Shown piece by piece: positions 1-59,861 of a stretch of 59,861 nt of DNA; the stretch's first letter is position 1, and every line of letters begins with the position of its first letter. This stretch comes from Thomasclavelia saccharogumia DSM 17460 (GTDB lineage: Bacteria; Bacillota_I; Bacilli_A; Erysipelotrichales; Coprobacillaceae), in NCBI RefSeq assembly GCF_000686665.1, contig NZ_JMLH01000012.1:1-59861 (forward strand). The letters are read 5' to 3'. The translations under genes were made by a program, and so were the position numbers. The notes below the pieces were generated by a model that made no database searches, was not told where the DNA came from, and saw nothing but the letters and a program-made list of their open reading frames with translations.

Positions 1-3000
1 TTTATTTGGTTTCAATCTTAATTCTAAGAACGCCTTGATTAATTTAGTATAACTTTCTTCTACTTCATTTTGCATTGCATTTTCATCAGCTAATACATCT
101 TTTGCTTCAGTCAATACTGGTAACATTGCATTCCATGATCCTTCACTATAATCAGCTCTATTTAATGCATCTATCTTGTTTACTAGATCTTGTAATAATG
201 TCTTATCACCTTTGTAGAACTCTAATTTCCACATCACTTGAGCCAAACGATCAAATGCGTTATCTACTGCTTCTTGAGCAGCTTCTTCATCTGCTAATAC
301 CGTTTTTGCTTCATCTAAAGCAGCTCTAAATTCATTTACAACAGCAGGAACAACTTTATCCAAATCAGCTTCACTAACTTGACTGGCAATATCTACTGCT
401 ATTTCTAAAGCCCCTTTGTTTACTTGATCTTCAATTTTTATTTTTTCAAGAGCTGCCATTGCTGTATTAAGAGCTTTTATAGCTTCTTCTACTTCTTGTA
501 AAGTTGCACTTTCATTTTCATAAACAGCTTGAGAGTTTAATAATACTGTCTGCAAATTTTGATATGATTCTTGAGTATAAAGAGTCTCTTCAATATCTAA
601 AGCTCTTTGAATAGCGGCTTTTAAATCACTTTTATCTATTAATACTTTTTCTAATTTTATAATAGCTTCTTTTAAATTCCATGTTGCTATATCAATATCT
701 GTTTGTGCAATATCATCCTGTTTTAATAATTCTTTTGCTCCATTTAAAGCTTCTAAATATGCATCATAGCTTTCTTTTGTATAGCCATCTTGATCCATAA
801 CTTCATTAACAAGATTTTGTAATTCTGTTTTATCAGCTATAATTTCTAATGATTGATATGCTTGACGTAATTGATCGATTATTTGATCAATTTCATTTTG
901 ACTAACATCTTTTTCATAAATGTTTTGAGCCATCTGCTTGATTTTTAAATAGTTTTGATAACTTTCACTTGTATATAATTCTTGATTAACTTCTTTATTT
1001 AGTTCATTTTCTAAAACCTTTTTATCAATGATAGCTTGCGAATTAACAATTACTTCATTTAAACGCCACCATGCTTCATCATTATCTTGTGTTGCTAAAA
1101 CTTTTATTCCAAATACATCAACTGGCTGTTGTAAAGTAATCGTTTCATCCGAAATTCCCTGTAATGTTTGAAGAGTTTCAAACGTTTTTCCATCTTTTGT
1201 AATTTGTAATTCACCATATTTTAAGATATCTCTATCAGAAATCAATCTAACCGTCTGCAAATTAATTGGTTCTCTAAACATAATTTGTACATAATCACCA
1301 GCTTTTTGATAATTATTTTTCCAATACGTTGTCGAAATATCATCATCAAAAGCATAATCAACGTTATAAACATAACCAGTATTAGGATCTTGATACGGAT
1401 TACCATTAGTCGTTACAACTGCAAATTTTTTCATATATAAACTATTTCTAGCATTCTCTATTTGCAAAACAGCCAAATTAATCCTTGCTTGTGTTGCATA
1501 AGTATCATTATAAATAGACTGTCCAATTTGTTTTGCAATATCATAATTTCTCAATGCTTCACTATCATATATAGTTTTATCAATATTTTCACTAAGAAGT
1601 TCTTTTAATCTGCTTTTATCTGTCTTTTCTATATCTGTAATACCATTGTATAACTGTTCACTTTGTTGAACGATAATTGTCATCAATGATTTCACTTCAT
1701 CATATGTACCATCTTGTAAAATAGTTTTTAATTCTTCAACATTCGAACTTAATAATTCTTTAAATACACGATTTGATTCTGTCTCTATAACATCATTTAA
1801 TGCCTGCTCTGCCAAAACAATAACATCATTAACTTCTGTTTCACGCATTCCAAAAACTTCTAATTCAGAAAAGTTTCCTGAATAATATCCATTTCCAGCC
1901 CAAGTAGCACAAAACATCTTTGTTTGTTCGTATTTTACATATCTAATCTGTAAAGCCTTATCTATTTTACATACAACCTTATCACTTGTACCACCACTAA
2001 GATTTTCTTGGATATCAACACACTGCCAAACTTCACCATCACTAGATACATACAATCTATAAGCTTCTGGCATTTCTTTAAAATGAATAGCAATGTTCTC
2101 TACCAAACACATTTCGCCTAAATCTACTTGTACCCAAGCACTATCATCGCGATTAAGAGAAATTCTATTACTATAATCACCATCAGTTGCATTTTGGGGA
2201 TCAAATTGTGGATAAACCAAAGTTCCATCATCATTATAACCACCTTCAACACCACTAACTGTTACCGCTTTATCCAAAGCTAAGTTTAATGATGGTACTA
2301 CTGCAGTAGTTTTGACTTCATTAAAGATAGACATTGATTTTAAATATCCTTTAATTCCTGATCCAATTTTTTCAACCGGCAAAACAAATGTACTGCTAGC
2401 TTGTTTACTAGCACTAACTTGATAATATTCACCAGTACCAATAAGTACATTATCTACATAAAGCTGTAAATCAGTATTATTACAAGTCAACGTAAAATTA
2501 ATCATTGTGTTTTCTGGAATATTATAATCAAATAGATAGACATACCCTTTTCGTTGATATCCTATTTTACCAGTATTATCATAATTATAATACAGTGCCC
2601 CATCTTTTCCGCTAAACATTAGGGCATTAGCTGGCGTTGCTGATGAAATCATCATCTCAAATTCAATAGTATAAGGATATCCAATTGAATCAAATGGCAA
2701 AGATATATAACCATTACCATCTAATAACAGAGCTTTTTGATCTGAGTCAGTTTTCAAATTTATAATATTTGCATCATAATGATTTTCTGATAAATCTTTA
2801 GCTACATTATTTTCTACATTGGCAAAATCATATTTTACAACTACATCACTATTTGATTTAACATAACGCGCAGGATTAGCATTCGGTGCATATTGACCAA
2901 ATTTTTCAACTCGAGTCATAAATTCTTCTCCAGTTTGGTCTGCAGTTTTTTCTCCATACCAATTTTTCTCAGCCATTAACATTATTTGATCACGATGGCG

Positions 3001-4695
3001 ATCAAAAATATCAAACTGAGAAGCACCAACTTTAATATCATTCCATAAAGCTGCTTCTGTACCTAATAACAACGGATGCCCTGGTTTAATAATTTCATTA
3101 GCTGATATCATACCTGCTTCCCATGTATCATATAAATTCTTAATATTCAAGTAATCATGATAGCCAGCAGCTGGTACTATATATAAATATCCATCAATAT
3201 TATTAATCATTGGATATTCTCCATCTAACATCAATTTTAAATTGGCAAAACTTTTTGACCAAAAATGAAATACAGCTTCATTAGATACTGGTGTTTCTCC
3301 ACCATAACTGCTGCCTTCTACATTTAACCCTGACCAAAGTCGTGGCTGAACATTTTTTGAGTTTACATATTTGATCATCTCATCCATATAAGCACGCATT
3401 TCTTCATTATGACCTGATGGATATTCATCTGTTCCAATATTAAATTTTTGATTTTGAAATACTGGATCATCTCCATCTAAAAATTCATCATACAACGACT
3501 TCATAAATGCAATTGCATCACGATTAGATAAATCGATATGATTACCATCCAACATTATAGAAGGATCTACATAACTTATTGAACGACAGTGTGCAGGTGT
3601 ATCAATCTCGGTTACAACTTCAACACCATATTGATATACTTCTTTTTGATACTGTTTATAAGCCTCTTGCGAATAGATTTCATCTTCTGGTATTCCAGAA
3701 TTAATAGCTGGATACTTTTTACTTTCTACTCTAAATGCTGTAGATTGTTCTCCACCATCATCATTGATATGAACATGAATCTCATTTAATTTAAAAAATG
3801 CTGCGTATTTTGTAATTTCTTCTAAATAATCTAATGGCATATAAAATCTTGCTACATCTAACATTGTAGATCTAACTTGATATTGTGGGTAATCTCTCAT
3901 TAAGCCTCTAGGCAATGTCAAATTCTGACTGTCCATAAACATTTGAGCTAATGTTGCTCCAGCATATAATAATCCTTTTTCTTCAGGTGCTGTTACTGTT
4001 ACACTATCAGCTATTTCCATTGAATATCCTTCATTACCAACAGATAAATTTTGATCTAATTCTAATAAAATATCTCCAGCTTGACCCTCACCTGAAATGA
4101 TTGAAACTTTAGTTTGCGTCATTTTTTCAATATAAAATACTATTTTAGCTGCAACATTTTGCAACGTCTCATCATTTAAAACTATATTACCACTAAATTT
4201 AAATGTACCTTGGTTCCCTTTCCATTCCCGAATACCTGGTAAAACTTGTGGTCTATTAATTTGACCATCATCGTATTGACCATTAACTTTAACTATAATA
4301 GGATCATCCATATGCAAACTTTCTTTTGTATCTATATTTTCCACCTGATAATATAAGTAAACGATCATATCTTCTAACGGCTGCGTAATTTGACCATCTT
4401 TACTGATAACTGCACTATTGCTTGTTCCATATAATGAAATACTGTATTGATCGTCTTCTATTACCGGTAAAATAATTTTTTGACCATCGGAAGATAAAGT
4501 TGGCGCTTTATCTTTTACGCTATTAAATATTTCAAGCAGTTTACTATCAGAAGTTATTTTTTCTATCTCGAGTTTAGAATCACTATTCTCTACTTTTTCA
4601 ATTGAGAGCGACTCTTTTTGGACTGCTGAAACATTTATTATTCCTAATGAACATAACATACTTATACATATTATTACAGCAAATATCTTTTTCAT
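1..4695 (-). CDS. GH20 beta-N-acetylhexosaminidase-type surface protein with discoidin and FIVAR modules (3' end outside window)
   Basis: The open frame runs from an ATG at 4695 (preceded by GGAGG) to the left window edge, so the C-terminus is missing. Visible order: signal peptide (about 1-24), GH20b-like N-terminal domain (about 125-265), GH20 catalytic barrel (about 270-590) with the acid/base pair D423-E424 in NIGTDEYP, a LamG-like domain (about 630-790), an F5/8-type C domain (about 800-955), a second discoidin-like domain (about 1085-1200), then helical FIVAR repeats to the edge. GH20 enzymes remove terminal GlcNAc or GalNAc from glycans. The usual His before the catalytic motif is Asn here. 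The end of the frame (LRLKPNK) matches the region just before the anchor in the protein at 36105-42698, so an anchor probably lies off-window. Expression is likely controlled by the RAT leader upstream. Family confidence is high; the exact substrate is unknown. Confidence 0.9.
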   Translation of the reverse strand, partial: MKKIFAVIICISMLCSLGIINVSAVQKESLSIEKVENSDSKLEIEKITSDSKLLEIFNSVKDKAPTLSSDGQKIILPVIEDDQYSISLYGTSNSAVISKDGQITQPLEDMIVYLYYQVENIDTKESLHMDDPIIVKVNGQYDDGQINRPQVLPGIREWKGNQGTFKFSGNIVLNDETLQNVAAKIVFYIEKMTQTKVSIISGEGQAGDILLELDQNLSVGNEGYSMEIADSVTVTAPEEKGLLYAGATLAQMFMDSQNLTLPRGLMRDYPQYQVRSTMLDVARFYMPLDYLEEITKYAAFFKLNEIHVHINDDGGEQSTAFRVESKKYPAINSGIPEDEIYSQEAYKQYQKEVYQYGVEVVTEIDTPAHCRSISYVDPSIMLDGNHIDLSNRDAIAFMKSLYDEFLDGDDPVFQNQKFNIGTDEYPSGHNEEMRAYMDEMIKYVNSKNVQPRLWSGLNVEGSSYGGETPVSNEAVFHFWSKSFANLKLMLDGEYPMINNIDGYLYIVPAAGYHDYLNIKNLYDTWEAGMISANEIIKPGHPLLLGTEAALWNDIKVGASQFDIFDRHRDQIMLMAEKNWYGEKTADQTGEEFMTRVEKFGQYAPNANPARYVKSNSDVVVKYDFANVENNVAKDLSENHYDANIINLKTDSDQKALLLDGNGYISLPFDSIGYPYTIEFEMMISSATPANALMFSGKDGALYYNYDNTGKIGYQRKGYVYLFDYNIPENTMINFTLTCNNTDLQLYVDNVLIGTGEYYQVSASKQASSTFVLPVEKIGSGIKGYLKSMSIFNEVKTTAVVPSLNLALDKAVTVSGVEGGYNDDGTLVYPQFDPQNATDGDYSNRISLNRDDSAWVQVDLGEMCLVENIAIHFKEMPEAYRLYVSSDGEVWQCVDIQENLSGGTSDKVVCKIDKALQIRYVKYEQTKMFCATWAGNGYYSGNFSELEVFGMRETEVNDVIVLAEQALNDVIETESNRVFKELLSSNVEELKTILQDGTYDEVKSLMTIIVQQSEQLYNGITDIEKTDKSRLKELLSENIDKTIYDSEALRNYDIAKQIGQSIYNDTYATQARINLAVLQIENARNSLYMKKFAVVTTNGNPYQDPNTGYVYNVDYAFDDDISTTYWKNNYQKAGDYVQIMFREPINLQTVRLISDRDILKYGELQITKDGKTFETLQTLQGISDETITLQQPVDVFGIKVLATQDNDEAWWRLNEVIVNSQAIIDKKVLENELNKEVNQELYTSESYQNYLKIKQMAQNIYEKDVSQNEIDQIIDQLRQAYQSLEIIADKTELQNLVNEVMDQDGYTKESYDAYLEALNGAKELLKQDDIAQTDIDIATWNLKEAIIKLEKVLIDKSDLKAAIQRALDIEETLYTQESYQNLQTVLLNSQAVYENESATLQEVEEAIKALNTAMAALEKIKIEDQVNKGALEIAVDIASQVSEADLDKVVPAVVNEFRAALDEAKTVLADEEAAQEAVDNAFDRLAQVMWKLEFYKGDKTLLQDLVNKIDALNRADYSEGSWNAMLPVLTEAKDVLADENAMQNEVEESYTKLIKAFLELRLKPNK

Positions 4696-4797
4696 ATATC
4701 CTCCTTCTTTTTCATATTTAATCTAAGATCCTATTATAATAATTTCAAATTGTTACTTATCATTTATTTTCTTTAATTTTTGCTATTATATTTTTTA

Positions 4798-4807
4798 CCT
4801 CCTTTCT
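4798..4807 (-). promoter_or_regulatory. orphan Shine-Dalgarno-like AAAGGAGGT in the 5' leader
   Basis: On the minus strand an AAAGGAGGT sequence lies about 100 bases before the GH20 start and is not followed by a start codon at normal spacing. Similar orphan elements occur in the leaders of the two other large surface-protein genes (near 42740 and 48316). Confidence 0.35.
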
Positions 4808-4833
4808 TTTTTATTTATCATTTTCATAATAAG

Positions 4834-4882
4834 CAAAAAAAGCAAGACTCAAAAGAACAAAATGTCCTCTCGAGGTCTTGCC
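4834..4882 (-). terminator. leader terminator overlapping RAT (attenuator of the GH20 gene)
   Basis: On the minus strand GCAAGACCTC pairs with GAGTCTTGC and is followed by a run of seven T. The 5' arm shares bases with the RAT element, as in BglG/LicT/SacY-controlled genes, so antiterminator and terminator folds exclude each other. Confidence 0.8.
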
Positions 4883-4902
4883 TAATTAAATAGTAACAAT
4901 CC
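4873..4902 (-). promoter_or_regulatory. RAT ribonucleic antiterminator (BglG/LicT family target)
   Basis: The minus strand reads GGATTGTTACT, a 7-base loop region, then TTAGGCAAGACCT. This is the 30-base RAT layout known from sacB, sacPA and bglP (GGaTTGTtACT ... GGCAAaACCT). It lies a few bases after the predicted transcription start and overlaps the terminator. An RNA-binding CAT-PRD protein would be the partner; none is encoded in the window. Confidence 0.82.
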
Positions 4903-4911
4903 TATATAACT

Positions 4912-4940
4912 ATATTAACCCCATAATCTAAAAAAAACAA
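4912..4940 (-). promoter_or_regulatory. predicted sigma-A promoter for GH20 leader RNA
   Basis: Minus strand TTGTTT, 17 bases, TAATAT. The start of transcription would fall immediately before the RAT element, the expected geometry for antitermination control. Confidence 0.5.
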
Positions 4941-5054
4941 ACATTTTTTAACGATTTATGTTAATAATAAACCAACTAAAATTATTTACTTAAAAATATT
5001 TTATATCATACTGCTTTTACACAAATAAACTATCATGTTTTAAATATGATGATA

Positions 5055-6155
5055 TCATTTATCCACCATTCTATTTTTTCGATACTTGAGAAAATCATTA
5101 AAAAACATTCTAATTATACAAATTAAAGGCACTCCTAAAAACATTCCAATAAATCCAAATAAACTACCAAAAACTGTAATTGAACAAATGATCCAAAACG
5201 GTGAAATTCCCACACTATCACCTAAAATTCTAGGTCCTAAAATCAAACCATCAAATTGCTGTAAAGCAAAAATAAAAATTGCTGATGTCAATGCCGGCAT
5301 AAACCCTTCAATTAATAAAACAATAAAAACAACTGGTATTCCGCCAATAAAAGGCCCAAAATAAGGAATCATATTAGTAATAAAAACAACAAAAGCTAAC
5401 AATGGGAAAAAAGGCAGCCCCATTAAACCAAAACCAATCAAAGCAATTAATCCAATAATCACTGAATCAACAAATTTACCATAAATAAACTTCCCAAAAA
5501 TATTGTGTGATTTAAATGCATATTCATGAATTAAATCAAGATTATCTTTTTTAATAAAAGATAACATAAAACGATCAAATATATTTGCAAGTTTGTCTGC
5601 TTCAATCAATATATAAGGACAAAATATTAATCCTAATAAAATAGTTAACAATGTACTACCAGTTTTACCAGCAAAAATTATTATTTCTATAAAATCATTA
5701 CTACTAAAACCTTTTAACGAATCTACAAAAGTACGCTCAAACTGGATAATTGCTTGTGCTATATTAGGATCATCAAAAGTTTTATTAATAGAACTTTCAA
5801 ATCCTTTTACGTATATATCAATATTCTTAATAAATTCAACTGCATATTCCATTATCATTGGAATCAACCAGGTAAGAAATAATACTACTAACAATACTAC
5901 AATCAAACTCACTAATAAAACACTAATAATTCTCTGATGTTTAACAAGAAAACTATTTTTACTATTAATAAACAATTTAGAAATCATCTGTACTAAAGGT
6001 TCTAAAAAATAAGCTAATATTCCACCAAGTATAATTGGAAAAAAAGCATTTAGTAGAATCGAAAACCACGACGCATCAAACATCTTATAAATCACTATTA
6101 AAATAATACCAATTATTAATAAACCACTATACTGTTTCAATTTATTTCCCTGCAT
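5055..6155 (-). CDS. AI-2E / PerM family transporter
   Basis: A 366-residue integral membrane protein with about eight hydrophobic segments and a long soluble stretch after the first three, the usual layout of the AI-2E (PerM/YtvI/YdbI) family. The C-terminal half contains the typical glycine-rich segments around NMIPYFGPFIGGIP and GLILGPRILGDSVGISPFW. Members have been linked to autoinducer-2 export, ion antiport or polysaccharide-related transport, so the substrate is not predictable. The start at 6155 was chosen because AAGGAG lies at correct spacing before it; a further in-frame upstream extension lacks a ribosome site. It follows the PAP2 gene by 120 bases and is probably co-transcribed. 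Confidence 0.85.
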   Translation of the reverse strand: MQGNKLKQYSGLLIIGIILIVIYKMFDASWFSILLNAFFPIILGGILAYFLEPLVQMISKLFINSKNSFLVKHQRIISVLLVSLIVVLLVVLFLTWLIPMIMEYAVEFIKNIDIYVKGFESSINKTFDDPNIAQAIIQFERTFVDSLKGFSSNDFIEIIIFAGKTGSTLLTILLGLIFCPYILIEADKLANIFDRFMLSFIKKDNLDLIHEYAFKSHNIFGKFIYGKFVDSVIIGLIALIGFGLMGLPFFPLLAFVVFITNMIPYFGPFIGGIPVVFIVLLIEGFMPALTSAIFIFALQQFDGLILGPRILGDSVGISPFWIICSITVFGSLFGFIGMFLGVPLICIIRMFFNDFLKYRKNRMVDK

Positions 6156-6275
6156 GATAATTCTCCTTAAATAACTACTACAATTATACCACAATTATCA
6201 TTACATTACCCTTTTACGCTAAAAATATTATCATCTTTATTTTTACCAAAACTAAATAACCCCTGCTTTAACATT

Positions 6276-6878
6276 TTATGCTGCAAAGAAGGGTTTATTA
6301 CAAAAATATAAAACTATACTTATTGATAGCATCGTTCCACCAAGTACATCACTAAAATAATGCACTCCAAGATATATACGACTTAAATCAACTGCAATAA
6401 TAATTAATAATGATATTGCAATTAAAACATAACGAAAAGAATAATTACTATGATATAAATAATATATAATCATCGCATACAAACAGCTAACAGCCATTGC
6501 ATGTCCACTAGGAAAACTATAATTTGTTTCCACAACCAAATGAACGACATCAGGTCTAGGTCTTTTAAAAATAAATTTTAATCCCCTATTTATCAACTGC
6601 TGCAATAACGAAAGAAGCAAACAATTAAATGCAATCTTTTTATTAAAAAGGAAAATTAATGCAATTACAGCAATAATTCCCAAAAAACTTCCTAAATTAG
6701 TGATCACAATAACTATTTTAGTTATTTCTAAACTCTCAAAACTATGAAGTCCCTCATATATCAACAAGTCTAAAGGAGCAATAAAACCAGTTTGTATTAA
6801 AAAACAATCAATTATAAATACTAATAGCGGTATTAAATACAGCCATCGCTTATAATTCTTTATTAACTCTAATGCCAT
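6276..6878 (-). CDS. PAP2 superfamily membrane phosphatase
   Basis: A 200-residue membrane protein of the type-2 phosphatidic acid phosphatase family. All three catalytic motifs are present: KFIFKRPRP (101-109), PSGH (123-126) and [12 protein letters not shown] (166-177, with His173 and Asp177). Members dephosphorylate undecaprenyl pyrophosphate or lipid phosphates at the outer face of the membrane. The start is uncertain: ATG at 6878 overlaps the end of the serine acetyltransferase gene by 29 bases without a strong ribosome site, which suggests translational coupling; a TTG at 6890 is an alternative. Confidence 0.85.
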
Positions 6879-7392
6879 TTTCTTTAACAATAAATGCTGG
6901 TACCCCTACAACCGTACAATTATCAGGTACATCAGCTAATACTACTGTTTGTGCTCCTACAATACTATTATTACCAATTGTTACATCTCCAATAACTTTA
7001 GCCCCCGCAGAAATCATAACATTATTCAATAAAGTAGGATGACGCTTAACTTTATGTTCACCGGTTCCAACTCCACCTAATGTTACCCCTTGATATAAAA
7101 CACAATCATCACCGATGATAGTAGTTTCACCAATTACTACTCCCATACCATGGTCAATAAATAACCTTCTACCAATTGTAGCCCCAGGATGAATTTCAAT
7201 TCCAGTAAAAAATCTTGCAATCTGACTCAATAGTCGCGCTAAAAATTTTAAATGAAGCTTTTTCCATAGAAAATTATTAATTCGATAACAAAACATTGCA
7301 TGAACCCCAGGGTAATTAATAATTACATTTAAAGCATATCTTGCAGCTGGATCAGTTTCTAAAACTTTTTTTATCAAACTTTTCTCTCTCAT
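6850..7392 (-). CDS. cysE: serine O-acetyltransferase
   Basis: This 180-residue enzyme transfers acetyl from acetyl-CoA to serine, giving O-acetylserine for cysteine synthesis. It has the short N-terminal helical region, then left-handed beta-helix hexapeptide repeats. The signature [13 protein letters not shown] contains the catalytic Asp80-His81 pair, followed by YQGVTLGG and a C-terminal tail. The length fits the short Gram-positive form. AAGGAG precedes the ATG. The gene sits behind a 200-base leader with a terminator-like hairpin (7513-7554), suggesting attenuation. It overlaps the PAP2 gene downstream. Confidence 0.93.
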
Positions 7393-7512
7393 ATTTTCAC
7401 TCCTTCTAGTTAATATAACTATTATTTATAAATATTGCAACTAATATATTAATAATTTATGATCATATTTAACTTTGATATAGGTCAAAATATCATGTTT
7501 TTATAAAAATTA

Positions 7513-7554
7513 ATCATAAAAATAAACAGAACCCATCCCCTTTGGATCCTGTTT
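7513..7554 (-). terminator. terminator-like hairpin in cysE leader (possible attenuator)
   Basis: The minus strand forms an 11-bp stem AAACAGGATCC / GGGTTCTGTTT (two wobble pairs) with a 9-base loop, then TATTTTTAT. There is no gene upstream on this strand for it to terminate, so it more likely attenuates cysE about 120 bases downstream. Confidence 0.5.
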
Positions 7555-7563
7555 AAAAATATT

Positions 7564-7624
7564 AGATACTATTTTGTTATAGTGTGTATCTTTCTTCCCC
7601 CTATAAATCATTAAATGATTTATA
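7564..7624 (-). ncRNA. candidate structured leader upstream of cysE
   Basis: On the minus strand an 11-1-11 perfect inverted repeat (7602-7624, TATAAATCATT arms) is followed by a purine-rich GGGGGAAGAAAG and a hairpin with AGATAC/GTATCT arms (7564-7591), immediately before the terminator-like hairpin. It does not match the S-box or T-box signatures I looked for (no GGTGGTACCGCG-type antiterminator). The family is unknown. Confidence 0.3.
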
Positions 7625-7988
7625 AATAGATTATAATCATTAATTCGTATATGTCAATAAAATAATTGAAATAATCTAATTTTTTATTATTTTTTTAGTA
7701 TATCGCTAAAGAACATAAAAAAAATATCATATTTGTATACAATTTATTTTATTAATAAAAAACAGTAAATAGCTATTTAGAACAAATAATAAAAGATCAG
7801 GCAGCTAAAAAAATTATTGCTTAAAAGTCATGAAAACTACAAAATAAGAAATTATCGACCAGCAAACAAATATTTATTCAAAAAATATTATTAAATGAAG
7901 CAAAAATGCAAAACTCAAAGATAGTTGATATTGCATTTAGGACAAATTTATGTTATTTTATTATGGTAAACATTAAAGGAGAATGGGT

Positions 7989-8282
7989 ATGTATTTTGTA
8001 ATAAATTGTTTTATTAGTGCAGTATGTATTGTTTCATTAATACTATTTACTGAAGTTTTTCCTAAATGGATCAAATTATTGATTGGAGCAGTCCAAGTTG
8101 TTACTACTTCATATGCAATAGCTATTTTGATCAAAAAAATTGGTGAATGGACTTCGATATGGTCTGGAGATTATAAGTACATTAATTCTAACTTTTTATG
8201 GATTTTACCAATTGTAGCAGTAATAACTATTTTAATTGCATACATCTGCAACAGAAAAGCAAAAAAATCAAAGAAAAAATAA
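7989..8282 (+). CDS. small membrane protein of unknown function
   Basis: A 97-residue protein with three hydrophobic segments (about 2-22, 29-48 and 69-89) and a strongly basic C-terminal tail (RKAKKSKKK). I do not recognise the family. The second ATG at 7989 was chosen because AAAGGAG ends six bases before it, whereas the first ATG (7983) is only one base from the ribosome site. It is a single-gene unit between convergent and divergent neighbours and ends in a bidirectional terminator. Confidence 0.7.
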   Translation: MYFVINCFISAVCIVSLILFTEVFPKWIKLLIGAVQVVTTSYAIAILIKKIGEWTSIWSGDYKYINSNFLWILPIVAVITILIAYICNRKAKKSKKK

Positions 8283-8308
8283 AAACATGAATCAATTCAT
8301 GTTTTTAT
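8281..8308. terminator. bidirectional terminator
   Basis: Perfect 11-bp arms AAAAACATGAA / TTCATGTTTTT with T-runs on both strands, serving the small membrane protein gene (+) and overlapping the end of the aminotransferase gene (-). Confidence 0.85.
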
Positions 8309-9519
8309 TTTATTCCTTTTTCCATACTGATCTGTCTAAGTGTTTTAGCCATCCGCTTTAAAGCATCGACAACCAAATTGTTATCACGATAAACACCCAA
8401 AACAATTCGTATGTAACCCATACCGCCAGGACCATAATTTATCCCATCATTTACAGCAACTTTTGCTTCACTTACTAACCTTTTACATATAAGTGCACTA
8501 TCACCTAATCTACTAACATCCACCCAGGCTAGAAAACCAGACTCTGGCAATTTCATTTTAACGCCTGGAATATCATTTAATATTTCATAGGCAGCATGTC
8601 GCCTAAAATCATAGGCCTTTTCAAACTCTTCCATAAATTCTGGATGTTTAAAAGCTTCGATTGCTGCAATTTGACTAACCGTATTTGTTGCTCCAATAAC
8701 ACTTACAGCACAGCCATACATTACATCCATAATTTCATCGCTTGCAATAATATATCCAACACGATATCCACTTAATCCCATTCCTTTTGAAATAGAACAA
8801 ACTGTAATCGTGTGCTCAAACATATCTGGTAAACTCATTGGTGCAATAAATTCATTTTTAAAAGTAAAATCTTCAAATGCCTGATCACATACAAGAACTA
8901 AATTGTATTTTAAAACAACGGTCCTAACTGCTTCTAAACTTTCGCGATTATAAATAGTTGTTGTAGGATTATTAGGATGAGTCAAAACAATCATTTTTGT
9001 CTTATCAGTAATCAAAGCTTCTAAAATATCTAAATCAATTTGATAATTATTTTCATCTTTTAGTTCTAAAATCATCGGTGTAGCCTGCATCATCTTAATA
9101 TTTTGTAAATTATTAGGATAACTAGGACAGGGAATGATAACCTCATCATCTCTTTGCAAAAATGGAAACATTGAAAAAAATAATCCACTATCACTTCCTG
9201 GGGTAATAATTATATTACGATCAGGTTTTAATTCCACCCCGTATTTTTCTTTCGCTCTTTTACAAATTATCTCTCTGAGCTCCATATTTCCCGTAGGAGC
9301 TGTATAATGACTAGAAACAGGTGAATGTATAGCTTCTATTGTTTTCTCCATTATTGGCTCAGGAATAGAAAAATCAGGCATAAAAGGATCCGCCCATCCC
9401 ATTAATGCCACCCCATTTTCAGCCATCTTAGTATAACTATCTCCAACATCCGCTTTTTCTACTTCACTAAATAATCCGCCTTCATAGTTTAAAAACTCTT
9501 TTTTCATTTTACTTTTCAT
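8305..9519 (-). CDS. PLP-dependent class I/II aminotransferase
   Basis: A 404-residue fold-type I aminotransferase. The PLP lysine is K245 in SISKGMGLSGYR; N183 in HPNNPTT, D212 and R253 complete the cofactor and carboxylate-binding set. It is related to aspartate/aromatic aminotransferases but the amino acid is not predictable. It is the last gene of the oppBCDFA-peptidase cluster, nine bases after the M24 peptidase, so it may process amino acids released from imported peptides. AGTAGG precedes the chosen ATG; a nearby in-frame ATG five residues in is possible. Confidence 0.87.
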   Translation of the reverse strand: MKSKMKKEFLNYEGGLFSEVEKADVGDSYTKMAENGVALMGWADPFMPDFSIPEPIMEKTIEAIHSPVSSHYTAPTGNMELREIICKRAKEKYGVELKPDRNIIITPGSDSGLFFSMFPFLQRDDEVIIPCPSYPNNLQNIKMMQATPMILELKDENNYQIDLDILEALITDKTKMIVLTHPNNPTTTIYNRESLEAVRTVVLKYNLVLVCDQAFEDFTFKNEFIAPMSLPDMFEHTITVCSISKGMGLSGYRVGYIIASDEIMDVMYGCAVSVIGATNTVSQIAAIEAFKHPEFMEEFEKAYDFRRHAAYEILNDIPGVKMKLPESGFLAWVDVSRLGDSALICKRLVSEAKVAVNDGINYGPGGMGYIRIVLGVYRDNNLVVDALKRMAKTLRQISMEKGIK

Positions 9520-9527
9520 AATTTTAC

Positions 9528-10760
9528 CTACTTTATAAAATATATATTCTTACGACCAGGATATAAATAAATCAATCCTTTTTTAGTAAATGCCACAGTC
9601 TCTTCAGTATAAAAATAATAATCCTGACCAAATACTGTTGCTTTTGTATTCAATTCTAAAGCATACGTTGTATTATATGATATTAAAACATCACCCTTTA
9701 TAGGAATCTCGCTTTGATTATTCCATAAACCAATTGTTGGTCCAGGTCCATGACCATAAATATTACATGGATGCGAATATAAAACAGCCTCAATTCCTTC
9801 ACTTTCAGCCTGTTTTAAAGCTTCTTTTAAAACTTCATTACCGCTTTTATTTTCCGCCATACAATTAGCTACGATGTCTTGAAAACGATTATTGATCTTC
9901 ATCCCTTTCACTAAATCATCAGGTAAACGATCTTCATCATCTCTAGCAATATAAGCTAATCTTTGTGTATCAGTACAAATATTTAAATATTTGATTCCAA
10001 AATCACAATGAAGTAAATCCCCCTTTTCAATAACTCCAAAATATCTAGGATCATCTAGACCAGGTCTTTGCAAATCAACAGTAGGTTCAAACCAATAATC
10101 TAATCCCAAATCCTTAACCTTTTGCATCATTAACCATTGTAGATCCTCACAAGTCGTAGTACCAGGAATAATATTATCTTTACTAAATGCTGTTTCAATA
10201 ATTGAAAATGCAACTTTCATTACTTCAGGATGAAGTTCTAATTCAGTCGGAGTTCTTAATTCCATTAATTTAATTGCCAGCATATCATTACGAACAATCC
10301 GCTCAACATACTTTTTATCCATTTTACTTGTTATCATTTCATATAATCCCTGGGTCAATCCATCACTGAAGGCAAAATTATCAGAGACATTGACAGCTAT
10401 ACTTTGGGGATCAAATTCTTTACACAAACGATTTAAACAGGACATTTGATCTTCATGATTAAAATCTGTCCAATAACTTACATAATATGGCGCTAACTCA
10501 TCACTAGGCATACACAATGAAAAACGATGAATATCATCATTATCCTTTACAAACGCAAATAGTGATATTCGTCTAGCTGTAGGATAATCAGCAGGAGTGA
10601 TTGCATGAAACAAAGGGTCTTCGTTATACTCTTTTGAAGCACTGATCCACATATCAACATTATTTTCTTTCATTACTTGTGGCAAAATAATATCTAAACG
10701 TTCTTTTAAGCAAGTATCTTTAATTTTATACTGCTCTTTTATCGATTTTATTTCAATCAT
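9528..10760 (-). CDS. M24 family metallopeptidase (aminopeptidase P / prolidase-like)
   Basis: A 410-residue protein with a creatinase-like N-terminal domain and a C-terminal pita-bread M24 domain. All five metal ligands are recognisable: D253 (CDFG), D264 (CTDTQR), H337 (GHGPGP), E369 (ALELN) and E387 (TEETV). Such enzymes cleave N-terminal residues before proline or X-Pro dipeptides in the cytoplasm. Placement directly after the peptide transporter suggests breakdown of imported peptides. GGAGGG precedes the ATG. A hairpin between oppA and this gene probably lowers its expression relative to oppA. Confidence 0.85.
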   Translation of the reverse strand: MIEIKSIKEQYKIKDTCLKERLDIILPQVMKENNVDMWISASKEYNEDPLFHAITPADYPTARRISLFAFVKDNDDIHRFSLCMPSDELAPYYVSYWTDFNHEDQMSCLNRLCKEFDPQSIAVNVSDNFAFSDGLTQGLYEMITSKMDKKYVERIVRNDMLAIKLMELRTPTELELHPEVMKVAFSIIETAFSKDNIIPGTTTCEDLQWLMMQKVKDLGLDYWFEPTVDLQRPGLDDPRYFGVIEKGDLLHCDFGIKYLNICTDTQRLAYIARDDEDRLPDDLVKGMKINNRFQDIVANCMAENKSGNEVLKEALKQAESEGIEAVLYSHPCNIYGHGPGPTIGLWNNQSEIPIKGDVLISYNTTYALELNTKATVFGQDYYFYTEETVAFTKKGLIYLYPGRKNIYFIK

Positions 10761-10776
10761 TATTTCCCTCCTATTA

Positions 10777-10807
10777 AAATAAGGTACATTTTAGATGTAC
10801 CTTATTT
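10777..10807 (-). terminator. hairpin terminator between oppA and the M24 peptidase gene
   Basis: Perfect 13-bp arms AAATAAGGTACAT / ATGTACCTTATTT with a 5-base loop, ending in TTTT. It lies within the operon and may act as a partial terminator that sets a high binding-protein to peptidase ratio. Confidence 0.75.
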
Positions 10808-10817
10808 CAGTTAAATG

Positions 10818-12482
10818 TTAATCTGCAATTTTAGCATAAGCTAATTGATAATGACCTTCAGGTGAATGAGTAACTCCTGTTACTTTAGATGATAATAAAT
10901 ATGGTTCAGTATATCCAAATAATGGAATTACATAATGTTGTTCACCAACTAAATAGTTTTCAGCTTCATGTAAAGCATTCATACGTTCAGTTGCATCATC
11001 TAATGCATTTGCAGCATTTACCATACTTTCAAATGTTGCATCATCAACAGTATTTCCTAAAGTAGTCTTACCAACATACATTGATAAATAAGCCATTGGA
11101 TCAATGAAATCAGCAGTCATTGCATGACGACAAATTTCAAAATCACCTTTATCACGTTCATCAAAGAAAGCTTCTTTTTCAGTTGCAACTAATTCAAGAT
11201 TAATATAAGCTTCTTTCATAGATGCTTGTAATGCTTGAGCAACATTTTTATGCATTGTGTTATCGTTATATTTATATGTTAGATCTAACATATTATCTGC
11301 ACTATAACCTTTAGATTCCATAATAGCTTTAGCTTCATCTAAATTGTATTCAGCTAATTTTTTAACTTCATCTTGTTCTTCACGGAAGTCACCAGTTGCT
11401 CCTGGAATTCCTTTAGGAATTAATCCACTTAATTCATATGCGTTATCACCATATCCTAATGCTTGTAAAACGTTTTCACGATTTACAGATAAACCAATTG
11501 CATTACGGATATCTTTATCTTTTAATACTTCATTTGTATTTTCATCACCAGCATTAATTAAAACATAGTAGTTACATACAAATGGATCAATTTTCCATGA
11601 CTGATCACTTAATTCTTCTTTACTATTGATTGTATCAATGTTACAAGAAGTTGCAAAATCGATTTCTCCACTTTCAAATGCACTAGTTTGAGCATCCATA
11701 TCAGCCATTACTTTAAATGAAATAGAATTAAGAGATACGTTATCAGCATCAGAGAATTCTTCATTCTTTTCCAATAAAACTTCATCTTTAGTATTTACAG
11801 AAGTAACTTTAAATGCCCCATTATAAGGAACATCACTGTTATTTCCCCAAGATGAATCAGTTATATCACCATCTTTAGCGTTATCTTTTAAATAATCTTC
11901 TCTAACTGGATAGAATACCGTGTTAGTTAATAAAGAAGTGAAATAAGCACATTTAGCTTTTAATTTAATTTCAATAGTAGTATCATCTAGTGCTTTAGCA
12001 CCAAAATCTTTTAATTCATCCATAGTAGTATATGGTGTATCAACTTCTACACCAGTGTCTTTATCAGCTACCATGTGAGAAGTACCTTCGATATATTGCC
12101 AAATAAATTGTGTGTAGTATCCTTGAGTTGGAACTGCACGTTTCCAAGCATATACGAAGTCTGAAGCTTTAACAGTTTCACCGTCACTCCATTTAGTACC
12201 TTCTTTAATTTTAATTGTGTAAGTTAAACCATCTTCACTGATTTCAGGCATATCAGTAGCTAAATTTGGAATAACATTACCATCAGTATCAAGTACATAT
12301 AACCCTTGATAAACTTGTGCTAAGATGTTAGCAGTGATTGAATCATCTACGATTGCAGGATCTAAATCTGCAGTATCCCCACCAACAGCAACTCTTAAAT
12401 CAGCTTGGTCTGTACCACCACAACCTGTTAAACAAGTTAAAGCCATTAAGAAACAAAGACCATAAGTTAATAGTTTTTTCAT
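10818..12482 (-). CDS. oppA: peptide ABC transporter substrate-binding lipoprotein
   Basis: A 554-residue extracytoplasmic solute-binding protein family 5 member. The signal peptide ends in the lipobox LTGC with the lipidated Cys21. Family features include GDTADLDPAIVDDS near the N-terminus, the YAWKRA region and the YNGAFKVTSV segment. It captures oligopeptides at the outer face of the membrane and hands them to OppBC. It is the fifth gene after oppB, C, D and F. Oligopeptide versus dipeptide specificity cannot be decided from sequence reading. Confidence 0.9.
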   Translation of the reverse strand: MKKLLTYGLCFLMALTCLTGCGGTDQADLRVAVGGDTADLDPAIVDDSITANILAQVYQGLYVLDTDGNVIPNLATDMPEISEDGLTYTIKIKEGTKWSDGETVKASDFVYAWKRAVPTQGYYTQFIWQYIEGTSHMVADKDTGVEVDTPYTTMDELKDFGAKALDDTTIEIKLKAKCAYFTSLLTNTVFYPVREDYLKDNAKDGDITDSSWGNNSDVPYNGAFKVTSVNTKDEVLLEKNEEFSDADNVSLNSISFKVMADMDAQTSAFESGEIDFATSCNIDTINSKEELSDQSWKIDPFVCNYYVLINAGDENTNEVLKDKDIRNAIGLSVNRENVLQALGYGDNAYELSGLIPKGIPGATGDFREEQDEVKKLAEYNLDEAKAIMESKGYSADNMLDLTYKYNDNTMHKNVAQALQASMKEAYINLELVATEKEAFFDERDKGDFEICRHAMTADFIDPMAYLSMYVGKTTLGNTVDDATFESMVNAANALDDATERMNALHEAENYLVGEQHYVIPLFGYTEPYLLSSKVTGVTHSPEGHYQLAYAKIAD

Positions 12483-12499
12483 GTTTTTTCCCCTTTCAA

Positions 12500-13474
12500 C
12501 TATTTTTCATATAAGAAACATGCCACTTGACGATTACCAATATTTTTCAATACTGGTTTTTCTTTAGCACATCTCTCGGTTGCCTTTGGACAACGTGTCC
12601 TGAATACGCATCCACTAGGCGGATTTATCGGACTTGGAAGTTCACCTTCCAATACGATACGTTTTTTAGAACGGGCAGTATCTGGATCCGGAATCGGAAC
12701 CGAAGATAACAATGCCTGTGTATATGGGTGTAACGGTTCATGATAAACATCATCCGCATTCCCAACCTCAACTATATTTCCTAAATACATTACTCCAATT
12801 CGATCTGAAATATGTTTAACCATACTTAAATCATGAGCAATGAACAAATAAGCAATTCCCATTTCTGCCTGGATTTTTTCAAGCAGATTGATAACTTGAG
12901 CTTGAATTGAAACGTCAAGAGCTGAAATCGGCTCATCACAAACAATAAACTTAGGATTTAAAGCTAATGTTCTTGCAATTCCAATTCTTTGTCTTTGTCC
13001 ACCAGAAAATTCATGTGGATAACGTCGGATATGATCTGGTTTTAATCCGACAATTTCCAATAATTCTCGAACTCTCTTTTCACGTTCTTCTTTTGTATCA
13101 TAAATTCCATGAATGTCCATTGGTTCACAAACAATTTCTCCAACTGTCATTCTTGGATTCAAACTTGCATAAGGATCTTGAAAGATCATCTGCATATCAC
13201 GACGGAACTTTTTTAACTTAGCTCCCTTGATTTTTGTAATATCTTCACCTTCAAAAATAACTTTACCCGCTGTAGGTTCATATATTTTAACTAAAGCTCT
13301 ACCTGTTGTACTTTTCCCACATCCAGATTCACCTACTAAACCAAATGTCTCACCTTTAGAAATTTCAAAATCAACACCATCAACGGCCTTAACAATTTGC
13401 TTTTTAGCTAAGAAACCGCCTGAAACTGGGAAATGTACTTTAAGCCCCTTTACTTTTAAAATTGGTTCACTCAT
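12500..13474 (-). CDS. oppF: peptide ABC transporter ATP-binding protein OppF-type
   Basis: 324 residues. Walker A GESGCGKST (48-56), signature motif FSGGQRQRIGIARTLA, Walker B FIVCDEPISALD and the switch His in IAHDLSM are intact. The C-terminal oligopeptide-transporter extension has conserved cysteines (CVFRTRCPKATERC), typical of OppF/DppF and associated with an iron-sulfur cluster in the family. It pairs with the OppD protein encoded just upstream (3-base gap). Confidence 0.93.
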   Translation of the reverse strand: MSEPILKVKGLKVHFPVSGGFLAKKQIVKAVDGVDFEISKGETFGLVGESGCGKSTTGRALVKIYEPTAGKVIFEGEDITKIKGAKLKKFRRDMQMIFQDPYASLNPRMTVGEIVCEPMDIHGIYDTKEEREKRVRELLEIVGLKPDHIRRYPHEFSGGQRQRIGIARTLALNPKFIVCDEPISALDVSIQAQVINLLEKIQAEMGIAYLFIAHDLSMVKHISDRIGVMYLGNIVEVGNADDVYHEPLHPYTQALLSSVPIPDPDTARSKKRIVLEGELPSPINPPSGCVFRTRCPKATERCAKEKPVLKNIGNRQVACFLYEK

Positions 13475-13477
13475 TTT

Positions 13478-14488
13478 CTATTCCCCTTTCTTTAAAACTA
13501 TAGGATTTCCAAGCCAACATGAACAAGTGTGAGTTTTAGAATATTCACGATATTCATCCATTTTAAGTGGGCAGATATTCATCGCATCCTCACAACGATC
13601 CACAAATGGACATCCATCAGAAATATTCAATAGATCTGGTGGTGACCCCGGAATTGGATGCAGTTCTTTTTTTTCAGTATCTTCTGGATTTGCAATACAT
13701 GATAATAATCCTTTTGTATAAGGATGCTTTGGATTATAGAAAATTTCATCCGTAGTTCCCATTTCAACGATTTTACCACCATACATAATTGCAATTCGAT
13801 CACATATACTAGCTACAACTCCAAGATCATGAGTAATCATGATGATCCCAGAATCGATTTCATCTTTTAAACCACTAATCAAGTCTAACACTTGAGCTTG
13901 AATAGTTACGTCTAATGCTGTCGTTGGTTCGTCAGCAATAATAATTTTTGGATCACAAGCTAAAGCAATAGCAATAATTATTCTTTGTCTCATTCCTCCT
14001 GAAAATTGATGAGGATATTGACGAATACGACTTTCTGGTGAAGGAATTCCTACCTTTTTCATTAAGTCAATTGCTTTGCTGCGCGCATCTGCTTTAGATA
14101 TTCCAGGATTATGATTTATAATCGGTTCAATCAATTGAGTCTCAATCTTAAGCGTTGGATTTAAGAAAGTCATTGGATCCTGGAAAATCATCGCCATATC
14201 ATTTCCACGAATATCATCCATAGTAGTCTCATATTTTTTATTGGAATCAAAACTCAATGGTGAGATTTCCTTACCATCAATTTTAATTGAACCTTTAGTT
14301 ACTTTACCATTAGCAGCAAGTAATCCCATAATAGAGAACATCGTCTGTGATTTTCCAGAACCTGATTCTCCAACAATTCCTAATACTTCGCCCTTATCTA
14401 CATAAAATGATACATCTCTTACAGCTTTTACTGTTCCATTTTCAGTACTAAATTCGGTAGTAAGGTCATTAACTTCTAACATTTTCAT
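13478..14488 (-). CDS. oppD: peptide ABC transporter ATP-binding protein OppD-type
   Basis: 336 residues with Walker A GESGSGKS (40-47), signature FSGGMRQRIIIAIALA, Walker B IIIADEPTTALD and the C-terminal cysteine-containing Opp extension (CPFVDRCEDAMNICP). It forms the heterodimeric ATPase with OppF. GGAGGG precedes the first ATG; a second in-frame ATG two codons later is possible. The gene follows oppC by 15 bases. Confidence 0.93.
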   Translation of the reverse strand: MKMLEVNDLTTEFSTENGTVKAVRDVSFYVDKGEVLGIVGESGSGKSQTMFSIMGLLAANGKVTKGSIKIDGKEISPLSFDSNKKYETTMDDIRGNDMAMIFQDPMTFLNPTLKIETQLIEPIINHNPGISKADARSKAIDLMKKVGIPSPESRIRQYPHQFSGGMRQRIIIAIALACDPKIIIADEPTTALDVTIQAQVLDLISGLKDEIDSGIIMITHDLGVVASICDRIAIMYGGKIVEMGTTDEIFYNPKHPYTKGLLSCIANPEDTEKKELHPIPGSPPDLLNISDGCPFVDRCEDAMNICPLKMDEYREYSKTHTCSCWLGNPIVLKKGE

Positions 14489-14503
14489 TTTATAACTTCC
14501 CTC

Positions 14504-15439
14504 CTACTTCTTTTTAGGGTCAAGGGCATCCCCTAAACCATCACCAATAAAATTCAAAGCTAACATTGTTAAACAGATTGCCAAAATTGGCCAAACAACC
14601 TGTAAAGGTTGTGAACTGATCATTGCTCTAGCATCATTAGCTAATGTACCCCAGCTTGCTTTTGGGGCTGAAAGACCAATTCCTAAAAAACCTAATGTTG
14701 CTTCATAAAAAATTGAACTAGGAACTAACATTGAAAACGATACAATAATTGGTCCCATACTATTAATGATCAAATGTTTTAATAAAATACGCGATTTACT
14801 AGCACCTAAAACAAAGGCTGCCAAAGAAAATTCCTGTTCTTTTAAAGTCATGACTTGAGCTCTAACCTGCCTAGCCATTCCCATCCACGATGAAATACAA
14901 ATTCCAATAATAATCGATAAGAAATTCGATCCCATTACAACTGTGATCATGATCAAATATAACATATCTGGTATTGAATATAAAGCATCGACGATACGCA
15001 TCATGACCATATCTACTTTGCCACCAATATATCCAGCGATTGCCCCATAAGTAACACCAACCAGCAAAGAAATGATTGCTGCTGAAAAACCTACTGAAAG
15101 GGAAATTCTACCACCGTACATAATTCTAACTAACACATCTCGCCCAAAGCGATCTGTTCCTAAAAAATGTTCCATTGATGGACCAGCAAAAGTGTTAGCC
15201 ATATCCTGTCCATCATAAGTATATTTAGAAAATATTGGTATTAAAATACTGCAAATTGCCATTAACGCCAAGAAACACAATCCAATCAAAGCTAATTTAT
15301 TAGCTTTAAAACGATTCCAGGCATCTGCTAAATAAGTCTTACTTTCATACGAAATTTTTTCACTATTCTTTTTTGAATCATCTAACTTCTCAAACATATC
15401 AGGAGTAAGTTCGATGTCCATAACTTTATTTTCTTCCAT
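14504..15439 (-). CDS. oppC: peptide ABC transporter permease OppC-type
   Basis: 311 residues. A cytoplasmic N-terminal tail is followed by an N-terminal hydrophobic segment (ANKLALIGLCFLALMAICSI), the GTDRFGRDVLVRIMYG motif of OppC/DppC permeases and five further membrane segments. The EAA loop is seen at ASKSRILLKHLIINSMGPI. It forms the channel with OppB and is 11 bases downstream of oppB. Confidence 0.92.
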   Translation of the reverse strand: MEENKVMDIELTPDMFEKLDDSKKNSEKISYESKTYLADAWNRFKANKLALIGLCFLALMAICSILIPIFSKYTYDGQDMANTFAGPSMEHFLGTDRFGRDVLVRIMYGGRISLSVGFSAAIISLLVGVTYGAIAGYIGGKVDMVMMRIVDALYSIPDMLYLIMITVVMGSNFLSIIIGICISSWMGMARQVRAQVMTLKEQEFSLAAFVLGASKSRILLKHLIINSMGPIIVSFSMLVPSSIFYEATLGFLGIGLSAPKASWGTLANDARAMISSQPLQVVWPILAICLTMLALNFIGDGLGDALDPKKK

Positions 15440-15450
15440 CTTGCTCCTCC

Positions 15451-16368
15451 TTATTTTAATTTAATTCTTGGATCAACTACTGCTGATAATATATCAGTAA
15501 TAATATTAAATGTAATAACTAAAAAGCCTAAGAAAATCGTAAGTCCCATAATCATTGGATAATCACGAGTTTGAATACTAGAGACCATCTCTCTACCAAT
15601 CCCCGGAATTGCAAACAATGATTCGATAACAAAGCTTCCTGTAAGCATATACGCAAACGCCGGTCCTGCATATGTAATAACCGGAATCATTGCGTTTTTA
15701 AGCGCATGTTTGAGTACCACTTTTTTATATGATGTTCCTTTTGAACGTGCTAAAATGATATAATCTTGTTTCATTACTTCCAGCATACTGCTTCGTGTTA
15801 AACGACATATCATTGAAATCGGATAAAACGACAATGCCATTACTGGTAAAACATAGTTAGCTGGTGTAGATAATCCTACAAACGGGAAAAGCTTCAGCTT
15901 TACTCCTAAAACAATCATTAACAAAATACCTATCAAAAACGAAGGTACTGAGACACCGATAGTTGCAATAAACATACACAGATTATTTACCCATCGATGT
16001 TTTGAAAGAGCCGCTACAGTTCCTAAAGCTATTCCTACGATCAAAGCTGTAGCAAATGCTGTGGATCCTAATCTAGCTGTAACTGGAAAGCTTTGTGTGA
16101 TCGTATCAGAAACTTCACGTCCTGAACGAACCATACTCTCTCCTAAATCACCATGAATCAAATCACTCATATAAATAGTATATTGCTCAAAAACCGGCTT
16201 ATCTAAATTATACTTTTTAATTGCCAATTCTCGCTGTGCCTGATTTTTATATTTTTCACCACTAATTGGTGATCCTGGTGTTGCCTTCATCAAAAAGAAA
16301 GTTGCTGATGAAAGTAAAAACAGGGTTACAATTCCAATAAGCACACGTTTTAAAACATACCTAAACAT
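15451..16368 (-). CDS. oppB: peptide ABC transporter permease OppB-type
   Basis: 305 residues with six membrane segments. The N-terminal MFRYVLKRVLIGIVTLFLLS segment and the later EAA loop (ARSKGTSYKKVVLKHALKNA) are classic for OppB/DppB. It is the first gene of the peptide-transport operon. The 229 bases upstream hold the presumed promoter, but I could not pick a convincing -35/-10 pair. Confidence 0.92.
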   Translation of the reverse strand: MFRYVLKRVLIGIVTLFLLSSATFFLMKATPGSPISGEKYKNQAQRELAIKKYNLDKPVFEQYTIYMSDLIHGDLGESMVRSGREVSDTITQSFPVTARLGSTAFATALIVGIALGTVAALSKHRWVNNLCMFIATIGVSVPSFLIGILLMIVLGVKLKLFPFVGLSTPANYVLPVMALSFYPISMICRLTRSSMLEVMKQDYIILARSKGTSYKKVVLKHALKNAMIPVITYAGPAFAYMLTGSFVIESLFAIPGIGREMVSSIQTRDYPMIMGLTIFLGFLVITFNIITDILSAVVDPRIKLK

Positions 16369-16597
16369 CTAATCACCTATTCCTTTACTTTATATACTTA
16401 TTAGGATACCTTAAAATGTCACAAATTTCAAATACTTTTTTACACACAAACTCCGCATTTATCAATGACTTTAGCCCAAAAACCGCTAATTGTATACGAT
16501 TATACAGATTTACAAAAAATAAAATTTTTTTTATTTTTTTCTTAAAATCTATTAATTTCGATAAAAAAAATCAAACATGTATTAAAATAAATACAAT

Positions 16598-17131
16598 TTA
16601 TTCACCCTCATAAATGCCTTTTCCAGTGAGCTTTGCCTCATCATTTGCAACAATTATTTCATTTTTATAAGTATAATCATAACCATAATCATAAAACTTC
16701 TCAACCAGTCCCGCTCGCGCCAATTTTTCCTGTAACAACTCACCATCAACAAATACCCACGCAAGCATACGACCATATTTATCCTCCGTCTCACCATCTT
16801 CATTTAGTTCCAATTCTATTTTTTTGGCATTAGTCAATTGAGTTTGCGTATAATCACTAGCCTCTTTACCATAAGGCTCTACTTGGTTGGTCGATTCAGG
16901 CGTATCAATATACAAAAATCGCACCTTGGTACTTTCACCATCAATATTAAACCACGCTGTATCCCCATCAACACACTTATCCAATGTTACTTCAAAACGC
17001 TCGCCTGGAGAAATAGTTTTATGCTCCTGATAAAAATTATATCCAAAAACTATTAAAATCACTATTATTCCTAACCATGACTTAGATAATTTATTACGCT
17101 GTGCTTTTGTCATTTTAATTTTTTTAGCCAT
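16598..17131 (-). CDS. thermonuclease (SNase-like) with N-terminal membrane segment
   Basis: 177 residues. A basic N-terminus and one hydrophobic segment (about 19-33) are followed by an OB-fold staphylococcal-nuclease domain. The catalytic set R71, E79 and R121 keeps the R-x7-E spacing of SNase (R35/E43/R87), with the VDGDTAWF and VRFLYIDTPE motifs. It probably degrades extracellular or surface DNA/RNA. It overlaps the RNase H gene by eight bases, so the two nucleases are made together. Confidence 0.88.
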   Translation of the reverse strand: MAKKIKMTKAQRNKLSKSWLGIIVILIVFGYNFYQEHKTISPGERFEVTLDKCVDGDTAWFNIDGESTKVRFLYIDTPESTNQVEPYGKEASDYTQTQLTNAKKIELELNEDGETEDKYGRMLAWVFVDGELLQEKLARAGLVEKFYDYGYDYTYKNEIIVANDEAKLTGKGIYEGE

Positions 17132-17711
17132 CTATTCCTACCGCCTTTTTAGCCAGTTTATCAGCTCTTTCATTATAAATATCACCACTATGAGCTAACA
17201 CTTTAATAAATACAATATCTAATGATTCCCGATACTGAACCACTTTTTTTTGATAATCCTGAGTTTTTATTTTATTAGCTTTCCATGACCCATTAGCCCA
17301 TTTTTCAATTCCTTCATAATCATAATAAATACATAATTGCAGATAACCATTATCTTTAGCAAATTCCATAGCATAAAGACTGCCCAATATCTCACCAGCT
17401 ACATTTCGCATTGAAGCATAATCGATATCACTGCCTTTATCATACACTTCCTTGATTACCTGTCCTCCTTCAATCAATACACAACCAAATCCATATTCTT
17501 TAGTTTTAGCGTTATAGCTTCCATCAACATAAGCAATCAATCCTTGCTCAAAAACGACCTGCTTTTCCTCGATAAACATTTTTGCCTCATTTTCATTACT
17601 AAAAGATTTATAAACTGCCCCGCTATATCTATCAACCTGCATTTTACATTCATCCCACGATAAATAGATTCCTGGTTTTCGTCCTACTTTTACTGCATAA
17701 TATTTCGTCAT
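17124..17711 (-). CDS. rnhA: ribonuclease H with N-terminal viroplasmin-like domain
   Basis: 195 residues. The N-terminal about 45 residues (YYAVKVGRKPGIYLSWDEC) form the hybrid-binding domain seen in eukaryotic RNase H1 and some Firmicutes. The catalytic domain carries the four acidic residues D63 (YVDGS), E107 (AGEI), D131 (YYDYEGI) and D184 (ERADKLA). It removes the RNA strand of RNA-DNA hybrids. It is upstream of and overlaps the thermonuclease gene. Confidence 0.9.
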   Translation of the reverse strand: MTKYYAVKVGRKPGIYLSWDECKMQVDRYSGAVYKSFSNENEAKMFIEEKQVVFEQGLIAYVDGSYNAKTKEYGFGCVLIEGGQVIKEVYDKGSDIDYASMRNVAGEILGSLYAMEFAKDNGYLQLCIYYDYEGIEKWANGSWKANKIKTQDYQKKVVQYRESLDIVFIKVLAHSGDIYNERADKLAKKAVGIDG

Positions 17712-17833
17712 AACTACTCCTTATATAAAAATATAATCTATTTTAAACTAGAAAAAATAAATAGTAAAGAGATTGGTTGTCTAATTAATAATAATGAGTA
17801 TAATTAAATTATTAGAACTAAAGGAGATACGAT

Positions 17834-19042
17834 ATGAATATTGAAGAAAGATTTTTGAAATATGTTAGTTTTGATACTCAATCAGACGAGTATTCAAAAA
17901 CTACTCCATCTACTTTAAAACAATTAGAATTAGGAAAAGAATTGGTTAAAGAAATGTTGGAAATTGGCATCGAAGATGCTCATTTAGATGAATTTGGTAT
18001 CGTTTATGGAACAATTAAAGGTAACAGCAAAAACGGTGATGTAATCGGTTTTATTGCCCACATGGATACTTCTCCTGATGCTAGCGGTAAAAACATCAAA
18101 CCACAAAAAATTACAAATTATGATGGTTCTATTATTGAACTTAATAAAAATCTAAACTTATCTTTAGACCCAAAAGAATTCCCTAGTTTAAAGAAAATGA
18201 TCGGTCATGACCTCATCACTACAGATGGTACTACATTGCTTGGCGGGGATGACAAAGCTGGCGTTGCAATTATCATGGATCTGGCTGATCATTTATCTAA
18301 ACACCCTGAAATCAAACATAACGACATTAAAATAGCGTTTACTCCAGATGAAGAAGTTGGACGAGGAACTGATAATTTTGATGTAAAAAAATTTAATGCT
18401 AAATATGCTTATACATTAGATGGTGGAGATATCGAAGAATATAATTATGAAAATTTTAATGCTTACAGTGCTAAAGTAGAAATCACTGGTAAATCGATTC
18501 ATCCTGGTGATGCTAAAAACAAGATGGTCAATGCTGCTAATATTGCTATTGAATTCGAAAATATGTTACCAGCTGATCAAAAAGCCTATTATACAGATGG
18601 TCATGATGGATTTAACCATTTGCATCATTTAGAAGGCAATTGTGAAAAAGCTGTTTTAGAGTACATAATTAGAAATCATGATTTATCTTTAGCCAAAAAA
18701 CAAATTGATGATTTTAAAAGAATCAAAAACTATTTAGATGATAAATACGGCTATGAATTAATCAAACTCGATATCAATGAATCATATTTAAATATGGCTG
18801 AAGTGATTAAAGAAAATTATTATATTATTGAAAAATTAAAAAGTGCGATGAATAAAGTAGGCATTGAAGGTCATGCCAGTCCAATCAGAGGGGGCACAGA
18901 TGGAGCAAGATTAACATTTATGGGATTACCATGTCCAAATATTGGTACTGGCGGAGCTAATTTCCATGGTCCATTTGAATATGTTTCACTTACAATGATG
19001 AAACAAGCAGTAAAAATATTAACAGAGATCATAAAAGTATAA
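17834..19042 (+). CDS. pepT: peptidase T (tripeptide aminopeptidase)
   Basis: A 402-residue M20B peptidase. Metal and catalytic residues are in AHMDTSPD (H76, D78), GGDDKAG (D139), PDEEVG (E173/E174) and LDGGD; the C-terminal His lies in TGGANFHGPFE. It releases the N-terminal residue from tripeptides in the cytoplasm, complementing the peptide importer nearby. AAAGGAG precedes the ATG at good spacing. A lipid kinase gene follows after four bases. Confidence 0.95.
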   Translation: MNIEERFLKYVSFDTQSDEYSKTTPSTLKQLELGKELVKEMLEIGIEDAHLDEFGIVYGTIKGNSKNGDVIGFIAHMDTSPDASGKNIKPQKITNYDGSIIELNKNLNLSLDPKEFPSLKKMIGHDLITTDGTTLLGGDDKAGVAIIMDLADHLSKHPEIKHNDIKIAFTPDEEVGRGTDNFDVKKFNAKYAYTLDGGDIEEYNYENFNAYSAKVEITGKSIHPGDAKNKMVNAANIAIEFENMLPADQKAYYTDGHDGFNHLHHLEGNCEKAVLEYIIRNHDLSLAKKQIDDFKRIKNYLDDKYGYELIKLDINESYLNMAEVIKENYYIIEKLKSAMNKVGIEGHASPIRGGTDGARLTFMGLPCPNIGTGGANFHGPFEYVSLTMMKQAVKILTEIIKV

Positions 19043-19046
19043 AATT

Positions 19047-19946
19047 ATGAAACGCTGTTTATTTATTATAAATCCTTCATCTGGACAACGTTCTTTACAA
19101 AACAGTTTAGATAAATTAATTGGTCAACTAATTATCAAACAACTAGTAAATCATGTAGATATTTTTTATACCGCTAAAAAAGATGACGGTTACTATAAAG
19201 CATTAAAATGTGATGAAAAAAATTATGATTTTATCGTCGTTGTCGGTGGTGATGGTACAATCAATGAAGTAATAAGTGGAATGGTTGAAAGTCATAAAAC
19301 TATTCCTTTATGTATTTTAGCTGCAGGAACCGTTAATGACTTTGCAAACTATTTAAATTTACCAACCAGCATTAATGATATCTGTGATATGATCAGCAAT
19401 TTCCATACTGTCTGCTGCGATGTTGGTAAAGTTGATAATCATTATTTTATGAATGTAGCTGCTGGCGGAATGTTTAGTGATGTCTCTTTTACAGTTAGTA
19501 AAGCCGATAAAAAAAGACTTGGTCCTTTAGCTTATTACCTTAGTGGATTAACTAATTTACCAAGTCAATTAAATACTAATATTAATCTCAAGATCATCCT
19601 TGATGATGTAAATGTAATTGAAGAAGAAGCTAAAATGTTTATGATTACTAACACTAATCGAGTTGGCGGCTTTGAAAACATTATTCCATTAGCTGATATC
19701 CAAGATGGATTATTAGATTTAATTATTATCAAAAAATGCTCTGTTACCGATTTAGTTGCCCTATCTAAAGATTATATTTTAAAAAAGCACGCTAATAGCC
19801 CATTTATCTCATATTTTCAAGCTAAAAAAATTGAAATATACAGTAAGCAAGAGGTATTGCTCGACATTGATGGTGAACAGGGTTCACCACTTCCAGCAAC
19901 TATTCAAGTTGTTAGTCAAGCCGTTAATATTTTAATTCCAATTTAA
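19047..19946 (+). CDS. diacylglycerol/lipid kinase family protein (YegS/DgkB-like)
   Basis: A 299-residue soluble kinase of the DAGK catalytic family. The nucleotide-binding VVVGGDGTINEV (65-76) and the substrate loop AAGTVNDFANYL are intact. Members phosphorylate diacylglycerol or related lipids to recycle them into phospholipid. It lies four bases after pepT, so the two form one transcript. A short hairpin terminator follows immediately. Confidence 0.88.
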   Translation: MKRCLFIINPSSGQRSLQNSLDKLIGQLIIKQLVNHVDIFYTAKKDDGYYKALKCDEKNYDFIVVVGGDGTINEVISGMVESHKTIPLCILAAGTVNDFANYLNLPTSINDICDMISNFHTVCCDVGKVDNHYFMNVAAGGMFSDVSFTVSKADKKRLGPLAYYLSGLTNLPSQLNTNINLKIILDDVNVIEEEAKMFMITNTNRVGGFENIIPLADIQDGLLDLIIIKKCSVTDLVALSKDYILKKHANSPFISYFQAKKIEIYSKQEVLLDIDGEQGSPLPATIQVVSQAVNILIPI

Positions 19947-19968
19947 GGGGATTTCCCCTTTTTTTATT
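19945..19968. terminator. terminator after lipid kinase gene
   Basis: Short AAGGGGA/TTTCCCCTT hairpin followed by seven T on the plus strand. Confidence 0.7.
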
Positions 19969-20695
19969 TCTTTTTAGCAGAAACTAATAACATCATTGGC
20001 CGTCTCATTTCATCTTTCATCCCAGGAAGTTCAATCATTTCTGATGATGGCTGAGGTTCTATAACATGTTTTAATTCAAAACCTTTTGATAACAAACAAT
20101 TTAAATAAGTAGTTAATGTTCGATGATACTTAATAACCTTTTCGCCAAGAAAAACAGCTTCACGTTTTCCTTCATAATAATAATTATCAACAGGGAAATG
20201 AAGAATATTACCATTTTCATCATAATACCAGTCCTGACTGCCATAACTTGTAAAAACCGGATGTTCGACCGAAAAAACAAATTCACCGTTTTCTTTTAGC
20301 CACATTACAATTTTTTCTACCAATCCTGCAAAATCTTTTATATAATGAAATGCTAATGAACTGATTATAATATCAAATTTATTTTCTGAAAATTCTAAAT
20401 CTTCCATTGCTTGACACCGATACTCGATCTTCGTATCGGCATTTTTTGCTTTAGCTGCTTCTAACATTTTTTTTGAAATATCAACACCTAAAACATAATC
20501 TGCTCCCTGCTTTATGGCATATGCACAATGCCAGCCGTAGCCGCATCCTAGATCAAGGACTGTTTTACCTTTAAAATCAGGTAAAATCTTTTTTAATTCA
20601 TGCCATTCTCCAGCACCTTCTAACCCTTTTTTGGAGCGCTCCATCATTCCATATTTTTTAAAAAACTGTTCATTATCATATTTATTTTCTTTCAT
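19964..20695 (-). CDS. class I SAM-dependent methyltransferase
   Basis: 243 residues with the Rossmann motif I VLDLGCGYG (46-54), motif II acidic GVDIS and a UbiE-like core (EFSENKFDIIISSLAFHYI). The substrate is unknown; similar proteins act on small molecules. GGGAGG sits five bases before the ATG at 20695, which decides the start over an in-frame upstream ATG. Single gene, convergent with the pepT pair. Confidence 0.85.
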   Translation of the reverse strand: MKENKYDNEQFFKKYGMMERSKKGLEGAGEWHELKKILPDFKGKTVLDLGCGYGWHCAYAIKQGADYVLGVDISKKMLEAAKAKNADTKIEYRCQAMEDLEFSENKFDIIISSLAFHYIKDFAGLVEKIVMWLKENGEFVFSVEHPVFTSYGSQDWYYDENGNILHFPVDNYYYEGKREAVFLGEKVIKYHRTLTTYLNCLLSKGFELKHVIEPQPSSEMIELPGMKDEMRRPMMLLVSAKKK

Positions 20696-20811
20696 CTTTT
20701 CCTCCCTTTTCATCTAAACTTCAAGTATATAATATTAAAATGATAATTTGTTATTATCCTAAAATGTTTAATATCACTATAATATCTATTTTAACACTTA
20801 TTTCTTTAAAT

Positions 20812-20852
20812 AAAAACTCTTAAACCAATGACGAAAATCATTAATTTAAGAG
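20812..20852 (-). terminator. terminator after small basic ORF / RADAR-like operon
   Basis: Minus strand CTCTTAAA/TTTAAGAG arms with an inner ATGA/TCAT extension, followed by TTTTTATTT. Confidence 0.75.
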
Positions 20853-20879
20853 CCAATCCTTCTCTAAGTTATTTTAAAA

Positions 20880-21071
20880 TTAAAAAGCCTGCTTCGTTAT
20901 CCTCTTAGAAACCTTTTTTCGCCGTTCCTGCAAGGTAAAATAATCAAGAACATAATCACCTGTAGCAGTATGAACACTTTGTTTTCTTTTATTCAAAGCA
21001 ATATTTTTAGATCTTGAAACATCAATTTTTCGACAACTTTTTTTCGGAGGATTTGTATAAAATCTAGTCAC
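20880..21071 (-). CDS. small basic protein of unknown function
   Basis: 63 residues from a GTG at 21071 that follows AGGAGG at about 10 bases. The protein is rich in Lys and Arg (NPPKKSCRK, NKRKQS, QERRKKVSKR) with no membrane segment. I do not recognise it. A longer frame to 21188 exists but its TTG start has no ribosome site, and a predicted promoter lies inside that extension. It follows the adenosine-deaminase gene of the RADAR-like operon and has its own promoter. It may be an accessory gene of that cassette or an independent small gene. Confidence 0.5.
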   Translation of the reverse strand: MTRFYTNPPKKSCRKIDVSRSKNIALNKRKQSVHTATGDYVLDYFTLQERRKKVSKRITKQAF

Positions 21072-21158
21072 TATTATATTGCCTCCTTCCATTATACTAT
21101 ATGAAATAATTAAAAAATCAATTAATGAATTTGAACTATGCAATCTAAAATCAACAAT

Positions 21159-21188
21159 ATTATAGCATAATTTATTCAATTCGTTCAA
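21159..21188 (-). promoter_or_regulatory. predicted promoter for the small basic ORF
   Basis: Minus strand TTGAAC, 18 bases, TATAAT. A second TATAAT with a weaker -35 lies just before the AGGAGG ribosome site. Confidence 0.45.
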
Positions 21189-21200
21189 TAAATATTCATT

Positions 21201-23873
21201 TTATGAACTTAAAATATTCGCTCTTAGCAACTTTAAAACTTCGATTTCCTGTTTACCACTAGTTTCTACCGTTGATAAAAATGTTGAAAAATTGCTATTT
21301 TTTCTTACAAAATCAAGCCATTCAATGATTTCTTTTTTTGAATAGCCCATGTCTGTAAACTGTGCTTCTAACAGCGCAAATTGGAAAAGTAAATCAGTAT
21401 TAAAAATTGCTGGATCATCCGTATTGATTGTCAATAATACTTGTTTACTATGATCATCATTAAAACCAATTGCATCTAAATTTAAATACGGTAATAATGT
21501 AACATCATCAATATCACCAATCAAACTATTTGATACTGGATTTATTTCTACAATAATACCTTTGTTAGCAACCTTGTTTCTAACATATTTTTGCAATCTA
21601 TCATATAATTCATAATCATCGATATTTTCAACAATCAAAATAGATTCATTCATTTTGTCTATAAAATAACTACAATGATCAGCTACTAATAATTCTTCAA
21701 GCGTCCATCTAAAATCTGCTTTATTTAAACTTTTTTTCTTGCAGGCATATGAAAAATAACAGCACTTTTTACTCATCTTTAGTACTTTTTTATCAATACA
21801 GCTAAAATTATAGTTATACCAGTCAACTAAAACATGGATATCAACTGTATAATCCTCATTTTCTGAATAAATTTCTCTAAAAGTACTTAAAATCTTATCT
21901 CTTAATAAACTCTCGCTAATATTTAATTTTAAATCTTTCTTAGATATCTGAATATAGATCCAAAGCAAATTTTTTAAATAATCGATTTTTTTTATCTGCG
22001 TAACTTTTTTGTCTCGAAGATAGCGTTTTAAATCCAAGGCTAATGCCAAGCCATGACCAATTCGATCGCCTTCCATATAGTTAAAATGTTCTATCACTTC
22101 ATCAACATGTCGTAACCCACTGACAATACTAGAAAAAACCTCTCCGGCATGATATGTAAATCCTAATCTTTTAGCAGGAAAAATGTTATAATTATAGTAT
22201 TTTTCAATTAATTGCGGATTCTGTGATTCTTCTACTATTTCATGATGAGGATTTCTTATTAATCGATACACCGGAGCATAAACATAGGGTTCACAATAAT
22301 GCTCATTTCCAGCAACATCGATTCCAATAATATAATTTTCTAAACCTTCTATATTATTACGTAAATGCTGTAAAGCTATAACATTATTTATTAACTCATA
22401 TTGTAAATAACCATGTTTTAAAAATTTATAATCATTACTTAAAGCAAATTCTTTATAACATATATGACTAACCGGCCTTTTCTTTTTAAACATTACAATA
22501 AAGCCTAATTTCATCGCGCGCCTAGTAATTTCTATTTTTTGATACCATTCAATATGATAATTAACTAACTCCAAAATCTTTTCCTTATAAGCACTAATTA
22601 ATTCATCAAGATTCACACCATGAATATAAGCAATTTTAAGTTCTACGCCTTTGATCTTCTCTTGATGATAATAATGATCAAGAACTAAATTTAATTTATC
22701 TTTTAAACTGATACACTGATTAACATTTGCACGATAAAAATTACTAAAATATGATAATCCTTTAACCTCTTCAGTTTGTACTTTCAAAGCAAAAACACTA
22801 TTTTTCACTCGCAAATAATTAAAAAAACACTGATTAAATAAAGTTTTTTGATACTTATTTTTCTTAATATATTTTATGCAGTGATGAATAAAAATATTTT
22901 CACTTTGATCCTCATTTTTTTTACCAATAAATAAACTAATATAATCGTTATAATTATTATCACAATTATTATAATCATCACGGTGATACATAATTATCTC
23001 CATATCAATATTTTCAATAACCTTATTTATCAAATCCCGATCATCATCATTAAGTTCACCTGAAGCATATTTTGTCAATAAGATATAATCCCTGTCATAA
23101 ACTTCCTGATCAAAAAATATTATTTTCATCAAAATATAACGAACTGCAAGCGATGCTAAAGAAAACAATTCATAATCAAAATAACTGCTTTTGATCTTGT
23201 TAACTTTATTTAATTCACTAAGCGAACGACGAACATCATAATTTAACGGTCTTTTACCTATCATCGCCCACCATTGTAAATTAAAACCAATCGCACCCCC
23301 GAAATGAACATGCGTTTCATAAAAACCTTCTTTAAACACACTACTTTGATAATTGTTTAATACATGAATATGTAATCCCTCATTACTACATATAAAATCT
23401 TCAATAGAAGTAACAAATCTATTTAAATGATTAATAATTACTGGTGTCATTTCCATCCACCTTGAAATATAATACCAGATCAAGATTCTTTGATTTTCAT
23501 TATATGCCGAAAATAAATCTTTTCGATTATTGATATACATCTGATTCAAATATATTTTATAATCCTCAATTCTCAATAAAGACGATCCTAACCTTCCTAA
23601 CAATTCAAAATAAAATTCTGTTAACTGATCACCCTTATCACACTTGATATTTCTAAGCTGGCGTGGAAATATTTTTTCAAGTATTAAAATAAACTCATCC
23701 ATATCCCTAATCGAAATCTCATTTTTTATAATACTAAAAATCACTAAAATAAACTCATCATACGTGATTTCACCATTTAAATATTTTGCATAATAATCAT
23801 CCTTAATAAACCTAAAATGACGATATGGTAATGTAACAATTGCAATTGTCAGTATCAAATTATAAGTATTCAT
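21201..23873 (-). CDS. rdrB: RdrB-like divergent adenosine deaminase of a RADAR-type defence system
   Basis: 890 residues, far longer than housekeeping adenosine deaminases (about 330-350). The metal and catalytic motifs of the family are intact but widely spaced: H188 and H190 (THVHFGG), H575 (YHAGE), H607 (RIGHG) and D819-D820 (NTDDP). Long helical insertions separate them, as described for RdrB. In RADAR, RdrB deaminates adenosine in RNA or ATP with the partner ATPase RdrA when phage infects. It starts five bases after the ATPase gene, so the two are translationally linked. The assignment rests on motif reading and gene pairing, not on a database search. Confidence 0.82.
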   Translation of the reverse strand: MNTYNLILTIAIVTLPYRHFRFIKDDYYAKYLNGEITYDEFILVIFSIIKNEISIRDMDEFILILEKIFPRQLRNIKCDKGDQLTEFYFELLGRLGSSLLRIEDYKIYLNQMYINNRKDLFSAYNENQRILIWYYISRWMEMTPVIINHLNRFVTSIEDFICSNEGLHIHVLNNYQSSVFKEGFYETHVHFGGAIGFNLQWWAMIGKRPLNYDVRRSLSELNKVNKIKSSYFDYELFSLASLAVRYILMKIIFFDQEVYDRDYILLTKYASGELNDDDRDLINKVIENIDMEIIMYHRDDYNNCDNNYNDYISLFIGKKNEDQSENIFIHHCIKYIKKNKYQKTLFNQCFFNYLRVKNSVFALKVQTEEVKGLSYFSNFYRANVNQCISLKDKLNLVLDHYYHQEKIKGVELKIAYIHGVNLDELISAYKEKILELVNYHIEWYQKIEITRRAMKLGFIVMFKKKRPVSHICYKEFALSNDYKFLKHGYLQYELINNVIALQHLRNNIEGLENYIIGIDVAGNEHYCEPYVYAPVYRLIRNPHHEIVEESQNPQLIEKYYNYNIFPAKRLGFTYHAGEVFSSIVSGLRHVDEVIEHFNYMEGDRIGHGLALALDLKRYLRDKKVTQIKKIDYLKNLLWIYIQISKKDLKLNISESLLRDKILSTFREIYSENEDYTVDIHVLVDWYNYNFSCIDKKVLKMSKKCCYFSYACKKKSLNKADFRWTLEELLVADHCSYFIDKMNESILIVENIDDYELYDRLQKYVRNKVANKGIIVEINPVSNSLIGDIDDVTLLPYLNLDAIGFNDDHSKQVLLTINTDDPAIFNTDLLFQFALLEAQFTDMGYSKKEIIEWLDFVRKNSNFSTFLSTVETSGKQEIEVLKLLRANILSS

Positions 23874-23878
23874 AATTA

Positions 23879-26800
23879 TTACAACTCTTTATTAAAAACA
23901 CTTAGTAAATTCAAGAAAAATCTACGTTCTTCATTATCACTGCATACTAGATCATATAAATACAGACTCATGACATAAATAGGAGTTATGTATAACAGTG
24001 CCTGAGCTTTAGCTAGCATTTTATCTCGATCAAAACTATTTTGATCATTTACCAAATTATAAAGGGCTCTTAGCTCCTCCATAATATAATCACAACATTT
24101 ATTTCGTACTACCGTTTCATCACTTAATTTACTAATTAAATTCATTAATTTAGGTCTAAAATTATTCATCCAGTCGTTATTATCAACTACATCATAATAT
24201 ATTTGAACAATAATATTAAATACTTCCTGGCTTAACTCACTACTTTCATCATCCTCTATTTTAAGATAAATATCAGCGTTATTCATAATATTGCTATGGA
24301 TATTTTCAACGTCAACAATATCATAACGATGGTAATTTTCGGCTTCTAAATAGTAATAATCAAAAACTTGTTTAGTTAAAAGATACATTCTTTCAATAAA
24401 TTGTCTTTCATGACCTTCATAATTATCTTTATATTTTTCCACTTTTGTTGCATAAGCATTTATTTGCTGTTTAAAATATAGATCCTCTAGATGATCGATT
24501 CTTGGTGTATCATTATTATTTGAATATTTAGGACGAGTATAATAATCATCGATCATCTTTAAATAAGTGTTACTATTAGAAACTTCGCTATATTCAATAT
24601 TCTTTAATTCAGGAATAAATGTATTAATAATGTTTATAAATGTTCCAATAACATTCATATCATCTCTGCCAAAAAAACGAATCATATTTTCATCATTAAA
24701 TATAAATGTAAACCGTTCTAATAATTGTGATATATCAAAAAGTTTTCTATTTAGTTCTTCACTTACAAATAAATTCTTTATATCGTCAAATACAGGAATA
24801 ATTTGATTTACATAATATTTTTTATATGGGTAAAGACCATTCATCAATGATAAATTATTCTTTATCATCTTTTCCAAATTATTTAACCAGTTATAATTAC
24901 TATTTATATATTTTTTGATCAATAATGAGATTATACTTCTTTCATAATCTGATCTTTTTTTACCATCTTTTTTAATTCCATAACATAACACATCATAAAC
25001 TTCTTTATTAGGGTCACTATCATTTTCTTCATTGAAAATATCACATGCTGCTTTCATAATTTGCACAAAATACTTTTTATCATTATTTTCATTATATAAG
25101 CGAACATTTATATCATAATTGATTACACGATCACCATTGATTGCATTAATGGCTTTCATTGACATTCTTGTGGTAATGTATGAATAAAATAATAAAGTAT
25201 CTTTAATATCAGCATTATCAGGTAAAAATAATGTTATATTTTGATTAAAAGCTCGAACAAATACATGAACAAAAATATTTTTCAACTTATCTCTAACTCT
25301 TTTATAACGTTCATTATAATCATTTTTAAAAAAACAATTCAACAATTCATTCATAAATAAAGGCAAAATAATCAAAGCTTCTATTTCTTCTTTATAATCA
25401 TCACGAAGATACTTTTTATTCTCATTATTTTCAGACTTAATTGCCTCATAATTTTCCTTTATCTTTTCTTCAACAATTTCCTTTAATTCCTCACAGTCAA
25501 TTCTCAATTTATCATAACATTTATCTTCGCCATCTTCATACCTTTTTTCATTTTTAATATATAAATAACGATCAATATTATTCAAATTTTTTCGATACGT
25601 ATTTTTTGAATTCAAAATAATTCCTAAAAATTCCTCAATAAAAATTATTTTATCTTTATTAGTTTGTAGTTTTTGATAATTTTGACGACATAAATATATA
25701 TATACATTCATAAAGCCTCTGACATTAGAACTAAAAGTCGAATAATAAGAATAAATTACAGTATGACCCTTTTTAAAAAAGAAATCTTCATTACCATTAT
25801 CAAGACAAATATTAGCTAATAATTCTTCCATTGTTTTATTTAGCAGGTCACTAGCGTCCCCATTGTTTACGTATGTCAGCTTACTTTTCTTGCGATTATC
25901 CAATGTTTTGATTTCAAAACGATATAATGGCGGTAATACTTTCTTTAAAAAAAACTCACTGCGGCTCTTAGCCATTTCTAAAGCCTGATATTGCTTTTCA
26001 TTTTTTCCAAATGAATATATCTCTTTAATCTCACGATTATCTAGATTTTCCCCCTGTAACATTTTTAATGTTATCGACTGGCAAAAAAGATCATAATCAC
26101 CACTAATAAATGTAACAATATGTGAATGTGATAAAAAAGTTAAAAAATCTTCAAATATCGTTCCACAATATTTTGCTGTCATATCAACATCATCAAAGAA
26201 AAAGAAAATCAACGGTTCTTCTTCATAACCATGTCTTTTATTAATTATTTTTTTATACTCAATCAAATAATCAATCAATGTTCTAAAAGTCTCCACAACA
26301 TCAAAATCCTGGCTTTGAATTTCGGTTGAGCGATTAACATAATCAATAGTATTTTGATACTGTCGATTAATAATATTTTTATAATCAATTTTACGATGCT
26401 GATAATTCTTTTTTAATACATTAAACTGATTTTCAACCTTTTTTTCAATTTCTCGGGTATCATCTTCACGATTCAATAAACAAGCTGCTCTAGTATAACT
26501 TTTTATTTGATCATTATATATTTTTTCCAAAACAACAATTATCCAGCCTAAAATATCACTCGTCTCACTCATGTCATCAGGAACGATCAAAGAAGAAATG
26601 AGATCATAGTCATTAAAAGACATCTTTTTATGATTTTCAGAAAAATACTGATGACTTTCAATTTGTTTGATTATTGTCATCATGATCGATGTTTTTCCCA
26701 AACCGCGACCACCTAAAATAGAAATAAAATTATCATATTTTTCATAAGACAATCTTTTTAATTTAGTATCACTATTTCTAGCATTCTTGCGAAAATCACT

Positions 26801-26905
26801 AATAAAATCTTTAATATTACCAATATTAGGCAACATCAGCTTAACATTCTCTAATTCAAGTTCTCTTGCTCCAATATGATAATTTATTTTTTTAGCGTCA
26901 TTCAT
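23879..26905 (-). CDS. rdrA: RdrA-like P-loop ATPase of a RADAR-type defence system
   Basis: 1008 residues. Walker A is GGRGLGKTS with K71 and Walker B is FFFFDDVDMT with D238-D239; both sit in the N-terminal AAA/STAND-like ATPase region. The remaining about 750 residues are charged and alpha-helical, without recognised domains. Size, N-terminal ATPase and direct pairing with a long adenosine deaminase fit RdrA, which assembles into rings and activates RdrB. It is preceded by a membrane-protein gene (27-base gap) and followed by the deaminase (5-base gap). Confidence 0.82.
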   Translation of the reverse strand: MNDAKKINYHIGARELELENVKLMLPNIGNIKDFISDFRKNARNSDTKLKRLSYEKYDNFISILGGRGLGKTSIMMTIIKQIESHQYFSENHKKMSFNDYDLISSLIVPDDMSETSDILGWIIVVLEKIYNDQIKSYTRAACLLNREDDTREIEKKVENQFNVLKKNYQHRKIDYKNIINRQYQNTIDYVNRSTEIQSQDFDVVETFRTLIDYLIEYKKIINKRHGYEEEPLIFFFFDDVDMTAKYCGTIFEDFLTFLSHSHIVTFISGDYDLFCQSITLKMLQGENLDNREIKEIYSFGKNEKQYQALEMAKSRSEFFLKKVLPPLYRFEIKTLDNRKKSKLTYVNNGDASDLLNKTMEELLANICLDNGNEDFFFKKGHTVIYSYYSTFSSNVRGFMNVYIYLCRQNYQKLQTNKDKIIFIEEFLGIILNSKNTYRKNLNNIDRYLYIKNEKRYEDGEDKCYDKLRIDCEELKEIVEEKIKENYEAIKSENNENKKYLRDDYKEEIEALIILPLFMNELLNCFFKNDYNERYKRVRDKLKNIFVHVFVRAFNQNITLFLPDNADIKDTLLFYSYITTRMSMKAINAINGDRVINYDINVRLYNENNDKKYFVQIMKAACDIFNEENDSDPNKEVYDVLCYGIKKDGKKRSDYERSIISLLIKKYINSNYNWLNNLEKMIKNNLSLMNGLYPYKKYYVNQIIPVFDDIKNLFVSEELNRKLFDISQLLERFTFIFNDENMIRFFGRDDMNVIGTFINIINTFIPELKNIEYSEVSNSNTYLKMIDDYYTRPKYSNNNDTPRIDHLEDLYFKQQINAYATKVEKYKDNYEGHERQFIERMYLLTKQVFDYYYLEAENYHRYDIVDVENIHSNIMNNADIYLKIEDDESSELSQEVFNIIVQIYYDVVDNNDWMNNFRPKLMNLISKLSDETVVRNKCCDYIMEELRALYNLVNDQNSFDRDKMLAKAQALLYITPIYVMSLYLYDLVCSDNEERRFFLNLLSVFNKEL

Positions 26906-26932
26906 TTAATTTTACCTCCCCTTAAAATTATC

Positions 26933-27748
26933 CTACTTCTTATTATCACGTTGTTTATTTTCTAAAAAATCTAAAAAATATGTCAAAACTAAAATTTTTA
27001 ATTTATCAGAAAACATTAAATAGCGATTTTTTAAAACAAAATATCCACTAACACAAATAACGATTGCCATACTATAAATAACATCAAATTTAAAACCACC
27101 GACATTAGTAAACAAATGATAATTAAATACAAGCGCTAAAAATAAACTTACGCCCGATAAATTTTTAGAAAAAGATTTTGATGAATTATAATTATGAACG
27201 CGATTATATTTTTCATTCGTTTGAATCAGCATATAAGAACTAGTACTCATTGATTCAACCGCCTTTTTTAAACCGCTTTCATTTTCAAGATTAAAATTCT
27301 TATCAAAGCCCTCATATAGTTCAACTAAGTATTTATAACATTTCTTAATTAAAATCTTATACTCAATAGTATCATTTCTTTTCTTTACTTTACCTGCCAA
27401 TGATATGAATACGACCCATACGATCAATGAAAATACTAATTTAATATTCTCTATTTTAAATATAAAAAATATAACAGTAATTATACATACAACTAAATAA
27501 AGACAATTTATATTTGTCTTTTTTTCAAAGAAACGATAAATATATTTGATCATTTGCGATAACATCCAGCCCACACAATAACTAAAAACAATAACTAATC
27601 CAAAAACAAACCACTCATTATTTATTTCACTAATAAGATTTTTGATCTCAGCTGGAATGATCGAACAAACACCAGTAAAAACCATTATTCCCGGTACAAT
27701 CGTTGAAACAATATCATATAATGTTATCTTATTAATTATATTTTGCAT
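26933..27748 (-). CDS. membrane accessory protein of RADAR-like operon
   Basis: 271 residues with about four hydrophobic segments in the N-terminal half (roughly 12-32, 46-66, 82-99 and 102-118), a soluble helical middle of about 60 residues, then two more segments near 195-235 and a basic tail. I do not recognise the family. Published RADAR loci sometimes carry an extra membrane protein (SLATT- or Csx27-type); this one occupies the same slot but does not obviously match either. It is the first gene of the operon, so its level sets the stage for RdrA/RdrB. Confidence 0.7.
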   Translation of the reverse strand: MQNIINKITLYDIVSTIVPGIMVFTGVCSIIPAEIKNLISEINNEWFVFGLVIVFSYCVGWMLSQMIKYIYRFFEKKTNINCLYLVVCIITVIFFIFKIENIKLVFSLIVWVVFISLAGKVKKRNDTIEYKILIKKCYKYLVELYEGFDKNFNLENESGLKKAVESMSTSSYMLIQTNEKYNRVHNYNSSKSFSKNLSGVSLFLALVFNYHLFTNVGGFKFDVIYSMAIVICVSGYFVLKNRYLMFSDKLKILVLTYFLDFLENKQRDNKK

Positions 27749-27754
27749 ATCTAA

Positions 27755-27800
27755 CCTTATCTCCCTTCTTTAAAGAGATAACACAAAACTTCTTATCTCC
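27755..27800 (-). promoter_or_regulatory. alternative hairpins at the ribosome site of the RADAR-like operon
   Basis: On the minus strand two GAGATAA copies (27793-27799 and within the GGGAGATAAGG ribosome site at about 27756-27766) flank one TTATCTC (27775-27781). The central TTATCTC can pair with either copy but not both, so one fold would hide the ribosome site of the membrane-protein gene. Confidence 0.4.
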
Positions 27801-27917
27801 AACCCATATTAAAAAAGCTGATTTAATCATATTTATTCAACCATTATAACTAATTATATCTTATCACAGAGCCAAAAATATATAAATATAATTGCAATAA
27901 AAATAATCAAAACAAAT

Positions 27918-27951
27918 AAAAAAAGCCGATGAGATTTCATCGACTATCGGC
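27918..27951 (-). terminator. terminator of the PadR/PspC operon
   Basis: Minus strand GCCGAT...ATCGGC stem with an inner GATGA/TCATC extension followed by seven T. Its 5' arm overlaps the last codons of the pspC-like gene. Confidence 0.8.
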
Positions 27952-28123
27952 GCGGAATTATTATTGCAGCAATAATATATGCCCAAAAACCACTACCACC
28001 TATGGCAAATAAAACAACCCAAGCCAATCTTACCAAAGTTGGATCTAAATCAAAATACTCAGCAATTCCACCACAAACACCACAAATCATTTTTTCTTCA
28101 TCCGAACGATACAAACGTCTCAT
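27944..28123 (-). CDS. PspC domain protein
   Basis: A 59-residue protein, too short for most gene finders. It starts MRRLYRSDEEKMICGVCGG and continues IAEYFDLDPTLVRL, the PspC signature, then one membrane helix (AWVVLFAIGGSGFWAYIIAA). GGAGG precedes the ATG. It starts three bases after the DUF4097 gene and is the last gene of the PadR operon. PspC-domain proteins sense or relieve envelope stress in many Firmicutes. Confidence 0.88.
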   Translation of the reverse strand: MRRLYRSDEEKMICGVCGGIAEYFDLDPTLVRLAWVVLFAIGGSGFWAYIIAAIIIPRR

Positions 28124-28125
28124 TT

Positions 28126-28902
28126 TTATACCTCCATTTTTATTATAATATTTCCAACATCACAATCAGCCTCAATCATCCGATCACCGCCATGATAATA
28201 ATACTCATCGCTCACCCCTTCGCCACGATAGCTGCCTACTTGAATATCACCCAAATCACAATCCACATCATAACTATAATCACTTTCGGTTCCTGTCATA
28301 ACAACTTTGATATCACCAGCATCTACGTTAAATTCACTTTTTTTACTATCCAGTAAATCAATTTTCGCTGATCCAGCATCAACATCAACAACTGTTTTTT
28401 CACTAATAATATTATCTGCTTTAAACTCTCCAGCATCAACATCAACCTCTAATGCTTCAGCTATCAAATTTGTCAGCTTTACACTTGCGGCATCTATTTC
28501 AATTTCTACTTTATTAAATCGATAATCTTTAGGTACATATATTTTTACCTCAGCATCATTAACAATTGGAAAACCAAATCTAAAACTTTCTTTAAAAACT
28601 AATGTCCTGCCATCTTGATATATCTTAGTACGATGACTAATATTATCAGCTTTTATTTCAATAACATCCCCACTATATTCAATGATTTCAAATTTACCTG
28701 TTGAAGCTTCAATATCTAGATTCTCAATATCTTCAAATTTACTTTTTACATCTTTTGTTTTAATAAATGGTAATGATATATTCAAATCATCCTGATGATA
28801 AGCATTTTTTAACTCTGTAAATCCATCTAACATTACACCTGATATAAATAAAACTGCTGCAATAATTAAAGATACTATTACTATCAAGGTTGTTTTTTTC
28901 AT
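28126..28902 (-). CDS. DUF4097 family beta-repeat surface protein
   Basis: 258 residues: an N-terminal signal anchor (about 5-25), then a repetitive beta-rich region with runs such as EVDVDAGEFKADN and TVVDVDAGSAKIDLL, typical of the DUF4097 beta-helix family (compare LiaG of the Lia envelope-stress system). It overlaps the HAAS/DUF1700 gene by four bases. The pairing with PadR and PspC suggests an envelope-stress response unit; the biochemical activity is unknown. Confidence 0.82.
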   Translation of the reverse strand: MKKTTLIVIVSLIIAAVLFISGVMLDGFTELKNAYHQDDLNISLPFIKTKDVKSKFEDIENLDIEASTGKFEIIEYSGDVIEIKADNISHRTKIYQDGRTLVFKESFRFGFPIVNDAEVKIYVPKDYRFNKVEIEIDAASVKLTNLIAEALEVDVDAGEFKADNIISEKTVVDVDAGSAKIDLLDSKKSEFNVDAGDIKVVMTGTESDYSYDVDCDLGDIQVGSYRGEGVSDEYYYHGGDRMIEADCDVGNIIIKMEV

Positions 28903-29585
28903 ATCATTTCACCTACTTTATTTATAATTCTTTTTACTAGGTTTATTATTCCATTAACTGCCAATGGAACAGCTTTGATCAAAGCCTTTTCTACAACAAA
29001 AAAAACAACAGCTAAAGCAATCAAAGCAAAACCAGCGGCCAAAATAATCAGTCCCATGCCTGGTGTTGCTGATAATAAAACAAAACCATGAATAATACAC
29101 GCTAGAGCCCCCGCTAAACATACCACTCCGCCAACTAATATTCCAATTCCCACAGCTAAGACAAACGCCAATGCACTTATCCCAACTCCAAAAAGGCCAC
29201 TAAAGGCTAAGATCACTATTCCAATCAAAATTAAAATAATTAAAATCCGATTACGTTCAGGATTACCTTTAAAATTATTTTTTCTTTTTTCATGATGATT
29301 TTCATGATCAACTGCCTCAATTATCTCCCTTGCCTCTTTATAATAAGCATTATCCATGCCCTTTTCACTAAATTCAATATCATTATCAAATCTATTTTCC
29401 AAACCAGCTTTAATGATTGCAGCTATTCTTTCTGGAGACCCCAGATCATTGATTACTTGAATTTCATTTTCGGTTCCAGCTTCGTCAAAATAATTATCAT
29501 AATACTGTAAGGCTTCATCTCGTTCAACATCTTCAATATCTTGTAACAAATAAGCTAACTTCTCAAGAAATTCCTTACGATTCAT
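28899..29585 (-). CDS. HAAS / DUF1700 domain membrane protein
   Basis: 228 residues. The N-terminal about 70 residues (MNRKEFLEKLAYLLQDI, DEALQYYDNYFDEAG, IQVINDLGSPERIA) are the HAAS/DUF1700 domain that accompanies PadR regulators. The C-terminal half has about three hydrophobic segments rich in Gly and Ala. GAGGGGGA precedes the ATG at 29585. It overlaps padR by 11 bases and the DUF4097 gene by four, indicating tight coupling. Confidence 0.85.
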   Translation of the reverse strand: MNRKEFLEKLAYLLQDIEDVERDEALQYYDNYFDEAGTENEIQVINDLGSPERIAAIIKAGLENRFDNDIEFSEKGMDNAYYKEAREIIEAVDHENHHEKRKNNFKGNPERNRILIILILIGIVILAFSGLFGVGISALAFVLAVGIGILVGGVVCLAGALACIIHGFVLLSATPGMGLIILAAGFALIALAVVFFVVEKALIKAVPLAVNGIINLVKRIINKVGEMI

Positions 29586-29904
29586 TAAATTTATCCCCCT
29601 CAATAATAATATTTATCCTTTGAACATATTCATGCCACTCACTACGATACATTTCTAATTGTGTCTGCCCCTGAGCTGTAATTTTATAATAGCGACGATT
29701 TCTCCCACCATATTCTTGATCATATGTTTCTAAACAGTTATCTCTTAATAATCGCCTTAAAACTGGATATAACGTTGATTCTGAAACATCCAAAGCAATT
29801 CGAACATCTTGAGTGATTTTATAGCCATACGTCCCCTTAGGCTCTCTTGAAACAACAGAAAGCACGATTGCATCTAACAAAGCAGCACCTGTATTAAAAA
29901 TCAT
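29575..29904 (-). CDS. PadR family transcriptional regulator
   Basis: A 109-residue winged-helix repressor. Family features are GTYGYKITQDVRIALDVSESTLYPVLRRLLRDNCL and the C-terminal YYKITAQGQTQLEMYRSEW. The start at 29904 was chosen because AAGGAG lies eight bases before it. It is the first gene of the operon. A 10-3-10 inverted repeat overlaps its -10 region, so autoregulation is likely. Confidence 0.9.
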   Translation of the reverse strand: MIFNTGAALLDAIVLSVVSREPKGTYGYKITQDVRIALDVSESTLYPVLRRLLRDNCLETYDQEYGGRNRRYYKITAQGQTQLEMYRSEWHEYVQRINIIIEGDKFNES

Positions 29905-29936
29905 CAGTTCCACTCCTTCTATATTTATTATTCAAT

Positions 29937-29959
29937 AATATTATATGATATATAATATT
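29937..29959. promoter_or_regulatory. putative PadR operator
   Basis: Perfect inverted repeat AATATTATAT-GAT-ATATAATATT lying across the -10 box and spacer of the padR promoter, the expected place for a self-repressing operator. Confidence 0.55.
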
Positions 29960-29968
29960 GTTTGTCAA
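29940..29968 (-). promoter_or_regulatory. consensus sigma-A promoter of the padR operon
   Basis: Minus strand TTGACA (29963-29968), exactly 17 bases, TATAAT (29940-29945). Confidence 0.85.
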
Positions 29969-30079
29969 TCAATAATATACAATTATAAATCTTTTACTCC
30001 CAAAATTTGTTAATTATTTAATTTTTATAGATAATTTTCCCATATTTCTCATAAATAATTATCAAGTAAGGAGGTAATA

Positions 30080-31732
30080 ATGAAGAAGGCAAAAAAATTA
30101 TATATTCTTTTAGCTGTTGTGGTGCTTGTAATCGGTTTAGTTGCGATATTCCTATTTACAAATGATTCTCCACAAACGGTAGCATCAAGTGATGATAATA
30201 ATAGTATTGATTATATTGAATTAGCAAATACTACAGATGATATTAGTAAAATTTATACTCTTGATTATCAATCTGGAATCAATGAACAAATAGAAACATT
30301 AAAAAATAAAAATAACTATACTATTAAAGAACCATTATTGATTGCTAATCCATATGGTACCAACACAACAGGTGTTTATATGTATTTTAAAACTGATGAT
30401 GAATGCAATGTTTCTTATACAATCAGTGCTGAAGGCTATGATGATTTTTTAAAAACATTAAACAACAGTAATAACAATGGTTATACAACAGAACATGAGT
30501 ATTTATTAGTCGGAATCGTTCCCGGAACAACTAACAATATTACTGTTACTTTAACTGATGCAAACGAAAATATCATCGATACACTAAATTGGTCTTATGA
30601 TGCGCCAAAGCTTCTTGGTAGCGAAGATAACGTTCAATTAGAAGTTACTACCGGCAATAGTAGTGAACCCTTAAGCGATGGTCTTTATGCAATGCTTGGT
30701 AATCGTACAGCAGAAGACAATGAAGAAGTTGATTTCATTTTACTATATGATAATAATGGAACAATTCGTAGTGAAATACCTATTACAAGCTATCGAAGCT
30801 GTCGTATTATTTTTGATGACGATATGATGTATTATAGCATTTCGACTAGCAAGATTGCAGGAATGAACAGGCTAGGCCAAGTAACAGAAATCTTTAATAC
30901 TGGTGATTATAAACTTCACCATGATTATATTTGGGGTGGCGAAAATGATTTATTAGTCTTAGCCTCTAAAAATGATGCTAAAACAGAAGAAGATATTATT
31001 ATTAGTATTGATCGTGATACTGGAGATGTAAGTGAAATAATCGATCTTAAAGATCTTTTTACTAATTATTTTAATACTTTAAATATCGATGAAGATTCTG
31101 ATGAAGCACTTGATTGGATGCATATTAATTCAATTCAACTAATCAACGATGATAGTATCATCATAAGCTCCCGAGAAACTTCATCAATCATAAAAATTGA
31201 TAACATTTATGATCAACCAACTGTTGATTATATGATCGGTTCTAAAACATTTTGGCAAGAAAGCGGCTATAATGATCTAGTTCTTGAACAAATTGGTGAT
31301 TTTTCTTTGAATGCTGGCCAACATTGTGTTACTTACCAGGAAGATGATTCTTTAGCTGATGGACAATATTATTTGTATTTCTACAATAACAATAATACTG
31401 TATGTTCAACCCGTGATTATGATTATTCAAATGAAACTAATTATGAAGGAGCAAGTATTGGTGTAAATGGTGAACAGTCTTATTATGACAAATATTTGGT
31501 TGATGAAAAATCAGGTACTTTTGAATTAGTTAATCGTATATCAGTAACTTATTCTGGTTATGTTAGTTCAGTACAAGAGTTAGACGATAATATCATTGTT
31601 GATAGTGGCAGTGCTTTTGAGGCTTCTGAATTTGACAGTAATAATCAGCTTATTCAAACTGTTATCGGTACAGGAGATACATGGTGGTATCGCGTATTTA
31701 AATATGATTTTAATAACTATTGGTTTCAATAA
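30080..31732 (+). CDS. arylsulfate sulfotransferase (ASST family), membrane-anchored or secreted
   Basis: 550 residues. An N-terminal hydrophobic segment (about 7-26) directs export. The C-terminal propeller part contains the family landmarks: H280/H281 (LHHDY), H348 (DWMHINS), R365 (SSRETSSI) and H415 (AGQHCVTY), which align by pattern with the catalytic His/Arg set of E. coli AssT. ASST moves sulfate from one phenolic ester to another phenol without PAPS. In gut bacteria it acts on phenolic sulfates from host or diet. AAGGAGG precedes the ATG. Monocistronic, divergent from padR. Confidence 0.85.
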   Translation: MKKAKKLYILLAVVVLVIGLVAIFLFTNDSPQTVASSDDNNSIDYIELANTTDDISKIYTLDYQSGINEQIETLKNKNNYTIKEPLLIANPYGTNTTGVYMYFKTDDECNVSYTISAEGYDDFLKTLNNSNNNGYTTEHEYLLVGIVPGTTNNITVTLTDANENIIDTLNWSYDAPKLLGSEDNVQLEVTTGNSSEPLSDGLYAMLGNRTAEDNEEVDFILLYDNNGTIRSEIPITSYRSCRIIFDDDMMYYSISTSKIAGMNRLGQVTEIFNTGDYKLHHDYIWGGENDLLVLASKNDAKTEEDIIISIDRDTGDVSEIIDLKDLFTNYFNTLNIDEDSDEALDWMHINSIQLINDDSIIISSRETSSIIKIDNIYDQPTVDYMIGSKTFWQESGYNDLVLEQIGDFSLNAGQHCVTYQEDDSLADGQYYLYFYNNNNTVCSTRDYDYSNETNYEGASIGVNGEQSYYDKYLVDEKSGTFELVNRISVTYSGYVSSVQELDDNIIVDSGSAFEASEFDSNNQLIQTVIGTGDTWWYRVFKYDFNNYWFQ

Positions 31733-31757
31733 TTATTTTGGTTATATCTTTCAATCT

Positions 31758-31790
31758 AAAAAGATACCTTTTATATCAAGGTATCTTTTT
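31758..31790. terminator. bidirectional terminator between ASST gene and pflA
   Basis: 13-bp perfect arms AAAAAGATACCTT / AAGGTATCTTTTT; the genes on both sides converge here. Confidence 0.9.
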
Positions 31791-32538
31791 ACTTATATTT
31801 CGCTGTATGTAATAATTTATTAGCATTATCTATTCTATCTTGTGTAGGTGGGTTGACACCTTCTAATTGATATGGAATATTTAATTCCTCCCATTTGAAA
31901 GTTCCTAAAGTATGATATGGTAATACTTCTACTTTTTTTACATTATCAAGACTGTTAATAAATTTATCTAATTCAATCAAGTATTCATCTTTATCACTAA
32001 TTCCTGGCACTAAAACATGACGAATCCATACTGGCTGACCAATTTCGGAAAGATACTTTGCCATATCTAAGATATTTTTATTTGATTTACCAGTTAATTT
32101 TGTATGTTCTTCATCATTTATATGTTTAATATCTACTAATAATAAATCAGTATATTTCATTAATTCATTGAACTTACTAAAGAAAGGTTCTTCTCTAGTA
32201 AAATTAGCACCACTCGTGTCAATACAAGTATTGACACCTTCTTTTTTAGCTAATCTAAACAATTCTGTAATAAAATCGATCTGCAATAATGGCTCACCAC
32301 CACTTACAGTAATTCCACCATCATTACCCCAATAACTTTTATATTTAATTGCTTTATCTAAAGCTTCTTGAGGTGTAAGTTCCATTGTTGCTTTAGCATT
32401 TGCCCATGTATCAGGATTATGACAAAATTTGCAGCGTAAAGGACAGCCAAGAAGAAAATATATATAACGAATTCCTGGCCCATCAACAGATCCGAAACTT
32501 TCAATCGAATGCACTGCTCCTATAATCTTATTATCCAT
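31789..32538 (-). CDS. pflA: pyruvate formate-lyase activating enzyme
   Basis: A 249-residue radical SAM enzyme with the CxxxCxxC cluster motif at C32, C36 and C39 (CPLRCKFC), GGEPLLQ and a C-terminal SPASM-free architecture. It installs the glycyl radical on PflB under anaerobic conditions. It lies 100 bases after pflB, separated by a hairpin that probably reduces its expression relative to pflB. Confidence 0.95.
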   Translation of the reverse strand: MDNKIIGAVHSIESFGSVDGPGIRYIYFLLGCPLRCKFCHNPDTWANAKATMELTPQEALDKAIKYKSYWGNDGGITVSGGEPLLQIDFITELFRLAKKEGVNTCIDTSGANFTREEPFFSKFNELMKYTDLLLVDIKHINDEEHTKLTGKSNKNILDMAKYLSEIGQPVWIRHVLVPGISDKDEYLIELDKFINSLDNVKKVEVLPYHTLGTFKWEELNIPYQLEGVNPPTQDRIDNANKLLHTAKYK

Positions 32539-32588
32539 TTTATTCTCCCTTTCATTATTTAATAATTATTTCCAATAATTATCTCATT

Positions 32589-32619
32589 AAAACAGCCTCT
32601 TGTTAAAAGAGGCTGTTTT
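32589..32619. terminator. hairpin between pflB and pflA
   Basis: 13-bp perfect arms AAAACAGCCTCTT / AAGAGGCTGTTTT with a 5-base loop; a strong, possibly partial terminator inside the pfl operon. Confidence 0.85.
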
Positions 32620-32638
32620 GCTTAAATTTCAATAACTA

Positions 32639-34891
32639 TTACATTGATTTATGGCAAGTTCTTGAAATAACATCCATTTGTTGTTCACGAGTTAAATCAA
32701 TAAATTTAACAGCATATCCAGATACACGGATTGTGAAGTTTGCATATTCTTCTTTTTCTGGATGTTCCATAGCATCGATTAATTTTTCAGTTCCAAATAC
32801 ATTTACATTTAAATGATGAGCACCTTGATCAAAATATCCATCTAATACTCTAGCCAAAGTATTTTTACGTTCATCATCATCATGACCTAAAGTATCAGGA
32901 CTAATTGTTTGTGTATTAGAAATACCATCTAATGCCCATTCATATGGTAATTTAGCAACAGAATTTAATGAAGCTAATAAACCAGATTGTTCAGCACCAT
33001 ATGCTGGGTTAGCACCTGGAGATAATGGTTCTCCAGCTTTACGTCCATCAGGTAATGAACCAGTAGCTTTACCATAAACGACATTTGAAGTAATTGTTAA
33101 GATAGAAGTAGTAGGTTCAGAATCACGATAAGTGTGATGTTTTTTGATCTTTTCTAAGAAAGTTTGTAATAACCATACTGCAATATCATCAGCACGATCA
33201 TCATCATTACCATAACGAGGGAAATCACCTTCTGTTTCATAATCTACAACAATACCATCTTCATCACGAATTGTTTTAACTTTAGCATATTTAATAGCGC
33301 TTAAAGAGTCAACAACATGTGAGAATCCAGCGATACCTGTTGCAAAAGTACGTTTTAAATCAGTATCAATTAAAGCCATTTGAGCTGCTTCATAATAATA
33401 TTTATCATGCATGTATTGAATCAAGTTTAATGTATTTACATAAATATCAGCTAACCAGTCCATCATTTGGTCATAACTTCTCATAACTTCATCATAATCT
33501 AAATATTCAGAAGTAATTGGACGATATTCAGGAGCTACTTGAGTCTTAGTTTTTTCATCAACACCACCATTAATAGCATATAATAAACACTTAGCTAAGT
33601 TAGCACGCGCTCCGAAGAATTGCATTTCTTTACCAGTTTGTGTTGCAGAAACACAGCAGCAGATTGAATAGTCGTCTCCCCATACTGGACGCATTACACA
33701 ATCGTTTTCATATTGTACAGAGCTTGTGTCGATAGAAATCTTAGAAGTATATTTCTTAAAGTTTTCTGGTAATCTAGAAGAATATAATACTGTTAAGTTA
33801 GGTTCTGGAGATGGTCCCATGTTTTCCAATGTGTGTAAGAAACGGAAATCGTTTTTAGTTACCATTGGACGACCGTCAGATCCAATACCAGCTACTTCTA
33901 ATGTAGCCCAAACTGGGTCACCAGAGAATAATTGGTTATAAGAAGGAATACGTGCGAATTTAACCATTCTACATTTCATAACGAAATGGTCGATCAATTC
34001 TTGTGCTTCTTCTTCAGTAATAACTCCAGCTTCTAAATCTCTTTCAATATAAATATCTAAGAATGTAGAAACACGTCCTACAGACATAGCGGCACCATTT
34101 TGAGTTTTAATAGCTGCTAAATATCCAAAATATAACCATTGAACAGCTTCTTTAGCATTTTTAGCTGGGTTAGAAATATCATAACCATAAATTTCAGCCA
34201 TTTTTTTCATACCATGTAATGCTTTGATTTGTTCAGCGATTTCTTCACGACGACGAATAATGTCTTCTTTCATTGAACCACTTCCACAAACAGCTAAATC
34301 ATGTTGTTTGAAAGCAATTAATTCATCAATACCATATAAAGCAACACGACGATAATCACCAACAATACGTCCACGACCATAAGTATCAGGTAATCCTGTA
34401 ATGATCTTATTACGACGAGCTAATCTAATTTCAGGTGTATAAACATCGTAAACTCCTTGATTATGAGTTTTGTGATATTCAGTAAAGATTTTGTGTAATT
34501 CTGGATCAGGTGTATATCCATAAGTTTCACAAGCTTGTTCAGCCATTTTGATTCCACCATAAGGCATAAATGCTCTTTTTAATGGTTTATCAGTTTGTAA
34601 TCCAACAACTTTTTCTAAGTCTTTAAGTTCTTCATCAATATATCCAGGACCATAAGCAGTTAATCCAGAAACTACATGAGTTTCCATATCTAAAACTCCG
34701 CCTTTAGCACGTTCTTCTTTTTGAAGTTCTTGTAATTTCCCCCATAATTTATTTGTAGCATCAGTAGGTCCAGCTAAAAATGATTCATCACCATAATATG
34801 GTTTGTAGTTATTTTGGATGAAATCACGAACATTGATTTCTTCTTTCCAAAGTCTACCTTTAAAGCCGTTCCATTGTTCTTTTTTTAACAT
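32639..34891 (-). CDS. pflB: formate C-acetyltransferase (pyruvate formate-lyase)
   Basis: A 750-residue glycyl radical enzyme that converts pyruvate and CoA to acetyl-CoA and formate. The active-site cysteines are in SICCCVS (C411-C413; three in a row, the family needs two adjacent) and the radical glycine is G725 in RVSGYAVKF. Length and motifs match true PflB rather than glycerol or choline lyases. GGAGG precedes the ATG. Long leader of about 190 bases from a predicted promoter at 35089-35118. Confidence 0.97.
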
Positions 34892-35088
34892 GTCTTTTTT
34901 TCCTCCTTGAAATTTTAATGACCGTTAATTAAAGCTTTTACAAGGTTTTAAATAATAATCCGATGGATTTTGCAAGGGATGTCATCAAGACTAATATTCT
35001 ACTTCTCTCGTAATAAACTTACTTAACAAGAATAACACACACTATATTCTGGAAAATGATTTTATTTCCTTTTGTTATCCACGCTTGC

Positions 35089-35118
35089 ATTATATTATAT
35101 TTTGTTTTTATAATTCAA
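35089..35118 (-). promoter_or_regulatory. predicted pflB promoter
   Basis: Minus strand TTGAAT (35113-35118), 18 bases, TATAAT (35089-35094). Confidence 0.5.
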
Positions 35119-35193
35119 GTAATTTGCACTAAAAAAACAAATTATTTTCAGCAAAATTCTCTTACCTTATAATATATAATGTCACGCCCGTAA

Positions 35194-35207
35194 TAAAAGC
35201 GCTTACA
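35194..35207. promoter_or_regulatory. cre-like site (CcpA)
   Basis: TGTAAGCGCTTTTA on the minus strand matches the catabolite-responsive element consensus TGWAANCGNTNWCA at all but one position. It lies just downstream of the possible PRD-gene promoter, a position suited to repression. Confidence 0.55.
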
Positions 35208-35313
35208 CAAAATATGTGATTATTAAATTTTATTAAAATTTAATCCAATTAATAGTAGATTTTTCCCTTTATTTATTATATAGTATTATCTAAAGTTATC
35301 AGGAGGTAAAATA

Positions 35314-35994
35314 ATGAATTTAACATTCAACACAGATGCTGATTTTGATCAAATTAAAACTATTGTAATTGATATTATAAAAAATACCGCTAATGATTTT
35401 GATTTATTTCTTTCAACTAATTCAATCAATAATTTATCAATTCATCTAAGCATTGCGATTATAAGAATAAAATCAAACAACTACATTCCCTTAAGCAATG
35501 GACAAATCGCATCATACAAACAAGAATATAGTTATCCTTATGCAAAGATGCTATGCGATCGCCTCGCAAAAAAATTTGAAATTGAATTTCCTGAAGATGA
35601 GGTATCTTTAGTTTCAATGCATTTATCTAAAAATCAAAAATTAGATTTAGAAGTCAATTCTGGATTTGACTTACTAGATAATAAAGTTTTTAAAATCATT
35701 AATGAAGCAATGACTTTAATTTATCAAGAGTATCACAAAGACTTTAGAAAAGATGATAAATTATTAATTGCTATTGGTTTACATCTAGAACCAGCAATAG
35801 AGAGATTATCCCAAGGACAAACTATTGAAAATCCATTAAAAGATAAAATCATAGAACGCCACAACGAAGAATATAATTATAGTAGAATTTTAAACAATGT
35901 TATCAATCATGAAACAAATTTATCATTTAATGACGATGAACTTGCCTTTATTGCCCTTCACTTTGTAGTTGCAAATAATCGAATCAACAATTAA
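35314..35994 (+). CDS. PRD-only protein (two PTS regulation domains, no RNA- or DNA-binding domain)
   Basis: 226 residues made of two PRD domains. The four phosphorylatable His positions are kept: H44 (LSIHLSIA), H103 (SMHL), H157 (GLHLEP) and H216 (ALHFVV). The second PRD (LHLEPAIERL, ENPLKDKI) resembles those of LicR/MtlR-type activators. The usual N-terminal CAT RNA-binding domain (BglG/LicT) or HTH is absent, and a strong AGGAGG directly before the ATG shows that this is the true start. It may act as a PTS-phosphorylation sensor that binds another regulator. It sits between pflB and the RAT-controlled GH20 gene. Confidence 0.85.
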   Translation: MNLTFNTDADFDQIKTIVIDIIKNTANDFDLFLSTNSINNLSIHLSIAIIRIKSNNYIPLSNGQIASYKQEYSYPYAKMLCDRLAKKFEIEFPEDEVSLVSMHLSKNQKLDLEVNSGFDLLDNKVFKIINEAMTLIYQEYHKDFRKDDKLLIAIGLHLEPAIERLSQGQTIENPLKDKIIERHNEEYNYSRILNNVINHETNLSFNDDELAFIALHFVVANNRINN

Positions 35995-36022
35995 TCATCA
36001 TTATAAATTCAATATGATAATG

Positions 36023-36066
36023 AAAAAGACAATAAACCAAACACCTGGCAATATTGTCTTTTTTTA
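36023..36066 (+). terminator. terminator of the PRD gene
   Basis: AAAAAGACAAT / ATTGTCTTTTT arms followed by a T-run on the plus strand. Confidence 0.85.
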
Positions 36067-36104
36067 TTCTAACTCTTCAATATAAAATTCAAACTATCTT
36101 TATA

Positions 36105-39100
36105 TTACAATTTATTTATACTTCTTTTTTTACTTTTATAAAATATTATCGAAGCTAATGCTAACCCTGCAAACAAATATATTATATTTGTTGCATCACC
36201 AGTATCTACTGCCACTATTGTATCTCCTGCATTTACCGCTGTATTAGTATCTACTTCATTAGCTATTAGTCCAGCAATCGCTTTTGTTAAAACATCCTTG
36301 GCATTATCTACCTGTTCTTGACTTGCTTCTGGATCTTCTAATACTGCTTTGGCTTCATTTAAAGCATCTGTTACTACTGCCCATGACTCAGCACTATAAT
36401 TAGCACTATTCAACGCTTCTGCCTGATTGATTAGTTCCTGTAATAAATCTTTATTTGGTTTTAATCTTAAATTTAAGAAGGCTTTGACTAATTTGACAAA
36501 TACTTCATCGACTTCAGCCTGCATTGCATTTTCGTCGGCTAAAACTGCATTTGCTTTATCCAATACTGGTAACATTGCCTGCCATGATGATTCGATATAT
36601 TTACTTTCATCTAAAGCATTGATATCATCTACTTGTTTTTGTAATGCTGTTTTATCACCTTGATAGAATTCCAACATCTGCATTACATTTGCTAGTCGAT
36701 CAAAAGCACTATCTACTTCAACTTGTGTAGCTTTTTCATTACTATATACTTCTTTAGCGTTTGTTAAAGCTTCATTAAATTCAGTTACTACGGCTGGTAC
36801 AACATTTTCTAAATCAGCTTTTTCCGCCATTTCAATAGCAATTTGTAAAGCTAATTTATCAGTTTCAACAATATTTTTAAATACTGGATAATTATTTTCA
36901 CCACTTATCCATGCACAATATTCAGTATCTAAATTAGCATTCAATTCGTTTAATAATGTTCCATCTGTAAACTGATTAAGATTTAAGCTATTTAAATCTT
37001 CAAAATTATTTGTATTTCCAAAACCAGCCTTACCACTTTCATAATAAATATTTTGATAAGTAACTTGATATGATTCACCTGCAACAGATTCATCATATCC
37101 GGCCACTACACCACTAAATCGAGGTGCTGTTACATCAGCTTTAACATAACAATTCTTAATGATAGTTGGTGTGTTAGGATCAATACTGCGATTAGCTGCA
37201 CCAACTAAACCACCTGCTGTTTCTACTGTTCCTACTACTTCACTCCATGCATAACAATTAACCATCGTTGAATTATTAAACATTCCGACGATTCCACCTG
37301 TATCATTGCTGCCGCTAACATTAGCTTCAACACCACAATTTATAATTGTCGCATACATCGTTCGTCCAACTAATCCGCCAACTTTAGCTTTACCAATTAT
37401 ATCAGCATTTCTGAGCTCAACATTTTTAATCGTTCCGCGTTCTAATAAACCAATCAATCCAACATTTTCTCCTTGTGGCTGATTTATCGTTAAATTAGAA
37501 ATCGTATGTCCATCACCATCAAAAACACCATTGAATACAGCTGCTGGTGTATATTTATAATTTTGCATATCTAAATCATTAGTTAATTTAAAATATGATT
37601 GCATCTTTTCCCCACTATTGATTTCACTTGCAAACAATAATAATTCTTTTTCTGAGTTAATTAAATATGGATTCTCAACAGTTCCTGCACCTGTAAATTC
37701 ATATTCTAAAGATGAATCAAGATTCTGATTATATTTATTTCCAATTGTTAAATTATCTAAATAACCATTAATACCGTTAAACATTTTATTTGCTGGTAAA
37801 TATGATGTTGCTGAATGTGATGAAACACTCGCAGGTCCTTCAATTAAAGTAGGATTATAAGTAATACCATCAATTTTTAATAATGTTGTTGCATTAACAC
37901 CATGAATATATGTACTTGTTAAAGTAATATTTAACCATTCATCTAGTGGTAAATCAACATTGTATGTATAAATATATTTACCAACTTTAAAACTAACGCC
38001 ATTATTTTGATAATTCAAATAGAACGTACAAAAATCATCAGTAAATAACACAGCATCATCACTTTGTGTGCCATTTAAATATAAATCAAAATTGACTGTA
38101 TAAGGATAACCAACACTTGCAAACGGTAAAGAAAGATTACTTTGTGGTTTAAGCTGTAATACTTTTCCATTAAGATATCCTTCATTCATTGTTGCAAGAT
38201 CAGCAGCTTGTACTTGAGCATCATAACTATTTTCTAGATCACTAATTTTCAGATCAGTCATTTCTTCAAAATCATATTTAGCGATAATACTTGAATTTGT
38301 AGCCACATACTTTCTTGGATTAGCACCAGGGGCATAGTCACCAACTTGTTCAAATGCTGCTACAAAATCATTGCCGCTTTCAAAACGATCATCATCACCA
38401 TACCAGCTCTTTTCACTAATTACACCGATATAAGATAAAACGAGATCCAAAACATCAAAATCATTAGCCCAAGAACGATCATTCCAATTACAGAAAAGCG
38501 TTCCAATGATTTGCGGATTTCCCCGTAACAAATCATATTGAGCATAATAATTACGTGAAGCTATATAAGTCGGATTACCAATTCGATGGGTATCAAAATC
38601 ACTGCATCCTCTCCATGTATCATAGAAAGTTGCCATATCTACATAACCATTATGCAGACCATTACTATTACCTGGAATCAAATACATGCTATTAGAAGTT
38701 GAATTGATGATTTCAAAACCATCTGCTAAAGCTTGTTCAACCCGCTGATCAGCAGAATCCCAAATTTGATTAACAACATTCTTAGAATCAATTTCATTAG
38801 CCCCATAATAAACAGAAAGATTACCCCAAAAATAGACCTTATCAATATTATCTTTTGATAGACAATATTGAGCTAAATCATTAATGTAACGACGCATATT
38901 TTCGTTTGTATTAGATGATTCATCAGTTCCAATATGAACAGCAGCACTTTGGAATACCGGATCATCACCATCTAAAAATTCATCAAAAACACTACTGATC
39001 AAATCTAAACATTCATCGTAGTGATTACTTAAATCAAAATTAGAGCCGTTAACTATTTCTGGATCAATTAAATTAAAAATCGTTGCATGTCCAGGTGAAT

Positions 39101-42100
39101 CAATTTCAGTAATAACATTAACACCAAATTGTTTCAAGTTCTTTTGCATCTGACGATAATCATCTTGTGACCATACATAATTGCCATTTTCTAAATTATA
39201 TGTATTCAAGACCGGATATTTTTTACTTTCTACTACAAATGAAGAACTATACTCGCCACCAAGTCCACTATCTTCATTAATATGAAGATGGAATGTATTC
39301 ATTTTAAACCAGGCCATATATTTACCCATCTCTTCAATGTAATCTAAATCAAAATAACGTCTAGCCACATCAAGCATTCCACCACGAACAGAATATTGTG
39401 GATAATCACGAATAATTCCCATTGGAATTGTATTATGATCTTCATCTTGATATAAAATCTGAGCAATAGAAACGCCACCATAAAGCATTCCCGTATCACT
39501 AGGTGCACTAATTACAACCTGGTCACCAATATTAATATAGTATCCTTCATCACCTAGTTCATTTAATTTATCTGGTGTATATTTAATAACGATATCACCA
39601 CTTACAGAGGCACCTTCGCTTACTTCTAATGTTACTCCTATCATTTCAGTTAAATACATTTGCAGCATTTTGGCACTTGTTTTTGCCATTTGATCTTCAT
39701 AAATGATCCGAGCTCCGTTTTCAAGTTTAAAATCACCATCTAAACCATACCATTCTTGAAGACCAGGAACAACATTTGGCATTTTATTAGTACCTGTATC
39801 ACTATATTTACCAGTAACTGTAACTGTTATATTACGATCAAGCTGGCATACTATTTCATTGCTCAAAGTATCTAAAATATTATAAATCAAATATACTTTT
39901 TGCTTTGTTAAAGGCTGATAAACATGGCCATTTAAATCAACAACTTGTTCATTACTTGAACCAAATAATACAGCTTGATAGCGATTATCATCTGATTTTG
40001 GTAAAACTAACTGATCATCTATAATTTCAGGCTCATTTTTAATACCAGCCATAAACTTTTCTAATTCATTAGCATCATCAAAAATAGCTAATCTCGCTAC
40101 ATTATCTGTTCCTAATTTCCATTCACTATAATTTTCTTGACGATATTGATTCAATGTATCAACAAAACTTTGACTCATCATCTCAGTTTTTTTCATTCCT
40201 GTAATAGTTGAAACTGTGACAAGATTTCCAATTGCAACATCAGGTAAATTTTCTTGATTGTAATAAAGATGATCATAATTTGCAAGATTGTCATCTTGTT
40301 CAATAAAGCCGCCTATTTTACCTGAATAAGTTCCCCAATGAACTCGTCCTAAATTATAAGAATTAATTATATTTGCTGCTACTGTTGGATTAAGACTACG
40401 ACAAATAGAACCTGCCAAACCACCTAATGATTTAGAACCACTGACAACACCATTATTGTAGCTGTTTAAAAGATCAGAATTATTTAACATTCCTACGATT
40501 CCACCAACATCTTCAAAACCTTTTATCGTTGCATTGTTATAACAATTTAAAATCGTTGCCTGCATACTTCGCCCAATCAATGCTCCAACTTTATATCCAC
40601 CTTCAACTTTACCACTATCAATTCCCAGGTTTTTAATTGTGCCTCCTTCAACTTGATGGAATAATCCAATATTTTGGCCATTATCTACTTTAATATTAAT
40701 ATTTTTGATAACATGTCCATCACCATCAAAAGTTCCTTTAAAAGGAATAATAGAGCTAAAACCATTAAATTCAATTCCTTTCAAATCAAGATTTGCTTTT
40801 AACTGATAATAAGCTGTTGAAAATTCCGTGGCTATATTAACGACCCTTTCCATTTCCTTTAAATCATCAACCGTCTTGATCAAATAAGGATCCTCTAAAC
40901 TACCATGTCCTGATAAAGTCGTTTTAATAAAAACCTTTCCTCTAAATCCCGGATATCCACTGTTATCTTCAAGCCATGTAAAATAATCAGCAGCTAAATT
41001 ATTATTTAATTTTATAATCAAATCACCATTACTAAATTCTTCTAAATCAATTGGAATCAAACCAGTACGATTATTGTTATTTCCAATAGCTATTTGACTC
41101 TGTTCATAATAAAGATTACTCATGGTAATTTGATAATTATCACTAACCGCGCCTTCATCATAACCAGCAATAACTCCTACATGCTGATCACCACTAACAA
41201 CAGCACGACTATAACAATTATCTATAGTTGCCATAAACTCTGGATCAATACTACGATTAGCACTTCCAACAATGCCGCCAACAGTTATTTTACCACTAAT
41301 ATTTCCCCAAACATAACAATTTAACATCGTCGAATTATTAAACATTCCAACTATTCCACCGGTATCATTAGCACCTTCAACATTGGCTTTAGAATAACAA
41401 TTTAAAATCGTTGCCTGCATTGTTTTTCCCACTAAAGCGCCAGTGTGATTACCGCCAATAACAGTTCCACTTTCAATTCCAAGGTTTTTAATTGTTCCAC
41501 CATCTAAAAAACCTATTAAACCTACATTTTCTAAATCAGGTTTATTGATATTTAGATTCAAAAGACAATACTGATCACCATCTAAAACCCCACTAAAACG
41601 AGTAATCGGCTGAAAATCAATTTCATTCATATCAATATCACTAGTTAATTTATAATAAGCATCACCATATAATGCATCATCATTAATGATTTGTGACATT
41701 AATACTAGATCTTCAGGAGTTTTGATTAAATATGGAACATCTTTAGTCCCTTGCCCGATCAAACCACATTCAGACATACCATCATTAAATTCTGGATATC
41801 CTAGTGCACCTTTGACCCATGGACTATATTCTTCTTCACAGCCACTGTTTAAAGCTTCTAGTAAACGTCCATCTTGAAAAGCAGCTGTCTCTATACCGTT
41901 TACACCTGAATGACTGCTATTACCAATTCCTGTTACCGAACTATCATAATAAATACTACTCATGGTAATTTCATAACTAGCTCCAGCAACACTTTCATCA
42001 TAACCAATTGCACTACCTGCATATTGTTGACCAGTAACTGTAGCTAAACTGTAACAATTTTTTAACACTGTTGGTGTTGCCGGATCAATACTGCGATTAG

Positions 42101-42698
42101 CACCACCAACTATTCCCCCAGCTGTTACTCCACTACTATTTATTTCTCCCCAAACATAACAATTTAACATCGTGGAATTATTAAACATCCCAACTATTCC
42201 ACCAACATCATTTTTCCCGTTTACATCTGCTTTACTGTAACAATTAATGATATTTGCATACATCGTTCTTCCAACAAGAGCACCAGTTCTATTGCCACCA
42301 GTAATCACACCGCTTTCAATTCCTAAATTTTTTACTGTTCCCCCATTTAAAAAGCTAATCAATCCAATCTGATCACCAGTACTATTGATTACTAAATTAG
42401 AAATTGCATAACCACTTCCATCAAGAACCCCAGAAAAACCGCTTGTACTTCCGATCGGTGCAAAATCAATTTCTGTCATATCAATATTTGTTGTCAATTT
42501 ATAATGAGCATTTAAATAACCATCTCCATTATTTACAAGTGAAGACATTTTAATTAAGTCTTCTTTCGAACTAATTAAATACGGATCATCATTAGTTCCC
42601 TTACCCTCAAGATCATTATCTTCACCATGGACAACATAAATTGATATAGAAGCAAAAATAATGAATGTACTTAAAATAATTTTAATTATTTTTTTCAT
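36105..42698 (-). CDS. giant GH20 hexosaminidase surface protein with GLUG and FIVAR repeats
   Basis: 2197 residues. The start at 42698 follows AAAGGAGG. Order: signal peptide (about 1-30); three GLUG-repeat blocks (about 36-320, 320-596, 596-890) built from units such as GGIVGMFNNSTMLNCYVWG; GH20b (about 990-1075); GH20 catalytic domain (about 1090-1430) with D1259-E1260 in VHIGTDES; LamG-like domain (about 1475-1650); a fourth GLUG block (about 1670-1935); a helical module plus FIVAR repeats (about 1940-2150); then VDTGD, a hydrophobic helix and KSKKRSINKL. It should be a cell-surface exo-hexosaminidase acting on host or dietary GlcNAc/GalNAc glycans. It is controlled by the RAT leader at 42791-42892. 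Confidence 0.92.
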   Translation of the reverse strand: MKKIIKIILSTFIIFASISIYVVHGEDNDLEGKGTNDDPYLISSKEDLIKMSSLVNNGDGYLNAHYKLTTNIDMTEIDFAPIGSTSGFSGVLDGSGYAISNLVINSTGDQIGLISFLNGGTVKNLGIESGVITGGNRTGALVGRTMYANIINCYSKADVNGKNDVGGIVGMFNNSTMLNCYVWGEINSSGVTAGGIVGGANRSIDPATPTVLKNCYSLATVTGQQYAGSAIGYDESVAGASYEITMSSIYYDSSVTGIGNSSHSGVNGIETAAFQDGRLLEALNSGCEEEYSPWVKGALGYPEFNDGMSECGLIGQGTKDVPYLIKTPEDLVLMSQIINDDALYGDAYYKLTSDIDMNEIDFQPITRFSGVLDGDQYCLLNLNINKPDLENVGLIGFLDGGTIKNLGIESGTVIGGNHTGALVGKTMQATILNCYSKANVEGANDTGGIVGMFNNSTMLNCYVWGNISGKITVGGIVGSANRSIDPEFMATIDNCYSRAVVSGDQHVGVIAGYDEGAVSDNYQITMSNLYYEQSQIAIGNNNNRTGLIPIDLEEFSNGDLIIKLNNNLAADYFTWLEDNSGYPGFRGKVFIKTTLSGHGSLEDPYLIKTVDDLKEMERVVNIATEFSTAYYQLKANLDLKGIEFNGFSSIIPFKGTFDGDGHVIKNINIKVDNGQNIGLFHQVEGGTIKNLGIDSGKVEGGYKVGALIGRSMQATILNCYNNATIKGFEDVGGIVGMLNNSDLLNSYNNGVVSGSKSLGGLAGSICRSLNPTVAANIINSYNLGRVHWGTYSGKIGGFIEQDDNLANYDHLYYNQENLPDVAIGNLVTVSTITGMKKTEMMSQSFVDTLNQYRQENYSEWKLGTDNVARLAIFDDANELEKFMAGIKNEPEIIDDQLVLPKSDDNRYQAVLFGSSNEQVVDLNGHVYQPLTKQKVYLIYNILDTLSNEIVCQLDRNITVTVTGKYSDTGTNKMPNVVPGLQEWYGLDGDFKLENGARIIYEDQMAKTSAKMLQMYLTEMIGVTLEVSEGASVSGDIVIKYTPDKLNELGDEGYYINIGDQVVISAPSDTGMLYGGVSIAQILYQDEDHNTIPMGIIRDYPQYSVRGGMLDVARRYFDLDYIEEMGKYMAWFKMNTFHLHINEDSGLGGEYSSSFVVESKKYPVLNTYNLENGNYVWSQDDYRQMQKNLKQFGVNVITEIDSPGHATIFNLIDPEIVNGSNFDLSNHYDECLDLISSVFDEFLDGDDPVFQSAAVHIGTDESSNTNENMRRYINDLAQYCLSKDNIDKVYFWGNLSVYYGANEIDSKNVVNQIWDSADQRVEQALADGFEIINSTSNSMYLIPGNSNGLHNGYVDMATFYDTWRGCSDFDTHRIGNPTYIASRNYYAQYDLLRGNPQIIGTLFCNWNDRSWANDFDVLDLVLSYIGVISEKSWYGDDDRFESGNDFVAAFEQVGDYAPGANPRKYVATNSSIIAKYDFEEMTDLKISDLENSYDAQVQAADLATMNEGYLNGKVLQLKPQSNLSLPFASVGYPYTVNFDLYLNGTQSDDAVLFTDDFCTFYLNYQNNGVSFKVGKYIYTYNVDLPLDEWLNITLTSTYIHGVNATTLLKIDGITYNPTLIEGPASVSSHSATSYLPANKMFNGINGYLDNLTIGNKYNQNLDSSLEYEFTGAGTVENPYLINSEKELLLFASEINSGEKMQSYFKLTNDLDMQNYKYTPAAVFNGVFDGDGHTISNLTINQPQGENVGLIGLLERGTIKNVELRNADIIGKAKVGGLVGRTMYATIINCGVEANVSGSNDTGGIVGMFNNSTMVNCYAWSEVVGTVETAGGLVGAANRSIDPNTPTIIKNCYVKADVTAPRFSGVVAGYDESVAGESYQVTYQNIYYESGKAGFGNTNNFEDLNSLNLNQFTDGTLLNELNANLDTEYCAWISGENNYPVFKNIVETDKLALQIAIEMAEKADLENVVPAVVTEFNEALTNAKEVYSNEKATQVEVDSAFDRLANVMQMLEFYQGDKTALQKQVDDINALDESKYIESSWQAMLPVLDKANAVLADENAMQAEVDEVFVKLVKAFLNLRLKPNKDLLQELINQAEALNSANYSAESWAVVTDALNEAKAVLEDPEASQEQVDNAKDVLTKAIAGLIANEVDTNTAVNAGDTIVAVDTGDATNIIYLFAGLALASIIFYKSKKRSINKL
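36890..37690 (-). repeat. GLUG repeat block 4 (after the catalytic domain)
   Basis: Protein-level copy of the N-terminal GLUG blocks, containing the same GGIVGMFNNSTM unit, displaced by more than 3 kb to the far side of the GH20 domain. Confidence 0.7.
40030..42590 (-). repeat. three tandem GLUG blocks of about 0.85 kb
   Basis: Each block starts with a DPYLI-type segment and contains the same run of GLUG units. The DNA encoding NNSTMLNCYVWG recurs near 42165 and 41320, with a more diverged copy (NNSDLLNSYNNG) near 40470, a spacing of about 850 bases. Confidence 0.75.
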
Positions 42699-42736
42699 TT
42701 CTATCCTCCTTTCATACATCCATTAAGTTTTATTTC

Positions 42737-42744
42737 ACCTCCTC
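42737..42744 (-). promoter_or_regulatory. orphan Shine-Dalgarno-like AGGAGGTG in the GH20 leader
   Basis: The minus strand has AGGAGGTGAAATAAAA about 40 bases before the true start. The only nearby ATG opens a three-codon frame (Met-Asp-Val-stop). The same GGAGGTGAAATAAAA string occurs in the leader of the GH105 gene. Confidence 0.35.
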
Positions 42745-42790
42745 TTTTTTTATTTATTATTAAAACAGTGATTTACTGTTAATAATCAAA

Positions 42791-42833
42791 AATTAAAAGG
42801 CAAGACTAAAAACATTTAGTTTCTGGTCTTGCC
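42791..42833 (-). terminator. leader terminator overlapping RAT2
   Basis: Minus strand GGCAAGAC/GTCTTGCC arms followed by TTTTAATTTTT; the 5' arm is shared with the RAT element. Confidence 0.78.
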
Positions 42834-42851
42834 TAATTAAAGTAACAATCC
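42825..42851 (-). promoter_or_regulatory. RAT antiterminator of the giant GH20 gene
   Basis: Minus strand GGATTGTTACT, then TTAATTAGGCAAGACC: the same sequence as the RAT near 4873-4902 apart from a three-base shorter loop. It starts about six bases after the predicted transcription start. Confidence 0.8.
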
Positions 42852-42863
42852 TCTATTACTTTA

Positions 42864-42892
42864 ATTATAATTTCTATTAATTAAATTGTCTA
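42864..42892 (-). promoter_or_regulatory. predicted promoter of the giant GH20 gene
   Basis: Minus strand TAGACA (42887-42892), 17 bases, TATAAT (42864-42869). The -35 box lies inside the 30-bp palindrome at 42877-42906. Confidence 0.7.
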
Positions 42893-42906
42893 GACAATTT
42901 AATTAA
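42877..42906. promoter_or_regulatory. perfect 30-bp palindrome: terminator of the GH105 gene and/or operator
   Basis: TTAATTAAATTGTC and its complement with a central TTGTCTAGACAA. It starts six bases after the stop codon of the upstream gene and covers the -35 box of the next promoter. The core is close to the HutC/GntR-type TGGTCTAGACCA operator of DasR/NagR. Confidence 0.5.
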
Positions 42907-42911
42907 TTACA

Positions 42912-45900
42912 TCAAAATTTTACTTTTTTTAATATAAACATCAAACTTAATAAAGCACTACAAGCAAATAATTCATAAACTGCTGCATTATCACCAGTAG
43001 CTACACTTACTGCAGCTTCAGTTTTAACAATATTTACTTCCTGTAATTTTGCCATAGCCTTTGCTAGTGCATATGAAGCATCATCCACCTCTGCCTGGCT
43101 GGCTTCTGGATCATTTAATACTATGACAGCTTTCGCTAATGCTTTTTCTACTGCATTCCATGTCTTTGCACTATAACTTGCTTTATTTGATTCATTTGCC
43201 AGTTTGATTAAATCATTTAACAAATCTTTATTTGGTTTTAATCTTAAGTCTAAGTATACTTTTGTTAATCCTTCTAACGCACTATCTACCTCTAATTGAC
43301 TAGCTTCTTCATTCACTAAGACTTCCTGGGCTTTTTCTAAGACTGGTATCATTGCCTGCCATGATGATTCTGTATATTTATTTTCTTGTAATCCCGAGAT
43401 TTTATTTACCATTGCTTCCAATAATGTTTTATCTGCTCTTACAACTAAGTTATTTATTGCTTCTTGCAACATTGTACAAGCTTCATCGACTTCCTGTTGA
43501 TTAGCTGTTTCATTGTCCATTACTTCCCTAGCTATCTCTAATGCTTCCTGTAGTGTCTGCCATGAAATGTTAGTGAAATCTTTTTCCTGATATGTTTCTG
43601 CTTCTTTGATCAATACTTCTAACGTTGTTTTGTCTACTGCTTCTGTCTTTAATCTTAACTGCAAGAATGCATTTATTAATTCTAAATATATATTATCTAC
43701 TTCTATTTGTGTTGCTTCTTCATTTGCTAAGACTTCCTGAGCTTTTTCTAAGACTGGTACCATCGCTTCCCAGGTTTGCGTTACATACTTGTCTGAATCC
43801 AATCCTAAAATATAATTTACCAATGTTGTTAAATATGTTTTATTTACTTCTTCAGCTTCAACTAAGTTATTCATTGCCTCTTGTAATGCTTCATAAGCAT
43901 CATCGACTTCTTCTTGCATTGCATTAATATTATCATTTACATCTATTGCATTTTGTAATGCTTCATTTAACCCTTGCCATGAAGCAGCTGTATAATTATT
44001 TTCTACTAACTTATTAGCTGTTTCAATTAATTCCTGCAAAGCTGTTTTATCGCCTTTTTCAAATTCCAACATATGCATAGCTAGCGATAATCGGGTAAAT
44101 GAAGCGTTGACTGTTTCCTGAGCTGCATTATCATCAGCTAAAATTGTTTTAGCTTCCGCTAGTGCTGCATTGAATTCATTTACTACTGCTGGCACTACTT
44201 TATCTAATTGTTCTTCAGTTACATTACTTGCCAAATCTACAGCTATTGATAACGCTAATTTATCAGTAGCTATAGTTCCTTTTTCTACTAAATTATCTTT
44301 TGCAGCTTGTAAAATAGTGCAGGCTTCATCAATTTCTTCTTGAATCGCATTAACATTATCATTTACTTCTTTAGCTGCAATTAAAGCTTCTTGCAACGTC
44401 TGCCATGAAGCAGCTGTATAATTATTTTCATCTAATTCTTCTACTTCATCAATTAATTCCTGTAAAGCACCCTTATTGACATCAGTAACTTTTGATTCCA
44501 AAGATATATTATCTAACCAATATTTTCCTGCTTCTTGATCATTATTAAATAGATAGATTTTTCCAATTTCACTAGGTACTTGAGCAGTTTTACGGAATGT
44601 CAGATTATCAGCGATCATTGTCTCTTCTTGATCAGGTACAGTAACAAAAACACTATATTTTTGAGCTTTTAAATCAACGGATACACGAAGATGATACATT
44701 TCCTTTTGTGTAAATTTAATACTACTTTGGTAATACCCAGTACCATTATAAACGCCAAAGCATCCATCCTTATACATTCTAATAATAATCGGTACTTGTG
44801 AATACGCACCATAATTAGAATCACTACTTCCAAGTCCTACGATTGCATTTGTTTGACTTGGCATTAAAGTTGTTATCATATCAAATTCGACATTTACTAA
44901 ACTTCCTGTACTTGGTCCAAGTTGTTTACTAGCAGATATAGCTCCATTAGTATCTGACACTGTAGATATCAGCGCTTCTTTTGATGGGGCTAAATGTTCA
45001 CCTAAATAAATGTCTTCTAACCAGTACTTACCGGCTGCCTGATCATTATTAAATAGATAAATTTTTCCAATTTCACTAGGTACTTGAGCAGTTTTACGGA
45101 ATGCATAATTTTCGGCAATCATTGTTTCTTCTTGATCAGGTGCAGTAACAAAAACACTATATTTTTGAGTCTCTAGATCAATTGATACACGAAAATGATA
45201 TTTTTCATTCTGAGTAAATTTAAAACCACTTTGTACATAGCCAGTACCATTATAAGCACCAATACTTCCATCTTTATACATTCTAATAATAATTGGTACT
45301 TGTGAGTATGCACCATAATTAGAATCACTACTTCCAAGTCCTACGATTGCATTTGTTTGACTTGGTGTTAAAGTTGTTATCATATCAAATTCGACATTTA
45401 CTGAACTTTCTGTATTTGGTCCAATTAATCTACTAGCAGATATAGCTCCTGAAGTACTTGCCTCAGTAGAAATGAGAGCATCAGCCGCAGGTTTTGGCAC
45501 TTCTACTGGTGTTGTATAATTAAATCTAATTTCATAGTCTGGACGTTCTGGATATTTACCATCAGTTAATCCAGTATTCAACAAATCAATCAACTTAGAA
45601 TCTATAGTTGGATTAAATAACTCTGTTTTATAACTAATAATCGAAATGCCATTAGCTATACTAGATAATTTTCGATTACTTCCTTCTAAAATAATGCCAT
45701 CTAATGCCACATATGATACTCCACCATTAACTATGGCATCAGTAATTTCATTAGCTATATCTTCACCATAGACTTCTTGAACAAAATCTTTTGGTACATA
45801 AATTTTATTATCCTGTTTAATTGTCGTTAATTCAGTTCCCCCAACTAATTCCCTAACTCGAGAATTTACTACTGCATATTTTGAATCTTCTTTTACTGCA

Positions 45901-46262
45901 ATACTACCAATCATTTTTTTATTTAACGCTGGTTCTACATCATCAGTTACATATCCTTGTTCAACTAATTTAGATAACTCAGAAAGAAACATAACTGTTG
46001 CTGCAGGCGCATAACTTTGTGAAGATCCAATTCCTAAAGAACAACTTGGATTAGGATAAGCACTAATTAATTCAGAACGTCCAACTAATCCATCAGGACG
46101 AATAGCATTTGCATTCAATCCTAAAAATGCTTTTTTCACTGCTGGATAATAAGTTTCTTTGTCTAAAAGACCATTATTAATTCCCCATGCTAGAGCATAT
46201 GCAAAGAAAACCGTGCCACTAGTTTCTGGGCGAATATCATGATCATAATCATCTAGATTCAT
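42912..46262 (-). CDS. C-terminal part of a GH105-type surface protein (separated by an in-frame TAG)
   Basis: 1116 codons in the same frame as the gene ending at 46290. It begins inside the GH105 domain (RPETSGTVFFAYALAWGIN), then an uncharacterised beta-rich stretch, two near-identical LamG-like domains, seven or so FIVAR-type helical repeats and an anchor: SVATGDN, a hydrophobic helix, KKVKF. There is no usable ribosome site before its first ATG (GGAG lies one base away), so independent translation is unlikely. It is best read as the 3' part of one 1779-codon gene (42912-48251). If read through, the product is a wall-anchored unsaturated glycuronyl hydrolase; otherwise it is a pseudogene fragment. 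Confidence 0.8.
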   Translation of the reverse strand: MNLDDYDHDIRPETSGTVFFAYALAWGINNGLLDKETYYPAVKKAFLGLNANAIRPDGLVGRSELISAYPNPSCSLGIGSSQSYAPAATVMFLSELSKLVEQGYVTDDVEPALNKKMIGSIAVKEDSKYAVVNSRVRELVGGTELTTIKQDNKIYVPKDFVQEVYGEDIANEITDAIVNGGVSYVALDGIILEGSNRKLSSIANGISIISYKTELFNPTIDSKLIDLLNTGLTDGKYPERPDYEIRFNYTTPVEVPKPAADALISTEASTSGAISASRLIGPNTESSVNVEFDMITTLTPSQTNAIVGLGSSDSNYGAYSQVPIIIRMYKDGSIGAYNGTGYVQSGFKFTQNEKYHFRVSIDLETQKYSVFVTAPDQEETMIAENYAFRKTAQVPSEIGKIYLFNNDQAAGKYWLEDIYLGEHLAPSKEALISTVSDTNGAISASKQLGPSTGSLVNVEFDMITTLMPSQTNAIVGLGSSDSNYGAYSQVPIIIRMYKDGCFGVYNGTGYYQSSIKFTQKEMYHLRVSVDLKAQKYSVFVTVPDQEETMIADNLTFRKTAQVPSEIGKIYLFNNDQEAGKYWLDNISLESKVTDVNKGALQELIDEVEELDENNYTAASWQTLQEALIAAKEVNDNVNAIQEEIDEACTILQAAKDNLVEKGTIATDKLALSIAVDLASNVTEEQLDKVVPAVVNEFNAALAEAKTILADDNAAQETVNASFTRLSLAMHMLEFEKGDKTALQELIETANKLVENNYTAASWQGLNEALQNAIDVNDNINAMQEEVDDAYEALQEAMNNLVEAEEVNKTYLTTLVNYILGLDSDKYVTQTWEAMVPVLEKAQEVLANEEATQIEVDNIYLELINAFLQLRLKTEAVDKTTLEVLIKEAETYQEKDFTNISWQTLQEALEIAREVMDNETANQQEVDEACTMLQEAINNLVVRADKTLLEAMVNKISGLQENKYTESSWQAMIPVLEKAQEVLVNEEASQLEVDSALEGLTKVYLDLRLKPNKDLLNDLIKLANESNKASYSAKTWNAVEKALAKAVIVLNDPEASQAEVDDASYALAKAMAKLQEVNIVKTEAAVSVATGDNAAVYELFACSALLSLMFILKKVKF
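44511..45490 (-). repeat. tandem duplication encoding two LamG-like domains
   Basis: Two copies of about 165 codons at a spacing of about 504 bases. Long stretches are identical, for example the codons for SQTNAIVGLGSSDSNYGAYS and for KTAQVPSEIGKIYLFNNDQ. This points to a recent duplication. Confidence 0.85.
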
Positions 46263-46289
46263 TCTCCAGAATCCATCTTCACCTTGAAC

Positions 46290-46292
46290 CTA
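46290..46292 (-). other. in-frame TAG interrupting the GH105 gene
   Basis: The minus strand reads GCA ACA TTG ATT TAG GTT CAA GGT GAA GAT: the frame continues without shift into the conserved QGEDGFWRMN segment of GH105. One C-to-T change from CAG would create it. It could be a nonsense mutation, a sequencing error or recoding. Confidence 0.9.
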
Positions 46293-48251
46293 AATCAATG
46301 TTGCTGCCATTTTTTTAAATACAGTTTCATATTCTTTACGATCATCAATTCGATCGTCTGGTAGATCTTGTAAAATTTTTGTTAAAGCTGCTATTGCCCA
46401 GCCATTTCCACGAGACCAAAGAATTTTTTTACCATTAGGGCTGATCTTTTGATTATTTCCATTACTATCTGGATTATAAGTTGCATTAGGATCATATACA
46501 TAATTTTTATCTCGATAGAATAAACCAGTTTCTTCATCATAAAGTTCAGCTTTACGATCATCATATAAAGCTCTTAGTTTATCCAGCCACTTATCTTCTC
46601 CAGTCAAAAGATACATTTTAGTCCAGTTTGGTAATTCCATATAAAAGAAATCTATCCTGTCCCAATAACCATTTTTATTTTTTAAATCACTAATACTCAT
46701 TTGTTCCATTTCATTCATAACTGGAACTACATTTTGAATCTTTTCATCACTTGCATCAAAGCCACCTTCAGCAGTTATTGCGTACATATCTAAATAAGTC
46801 TGAAAACTAGTATGATTATCAGGAAAATATTTTCCAGTTCTTCCACTATCTGCTTTTGTATTCCATGCAGTATTATTATAAATATTATTACTTCCCCAGC
46901 GGTTAGCATAATCGGTATAATTTTCATCACCTGTTAAATAATAAGCTTCCATATTTCCAGTATAAAATACTGATGGAGCCCAAAATTCACTAGTCACTGA
47001 ATGTCCATGATTATAATTAGTTGCATCATTTCCAGTATTTCCACCTGTTTTGATCCAGTAATCATTTACTTTTTTAGCTAAATCTACTAAAGATTCTGCA
47101 GATGGTAAATCAACACTAGAATTATCAATTTCTGTTCCCCAAACTTTAAATTCCGTTAAAGCTGAAAATTTCTTACGTCCATCTACAGGAATTGTCTCTT
47201 CACTAACGGGAAGATCTTTTAAACGAACCCATGAAACTACTTTCTTTTCAGGTAATTTAATTGTTTGTGGTGAAGCTAATTTTTCTAAAGTTATTGGCAT
47301 TTCTGTTCCATCTGAAAATTCTAATGTAGCACTTGGCCAATTTATATCATGGTCATTAGCATTATTGGGTTGTGGTGGATTCCATTGGGCTCTTACAGTA
47401 ATATCAATTTGATCGATTTCAACATAACGTCCAAATAAAATAGAAAATTCTGAATCAGCTGCTTCATTTCCACAACCCCAAGCTTGATAAGGGAACCCTA
47501 CATGTGATGAATTGTATTCAAATCCGTCAATTGCATTACGAGCTTCAAATTCACGTTTATTATCAGTTGTTCGATTTGCATAAGCATGAGGGAATACATT
47601 GATATCTCCTTTTTGGTTGGGACTTGTAAGTCCATTATCATTTCCATGTAAATCAAAAGGATTTAAAGCAAGATTTCGCCGTTGATTAATTTCTTCTTCT
47701 GTGGCAACTCTTGCTGTAATTACTTTTTCTGTATTTCCCGATGTTGAAAATGCGCGTGAATCATAAGGCCAGTTTCCACCACCTAAAGTAGTTCCTCCCG
47801 CATCTGTTCCAGTTAAACCTGGAATAACAAAATGAAATTCATTATTTACCAAATATACCAAAGTTTCTCCATATTCAACTGCTGACATATTTGCTGGTTT
47901 GCTACTACCTTCTACCCGTTCTTCTTCCAGCATTCCCGTATAATTTGGTACTCCACAATATTTATCTAATTGCACCATTAAATAGTGTACTCCCTCAGGA
48001 GCAGTGATAACAATTTCATCCCCATTGGTTTTCGTACTTGAGCGAGTATAGTTTCTTGTGTGTGTTAACACATTTGTCCCAGTTTCTACGACTGTATTAT
48101 TTTGAATTAATTCAATTTTTACATCTGTATCTGAAGTTGCAGCAGTATCATCGGTTTGTGCATTTAAAATACTAAGGGCATTAACTTCAGTTGATGTAAA
48201 AACCATTGCAATAGTTACGATAACTAAGAATGTTTTTTTTATTATCTTCAT
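46290..48251 (-). CDS. N-terminal part of a GH105-type (unsaturated glycuronyl hydrolase) surface protein
   Basis: 653 codons ending at an in-frame TAG. Signal peptide (about 1-25), a beta-rich region, a discoidin-like region (about 215-375), then the alpha/alpha barrel of GH88/GH105 (from about 385) with FYMELPNWTKMYLLTGED and the family signature SRGNGWAIAAL. GH105 enzymes remove unsaturated uronic residues from rhamnogalacturonan or similar polysaccharides after lyase attack. The barrel is incomplete without the downstream frame. AAGGGAAATAGG precedes the ATG. No RAT element was seen in its leader. Confidence 0.8.
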   Translation of the reverse strand: MKIIKKTFLVIVTIAMVFTSTEVNALSILNAQTDDTAATSDTDVKIELIQNNTVVETGTNVLTHTRNYTRSSTKTNGDEIVITAPEGVHYLMVQLDKYCGVPNYTGMLEEERVEGSSKPANMSAVEYGETLVYLVNNEFHFVIPGLTGTDAGGTTLGGGNWPYDSRAFSTSGNTEKVITARVATEEEINQRRNLALNPFDLHGNDNGLTSPNQKGDINVFPHAYANRTTDNKREFEARNAIDGFEYNSSHVGFPYQAWGCGNEAADSEFSILFGRYVEIDQIDITVRAQWNPPQPNNANDHDINWPSATLEFSDGTEMPITLEKLASPQTIKLPEKKVVSWVRLKDLPVSEETIPVDGRKKFSALTEFKVWGTEIDNSSVDLPSAESLVDLAKKVNDYWIKTGGNTGNDATNYNHGHSVTSEFWAPSVFYTGNMEAYYLTGDENYTDYANRWGSNNIYNNTAWNTKADSGRTGKYFPDNHTSFQTYLDMYAITAEGGFDASDEKIQNVVPVMNEMEQMSISDLKNKNGYWDRIDFFYMELPNWTKMYLLTGEDKWLDKLRALYDDRKAELYDEETGLFYRDKNYVYDPNATYNPDSNGNNQKISPNGKKILWSRGNGWAIAALTKILQDLPDDRIDDRKEYETVFKKMAATLI

Positions 48252-48559
48252 ACTTTTACCTATTTCCCTTCTTTGATTTTTAACTATAACTATTTATTAT
48301 CTGTTTTTATTTCACCTCCAGTTGATTTATGCAGAGCCTATATAATTTGTCCCAATCATTTATGTAAGCCCTTTCTTTAATAATTATAGATTATTTTTCT
48401 CTATTATATTTATATTTATTAAAAAATATTTTATGTTTTTTAATAAATAAGGTTAAAAATATGACTTATTGTCTATTTTTAATCTTAAATCCGTTAATAA
48501 CAAAAAGCATGATAAAGCAAAATAAGAGGTGATTTCATTAACCAACCTCTTATCTTAAA
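48252..48559. other. intergenic region between deoC and the GH105 gene
   Basis: 308 bases. It holds the deoC terminator (48520-48553), very AT-rich promoter-like sequence and an orphan GGAGGTGAAATAAAA on the minus strand (48313-48320 core) about 60 bases before the GH105 start. No convincing promoter pair was chosen. Confidence 0.5.
48520..48553 (-). terminator. terminator of the rsmE-deoC operon
   Basis: Minus strand ATAAGAGGT / ACCTCTTAT arms followed by TTTTGC. Confidence 0.78.
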
Positions 48560-49219
48560 TTAAAAATCCCTTTGATCAATTTTTTTCACTAATTTACATC
48601 CTGCACTAGTTCCTATTCTTGAAGCACCTGCTCTAACTACACTAGCCATTTCTTCAAAACTATGGATTCCTCCAGAAGCTTTAACCTCTAATTCATCCCC
48701 AACAGTCTTTTTCATCAGCGCAACATCTTTAACTGTTGCTCCACCGCTAGAAAATCCTGTCGATGTTTTAACAAAAGCTGCCTTAGCTTCTTTAGCTAAC
48801 TGACAAGCCAAAATAATCTCTTCATCACTCAACAAACAGGTTTCAATAATGACTTTTACACATTTATTTCCTGCTGCCTTGACAACTGCTTTGATTTCAT
48901 CTAAAACCAACTGTTTATTTCCATCTTTTAAAGCACCAATATTAATTACCATGTCAATTTCATCAGCTCCATTATCAATCGCATCCTTAGTTTCAAAAAC
49001 TTTTACCGCCGTGGTATTAGCACCTAATGGAAAACCAATCACAGTGCATACTTTAACATCACTATCAGCTAACTCTTCTGCACAAAAACTAACCCAGACA
49101 GGATTAACACACACTGAAGCAAAATGATACAACTTTGCTTCATCAATAACAGTCTTGACCATCTTTTTAGTTGCATCAGCTTTTAAAATCGTATGATCGA
49201 TCATTTTATTATAATTCAT
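48560..49219 (-). CDS. deoC: deoxyribose-phosphate aldolase
   Basis: 219 residues. The Schiff-base lysine is K151 in [12 protein letters not shown], with the proton-relay K180 (EVKASGG) and D89 (EIDMVIN). It splits 2-deoxyribose-5-phosphate into acetaldehyde and glyceraldehyde-3-phosphate during nucleoside catabolism. Three consecutive ATG codons follow GGAGG; the third (49219) has the best spacing, 49222 is possible. The start overlaps the end of the MurE-like gene, so translation is coupled. No other deo genes are present here. Confidence 0.93.
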
Positions 49220-50669
49220 CATCATTACCTCCATATATTCGTTCAATAGCTTCTTTTACAATAACACTATCCCCAAGATAATCAGCATGACCTACTTCTA
49301 GTGAGATAAACTTTTCATGTCCTTTGCCTAAAACTAAAATAATATCATCTTTACAAGCAATTTCAATTGCCTGTTCAATTGCAATTTGTCTTGAAGGAAT
49401 GATCACACTATTAATATCAACGATTTCAGATTGAATCGTTTTACAAATATCATAAACATTTTCACCACGATCATCTAATTGGGTCAAAATCACATGATCT
49501 AAATATTTATTAGCAACCTGTCCTAATTCTTTACGCAATTTATAATTACGTTTCCCTGGAGCACCTAACACAGCAATCAGTCGGCCCCGATTTTGGCGCA
49601 CACTTTCAACAAATTCAAAAATATCTTCATAATTACTAATATGCTGGCAATAATCGACAATTACTGAAAATTTTTGTTCCGTTTGAATCAGTTCCATTCG
49701 CCCTTCAACTGGTTTTACATTTTTTACAGCCTCTAAAACCATATTATCATCACAGCCCATAGCAATTAAAACACATACTAAAGCTAAAACATTATATATA
49801 TTAAATTTAGCTAATACTGGTGAAGAAACATGAAAAACATTTCCTTTGAAGAATAAATCAAATTCACTATGGTCTAAATACAAACGAATATTTTTAGCCA
49901 TGACATCACTATTAATTTCAATTCCATATGTCAATATCTTTCCTTTAGTATTATTTCTTATCTGAGAAAAATTGATATCATCACTATTTAAAATTGCCCA
50001 ATCTGCTGGTTTGATCATTTCAAATAACTTCTGTTTTGCTAAAACATACTGCTCTCTAGTACCATGGAAATCCAAATGCTCAGCACCAATATTAGTCATT
50101 ACAGCGATACTAAAATTTACACTATCGACTCTTCCTAAAGCCAAACCATGACTCGATGCTTCCATTGCTACAACTTTTACCCCACCACGATTCATCTCAT
50201 ATAATTTACGTTGTAAATATAAAGTTTCGGGGGTGGTATATGGGCAGTCTTCTTTACGACCATTATATTCTAATGAAATAGTTCCAATATAACCAGTATT
50301 ACAATATCTTGACATCGCATCTTTGATCATTGAAGCGACAATAGTTTTTCCATTACTTCCCGTAACCCCAATGATTTTCATTTTACTGCTGGGATAATCA
50401 TAAAAAATATTAGAAACTCTATTTAACTCCTCTAACGTATTATCTACTAAAATATAAATAATATTATCATGATAATATGGCAAAGTCTTAGAATAAACAA
50501 TTACTTTAGCCCCTTGAAAAATCGCATCTTCAACATATCGATGCCCATCAACACTTAATCCTTCAATACAAAAGAAAATTGAATATGGTTTAACATAACG
50601 TGAATCACTATGAATTGAATATATTTTCATATCATTATCAATATCATATAATTCATTTAAACGTTTCAT
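49209..50669 (-). CDS. MurE-like Mur ligase
   Basis: 486 residues of the UDP-MurNAc-tripeptide synthetase fold: N-terminal substrate domain, ATP loop GVTGSNGKT (101-109), TTPETL and [14 protein letters not shown] of MurE, and the C-terminal ligase domain. It has no DNPR motif, which marks meso-diaminopimelate-adding MurE; the equivalent place reads LDDRGEN. The ligand is therefore uncertain: a different third amino acid, or a second MurE-like paralogue. It is coupled to mtaB upstream (TAATG overlap) and deoC downstream. Confidence 0.82.
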
Positions 50670-51955
50670 TAACCAGCACTTCCTTCCAATATTCCATCAT
50701 ATTTATCAATTTTAATATCAACGATCTCACCAATTAAATCAGCATCTGTCTTAACTTTCACTTTCAAATAATCACTTGCATGACCAATCAGATAATCACC
50801 TTCACGTTTTTCAAACAATACCTTGAGTGATTTCCCTATTTGTTTTAAAGCAAAATTTCGATTTAACTCTTTAGACAGCTCTAACAGACGATTTGCTCGC
50901 TCATGTTTTATTTGATCCTTTACCTGATCTTTCATTTTAGCAGCTGGGGTATTTTTACGTGGTGAATACGGAAAAACATGTAATTCACTATAATTAACTT
51001 TTTTAATAAAATTGTATGTCTGTTCGAATTCTTCATCAGTTTCCCCTGGAAAACCAACAATTACATCAGTAGTAAAAGCAATATTAGGTAAATAACTTCG
51101 TATTTTATTAATTTTTTCTAAATATTGAGCTGTTGTATATTTACGATTCATCCGCTTTAAAGTTGCATCACATCCAGATTGCAAAGGAACATGTAAATGA
51201 TCCACGATTATTTCATTTGAACCAATTAAATCAATGATCTCATCACTGATCTGGCTAGTTTCAATTGAAGAAATTCTTAAACGCATGAGCCCTTCAATTT
51301 TTACTAAATCAACTAACAAATCATAAAAACTATATCCCTGCAGATCTTCACCATAACCAGCAGTATGAATTCCAGTCAAAACGATTTCAACATAACCGTT
51401 AGCTACTAAACGTTTGGCCTGATTTAAAACACTATCTTTATCTCGGGAACGAACTCGACCACGAGCATAGGGAATAATGCAGTATGTACAAAAATTATTA
51501 CACCCATCCTGAATCTTTAAAAAAGCTCGAGTATTTTTAAAACGATCAATATTTAAATCTTCAAACTTTCTTAAATTCATCACACTATCAACTTTTACTA
51601 TCATCTGACCAGTTTTTATATATTCATCTACATATTTAACAATATCTTTTCGATATTGTGTACCTAAAACAACCCCTACCCCTTCAATCTGTCTTATTTC
51701 TTCAGGAGCTATTTGACTGTAACAGCCTACTACACATATCGTAGCCTGGGGATTTTTACGAATTGCCTTCCGGATCATCTGTCGTGATTTACTATCTCCG
51801 GTATTAGTAACTGTACATGTATTTATAACATAAACATCTGCAGCTTCTTTAAAATCAACTTCTTGATAACCAGCTTCGTTAAATATTTTTAACATTGCAT
51901 TTGATTCATATGTATTTACTTTACAACCTAATGTATGGAATGCTACTGTTTTCAT
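50669..51955 (-). CDS. mtaB: tRNA t6A37 methylthiotransferase
   Basis: A 428-residue radical SAM methylthiotransferase. The N-terminal UPF0004 domain has cluster cysteines C11, C47 and C78, and the radical SAM cluster is C152, C156 and C159 (CNNFCTYC). There is a C-terminal TRAM domain. The opening TLGCKVNTYES favours MtaB over MiaB or RimO. It modifies ms2t6A37 in tRNA reading ANN codons. It overlaps the MurE-like gene by one base and follows an unknown gene by nine. Confidence 0.93.
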   Translation of the reverse strand: MKTVAFHTLGCKVNTYESNAMLKIFNEAGYQEVDFKEAADVYVINTCTVTNTGDSKSRQMIRKAIRKNPQATICVVGCYSQIAPEEIRQIEGVGVVLGTQYRKDIVKYVDEYIKTGQMIVKVDSVMNLRKFEDLNIDRFKNTRAFLKIQDGCNNFCTYCIIPYARGRVRSRDKDSVLNQAKRLVANGYVEIVLTGIHTAGYGEDLQGYSFYDLLVDLVKIEGLMRLRISSIETSQISDEIIDLIGSNEIIVDHLHVPLQSGCDATLKRMNRKYTTAQYLEKINKIRSYLPNIAFTTDVIVGFPGETDEEFEQTYNFIKKVNYSELHVFPYSPRKNTPAAKMKDQVKDQIKHERANRLLELSKELNRNFALKQIGKSLKVLFEKREGDYLIGHASDYLKVKVKTDADLIGEIVDIKIDKYDGILEGSAG

Positions 51956-51964
51956 TTATTCTCC

Positions 51965-52732
51965 TTATCCTATTTTTTTGATAATTTTCTTATAAGTTTT
52001 TTCACCAATAAATTTATGTTCATATAAATATTCTAAAATTTCTGGATCATTTTTTTGATTGATTATTTTTGTTATAACATCCTTGATTAATTGTAGATCG
52101 GGATATTCTTGGGTATATTTATCGATCAAACAAATTTCATTAACTAGTTTTTTATTATTAAATTGATAAACTACTTTGAAGTCATCGTGATAAAAATAAT
52201 CATTTTCTAAGTCGTGACCAACTAACTGTAAAGTAGAAAAAGCTGATCTATATGGCTGCATCCCATATAATTTAATAAAAATATCGATTTCTTTGGAAAA
52301 ATTTTTTATATAAGATTTGTGATGCTTTAATGTCACCAGCAAATAATCGTTTAGATAGTATTTATTTATAAATGATTCTAAATAAGGTATATAAATGTAT
52401 TCTCCACTATCAGTATCTTTAAAATTAACTAGTGAAGCTGTTACTTTCTCTATATCATGAAAAAATATTTTTTGTCTTTGTTCATAACTTATATGTTCAA
52501 ACAAATCATAATTATTAGTTACAAATTTATTATAACATTCATTGATCGTCCTTTTAGCCCTTATTCCTTTCAAAATGACTTCATATGCAAACAAATCCCA
52601 AGGATTTTTTACTTTATAATCAAATCCCTCATCGATGATCTCTTTACTTCCATCATTAACAAAACAAAATAAATTAGTTTTATTCAATTTCACTTCATAA
52701 CGATACTTATATAACAATTCTAATATCTTCAT
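51965..52732 (-). CDS. hypothetical protein between rsmE and mtaB
   Basis: 255 residues, not recognised. It is rich in aromatic residues, Lys and Asn with no membrane segment or signal peptide; the C-terminus is helical (ILEYLYEHKFIGEKTYKKIIKK). It overlaps rsmE by four bases (ATGA) and precedes mtaB by nine, so it is translated with two RNA-modification enzymes. A link to RNA or translation is only a guess from context. Confidence 0.75.
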   Translation of the reverse strand: MKILELLYKYRYEVKLNKTNLFCFVNDGSKEIIDEGFDYKVKNPWDLFAYEVILKGIRAKRTINECYNKFVTNNYDLFEHISYEQRQKIFFHDIEKVTASLVNFKDTDSGEYIYIPYLESFINKYYLNDYLLVTLKHHKSYIKNFSKEIDIFIKLYGMQPYRSAFSTLQLVGHDLENDYFYHDDFKVVYQFNNKKLVNEICLIDKYTQEYPDLQLIKDVITKIINQKNDPEILEYLYEHKFIGEKTYKKIIKKIG

Positions 52733-53469
52733 TTACCAATCTCCCTAGCATAACCAATTACGCTTAACATATACAAGGGCGCTGTTTCACTTCGCAAAAT
52801 TCTTTTTCCTAAAGAACATGAACTGATTTTCAACGCTTCCATCATCTCAATTTCTTTTTCTTCAAAACCGCCTTCACTACCTACAATAATTGTTATTTTA
52901 TCATTAGATTCCAATTTATCCAAGCATTGTTTTAAAGCTGAATGCTCTCCTCTTTTGGCTTTTTCTTCATAAGCGACTAAATTATATGTCCCTAGATACT
53001 CACTGATTTCAGCCAATTTAATAACATTTACAATTTGGGGAATCTTATTTCTCCTTGACTGCTGAGCAGCCTCTTTCAATATTTTTTGATAACGAGCCAG
53101 CTTTTTTTCAAACTTTATTTTATCTGTCTTAACTACACAACGCTGTGTTAATAAAGGAACTATCCGACTCACACCCAATTCTGTTGCTTTTTGTAAGACC
53201 AATTCAAATTTATCGCCCTTGGGTAAAGCATAAATTAAAGTTATTTCTACATCCAGTTCATTATTTTCACCTATTTCTTTAATAATTTTAATCGATCCTT
53301 GTTCAACATCATCGATCAAACAAGAATATACTTGTCCATTTATATCAATACAAGTGATTTCATCACCATTTTTACTTCTCATCACATTTTTTAAATGATG
53401 TAAATCATCAGCAGATAAAATCAAATCTTTTTTATTTTCTAAATCTTCATTTATAAAATATCGCTGCAT
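52729..53469 (-). CDS. rsmE: 16S rRNA m3U1498 methyltransferase
   Basis: A 246-residue SPOUT methyltransferase. It starts MQRYFINED, with an N-terminal PUA-like domain (HHLKNVMRSKNGDEI), the knot motifs IIVGSEGGFEEKEIE and the terminal LGKRILRSETAPLYML. The start at 53469 is set by CGGAGG eight bases upstream. First gene of the rsmE - unknown - mtaB - murE-like - deoC run, all overlapping or nearly so. Confidence 0.94.
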   Translation of the reverse strand: MQRYFINEDLENKKDLILSADDLHHLKNVMRSKNGDEITCIDINGQVYSCLIDDVEQGSIKIIKEIGENNELDVEITLIYALPKGDKFELVLQKATELGVSRIVPLLTQRCVVKTDKIKFEKKLARYQKILKEAAQQSRRNKIPQIVNVIKLAEISEYLGTYNLVAYEEKAKRGEHSALKQCLDKLESNDKITIIVGSEGGFEEKEIEMMEALKISSCSLGKRILRSETAPLYMLSVIGYAREIGK

Positions 53470-53561
53470 AATAATCCTCCGGTACCATTCTAACATGAAA
53501 TCACGACTGAGAAAAGTAATAAACGATATCGATTAATAATCATCCAAATTACTTTGATCAT

Positions 53562-53595
53562 AATAAAAGCAAGTACCTAAATACTTACTTTTATT
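53562..53595 (-). terminator. terminator of the YihY-type gene
   Basis: AATAAAAGcAAGTA / TACTTACTTTTATT arms with one mismatch; it begins at the stop codon of the gene. Confidence 0.7.
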
Positions 53596-54403
53596 ACTTA
53601 AATCTCTTTACTATTTTATCTATATACTGATTGGCTATGCTATAAAATATTTGATGTTTATAAACCTTTTTAGAAAAAGATCTTCCATACTCATGATTTA
53701 AACAATATCCAAAATAAATAACATTAGAAATCAAGTAAATAGAAATCACCATTATTACCAAACTAGCCAATGGTCCATATAATGTATTATAACGGCTATA
53801 ATGTTCAACAACATAAAAAAAACCTCCCCCAATCAAAACAATACAACTGCTTGTAAACACAGAACCAATGAGACCATATGAAAGAGGTCTTTTTTCAAAT
53901 GATAAATAACGATAAAAATAATAAAAAACGATCAATAATCCTAGTAACATTATAATCGGCTTATTAATTAAAATAATATAGTTTATAAAAATCAAACCAG
54001 CAATAGCTAAAATCATTAAAACAAATAGAACAACTGCTTTGACCCTCAATAAAATCATATAAGTATCAAATTCTTCATCTGTCTTTGAAATCAACATAAA
54101 TGAATAAAAAGCATTGCTCGCTAGATAAATTGAAAAACCAGTTGAAATTATCAAAGAAGTAAGATTCCCATAATACTCCTGAGATAAAATATATTCAATA
54201 AATGGAGCTAAAATCATCTCTGGAATATAATCATACAGTAAATCAATTAAATTCGGTGAATTTAAAATATCACTTTGAAAGATTCTTAAAAATATAATTA
54301 AAGTAGGCAGCAAAGCTAATAGTATACAAAAGCTCAATGAATAGCGTGATAAATTACCTTGGGGTGAAATGAATTTCAATATTACATTATAAAATCTTCT
54401 CAT
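53594..54403 (-). CDS. YihY / BrkB family inner membrane protein
   Basis: 269 residues with about six membrane segments: an N-terminal SLSFCILLALLPTLIIFLRI segment, a periplasm-exposed loop, four clustered helices and a basic C-terminal tail. The layout and the SFCILLALLPTL motif match the YihY/virulence factor BrkB family, whose function is unsettled (once called RNase BN in error). Single gene with its own terminator. Confidence 0.8.
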   Translation of the reverse strand: MRRFYNVILKFISPQGNLSRYSLSFCILLALLPTLIIFLRIFQSDILNSPNLIDLLYDYIPEMILAPFIEYILSQEYYGNLTSLIISTGFSIYLASNAFYSFMLISKTDEEFDTYMILLRVKAVVLFVLMILAIAGLIFINYIILINKPIIMLLGLLIVFYYFYRYLSFEKRPLSYGLIGSVFTSSCIVLIGGGFFYVVEHYSRYNTLYGPLASLVIMVISIYLISNVIYFGYCLNHEYGRSFSKKVYKHQIFYSIANQYIDKIVKRFK

Positions 54404-54461
54404 ATGTCACCTTCCTACTATAATTGTTAACGATAAATTTAAGAACATACTAAAACATCAA

Positions 54462-54485
54462 ATAAAAAGAGGTAAATACTACCTC
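54462..54485 (-). terminator. terminator of the nitrilase-family gene
   Basis: Minus strand GAGGTA / TACCTC arms, 5-base loop, followed by TTTTTATTT. Confidence 0.8.
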
Positions 54486-54491
54486 AATTTA

Positions 54492-55274
54492 CTACAATTT
54501 ATCATTATACTCTTTCATTAATTTATAATACAATTCTTCTCTACGACCATTTTTTAAATTCCGATTTTTTCTTACATGATCAACTAAAGTATGTTCCATA
54601 TAAACATAGATCAAGCCTTCCTGCTCACTCATTTCATTAACCTGCATGCCCCATGGATCAAATAAAACACTATGACCAACATAACTTTCATTTGGATCAT
54701 GACCAACACGATTCACCCCTAAAACATAACATTGATTTTCAATTGCACGAGCTTTCAACAATGTTATCCAATGTTCATCTCTTTCTTTAGGCCAAGATGC
54801 AATTACAACGATCATATCACTTTTTTTAGATGCTAATTGAAAGATTTCTGGAAATCTTAAATCATAACAAATAAAACCACTAATATCATATCCATTGATA
54901 TTACAACATGGAATTTCATTACCGCAATGATAATAATTTCTTTCTTTTAAAAATGGATGAATTTTATCATATCTAAGTAATTCTTTCTGCCCATCAACTG
55001 CTATTAAACTATTATAATATAAATCATCTTTTTTACTAATTGCACCATAAATAATTTTAATAAAATATTTTTGTGATAATTCTTTGAAAAAATCATCGAT
55101 ATTTTCATCATACATTTCTTTACATTTCATTGTAAATCCAGTTAAAGTCATTTCTGGAAAGACAATTAAATCAGCATGATTTAATTTAGCAACCTTAATA
55201 ATATCTTTTACTTCTTTTTTATTTGTTTCTATATCTTCAAAAAACATATCAAATTGTGATATTGCTATTTTCAT
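54492..55274 (-). CDS. carbon-nitrogen hydrolase (nitrilase superfamily, omega-amidase-like)
   Basis: 260 residues. The catalytic triad is E41 (FPEMTLTG), K104 (YDKIHPF) and C136 (GFICYDLRFPE). The pattern is closest to YafV/omega-amidase-type enzymes that hydrolyse alpha-keto acid amides. The start at 55274 was chosen over a GTG three codons upstream because GGGGTGATT lies at normal spacing. Single gene between clpB and the YihY gene. Confidence 0.87.
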   Translation of the reverse strand: MKIAISQFDMFFEDIETNKKEVKDIIKVAKLNHADLIVFPEMTLTGFTMKCKEMYDENIDDFFKELSQKYFIKIIYGAISKKDDLYYNSLIAVDGQKELLRYDKIHPFLKERNYYHCGNEIPCCNINGYDISGFICYDLRFPEIFQLASKKSDMIVVIASWPKERDEHWITLLKARAIENQCYVLGVNRVGHDPNESYVGHSVLFDPWGMQVNEMSEQEGLIYVYMEHTLVDHVRKNRNLKNGRREELYYKLMKEYNDKL

Positions 55275-55342
55275 ATTAATCACCCCATCTTTTTTTATTA
55301 TTATAACAAATTATTATTAGTTTGTTAAATGTTTTATTACAT

Positions 55343-55400
55343 AAAAAAACTAGTAAAATGTAATTCCTATCTATTATAAGATAAGAATACATTTACTAGT
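55343..55400 (-). terminator. terminator of clpB
   Basis: Long imperfect stem with ACTAGTAAA / TTTACTAGT outer arms followed by seven T on the minus strand. Confidence 0.8.
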
Positions 55401-55406
55401 TATTTA

Positions 55407-57971
55407 TTAACTTAATAATTTAAAACCATTATCATAGTCTACGATTACGCTACTACCATTCTTGATCGTTCCTTTAATCATTTCACGAGCAATTAAAGTT
55501 TCAATATTAGACTGAATAAATCTCTTTAATGGACGCGCTCCAAATGTTATATCATAACCTTGTTCACTAATTACTGCTTTAGCACGATCACTAACAGAAA
55601 TGACAATCTTTTTATCACTTAAACGATCTGATAATTGCTTAATAAATTTATCAATTATTTTATTAACAACACTTTGATCAAGTGAATTAAAGTAAACGAT
55701 CTCATCGATACGATTTAAAAATTCAGGTTTGAAATGAGCTTTCAATTCACTGTCAACAGCATTTCTAGTATCCTCATTATTGCCTTCAAGTAAATAATTA
55801 GAACCGATATTTGAAGTCATGATAATAATCGTATTTTTAAAGCTTACTAAATTTCCTTTAGAATCAGTGATCCGACCATCATCTAATACTTGCAATAGAA
55901 TATTAAACACTTCCACATGAGCTTTTTCAATCTCATCTAATAAAACGATGCTGTATGGATGCCGCCGGACTGCTTCTGTTAATTGTCCACCTTCTTCATA
56001 TCCTACATATCCTGGTGGCGCCCCAACTAATCTAGACACACTGAATTTTTCCATGTATTCTGACATATCAATACGAACAATATTTCTTTCGGTATCAAAT
56101 AATTGTTCAGCTAATGATTTAGCAACTTCAGTTTTACCAACACCAGTAGGTCCTAGGAACAAAAAGCTTCCAATTGGTCGATTTTCATCATTGATACCGG
56201 CCCGTGATCTAAGGATCGCATCAGTAACCTTTTCAATTGCATCATCTTGACCAATTACTCTTACTTTTAAAGCATCATCCAATCGCAATAGTTTTTCACG
56301 TTCTGATTCCATTAATTTATTAACAGGAATTCCTGTCCAGCGTGCAATCACTTCACTTACTGTTTCAACCGTTACTTTTTCTTGTAATAGATCATCTTCT
56401 TGTTTTGAAGCTTCAAACTGCTGGATTTCTTTTTCAATTTGTGGTAATGTCTGATACTTGATTTTAGAAGCTTCTTCTAAATTACCTTCAGTTTGATATT
56501 TTTCCTTTAATGCTTCTAAACGAACCTTTTGATCTTTTAATTCTTTTACATGATCTAAAGATTTTTTCTCTTCTTTCCACTTATCACTTAATCCTTTAAC
56601 CTGTTCATCCAATGAAGCTATCCGTGCCTTAATTTCATTTAAACGTTTTTCATTATCCTCATTTTTATCTTCTTTTTCAATTGAAATACGTTCCATTTCT
56701 AATCGATTCTTCTCACGAGTAATAGCATCTAGTTCTTCTGGTAAAGAATCAATCTCCATTCTAATTGAAGCACATGCTTCATCAATTAAGTCAATTGCCT
56801 TATCTGGTAAAAAACGATCTGTAATATAACGCTGTGACATATTTACTGCCCCAATAATCGCACTATCAGTAATCTGAACACCATGATGTGATTCAAATGA
56901 ATCTTTTAATCCGCGCAAAATAGCAATTGTATCATCCTGGTCTGGTTCATCAACCTGAACTTTTTGAAAACGACGTTCTAAAGCAGCATCTTTTTCAATA
57001 TACATACGATATTCATCCAAAGTAGTAGCTCCAATACAATGTAATTCACCACGAGCTAACATTGGTTTTAACAAATTGGCTGCGTCCATTGCCCCATCAG
57101 TTTTACCAGCACCAACTAATTGATGGATTTCATCGATGAATAAAATAATTTCACCTTCAGCTTTTTTAATCTCATTTAAAACAGCTTTTAATCTTTCTTC
57201 AAACTCACCACGATATTTAGCTCCGGCTACTAAAGCTCCTAAATCAAGCTCATATAAAGTCTTATTTTGCAAAGAAACAGGAACGTCATTTTTGAAAATT
57301 CGCCACGCTAAACCTTCTACGATTGCCGTTTTCCCAACCCCTGGTTCACCAATTAAGATTGGGTTATTCTTTGTTTTTCGTGATAAAATTTGGATTACTC
57401 GACGAATTTCCTCATCACGGCCAATAACTGGATCAAGTTTACCATCAGCGACATCCTTAGTTAAATCACGACCATACTTTTCTAATACTTCGTATTGATT
57501 TTCAGGGTTTTGGTTATTAACCATATTATCGCCTCGCATTTCATCAATAACTTTCTTAACATCTTTTCGATTCAAATGATATTCATTTAATAAATCTTTG
57601 ACCCATGAGCTATTCAATTCAAATAATGCCATAATCAAATGTTCAACACTTAAATACTCATCTTTAAACTTATGCATCTGTTTATCAGATAAATTTATTA
57701 ACTGATTTAAATCATAAGAAATTCGAATACTATTTATATCTACATTATTAACAACCGGTTTACTTTGAAGTCTATTTAATAACTTATTTTGCAAACTAGC
57801 AATATCAACATTGCTTCTTGATAAAACACGATATAAAATACCAGCACTATCTTCCAATAACGCTAATAAAAAATGCTCTATATCTACTACTTGATGACCC
57901 TTTTCACTAGCCATCGTAATTGCCTTTTGGATTGCTTCTTGCATTTTGGCAGTCCATTTTTCAATGTTCAT
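55407..57971 (-). CDS. clpB: ATP-dependent disaggregase ClpB
   Basis: 854 residues: N-terminal Clp repeat domain, first AAA module ([13 protein letters not shown]), coiled-coil middle domain rich in Glu and Lys (about 410-520), second AAA module ([13 protein letters not shown]) and C-terminal domain. The long middle domain separates it from ClpC and ClpA; no ClpP-binding IGF loop was noticed. It dissolves protein aggregates with DnaK. ATG at 57971 has AAAGGAG eight bases upstream. Control by HrcA is indicated by two CIRCE elements. Confidence 0.96.
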
Positions 57972-57984
57972 GTTCATCACTCCT

Positions 57985-58011
57985 TTAGCACTCCTCTTTC
58001 CTAAGTGCTAA
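57985..58011. promoter_or_regulatory. CIRCE element 1 (HrcA operator)
   Basis: TTAGCACTC-9 bases-AAGTGCTAA: one mismatch to the consensus TTAGCACTC-N9-GAGTGCTAA. It lies between the promoter and the clpB ribosome site. Confidence 0.9.
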
Positions 58012-58015
58012 CTAT

Positions 58016-58044
58016 ATTATATACTTTATTTTAGCACTGTCAAC
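58016..58044 (-). promoter_or_regulatory. consensus sigma-A promoter of clpB
   Basis: Minus strand TTGACA (58039-58044), exactly 17 bases, TATAAT (58016-58021). The -35 box lies inside the spacer of CIRCE element 2. Confidence 0.9.
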
Positions 58045-58057
58045 ACTTGAGTGCTAA
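58031..58057. promoter_or_regulatory. CIRCE element 2 (HrcA operator)
   Basis: TTAGCACTG-9 bases-GAGTGCTAA: one mismatch to consensus, on the other side of the -10 box from element 1. Confidence 0.9.
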
Positions 58058-58089
58058 TTTTTTGATAATTTTTTTCATGCCCTGTAAAA

Positions 58090-58359
58090 TCAATGGTTTA
58101 CACGCTCTAAATATTTTTGAAATTGCCATTTTATTGAGGTATGACACCAATTTGACACCAATTTTTTCTTTTTTAGTATCAGAAGTTTATTGCCATCTTC
58201 TGGAAGTTCCTCCATCATTTCATACATACGGTTGAGTTCATCAATCAAGGTATATTCTGACACTTCACAGGGGAAATTGTCTGTACCGTGGACACCGTAT
58301 TCTTCGTATTCGCCATTCAGTCCGATACGCTTCCCAATTTCCTCATAGTGTCTGCGCAA
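58090..58359 (-). pseudogene. fragment of an ArdA-like antirestriction gene
   Basis: An open frame of about 89 codons. The middle part (KRIGLNGEYEEYGVHG, SEYTLIDELNRMYEMMEELP) reads like the N-terminal to central part of ArdA proteins of Tn916-type conjugative elements. The usual N-terminus and the acidic C-terminal half are absent, and after EELPEDGNKLL the frame runs into unrelated sequence. No ribosome site is seen. Base composition is visibly richer in G+C than the neighbours. I take it as a relic of a conjugative element upstream of clpB. Confidence 0.5.
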
Positions 58360-58665
58360 GGTATATATAATAACGATTTTGAAAATTACCAGCAGAAATT
58401 TACTGAGTACACCCCCACATTATCAAACGCTCTTTTTTTTATATCGTTTTCATAAACGAAAAAGATTAAACAGCTTGTATACTCGCCATATCACAAACAA
58501 TCTTTTCAACTGATCTAGTTTATTTTTTATCCTAAGATGTCTGAATTTTTGTATTTAAAAATTTATTATATTATTATTGAAATGCAAAAATTGACACAAA
58601 TAAAAAGTACAATCTAAATTATTCAAATTTATGATTGTACCTTTAAAAACAAAATTACTATTTAA
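58360..58665. other. intergenic region between the ArdA relic and rubrerythrin
   Basis: About 300 bases with no gene. It includes the rubrerythrin terminator and short untranslatable stretches that may be further relics of the element that brought the ArdA-like fragment. Confidence 0.4.
58602..58644 (-). terminator. terminator of rubrerythrin gene
   Basis: Minus strand AAAGGTACAATC / GATTGTACTTTTT arms with a T-rich tail. Confidence 0.8.
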
Positions 58666-59256
58666 TTATTTTCCAAAATATCTTTCAAGTAATCCTTGTA
58701 ATGCTTTTCCATGTCTAGCTTCATCTCTAGCCATTTCATGAACTGTATCATGAATAGCATCTAAATTATTTTTCTTAGCACAAGTTGCTAAATCAACTTT
58801 ACCTGCTGTTGCCCCAAATTCACAATCAACACGCCAAGCTAAATTATCTTTAGTTGTTGCTTTCATATTTGGTTCTAGATCTTCACCTAATAATTCTGCA
58901 AATTTAGCAGCATGTTCTGCTTCTTCATAAGCAGCTTTTTCCCAATATAAACCAATTTCAGGATAACCTTCTCTATGAGCAATTCTTGCCATACATAAAT
59001 ACATACCTACTTCTGAACATTCACCTTCAAAATTAGCTTTTAATTGTTCAAAGATATATTTTTTATCTTCTTCAGAAATATCAGGATTATTTTTTACTGT
59101 TTTTGCATAAACACCAAAATCATGTTCTGCAGCAAGTTTCATTTCACCTTCTACTTTTTTAAACTTATCTGCACCAACATGACATACAGGACATTCTGCA
59201 GGAGCAGCATCTCCTTCATAAACATAACCACATACTGAACATACAAATTTAGCCAT
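58666..59256 (-). CDS. reverse rubrerythrin (rubredoxin domain first)
   Basis: 196 residues. An N-terminal rubredoxin-like zinc/iron knuckle ([21 protein letters not shown]) is followed by a four-helix ferritin-like diiron domain with E..H motifs ([41 protein letters not shown]). This inverted domain order is that of the NADH-dependent H2O2/O2-scavenging rubrerythrins of clostridia. The start at 59256 follows GGAGG. Single gene behind a promoter with a perfect inverted repeat downstream of the -10 box. Confidence 0.92.
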
Positions 59257-59289
59257 TATAATTTTCCTCCACATTCATAAGTTAGTTAT

Positions 59290-59314
59290 TAGTAATTATC
59301 AGTAATAATTACTA
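59290..59314. promoter_or_regulatory. inverted repeat, possible PerR/Fur-type operator
   Basis: Perfect 9-bp arms TAGTAATTA / TAATTACTA with a 7-base centre, just downstream of the rubrerythrin -10 box. AT-rich composition and position fit a PerR-like peroxide repressor site, but it does not exactly match the Bacillus PerR box. Confidence 0.45.
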
Positions 59315-59319
59315 ATATT

Positions 59320-59347
59320 AGTATAGCTCATTTTTTTTAAATGTCAA
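59320..59347 (-). promoter_or_regulatory. predicted rubrerythrin promoter
   Basis: Minus strand TTGACA (59342-59347), 16 bases, TATACT (59320-59325). Confidence 0.7.
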
Positions 59348-59428
59348 TAGCAAAATAGCTATTTCTCTTGTAGTTTAATACTTTATTTAATGACATACAA
59401 GAATATTTAAACTTTTTTTATTTACAAA

Positions 59429-59460
59429 TTAAACGGTTATGAATATTCATAACCGTTTAA
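59429..59460. terminator. terminator of the right-edge FIVAR gene
   Basis: Perfect 32-bp palindrome centred on GAATATTC with TTAAACGGTTAT arms, six bases after the stop codon of the gene; short T-run after it. Confidence 0.75.
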
Positions 59461-59465
59461 GATTT

Positions 59466-59861
59466 TTAACATTCTTCTTTTTTACGACAAATCCATAAAC
59501 CAGCTAAACCTAACATTGCTAATCCCATTAACGGACTTAAAACAACATTATCACCAGTAGCTACACTTGCTGTTGTATCACCGGCTTTGACTGAATTGCT
59601 TGTTTCCAATCCCGCAATTGCTTTTGCTAAAACTTCTTTTGCATTATCGACTTCTGTCTGTGTTGCTTCAGGATCATCTAATACCGCTTTAGCTTCATCT
59701 AATGCTTTTGTCATCACTGACCATGTCTTTGCACTATAATTTGCAGCATTTAATGTTTGCGCTTTATTAATTAAGTCTTGTAATAGATCCTTATTTGGAA
59801 TCAATCTTAAGTCTAAGTATGCTCTTATTAATTCTGCATATGCATTATCGACTGCTTCTTG
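59466..59861 (-). CDS. C-terminal end of a FIVAR-repeat surface protein (5' part outside window)
   Basis: The frame is open to the right window edge without a start in the window. Visible: the end of one FIVAR repeat (VDNAYAELIRAYLDLRLIPNKDLL), one complete repeat (NAANYSAKTWSVMTKALDEA), then SVATGDN, a hydrophobic helix (GLAMLGLAGLWI) and the basic tail CRKKEEC. The same ending is seen in the proteins at 42912 and 36105, so this is a fourth member of the surface-protein group in this window; its catalytic part, if any, lies off-window. Confidence 0.88.
   Translation of the reverse strand, partial: QEAVDNAYAELIRAYLDLRLIPNKDLLQDLINKAQTLNAANYSAKTWSVMTKALDEAKAVLDDPEATQTEVDNAKEVLAKAIAGLETSNSVKAGDTTASVATGDNVVLSPLMGLAMLGLAGLWICRKKEEC

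Follow-up and report, generated by a model that had tools for sequence, protein, structure and literature searches.

The locus considered here lies on a stretch of 59,861 nucleotides from Thomasclavelia saccharogumia DSM 17460 (hereafter the window) and raises the question of whether a P-loop ATPase gene and a large deaminase gene, preceded by a membrane-protein gene, represent a Firmicutes variant of the RADAR anti-phage system, as the original prediction held, and whether the membrane protein is an accessory of a new type. In characterized RADAR systems, infection is sensed by RdrA, which stimulates the conversion of ATP and dATP to ITP and dITP by RdrB (PMC9994260). The coordinates, lengths and order predicted for the three genes were all correct upon re-examination, and a fourth gene, encoding a small protein of 63 residues, had been overlooked. 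The features of the locus are as follows:

26933-27748, minus strand: membrane-protein gene, 271 residues, first gene of the operon
23879-26905, minus strand: rdrA-like AAA+ ATPase gene, 1008 residues (sequence profiles)
21201-23873, minus strand: rdrB-like adenosine deaminase gene, 890 residues (sequence profiles and conserved catalytic residues)
20883-21071, minus strand: small basic protein gene, 63 residues, with a GTG start and an AAGGAGG ribosome site
21159-21188, minus strand: extended -10 promoter-like site before the 63-residue gene, TTGAAC-18-TATAAT with TG (consensus match only)
20815-20854, minus strand: intrinsic-terminator-like hairpin at the end of the locus (consensus match only)
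27924-27945, minus strand: intrinsic-terminator-like hairpin of the gene upstream of the operon (consensus match only)
19941-27953, no strand: segment of approximately 8.0 kb that a sister species lacks at this position (flank alignment)

The ATPase and deaminase genes lie five bases apart, as had been noted, and the membrane-protein and ATPase genes are separated by 27 bp. The scan returned sites in about the same number as in shuffled sequence; because the hairpin at 27924-27945 would terminate the preceding gene, the operon is likely a transcription unit of its own. Alignment of the flanks with a sister species (G035) reveals an empty site there that is shorter by approximately 8.0 kb, and in another species (G037) an invertase gene occupies the same position. 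This segment, with a G+C content of 26% compared with 31% around it, contains the operon, the 63-residue gene and a methyltransferase gene (19964-20713), the last of which was rejected as a member of the system because its relatives occur elsewhere in the genus and not beside the other operon copies. No defence island was found around the window copy, whose neighbors are housekeeping genes. All genes are under purifying selection in comparison with the nearest relative, VE202-01 (dN/dS 0.03-0.18), the values for the three operon genes being 0.18, 0.06-0.15 and 0.08. Further along the window, on the minus strand at 36105-46262, two very large surface-type proteins of 2204 and 1116 residues are built of repeated modules, and a fragment related to them is located at 59466-59804.

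For the 890-residue protein, RdrB is the best family both in NCBIfam (NF041744, E=2.6e-40) and in PADLOC (2.5e-22), with an NCBIfam score of 138.7 bits that is far under the curated equivalog cut-off of 800. A phmmer search against the PDB returned E. coli RdrB as the sole match (8fnw, 7.7e-12), and a profile built from four deaminase sequences matched the E. coli RdrB structures at 8e-25, whereas the top-scoring ordinary adenosine deaminase reached 1e-5. An ungapped match over approximately residues 571-607 places H575, E578 and H607 on H498, E501 and H530 of the E. coli enzyme (numbering of PMC9994260). The adenosine deaminase motifs, described beforehand as intact but widely spaced, are indeed so: H188, H190, H575, E578, H607 and D819 are identical in 13 of 13 aligned RdrBs, D820 is kept in 11 of 13 (Asn in the second copy of the same genome and in one Lachnospiraceae protein), and the wide spacing corresponds to the known RdrB insertion pattern. 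No CARF domain is present in this protein. By its profile matches and catalytic residues, the deaminase is a diverged RdrB, in agreement with the original assignment. In the RdrB tree the four sequences of the Thomasclavelia family cluster together (support 98/96). RdrB is scarce: of 392 phylum genomes searched, 4 have it; in a second phylum sample of 299 genomes, strong matches were obtained in one genome and short, weak ones in six others.

The 1008-residue ATPase carries both of the predicted motifs, a Walker A with K71 (GGRGLGKTS) and a Walker B with D238-D239 (FFFFDDVD), the two aspartates being invariant in four homologues and aligned to the Walker B of E. coli RdrA. D270 would be a sensor-1-like and R396 a sensor-2-like residue, a correspondence drawn from the spacing given in PMC9994260. 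The NCBIfam and PADLOC RdrA models do not match this protein. An hmmsearch of the PDB with a profile of four ATPase homologues nevertheless retrieved E. coli RdrA (8hr7, E=5e-6) over residues 51-284, from Walker A to sensor 1, and hhalign against seven RdrAs (annotated as such, library-detected, or adjoining an RdrB) gave a probability of 98.8 and a score of 146 over 244 columns covering the AAA+ domain, compared with scores of 28-33 and probabilities of at most 11% for ClpB, PtuA-like, STAND and OppD controls. The AlphaFold model has a mean pLDDT of 39.3, from a thin alignment of five rows, and of the C-terminal lobe only its helical content could be seen. On the strength of the profile searches, with homology established over the AAA+ domain only, and of its co-localization with rdrB, the protein is an RdrA, as had been proposed. 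Current RdrA models thus overlook whole branches, and RADAR is probably under-counted.

The arrangement of membrane protein, RdrA and RdrB is found in five operons from four genomes of one family: the window, a second contig of the same genome (C74), VE202-01, G042 and Massilimicrobiota timonensis An13, the last assigned to Erysipelotrichaceae by NCBI. The C74 operon (L003 2132-8524) encodes proteins of 280, 936 and 911 residues in the same order, with 45% identity to the window for the membrane protein, 33% for RdrA and 28% for RdrB. In VE202-01 (L013 9433-15113) both rdrA and rdrB contain a frameshift in a draft assembly, for which decay and sequencing error are both possible explanations, and in An13 the operon is broken between the ends of two contigs. 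Within the genus the distribution is patchy (three of nine genomes). The enzyme pair recurs in all four genomes; the window copy lies among housekeeping genes, the C74 operon is followed by a Cap12-like TIR gene (9285-10187) and the G042 operon adjoins a Septu/PDC-M62-like pair. Searches of plasmids yielded six relatives of the deaminase, one of the ATPase and none of the membrane protein; viral contigs and phage records yielded no relatives.

Two other RADAR loci were encountered during the survey. A Lachnospiraceae metagenome-assembled genome (JAJQFO010000061.1; L019 1544-11674) harbors a RADAR-like locus in which two different large RdrB-type deaminases flank one RdrA-type ATPase, a 399-residue protein being encoded in the interval that separates the ATPase from the first deaminase. 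Plasmid pAT1 of Aureibacter tunicatorum (L059 4556-10882) carries a RADAR system with a SLATT-domain protein directly 3' of rdrB; the annotation of both rdrA and rdrB there is hypothetical protein.

The 271-residue protein had been described as having six helices, which is plausible by Kyte-Doolittle analysis: five helices pass the cut-off, and a sixth passes in one homologue. A search of 395 genomes from the class gave five full-length matches; each belongs to a RADAR-carrying genome of this one family and lies beside RADAR or its own duplicate, either before rdrA or, in the case of An13, as a tandem pair preceding it. In that genome (contig 28; L016 5650-7600) two paralogues that are 28% identical lie upstream of rdrA. 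Since the same gene order recurs in five operons, the membrane gene appears to be a real third component. A separate history for this gene (45% identity to C74 versus 39% to An13) was considered and dropped, as co-inheritance fits the unrooted tree.

RADAR accompanied by Csx27 or by SLATT proteins has already been described (PMC7699616). Library searches did not find a SLATT domain in the 271-residue protein, and hhalign to the Aureibacter SLATT protein gave 0.2%. NCBIfam Csx27 did not match it up to E=1, and one homologue matches PADLOC Csx27 at 3e-4 over its first 50 residues. Its N-terminal 71-78 columns, comprising two transmembrane helices, align to a 214-residue Csx27-like protein of a related genome with an hhalign probability of 94-96 and a score of 50-57; this reference does not lie beside RADAR and is itself a weak Csx27 (NCBIfam 6.6e-6, score 26, against a cut-off of 65 bits). 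When the halves were aligned separately, the N-terminal one scored 50.5 compared with at most 18.8-19 for shuffled sequences, and eight real proteins, mostly membrane proteins, scored at most 24.7 against the full-length profile. The C-terminal half scored 19.59, which equals the background (the best of 100 shuffles reached 19.58), and homology over the full length was not found. Relative to the reference, the protein has an additional transmembrane pair between the N-terminal module and the C-terminal end. Sub-threshold PDB and Pfam matches, including thrombin, were rejected as noise, and the AlphaFold model has a pLDDT of 38.9 from a two-row alignment. By these alignments the first ~78 residues are homologous to Csx27, and the protein is an accessory that is related to Csx27 and includes new parts. 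The suggestion that it may be a new accessory type is thereby borne out for its constant company with this RADAR clade, its additional transmembrane pair and its unmatched C-terminal two thirds, and not for its N-terminal module, which belongs to an accessory already published with RADAR (PMC7699616). What is new here consists of that additional pair, those C-terminal two thirds, the tandem duplication in one genome and the adjacent 63-residue gene.

The 63-residue protein contains 17 Lys/Arg and 4 Asp/Glu residues, and its gene, located 3' of rdrB, has a strong ribosome site. In a search of 43 family genomes, every clear match adjoins an operon of the window's subtype (window, VE202-01 and An13), and the gene is absent beside the C74/G042 subtype; one further weak match contains stops and is likely due to chance. 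Its VE202-01 counterpart is 98% identical (dN/dS 0.03), and the one in An13 shares 29% identity. With three occurrences, the tie between this gene and the operon subtype is suggestive. The gene is a concrete new candidate regulator.

Taken together, the locus is very probably a diverged anti-phage operon of the RADAR type, inserted in the chromosome, with a mechanism that would follow that of its homologues, and the original view of a Firmicutes RADAR variant is upheld by profiles, catalytic residues and repeated co-localization. The variant is probably of the published Csx27-associated kind, with which it was compared by description. By homology, RdrA would form a ring-shaped ATPase sensing infection and docking on the RdrB shell, while RdrB would deaminate ATP and dATP to ITP and dITP, such that phage replication is starved or poisoned. 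The likeliest guess for the membrane protein is that it anchors RdrA/RdrB at the inner membrane or couples their activation to it, and constitutive regulation is a possible role of the basic protein, whose gene has a promoter-like site of its own. It can be speculated, as a rather unlikely extension, that this is a four-part RADAR in which the membrane protein, made of a Csx27-like hairpin and a new domain, recruits or gates RdrA/RdrB at the membrane or is a second, membrane-damaging effector, and in which the separately transcribed 63-residue protein silences the system in healthy cells.

The most serious alternative is that the membrane protein is a plain diverged Csx27 (RdrC) and the locus an ordinary Csx27-associated RADAR with nothing new, to which we give about an even chance. 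The N-terminal alignment, well above shuffled and membrane-protein controls, the PADLOC match of one homologue and the published Csx27-RADAR subtype (PMC7699616) all speak for it, but the C-terminal halves align no better than background, the protein has ~six helices in 271 residues where a Csx27 of ~214 residues has three to four, and the NCBIfam family fails to match the window protein while matching the reference itself weakly. How Csx27 acts is itself described differently, as repression of Cas13b in type VI-B1 (PMC8209922) or as augmentation of immunity (PMC12669027) in two reviews, and the accounts of Csx27-like proteins and of the membrane accessory in RADAR are unsettled; a family that is never without the membrane gene, and in which one genome has two independent copies and a second genome a tandem duplicate, offers a good test bed.

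The substrate of the enzymes could also be other than mononucleotides, such as RNA that is edited, as proposed in the original report on RADAR (PMC7699616), or a nucleotide used in signalling, and the membrane protein would then be a killing effector in the manner of the type VI-B accessory Csx28, a membrane pore according to work cited in PMC12669027. This is improbable, as the RdrB active site matches residue for residue that of the characterized enzyme, for which deamination of ATP was seen in vitro (PMC9994260), and Csx28 and Csx27 are different families. Least credible of all is that the genes serve housekeeping purine metabolism, with the ATPase as an associated factor, and have no role in defence: the neighbors of the window copy would fit such a role, but the operon is present in only a third of the genus genomes, its site is empty in the sister species, the two copies in one genome share low identity, other copies have defence neighbors, and the partner ATPase has a RADAR-specific profile.

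The diverged RADAR operon can be set against several known systems. Cad1, a CARF-fused deaminase that makes ITP in defence (PMC11645235), has an adenosine deaminase domain in common with the enzyme described here, which differs in having no CARF domain and in having RdrB insertions and an RdrA partner. With Csx27-associated RADAR (rdrABC), likened here by its published description, and with the Csx27 of type VI-B CRISPR, the locus has in common a membrane accessory whose N-terminal two-helix module is homologous and whose gene shares its operon with rdrA and rdrB. Csx27 proteins have ~200-220 residues, whereas the members described here have 270-310 residues, with an added middle transmembrane pair and a soluble part and last transmembrane pair without demonstrable homology. 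The nearest relative outside the family is the RADAR of a Cetobacterium somerae plasmid (NZ_CP092520), whose RdrB is 27% identical over 96% and groups with the RdrBs of the family (support 100/99), whose RdrA is ~26-32% identical, and which has no adjoining membrane gene. With the characterized RADAR systems of E. coli, C. rodentium and S. suis (PDB 8FNT-8FNW and 8HR7-8HRC), the operon shares an AAA+ ATPase adjoining a large adenosine deaminase with wide insertions, the same zinc and catalytic residues, a patchy and rare distribution, and an rdrA followed directly by rdrB, the order encountered in all five operons of the family. It differs from them in an RdrA too diverged for the available models, an RdrB far below the curated cut-off, an upstream membrane gene in five of five operons and, in one subtype, the 63-residue gene.
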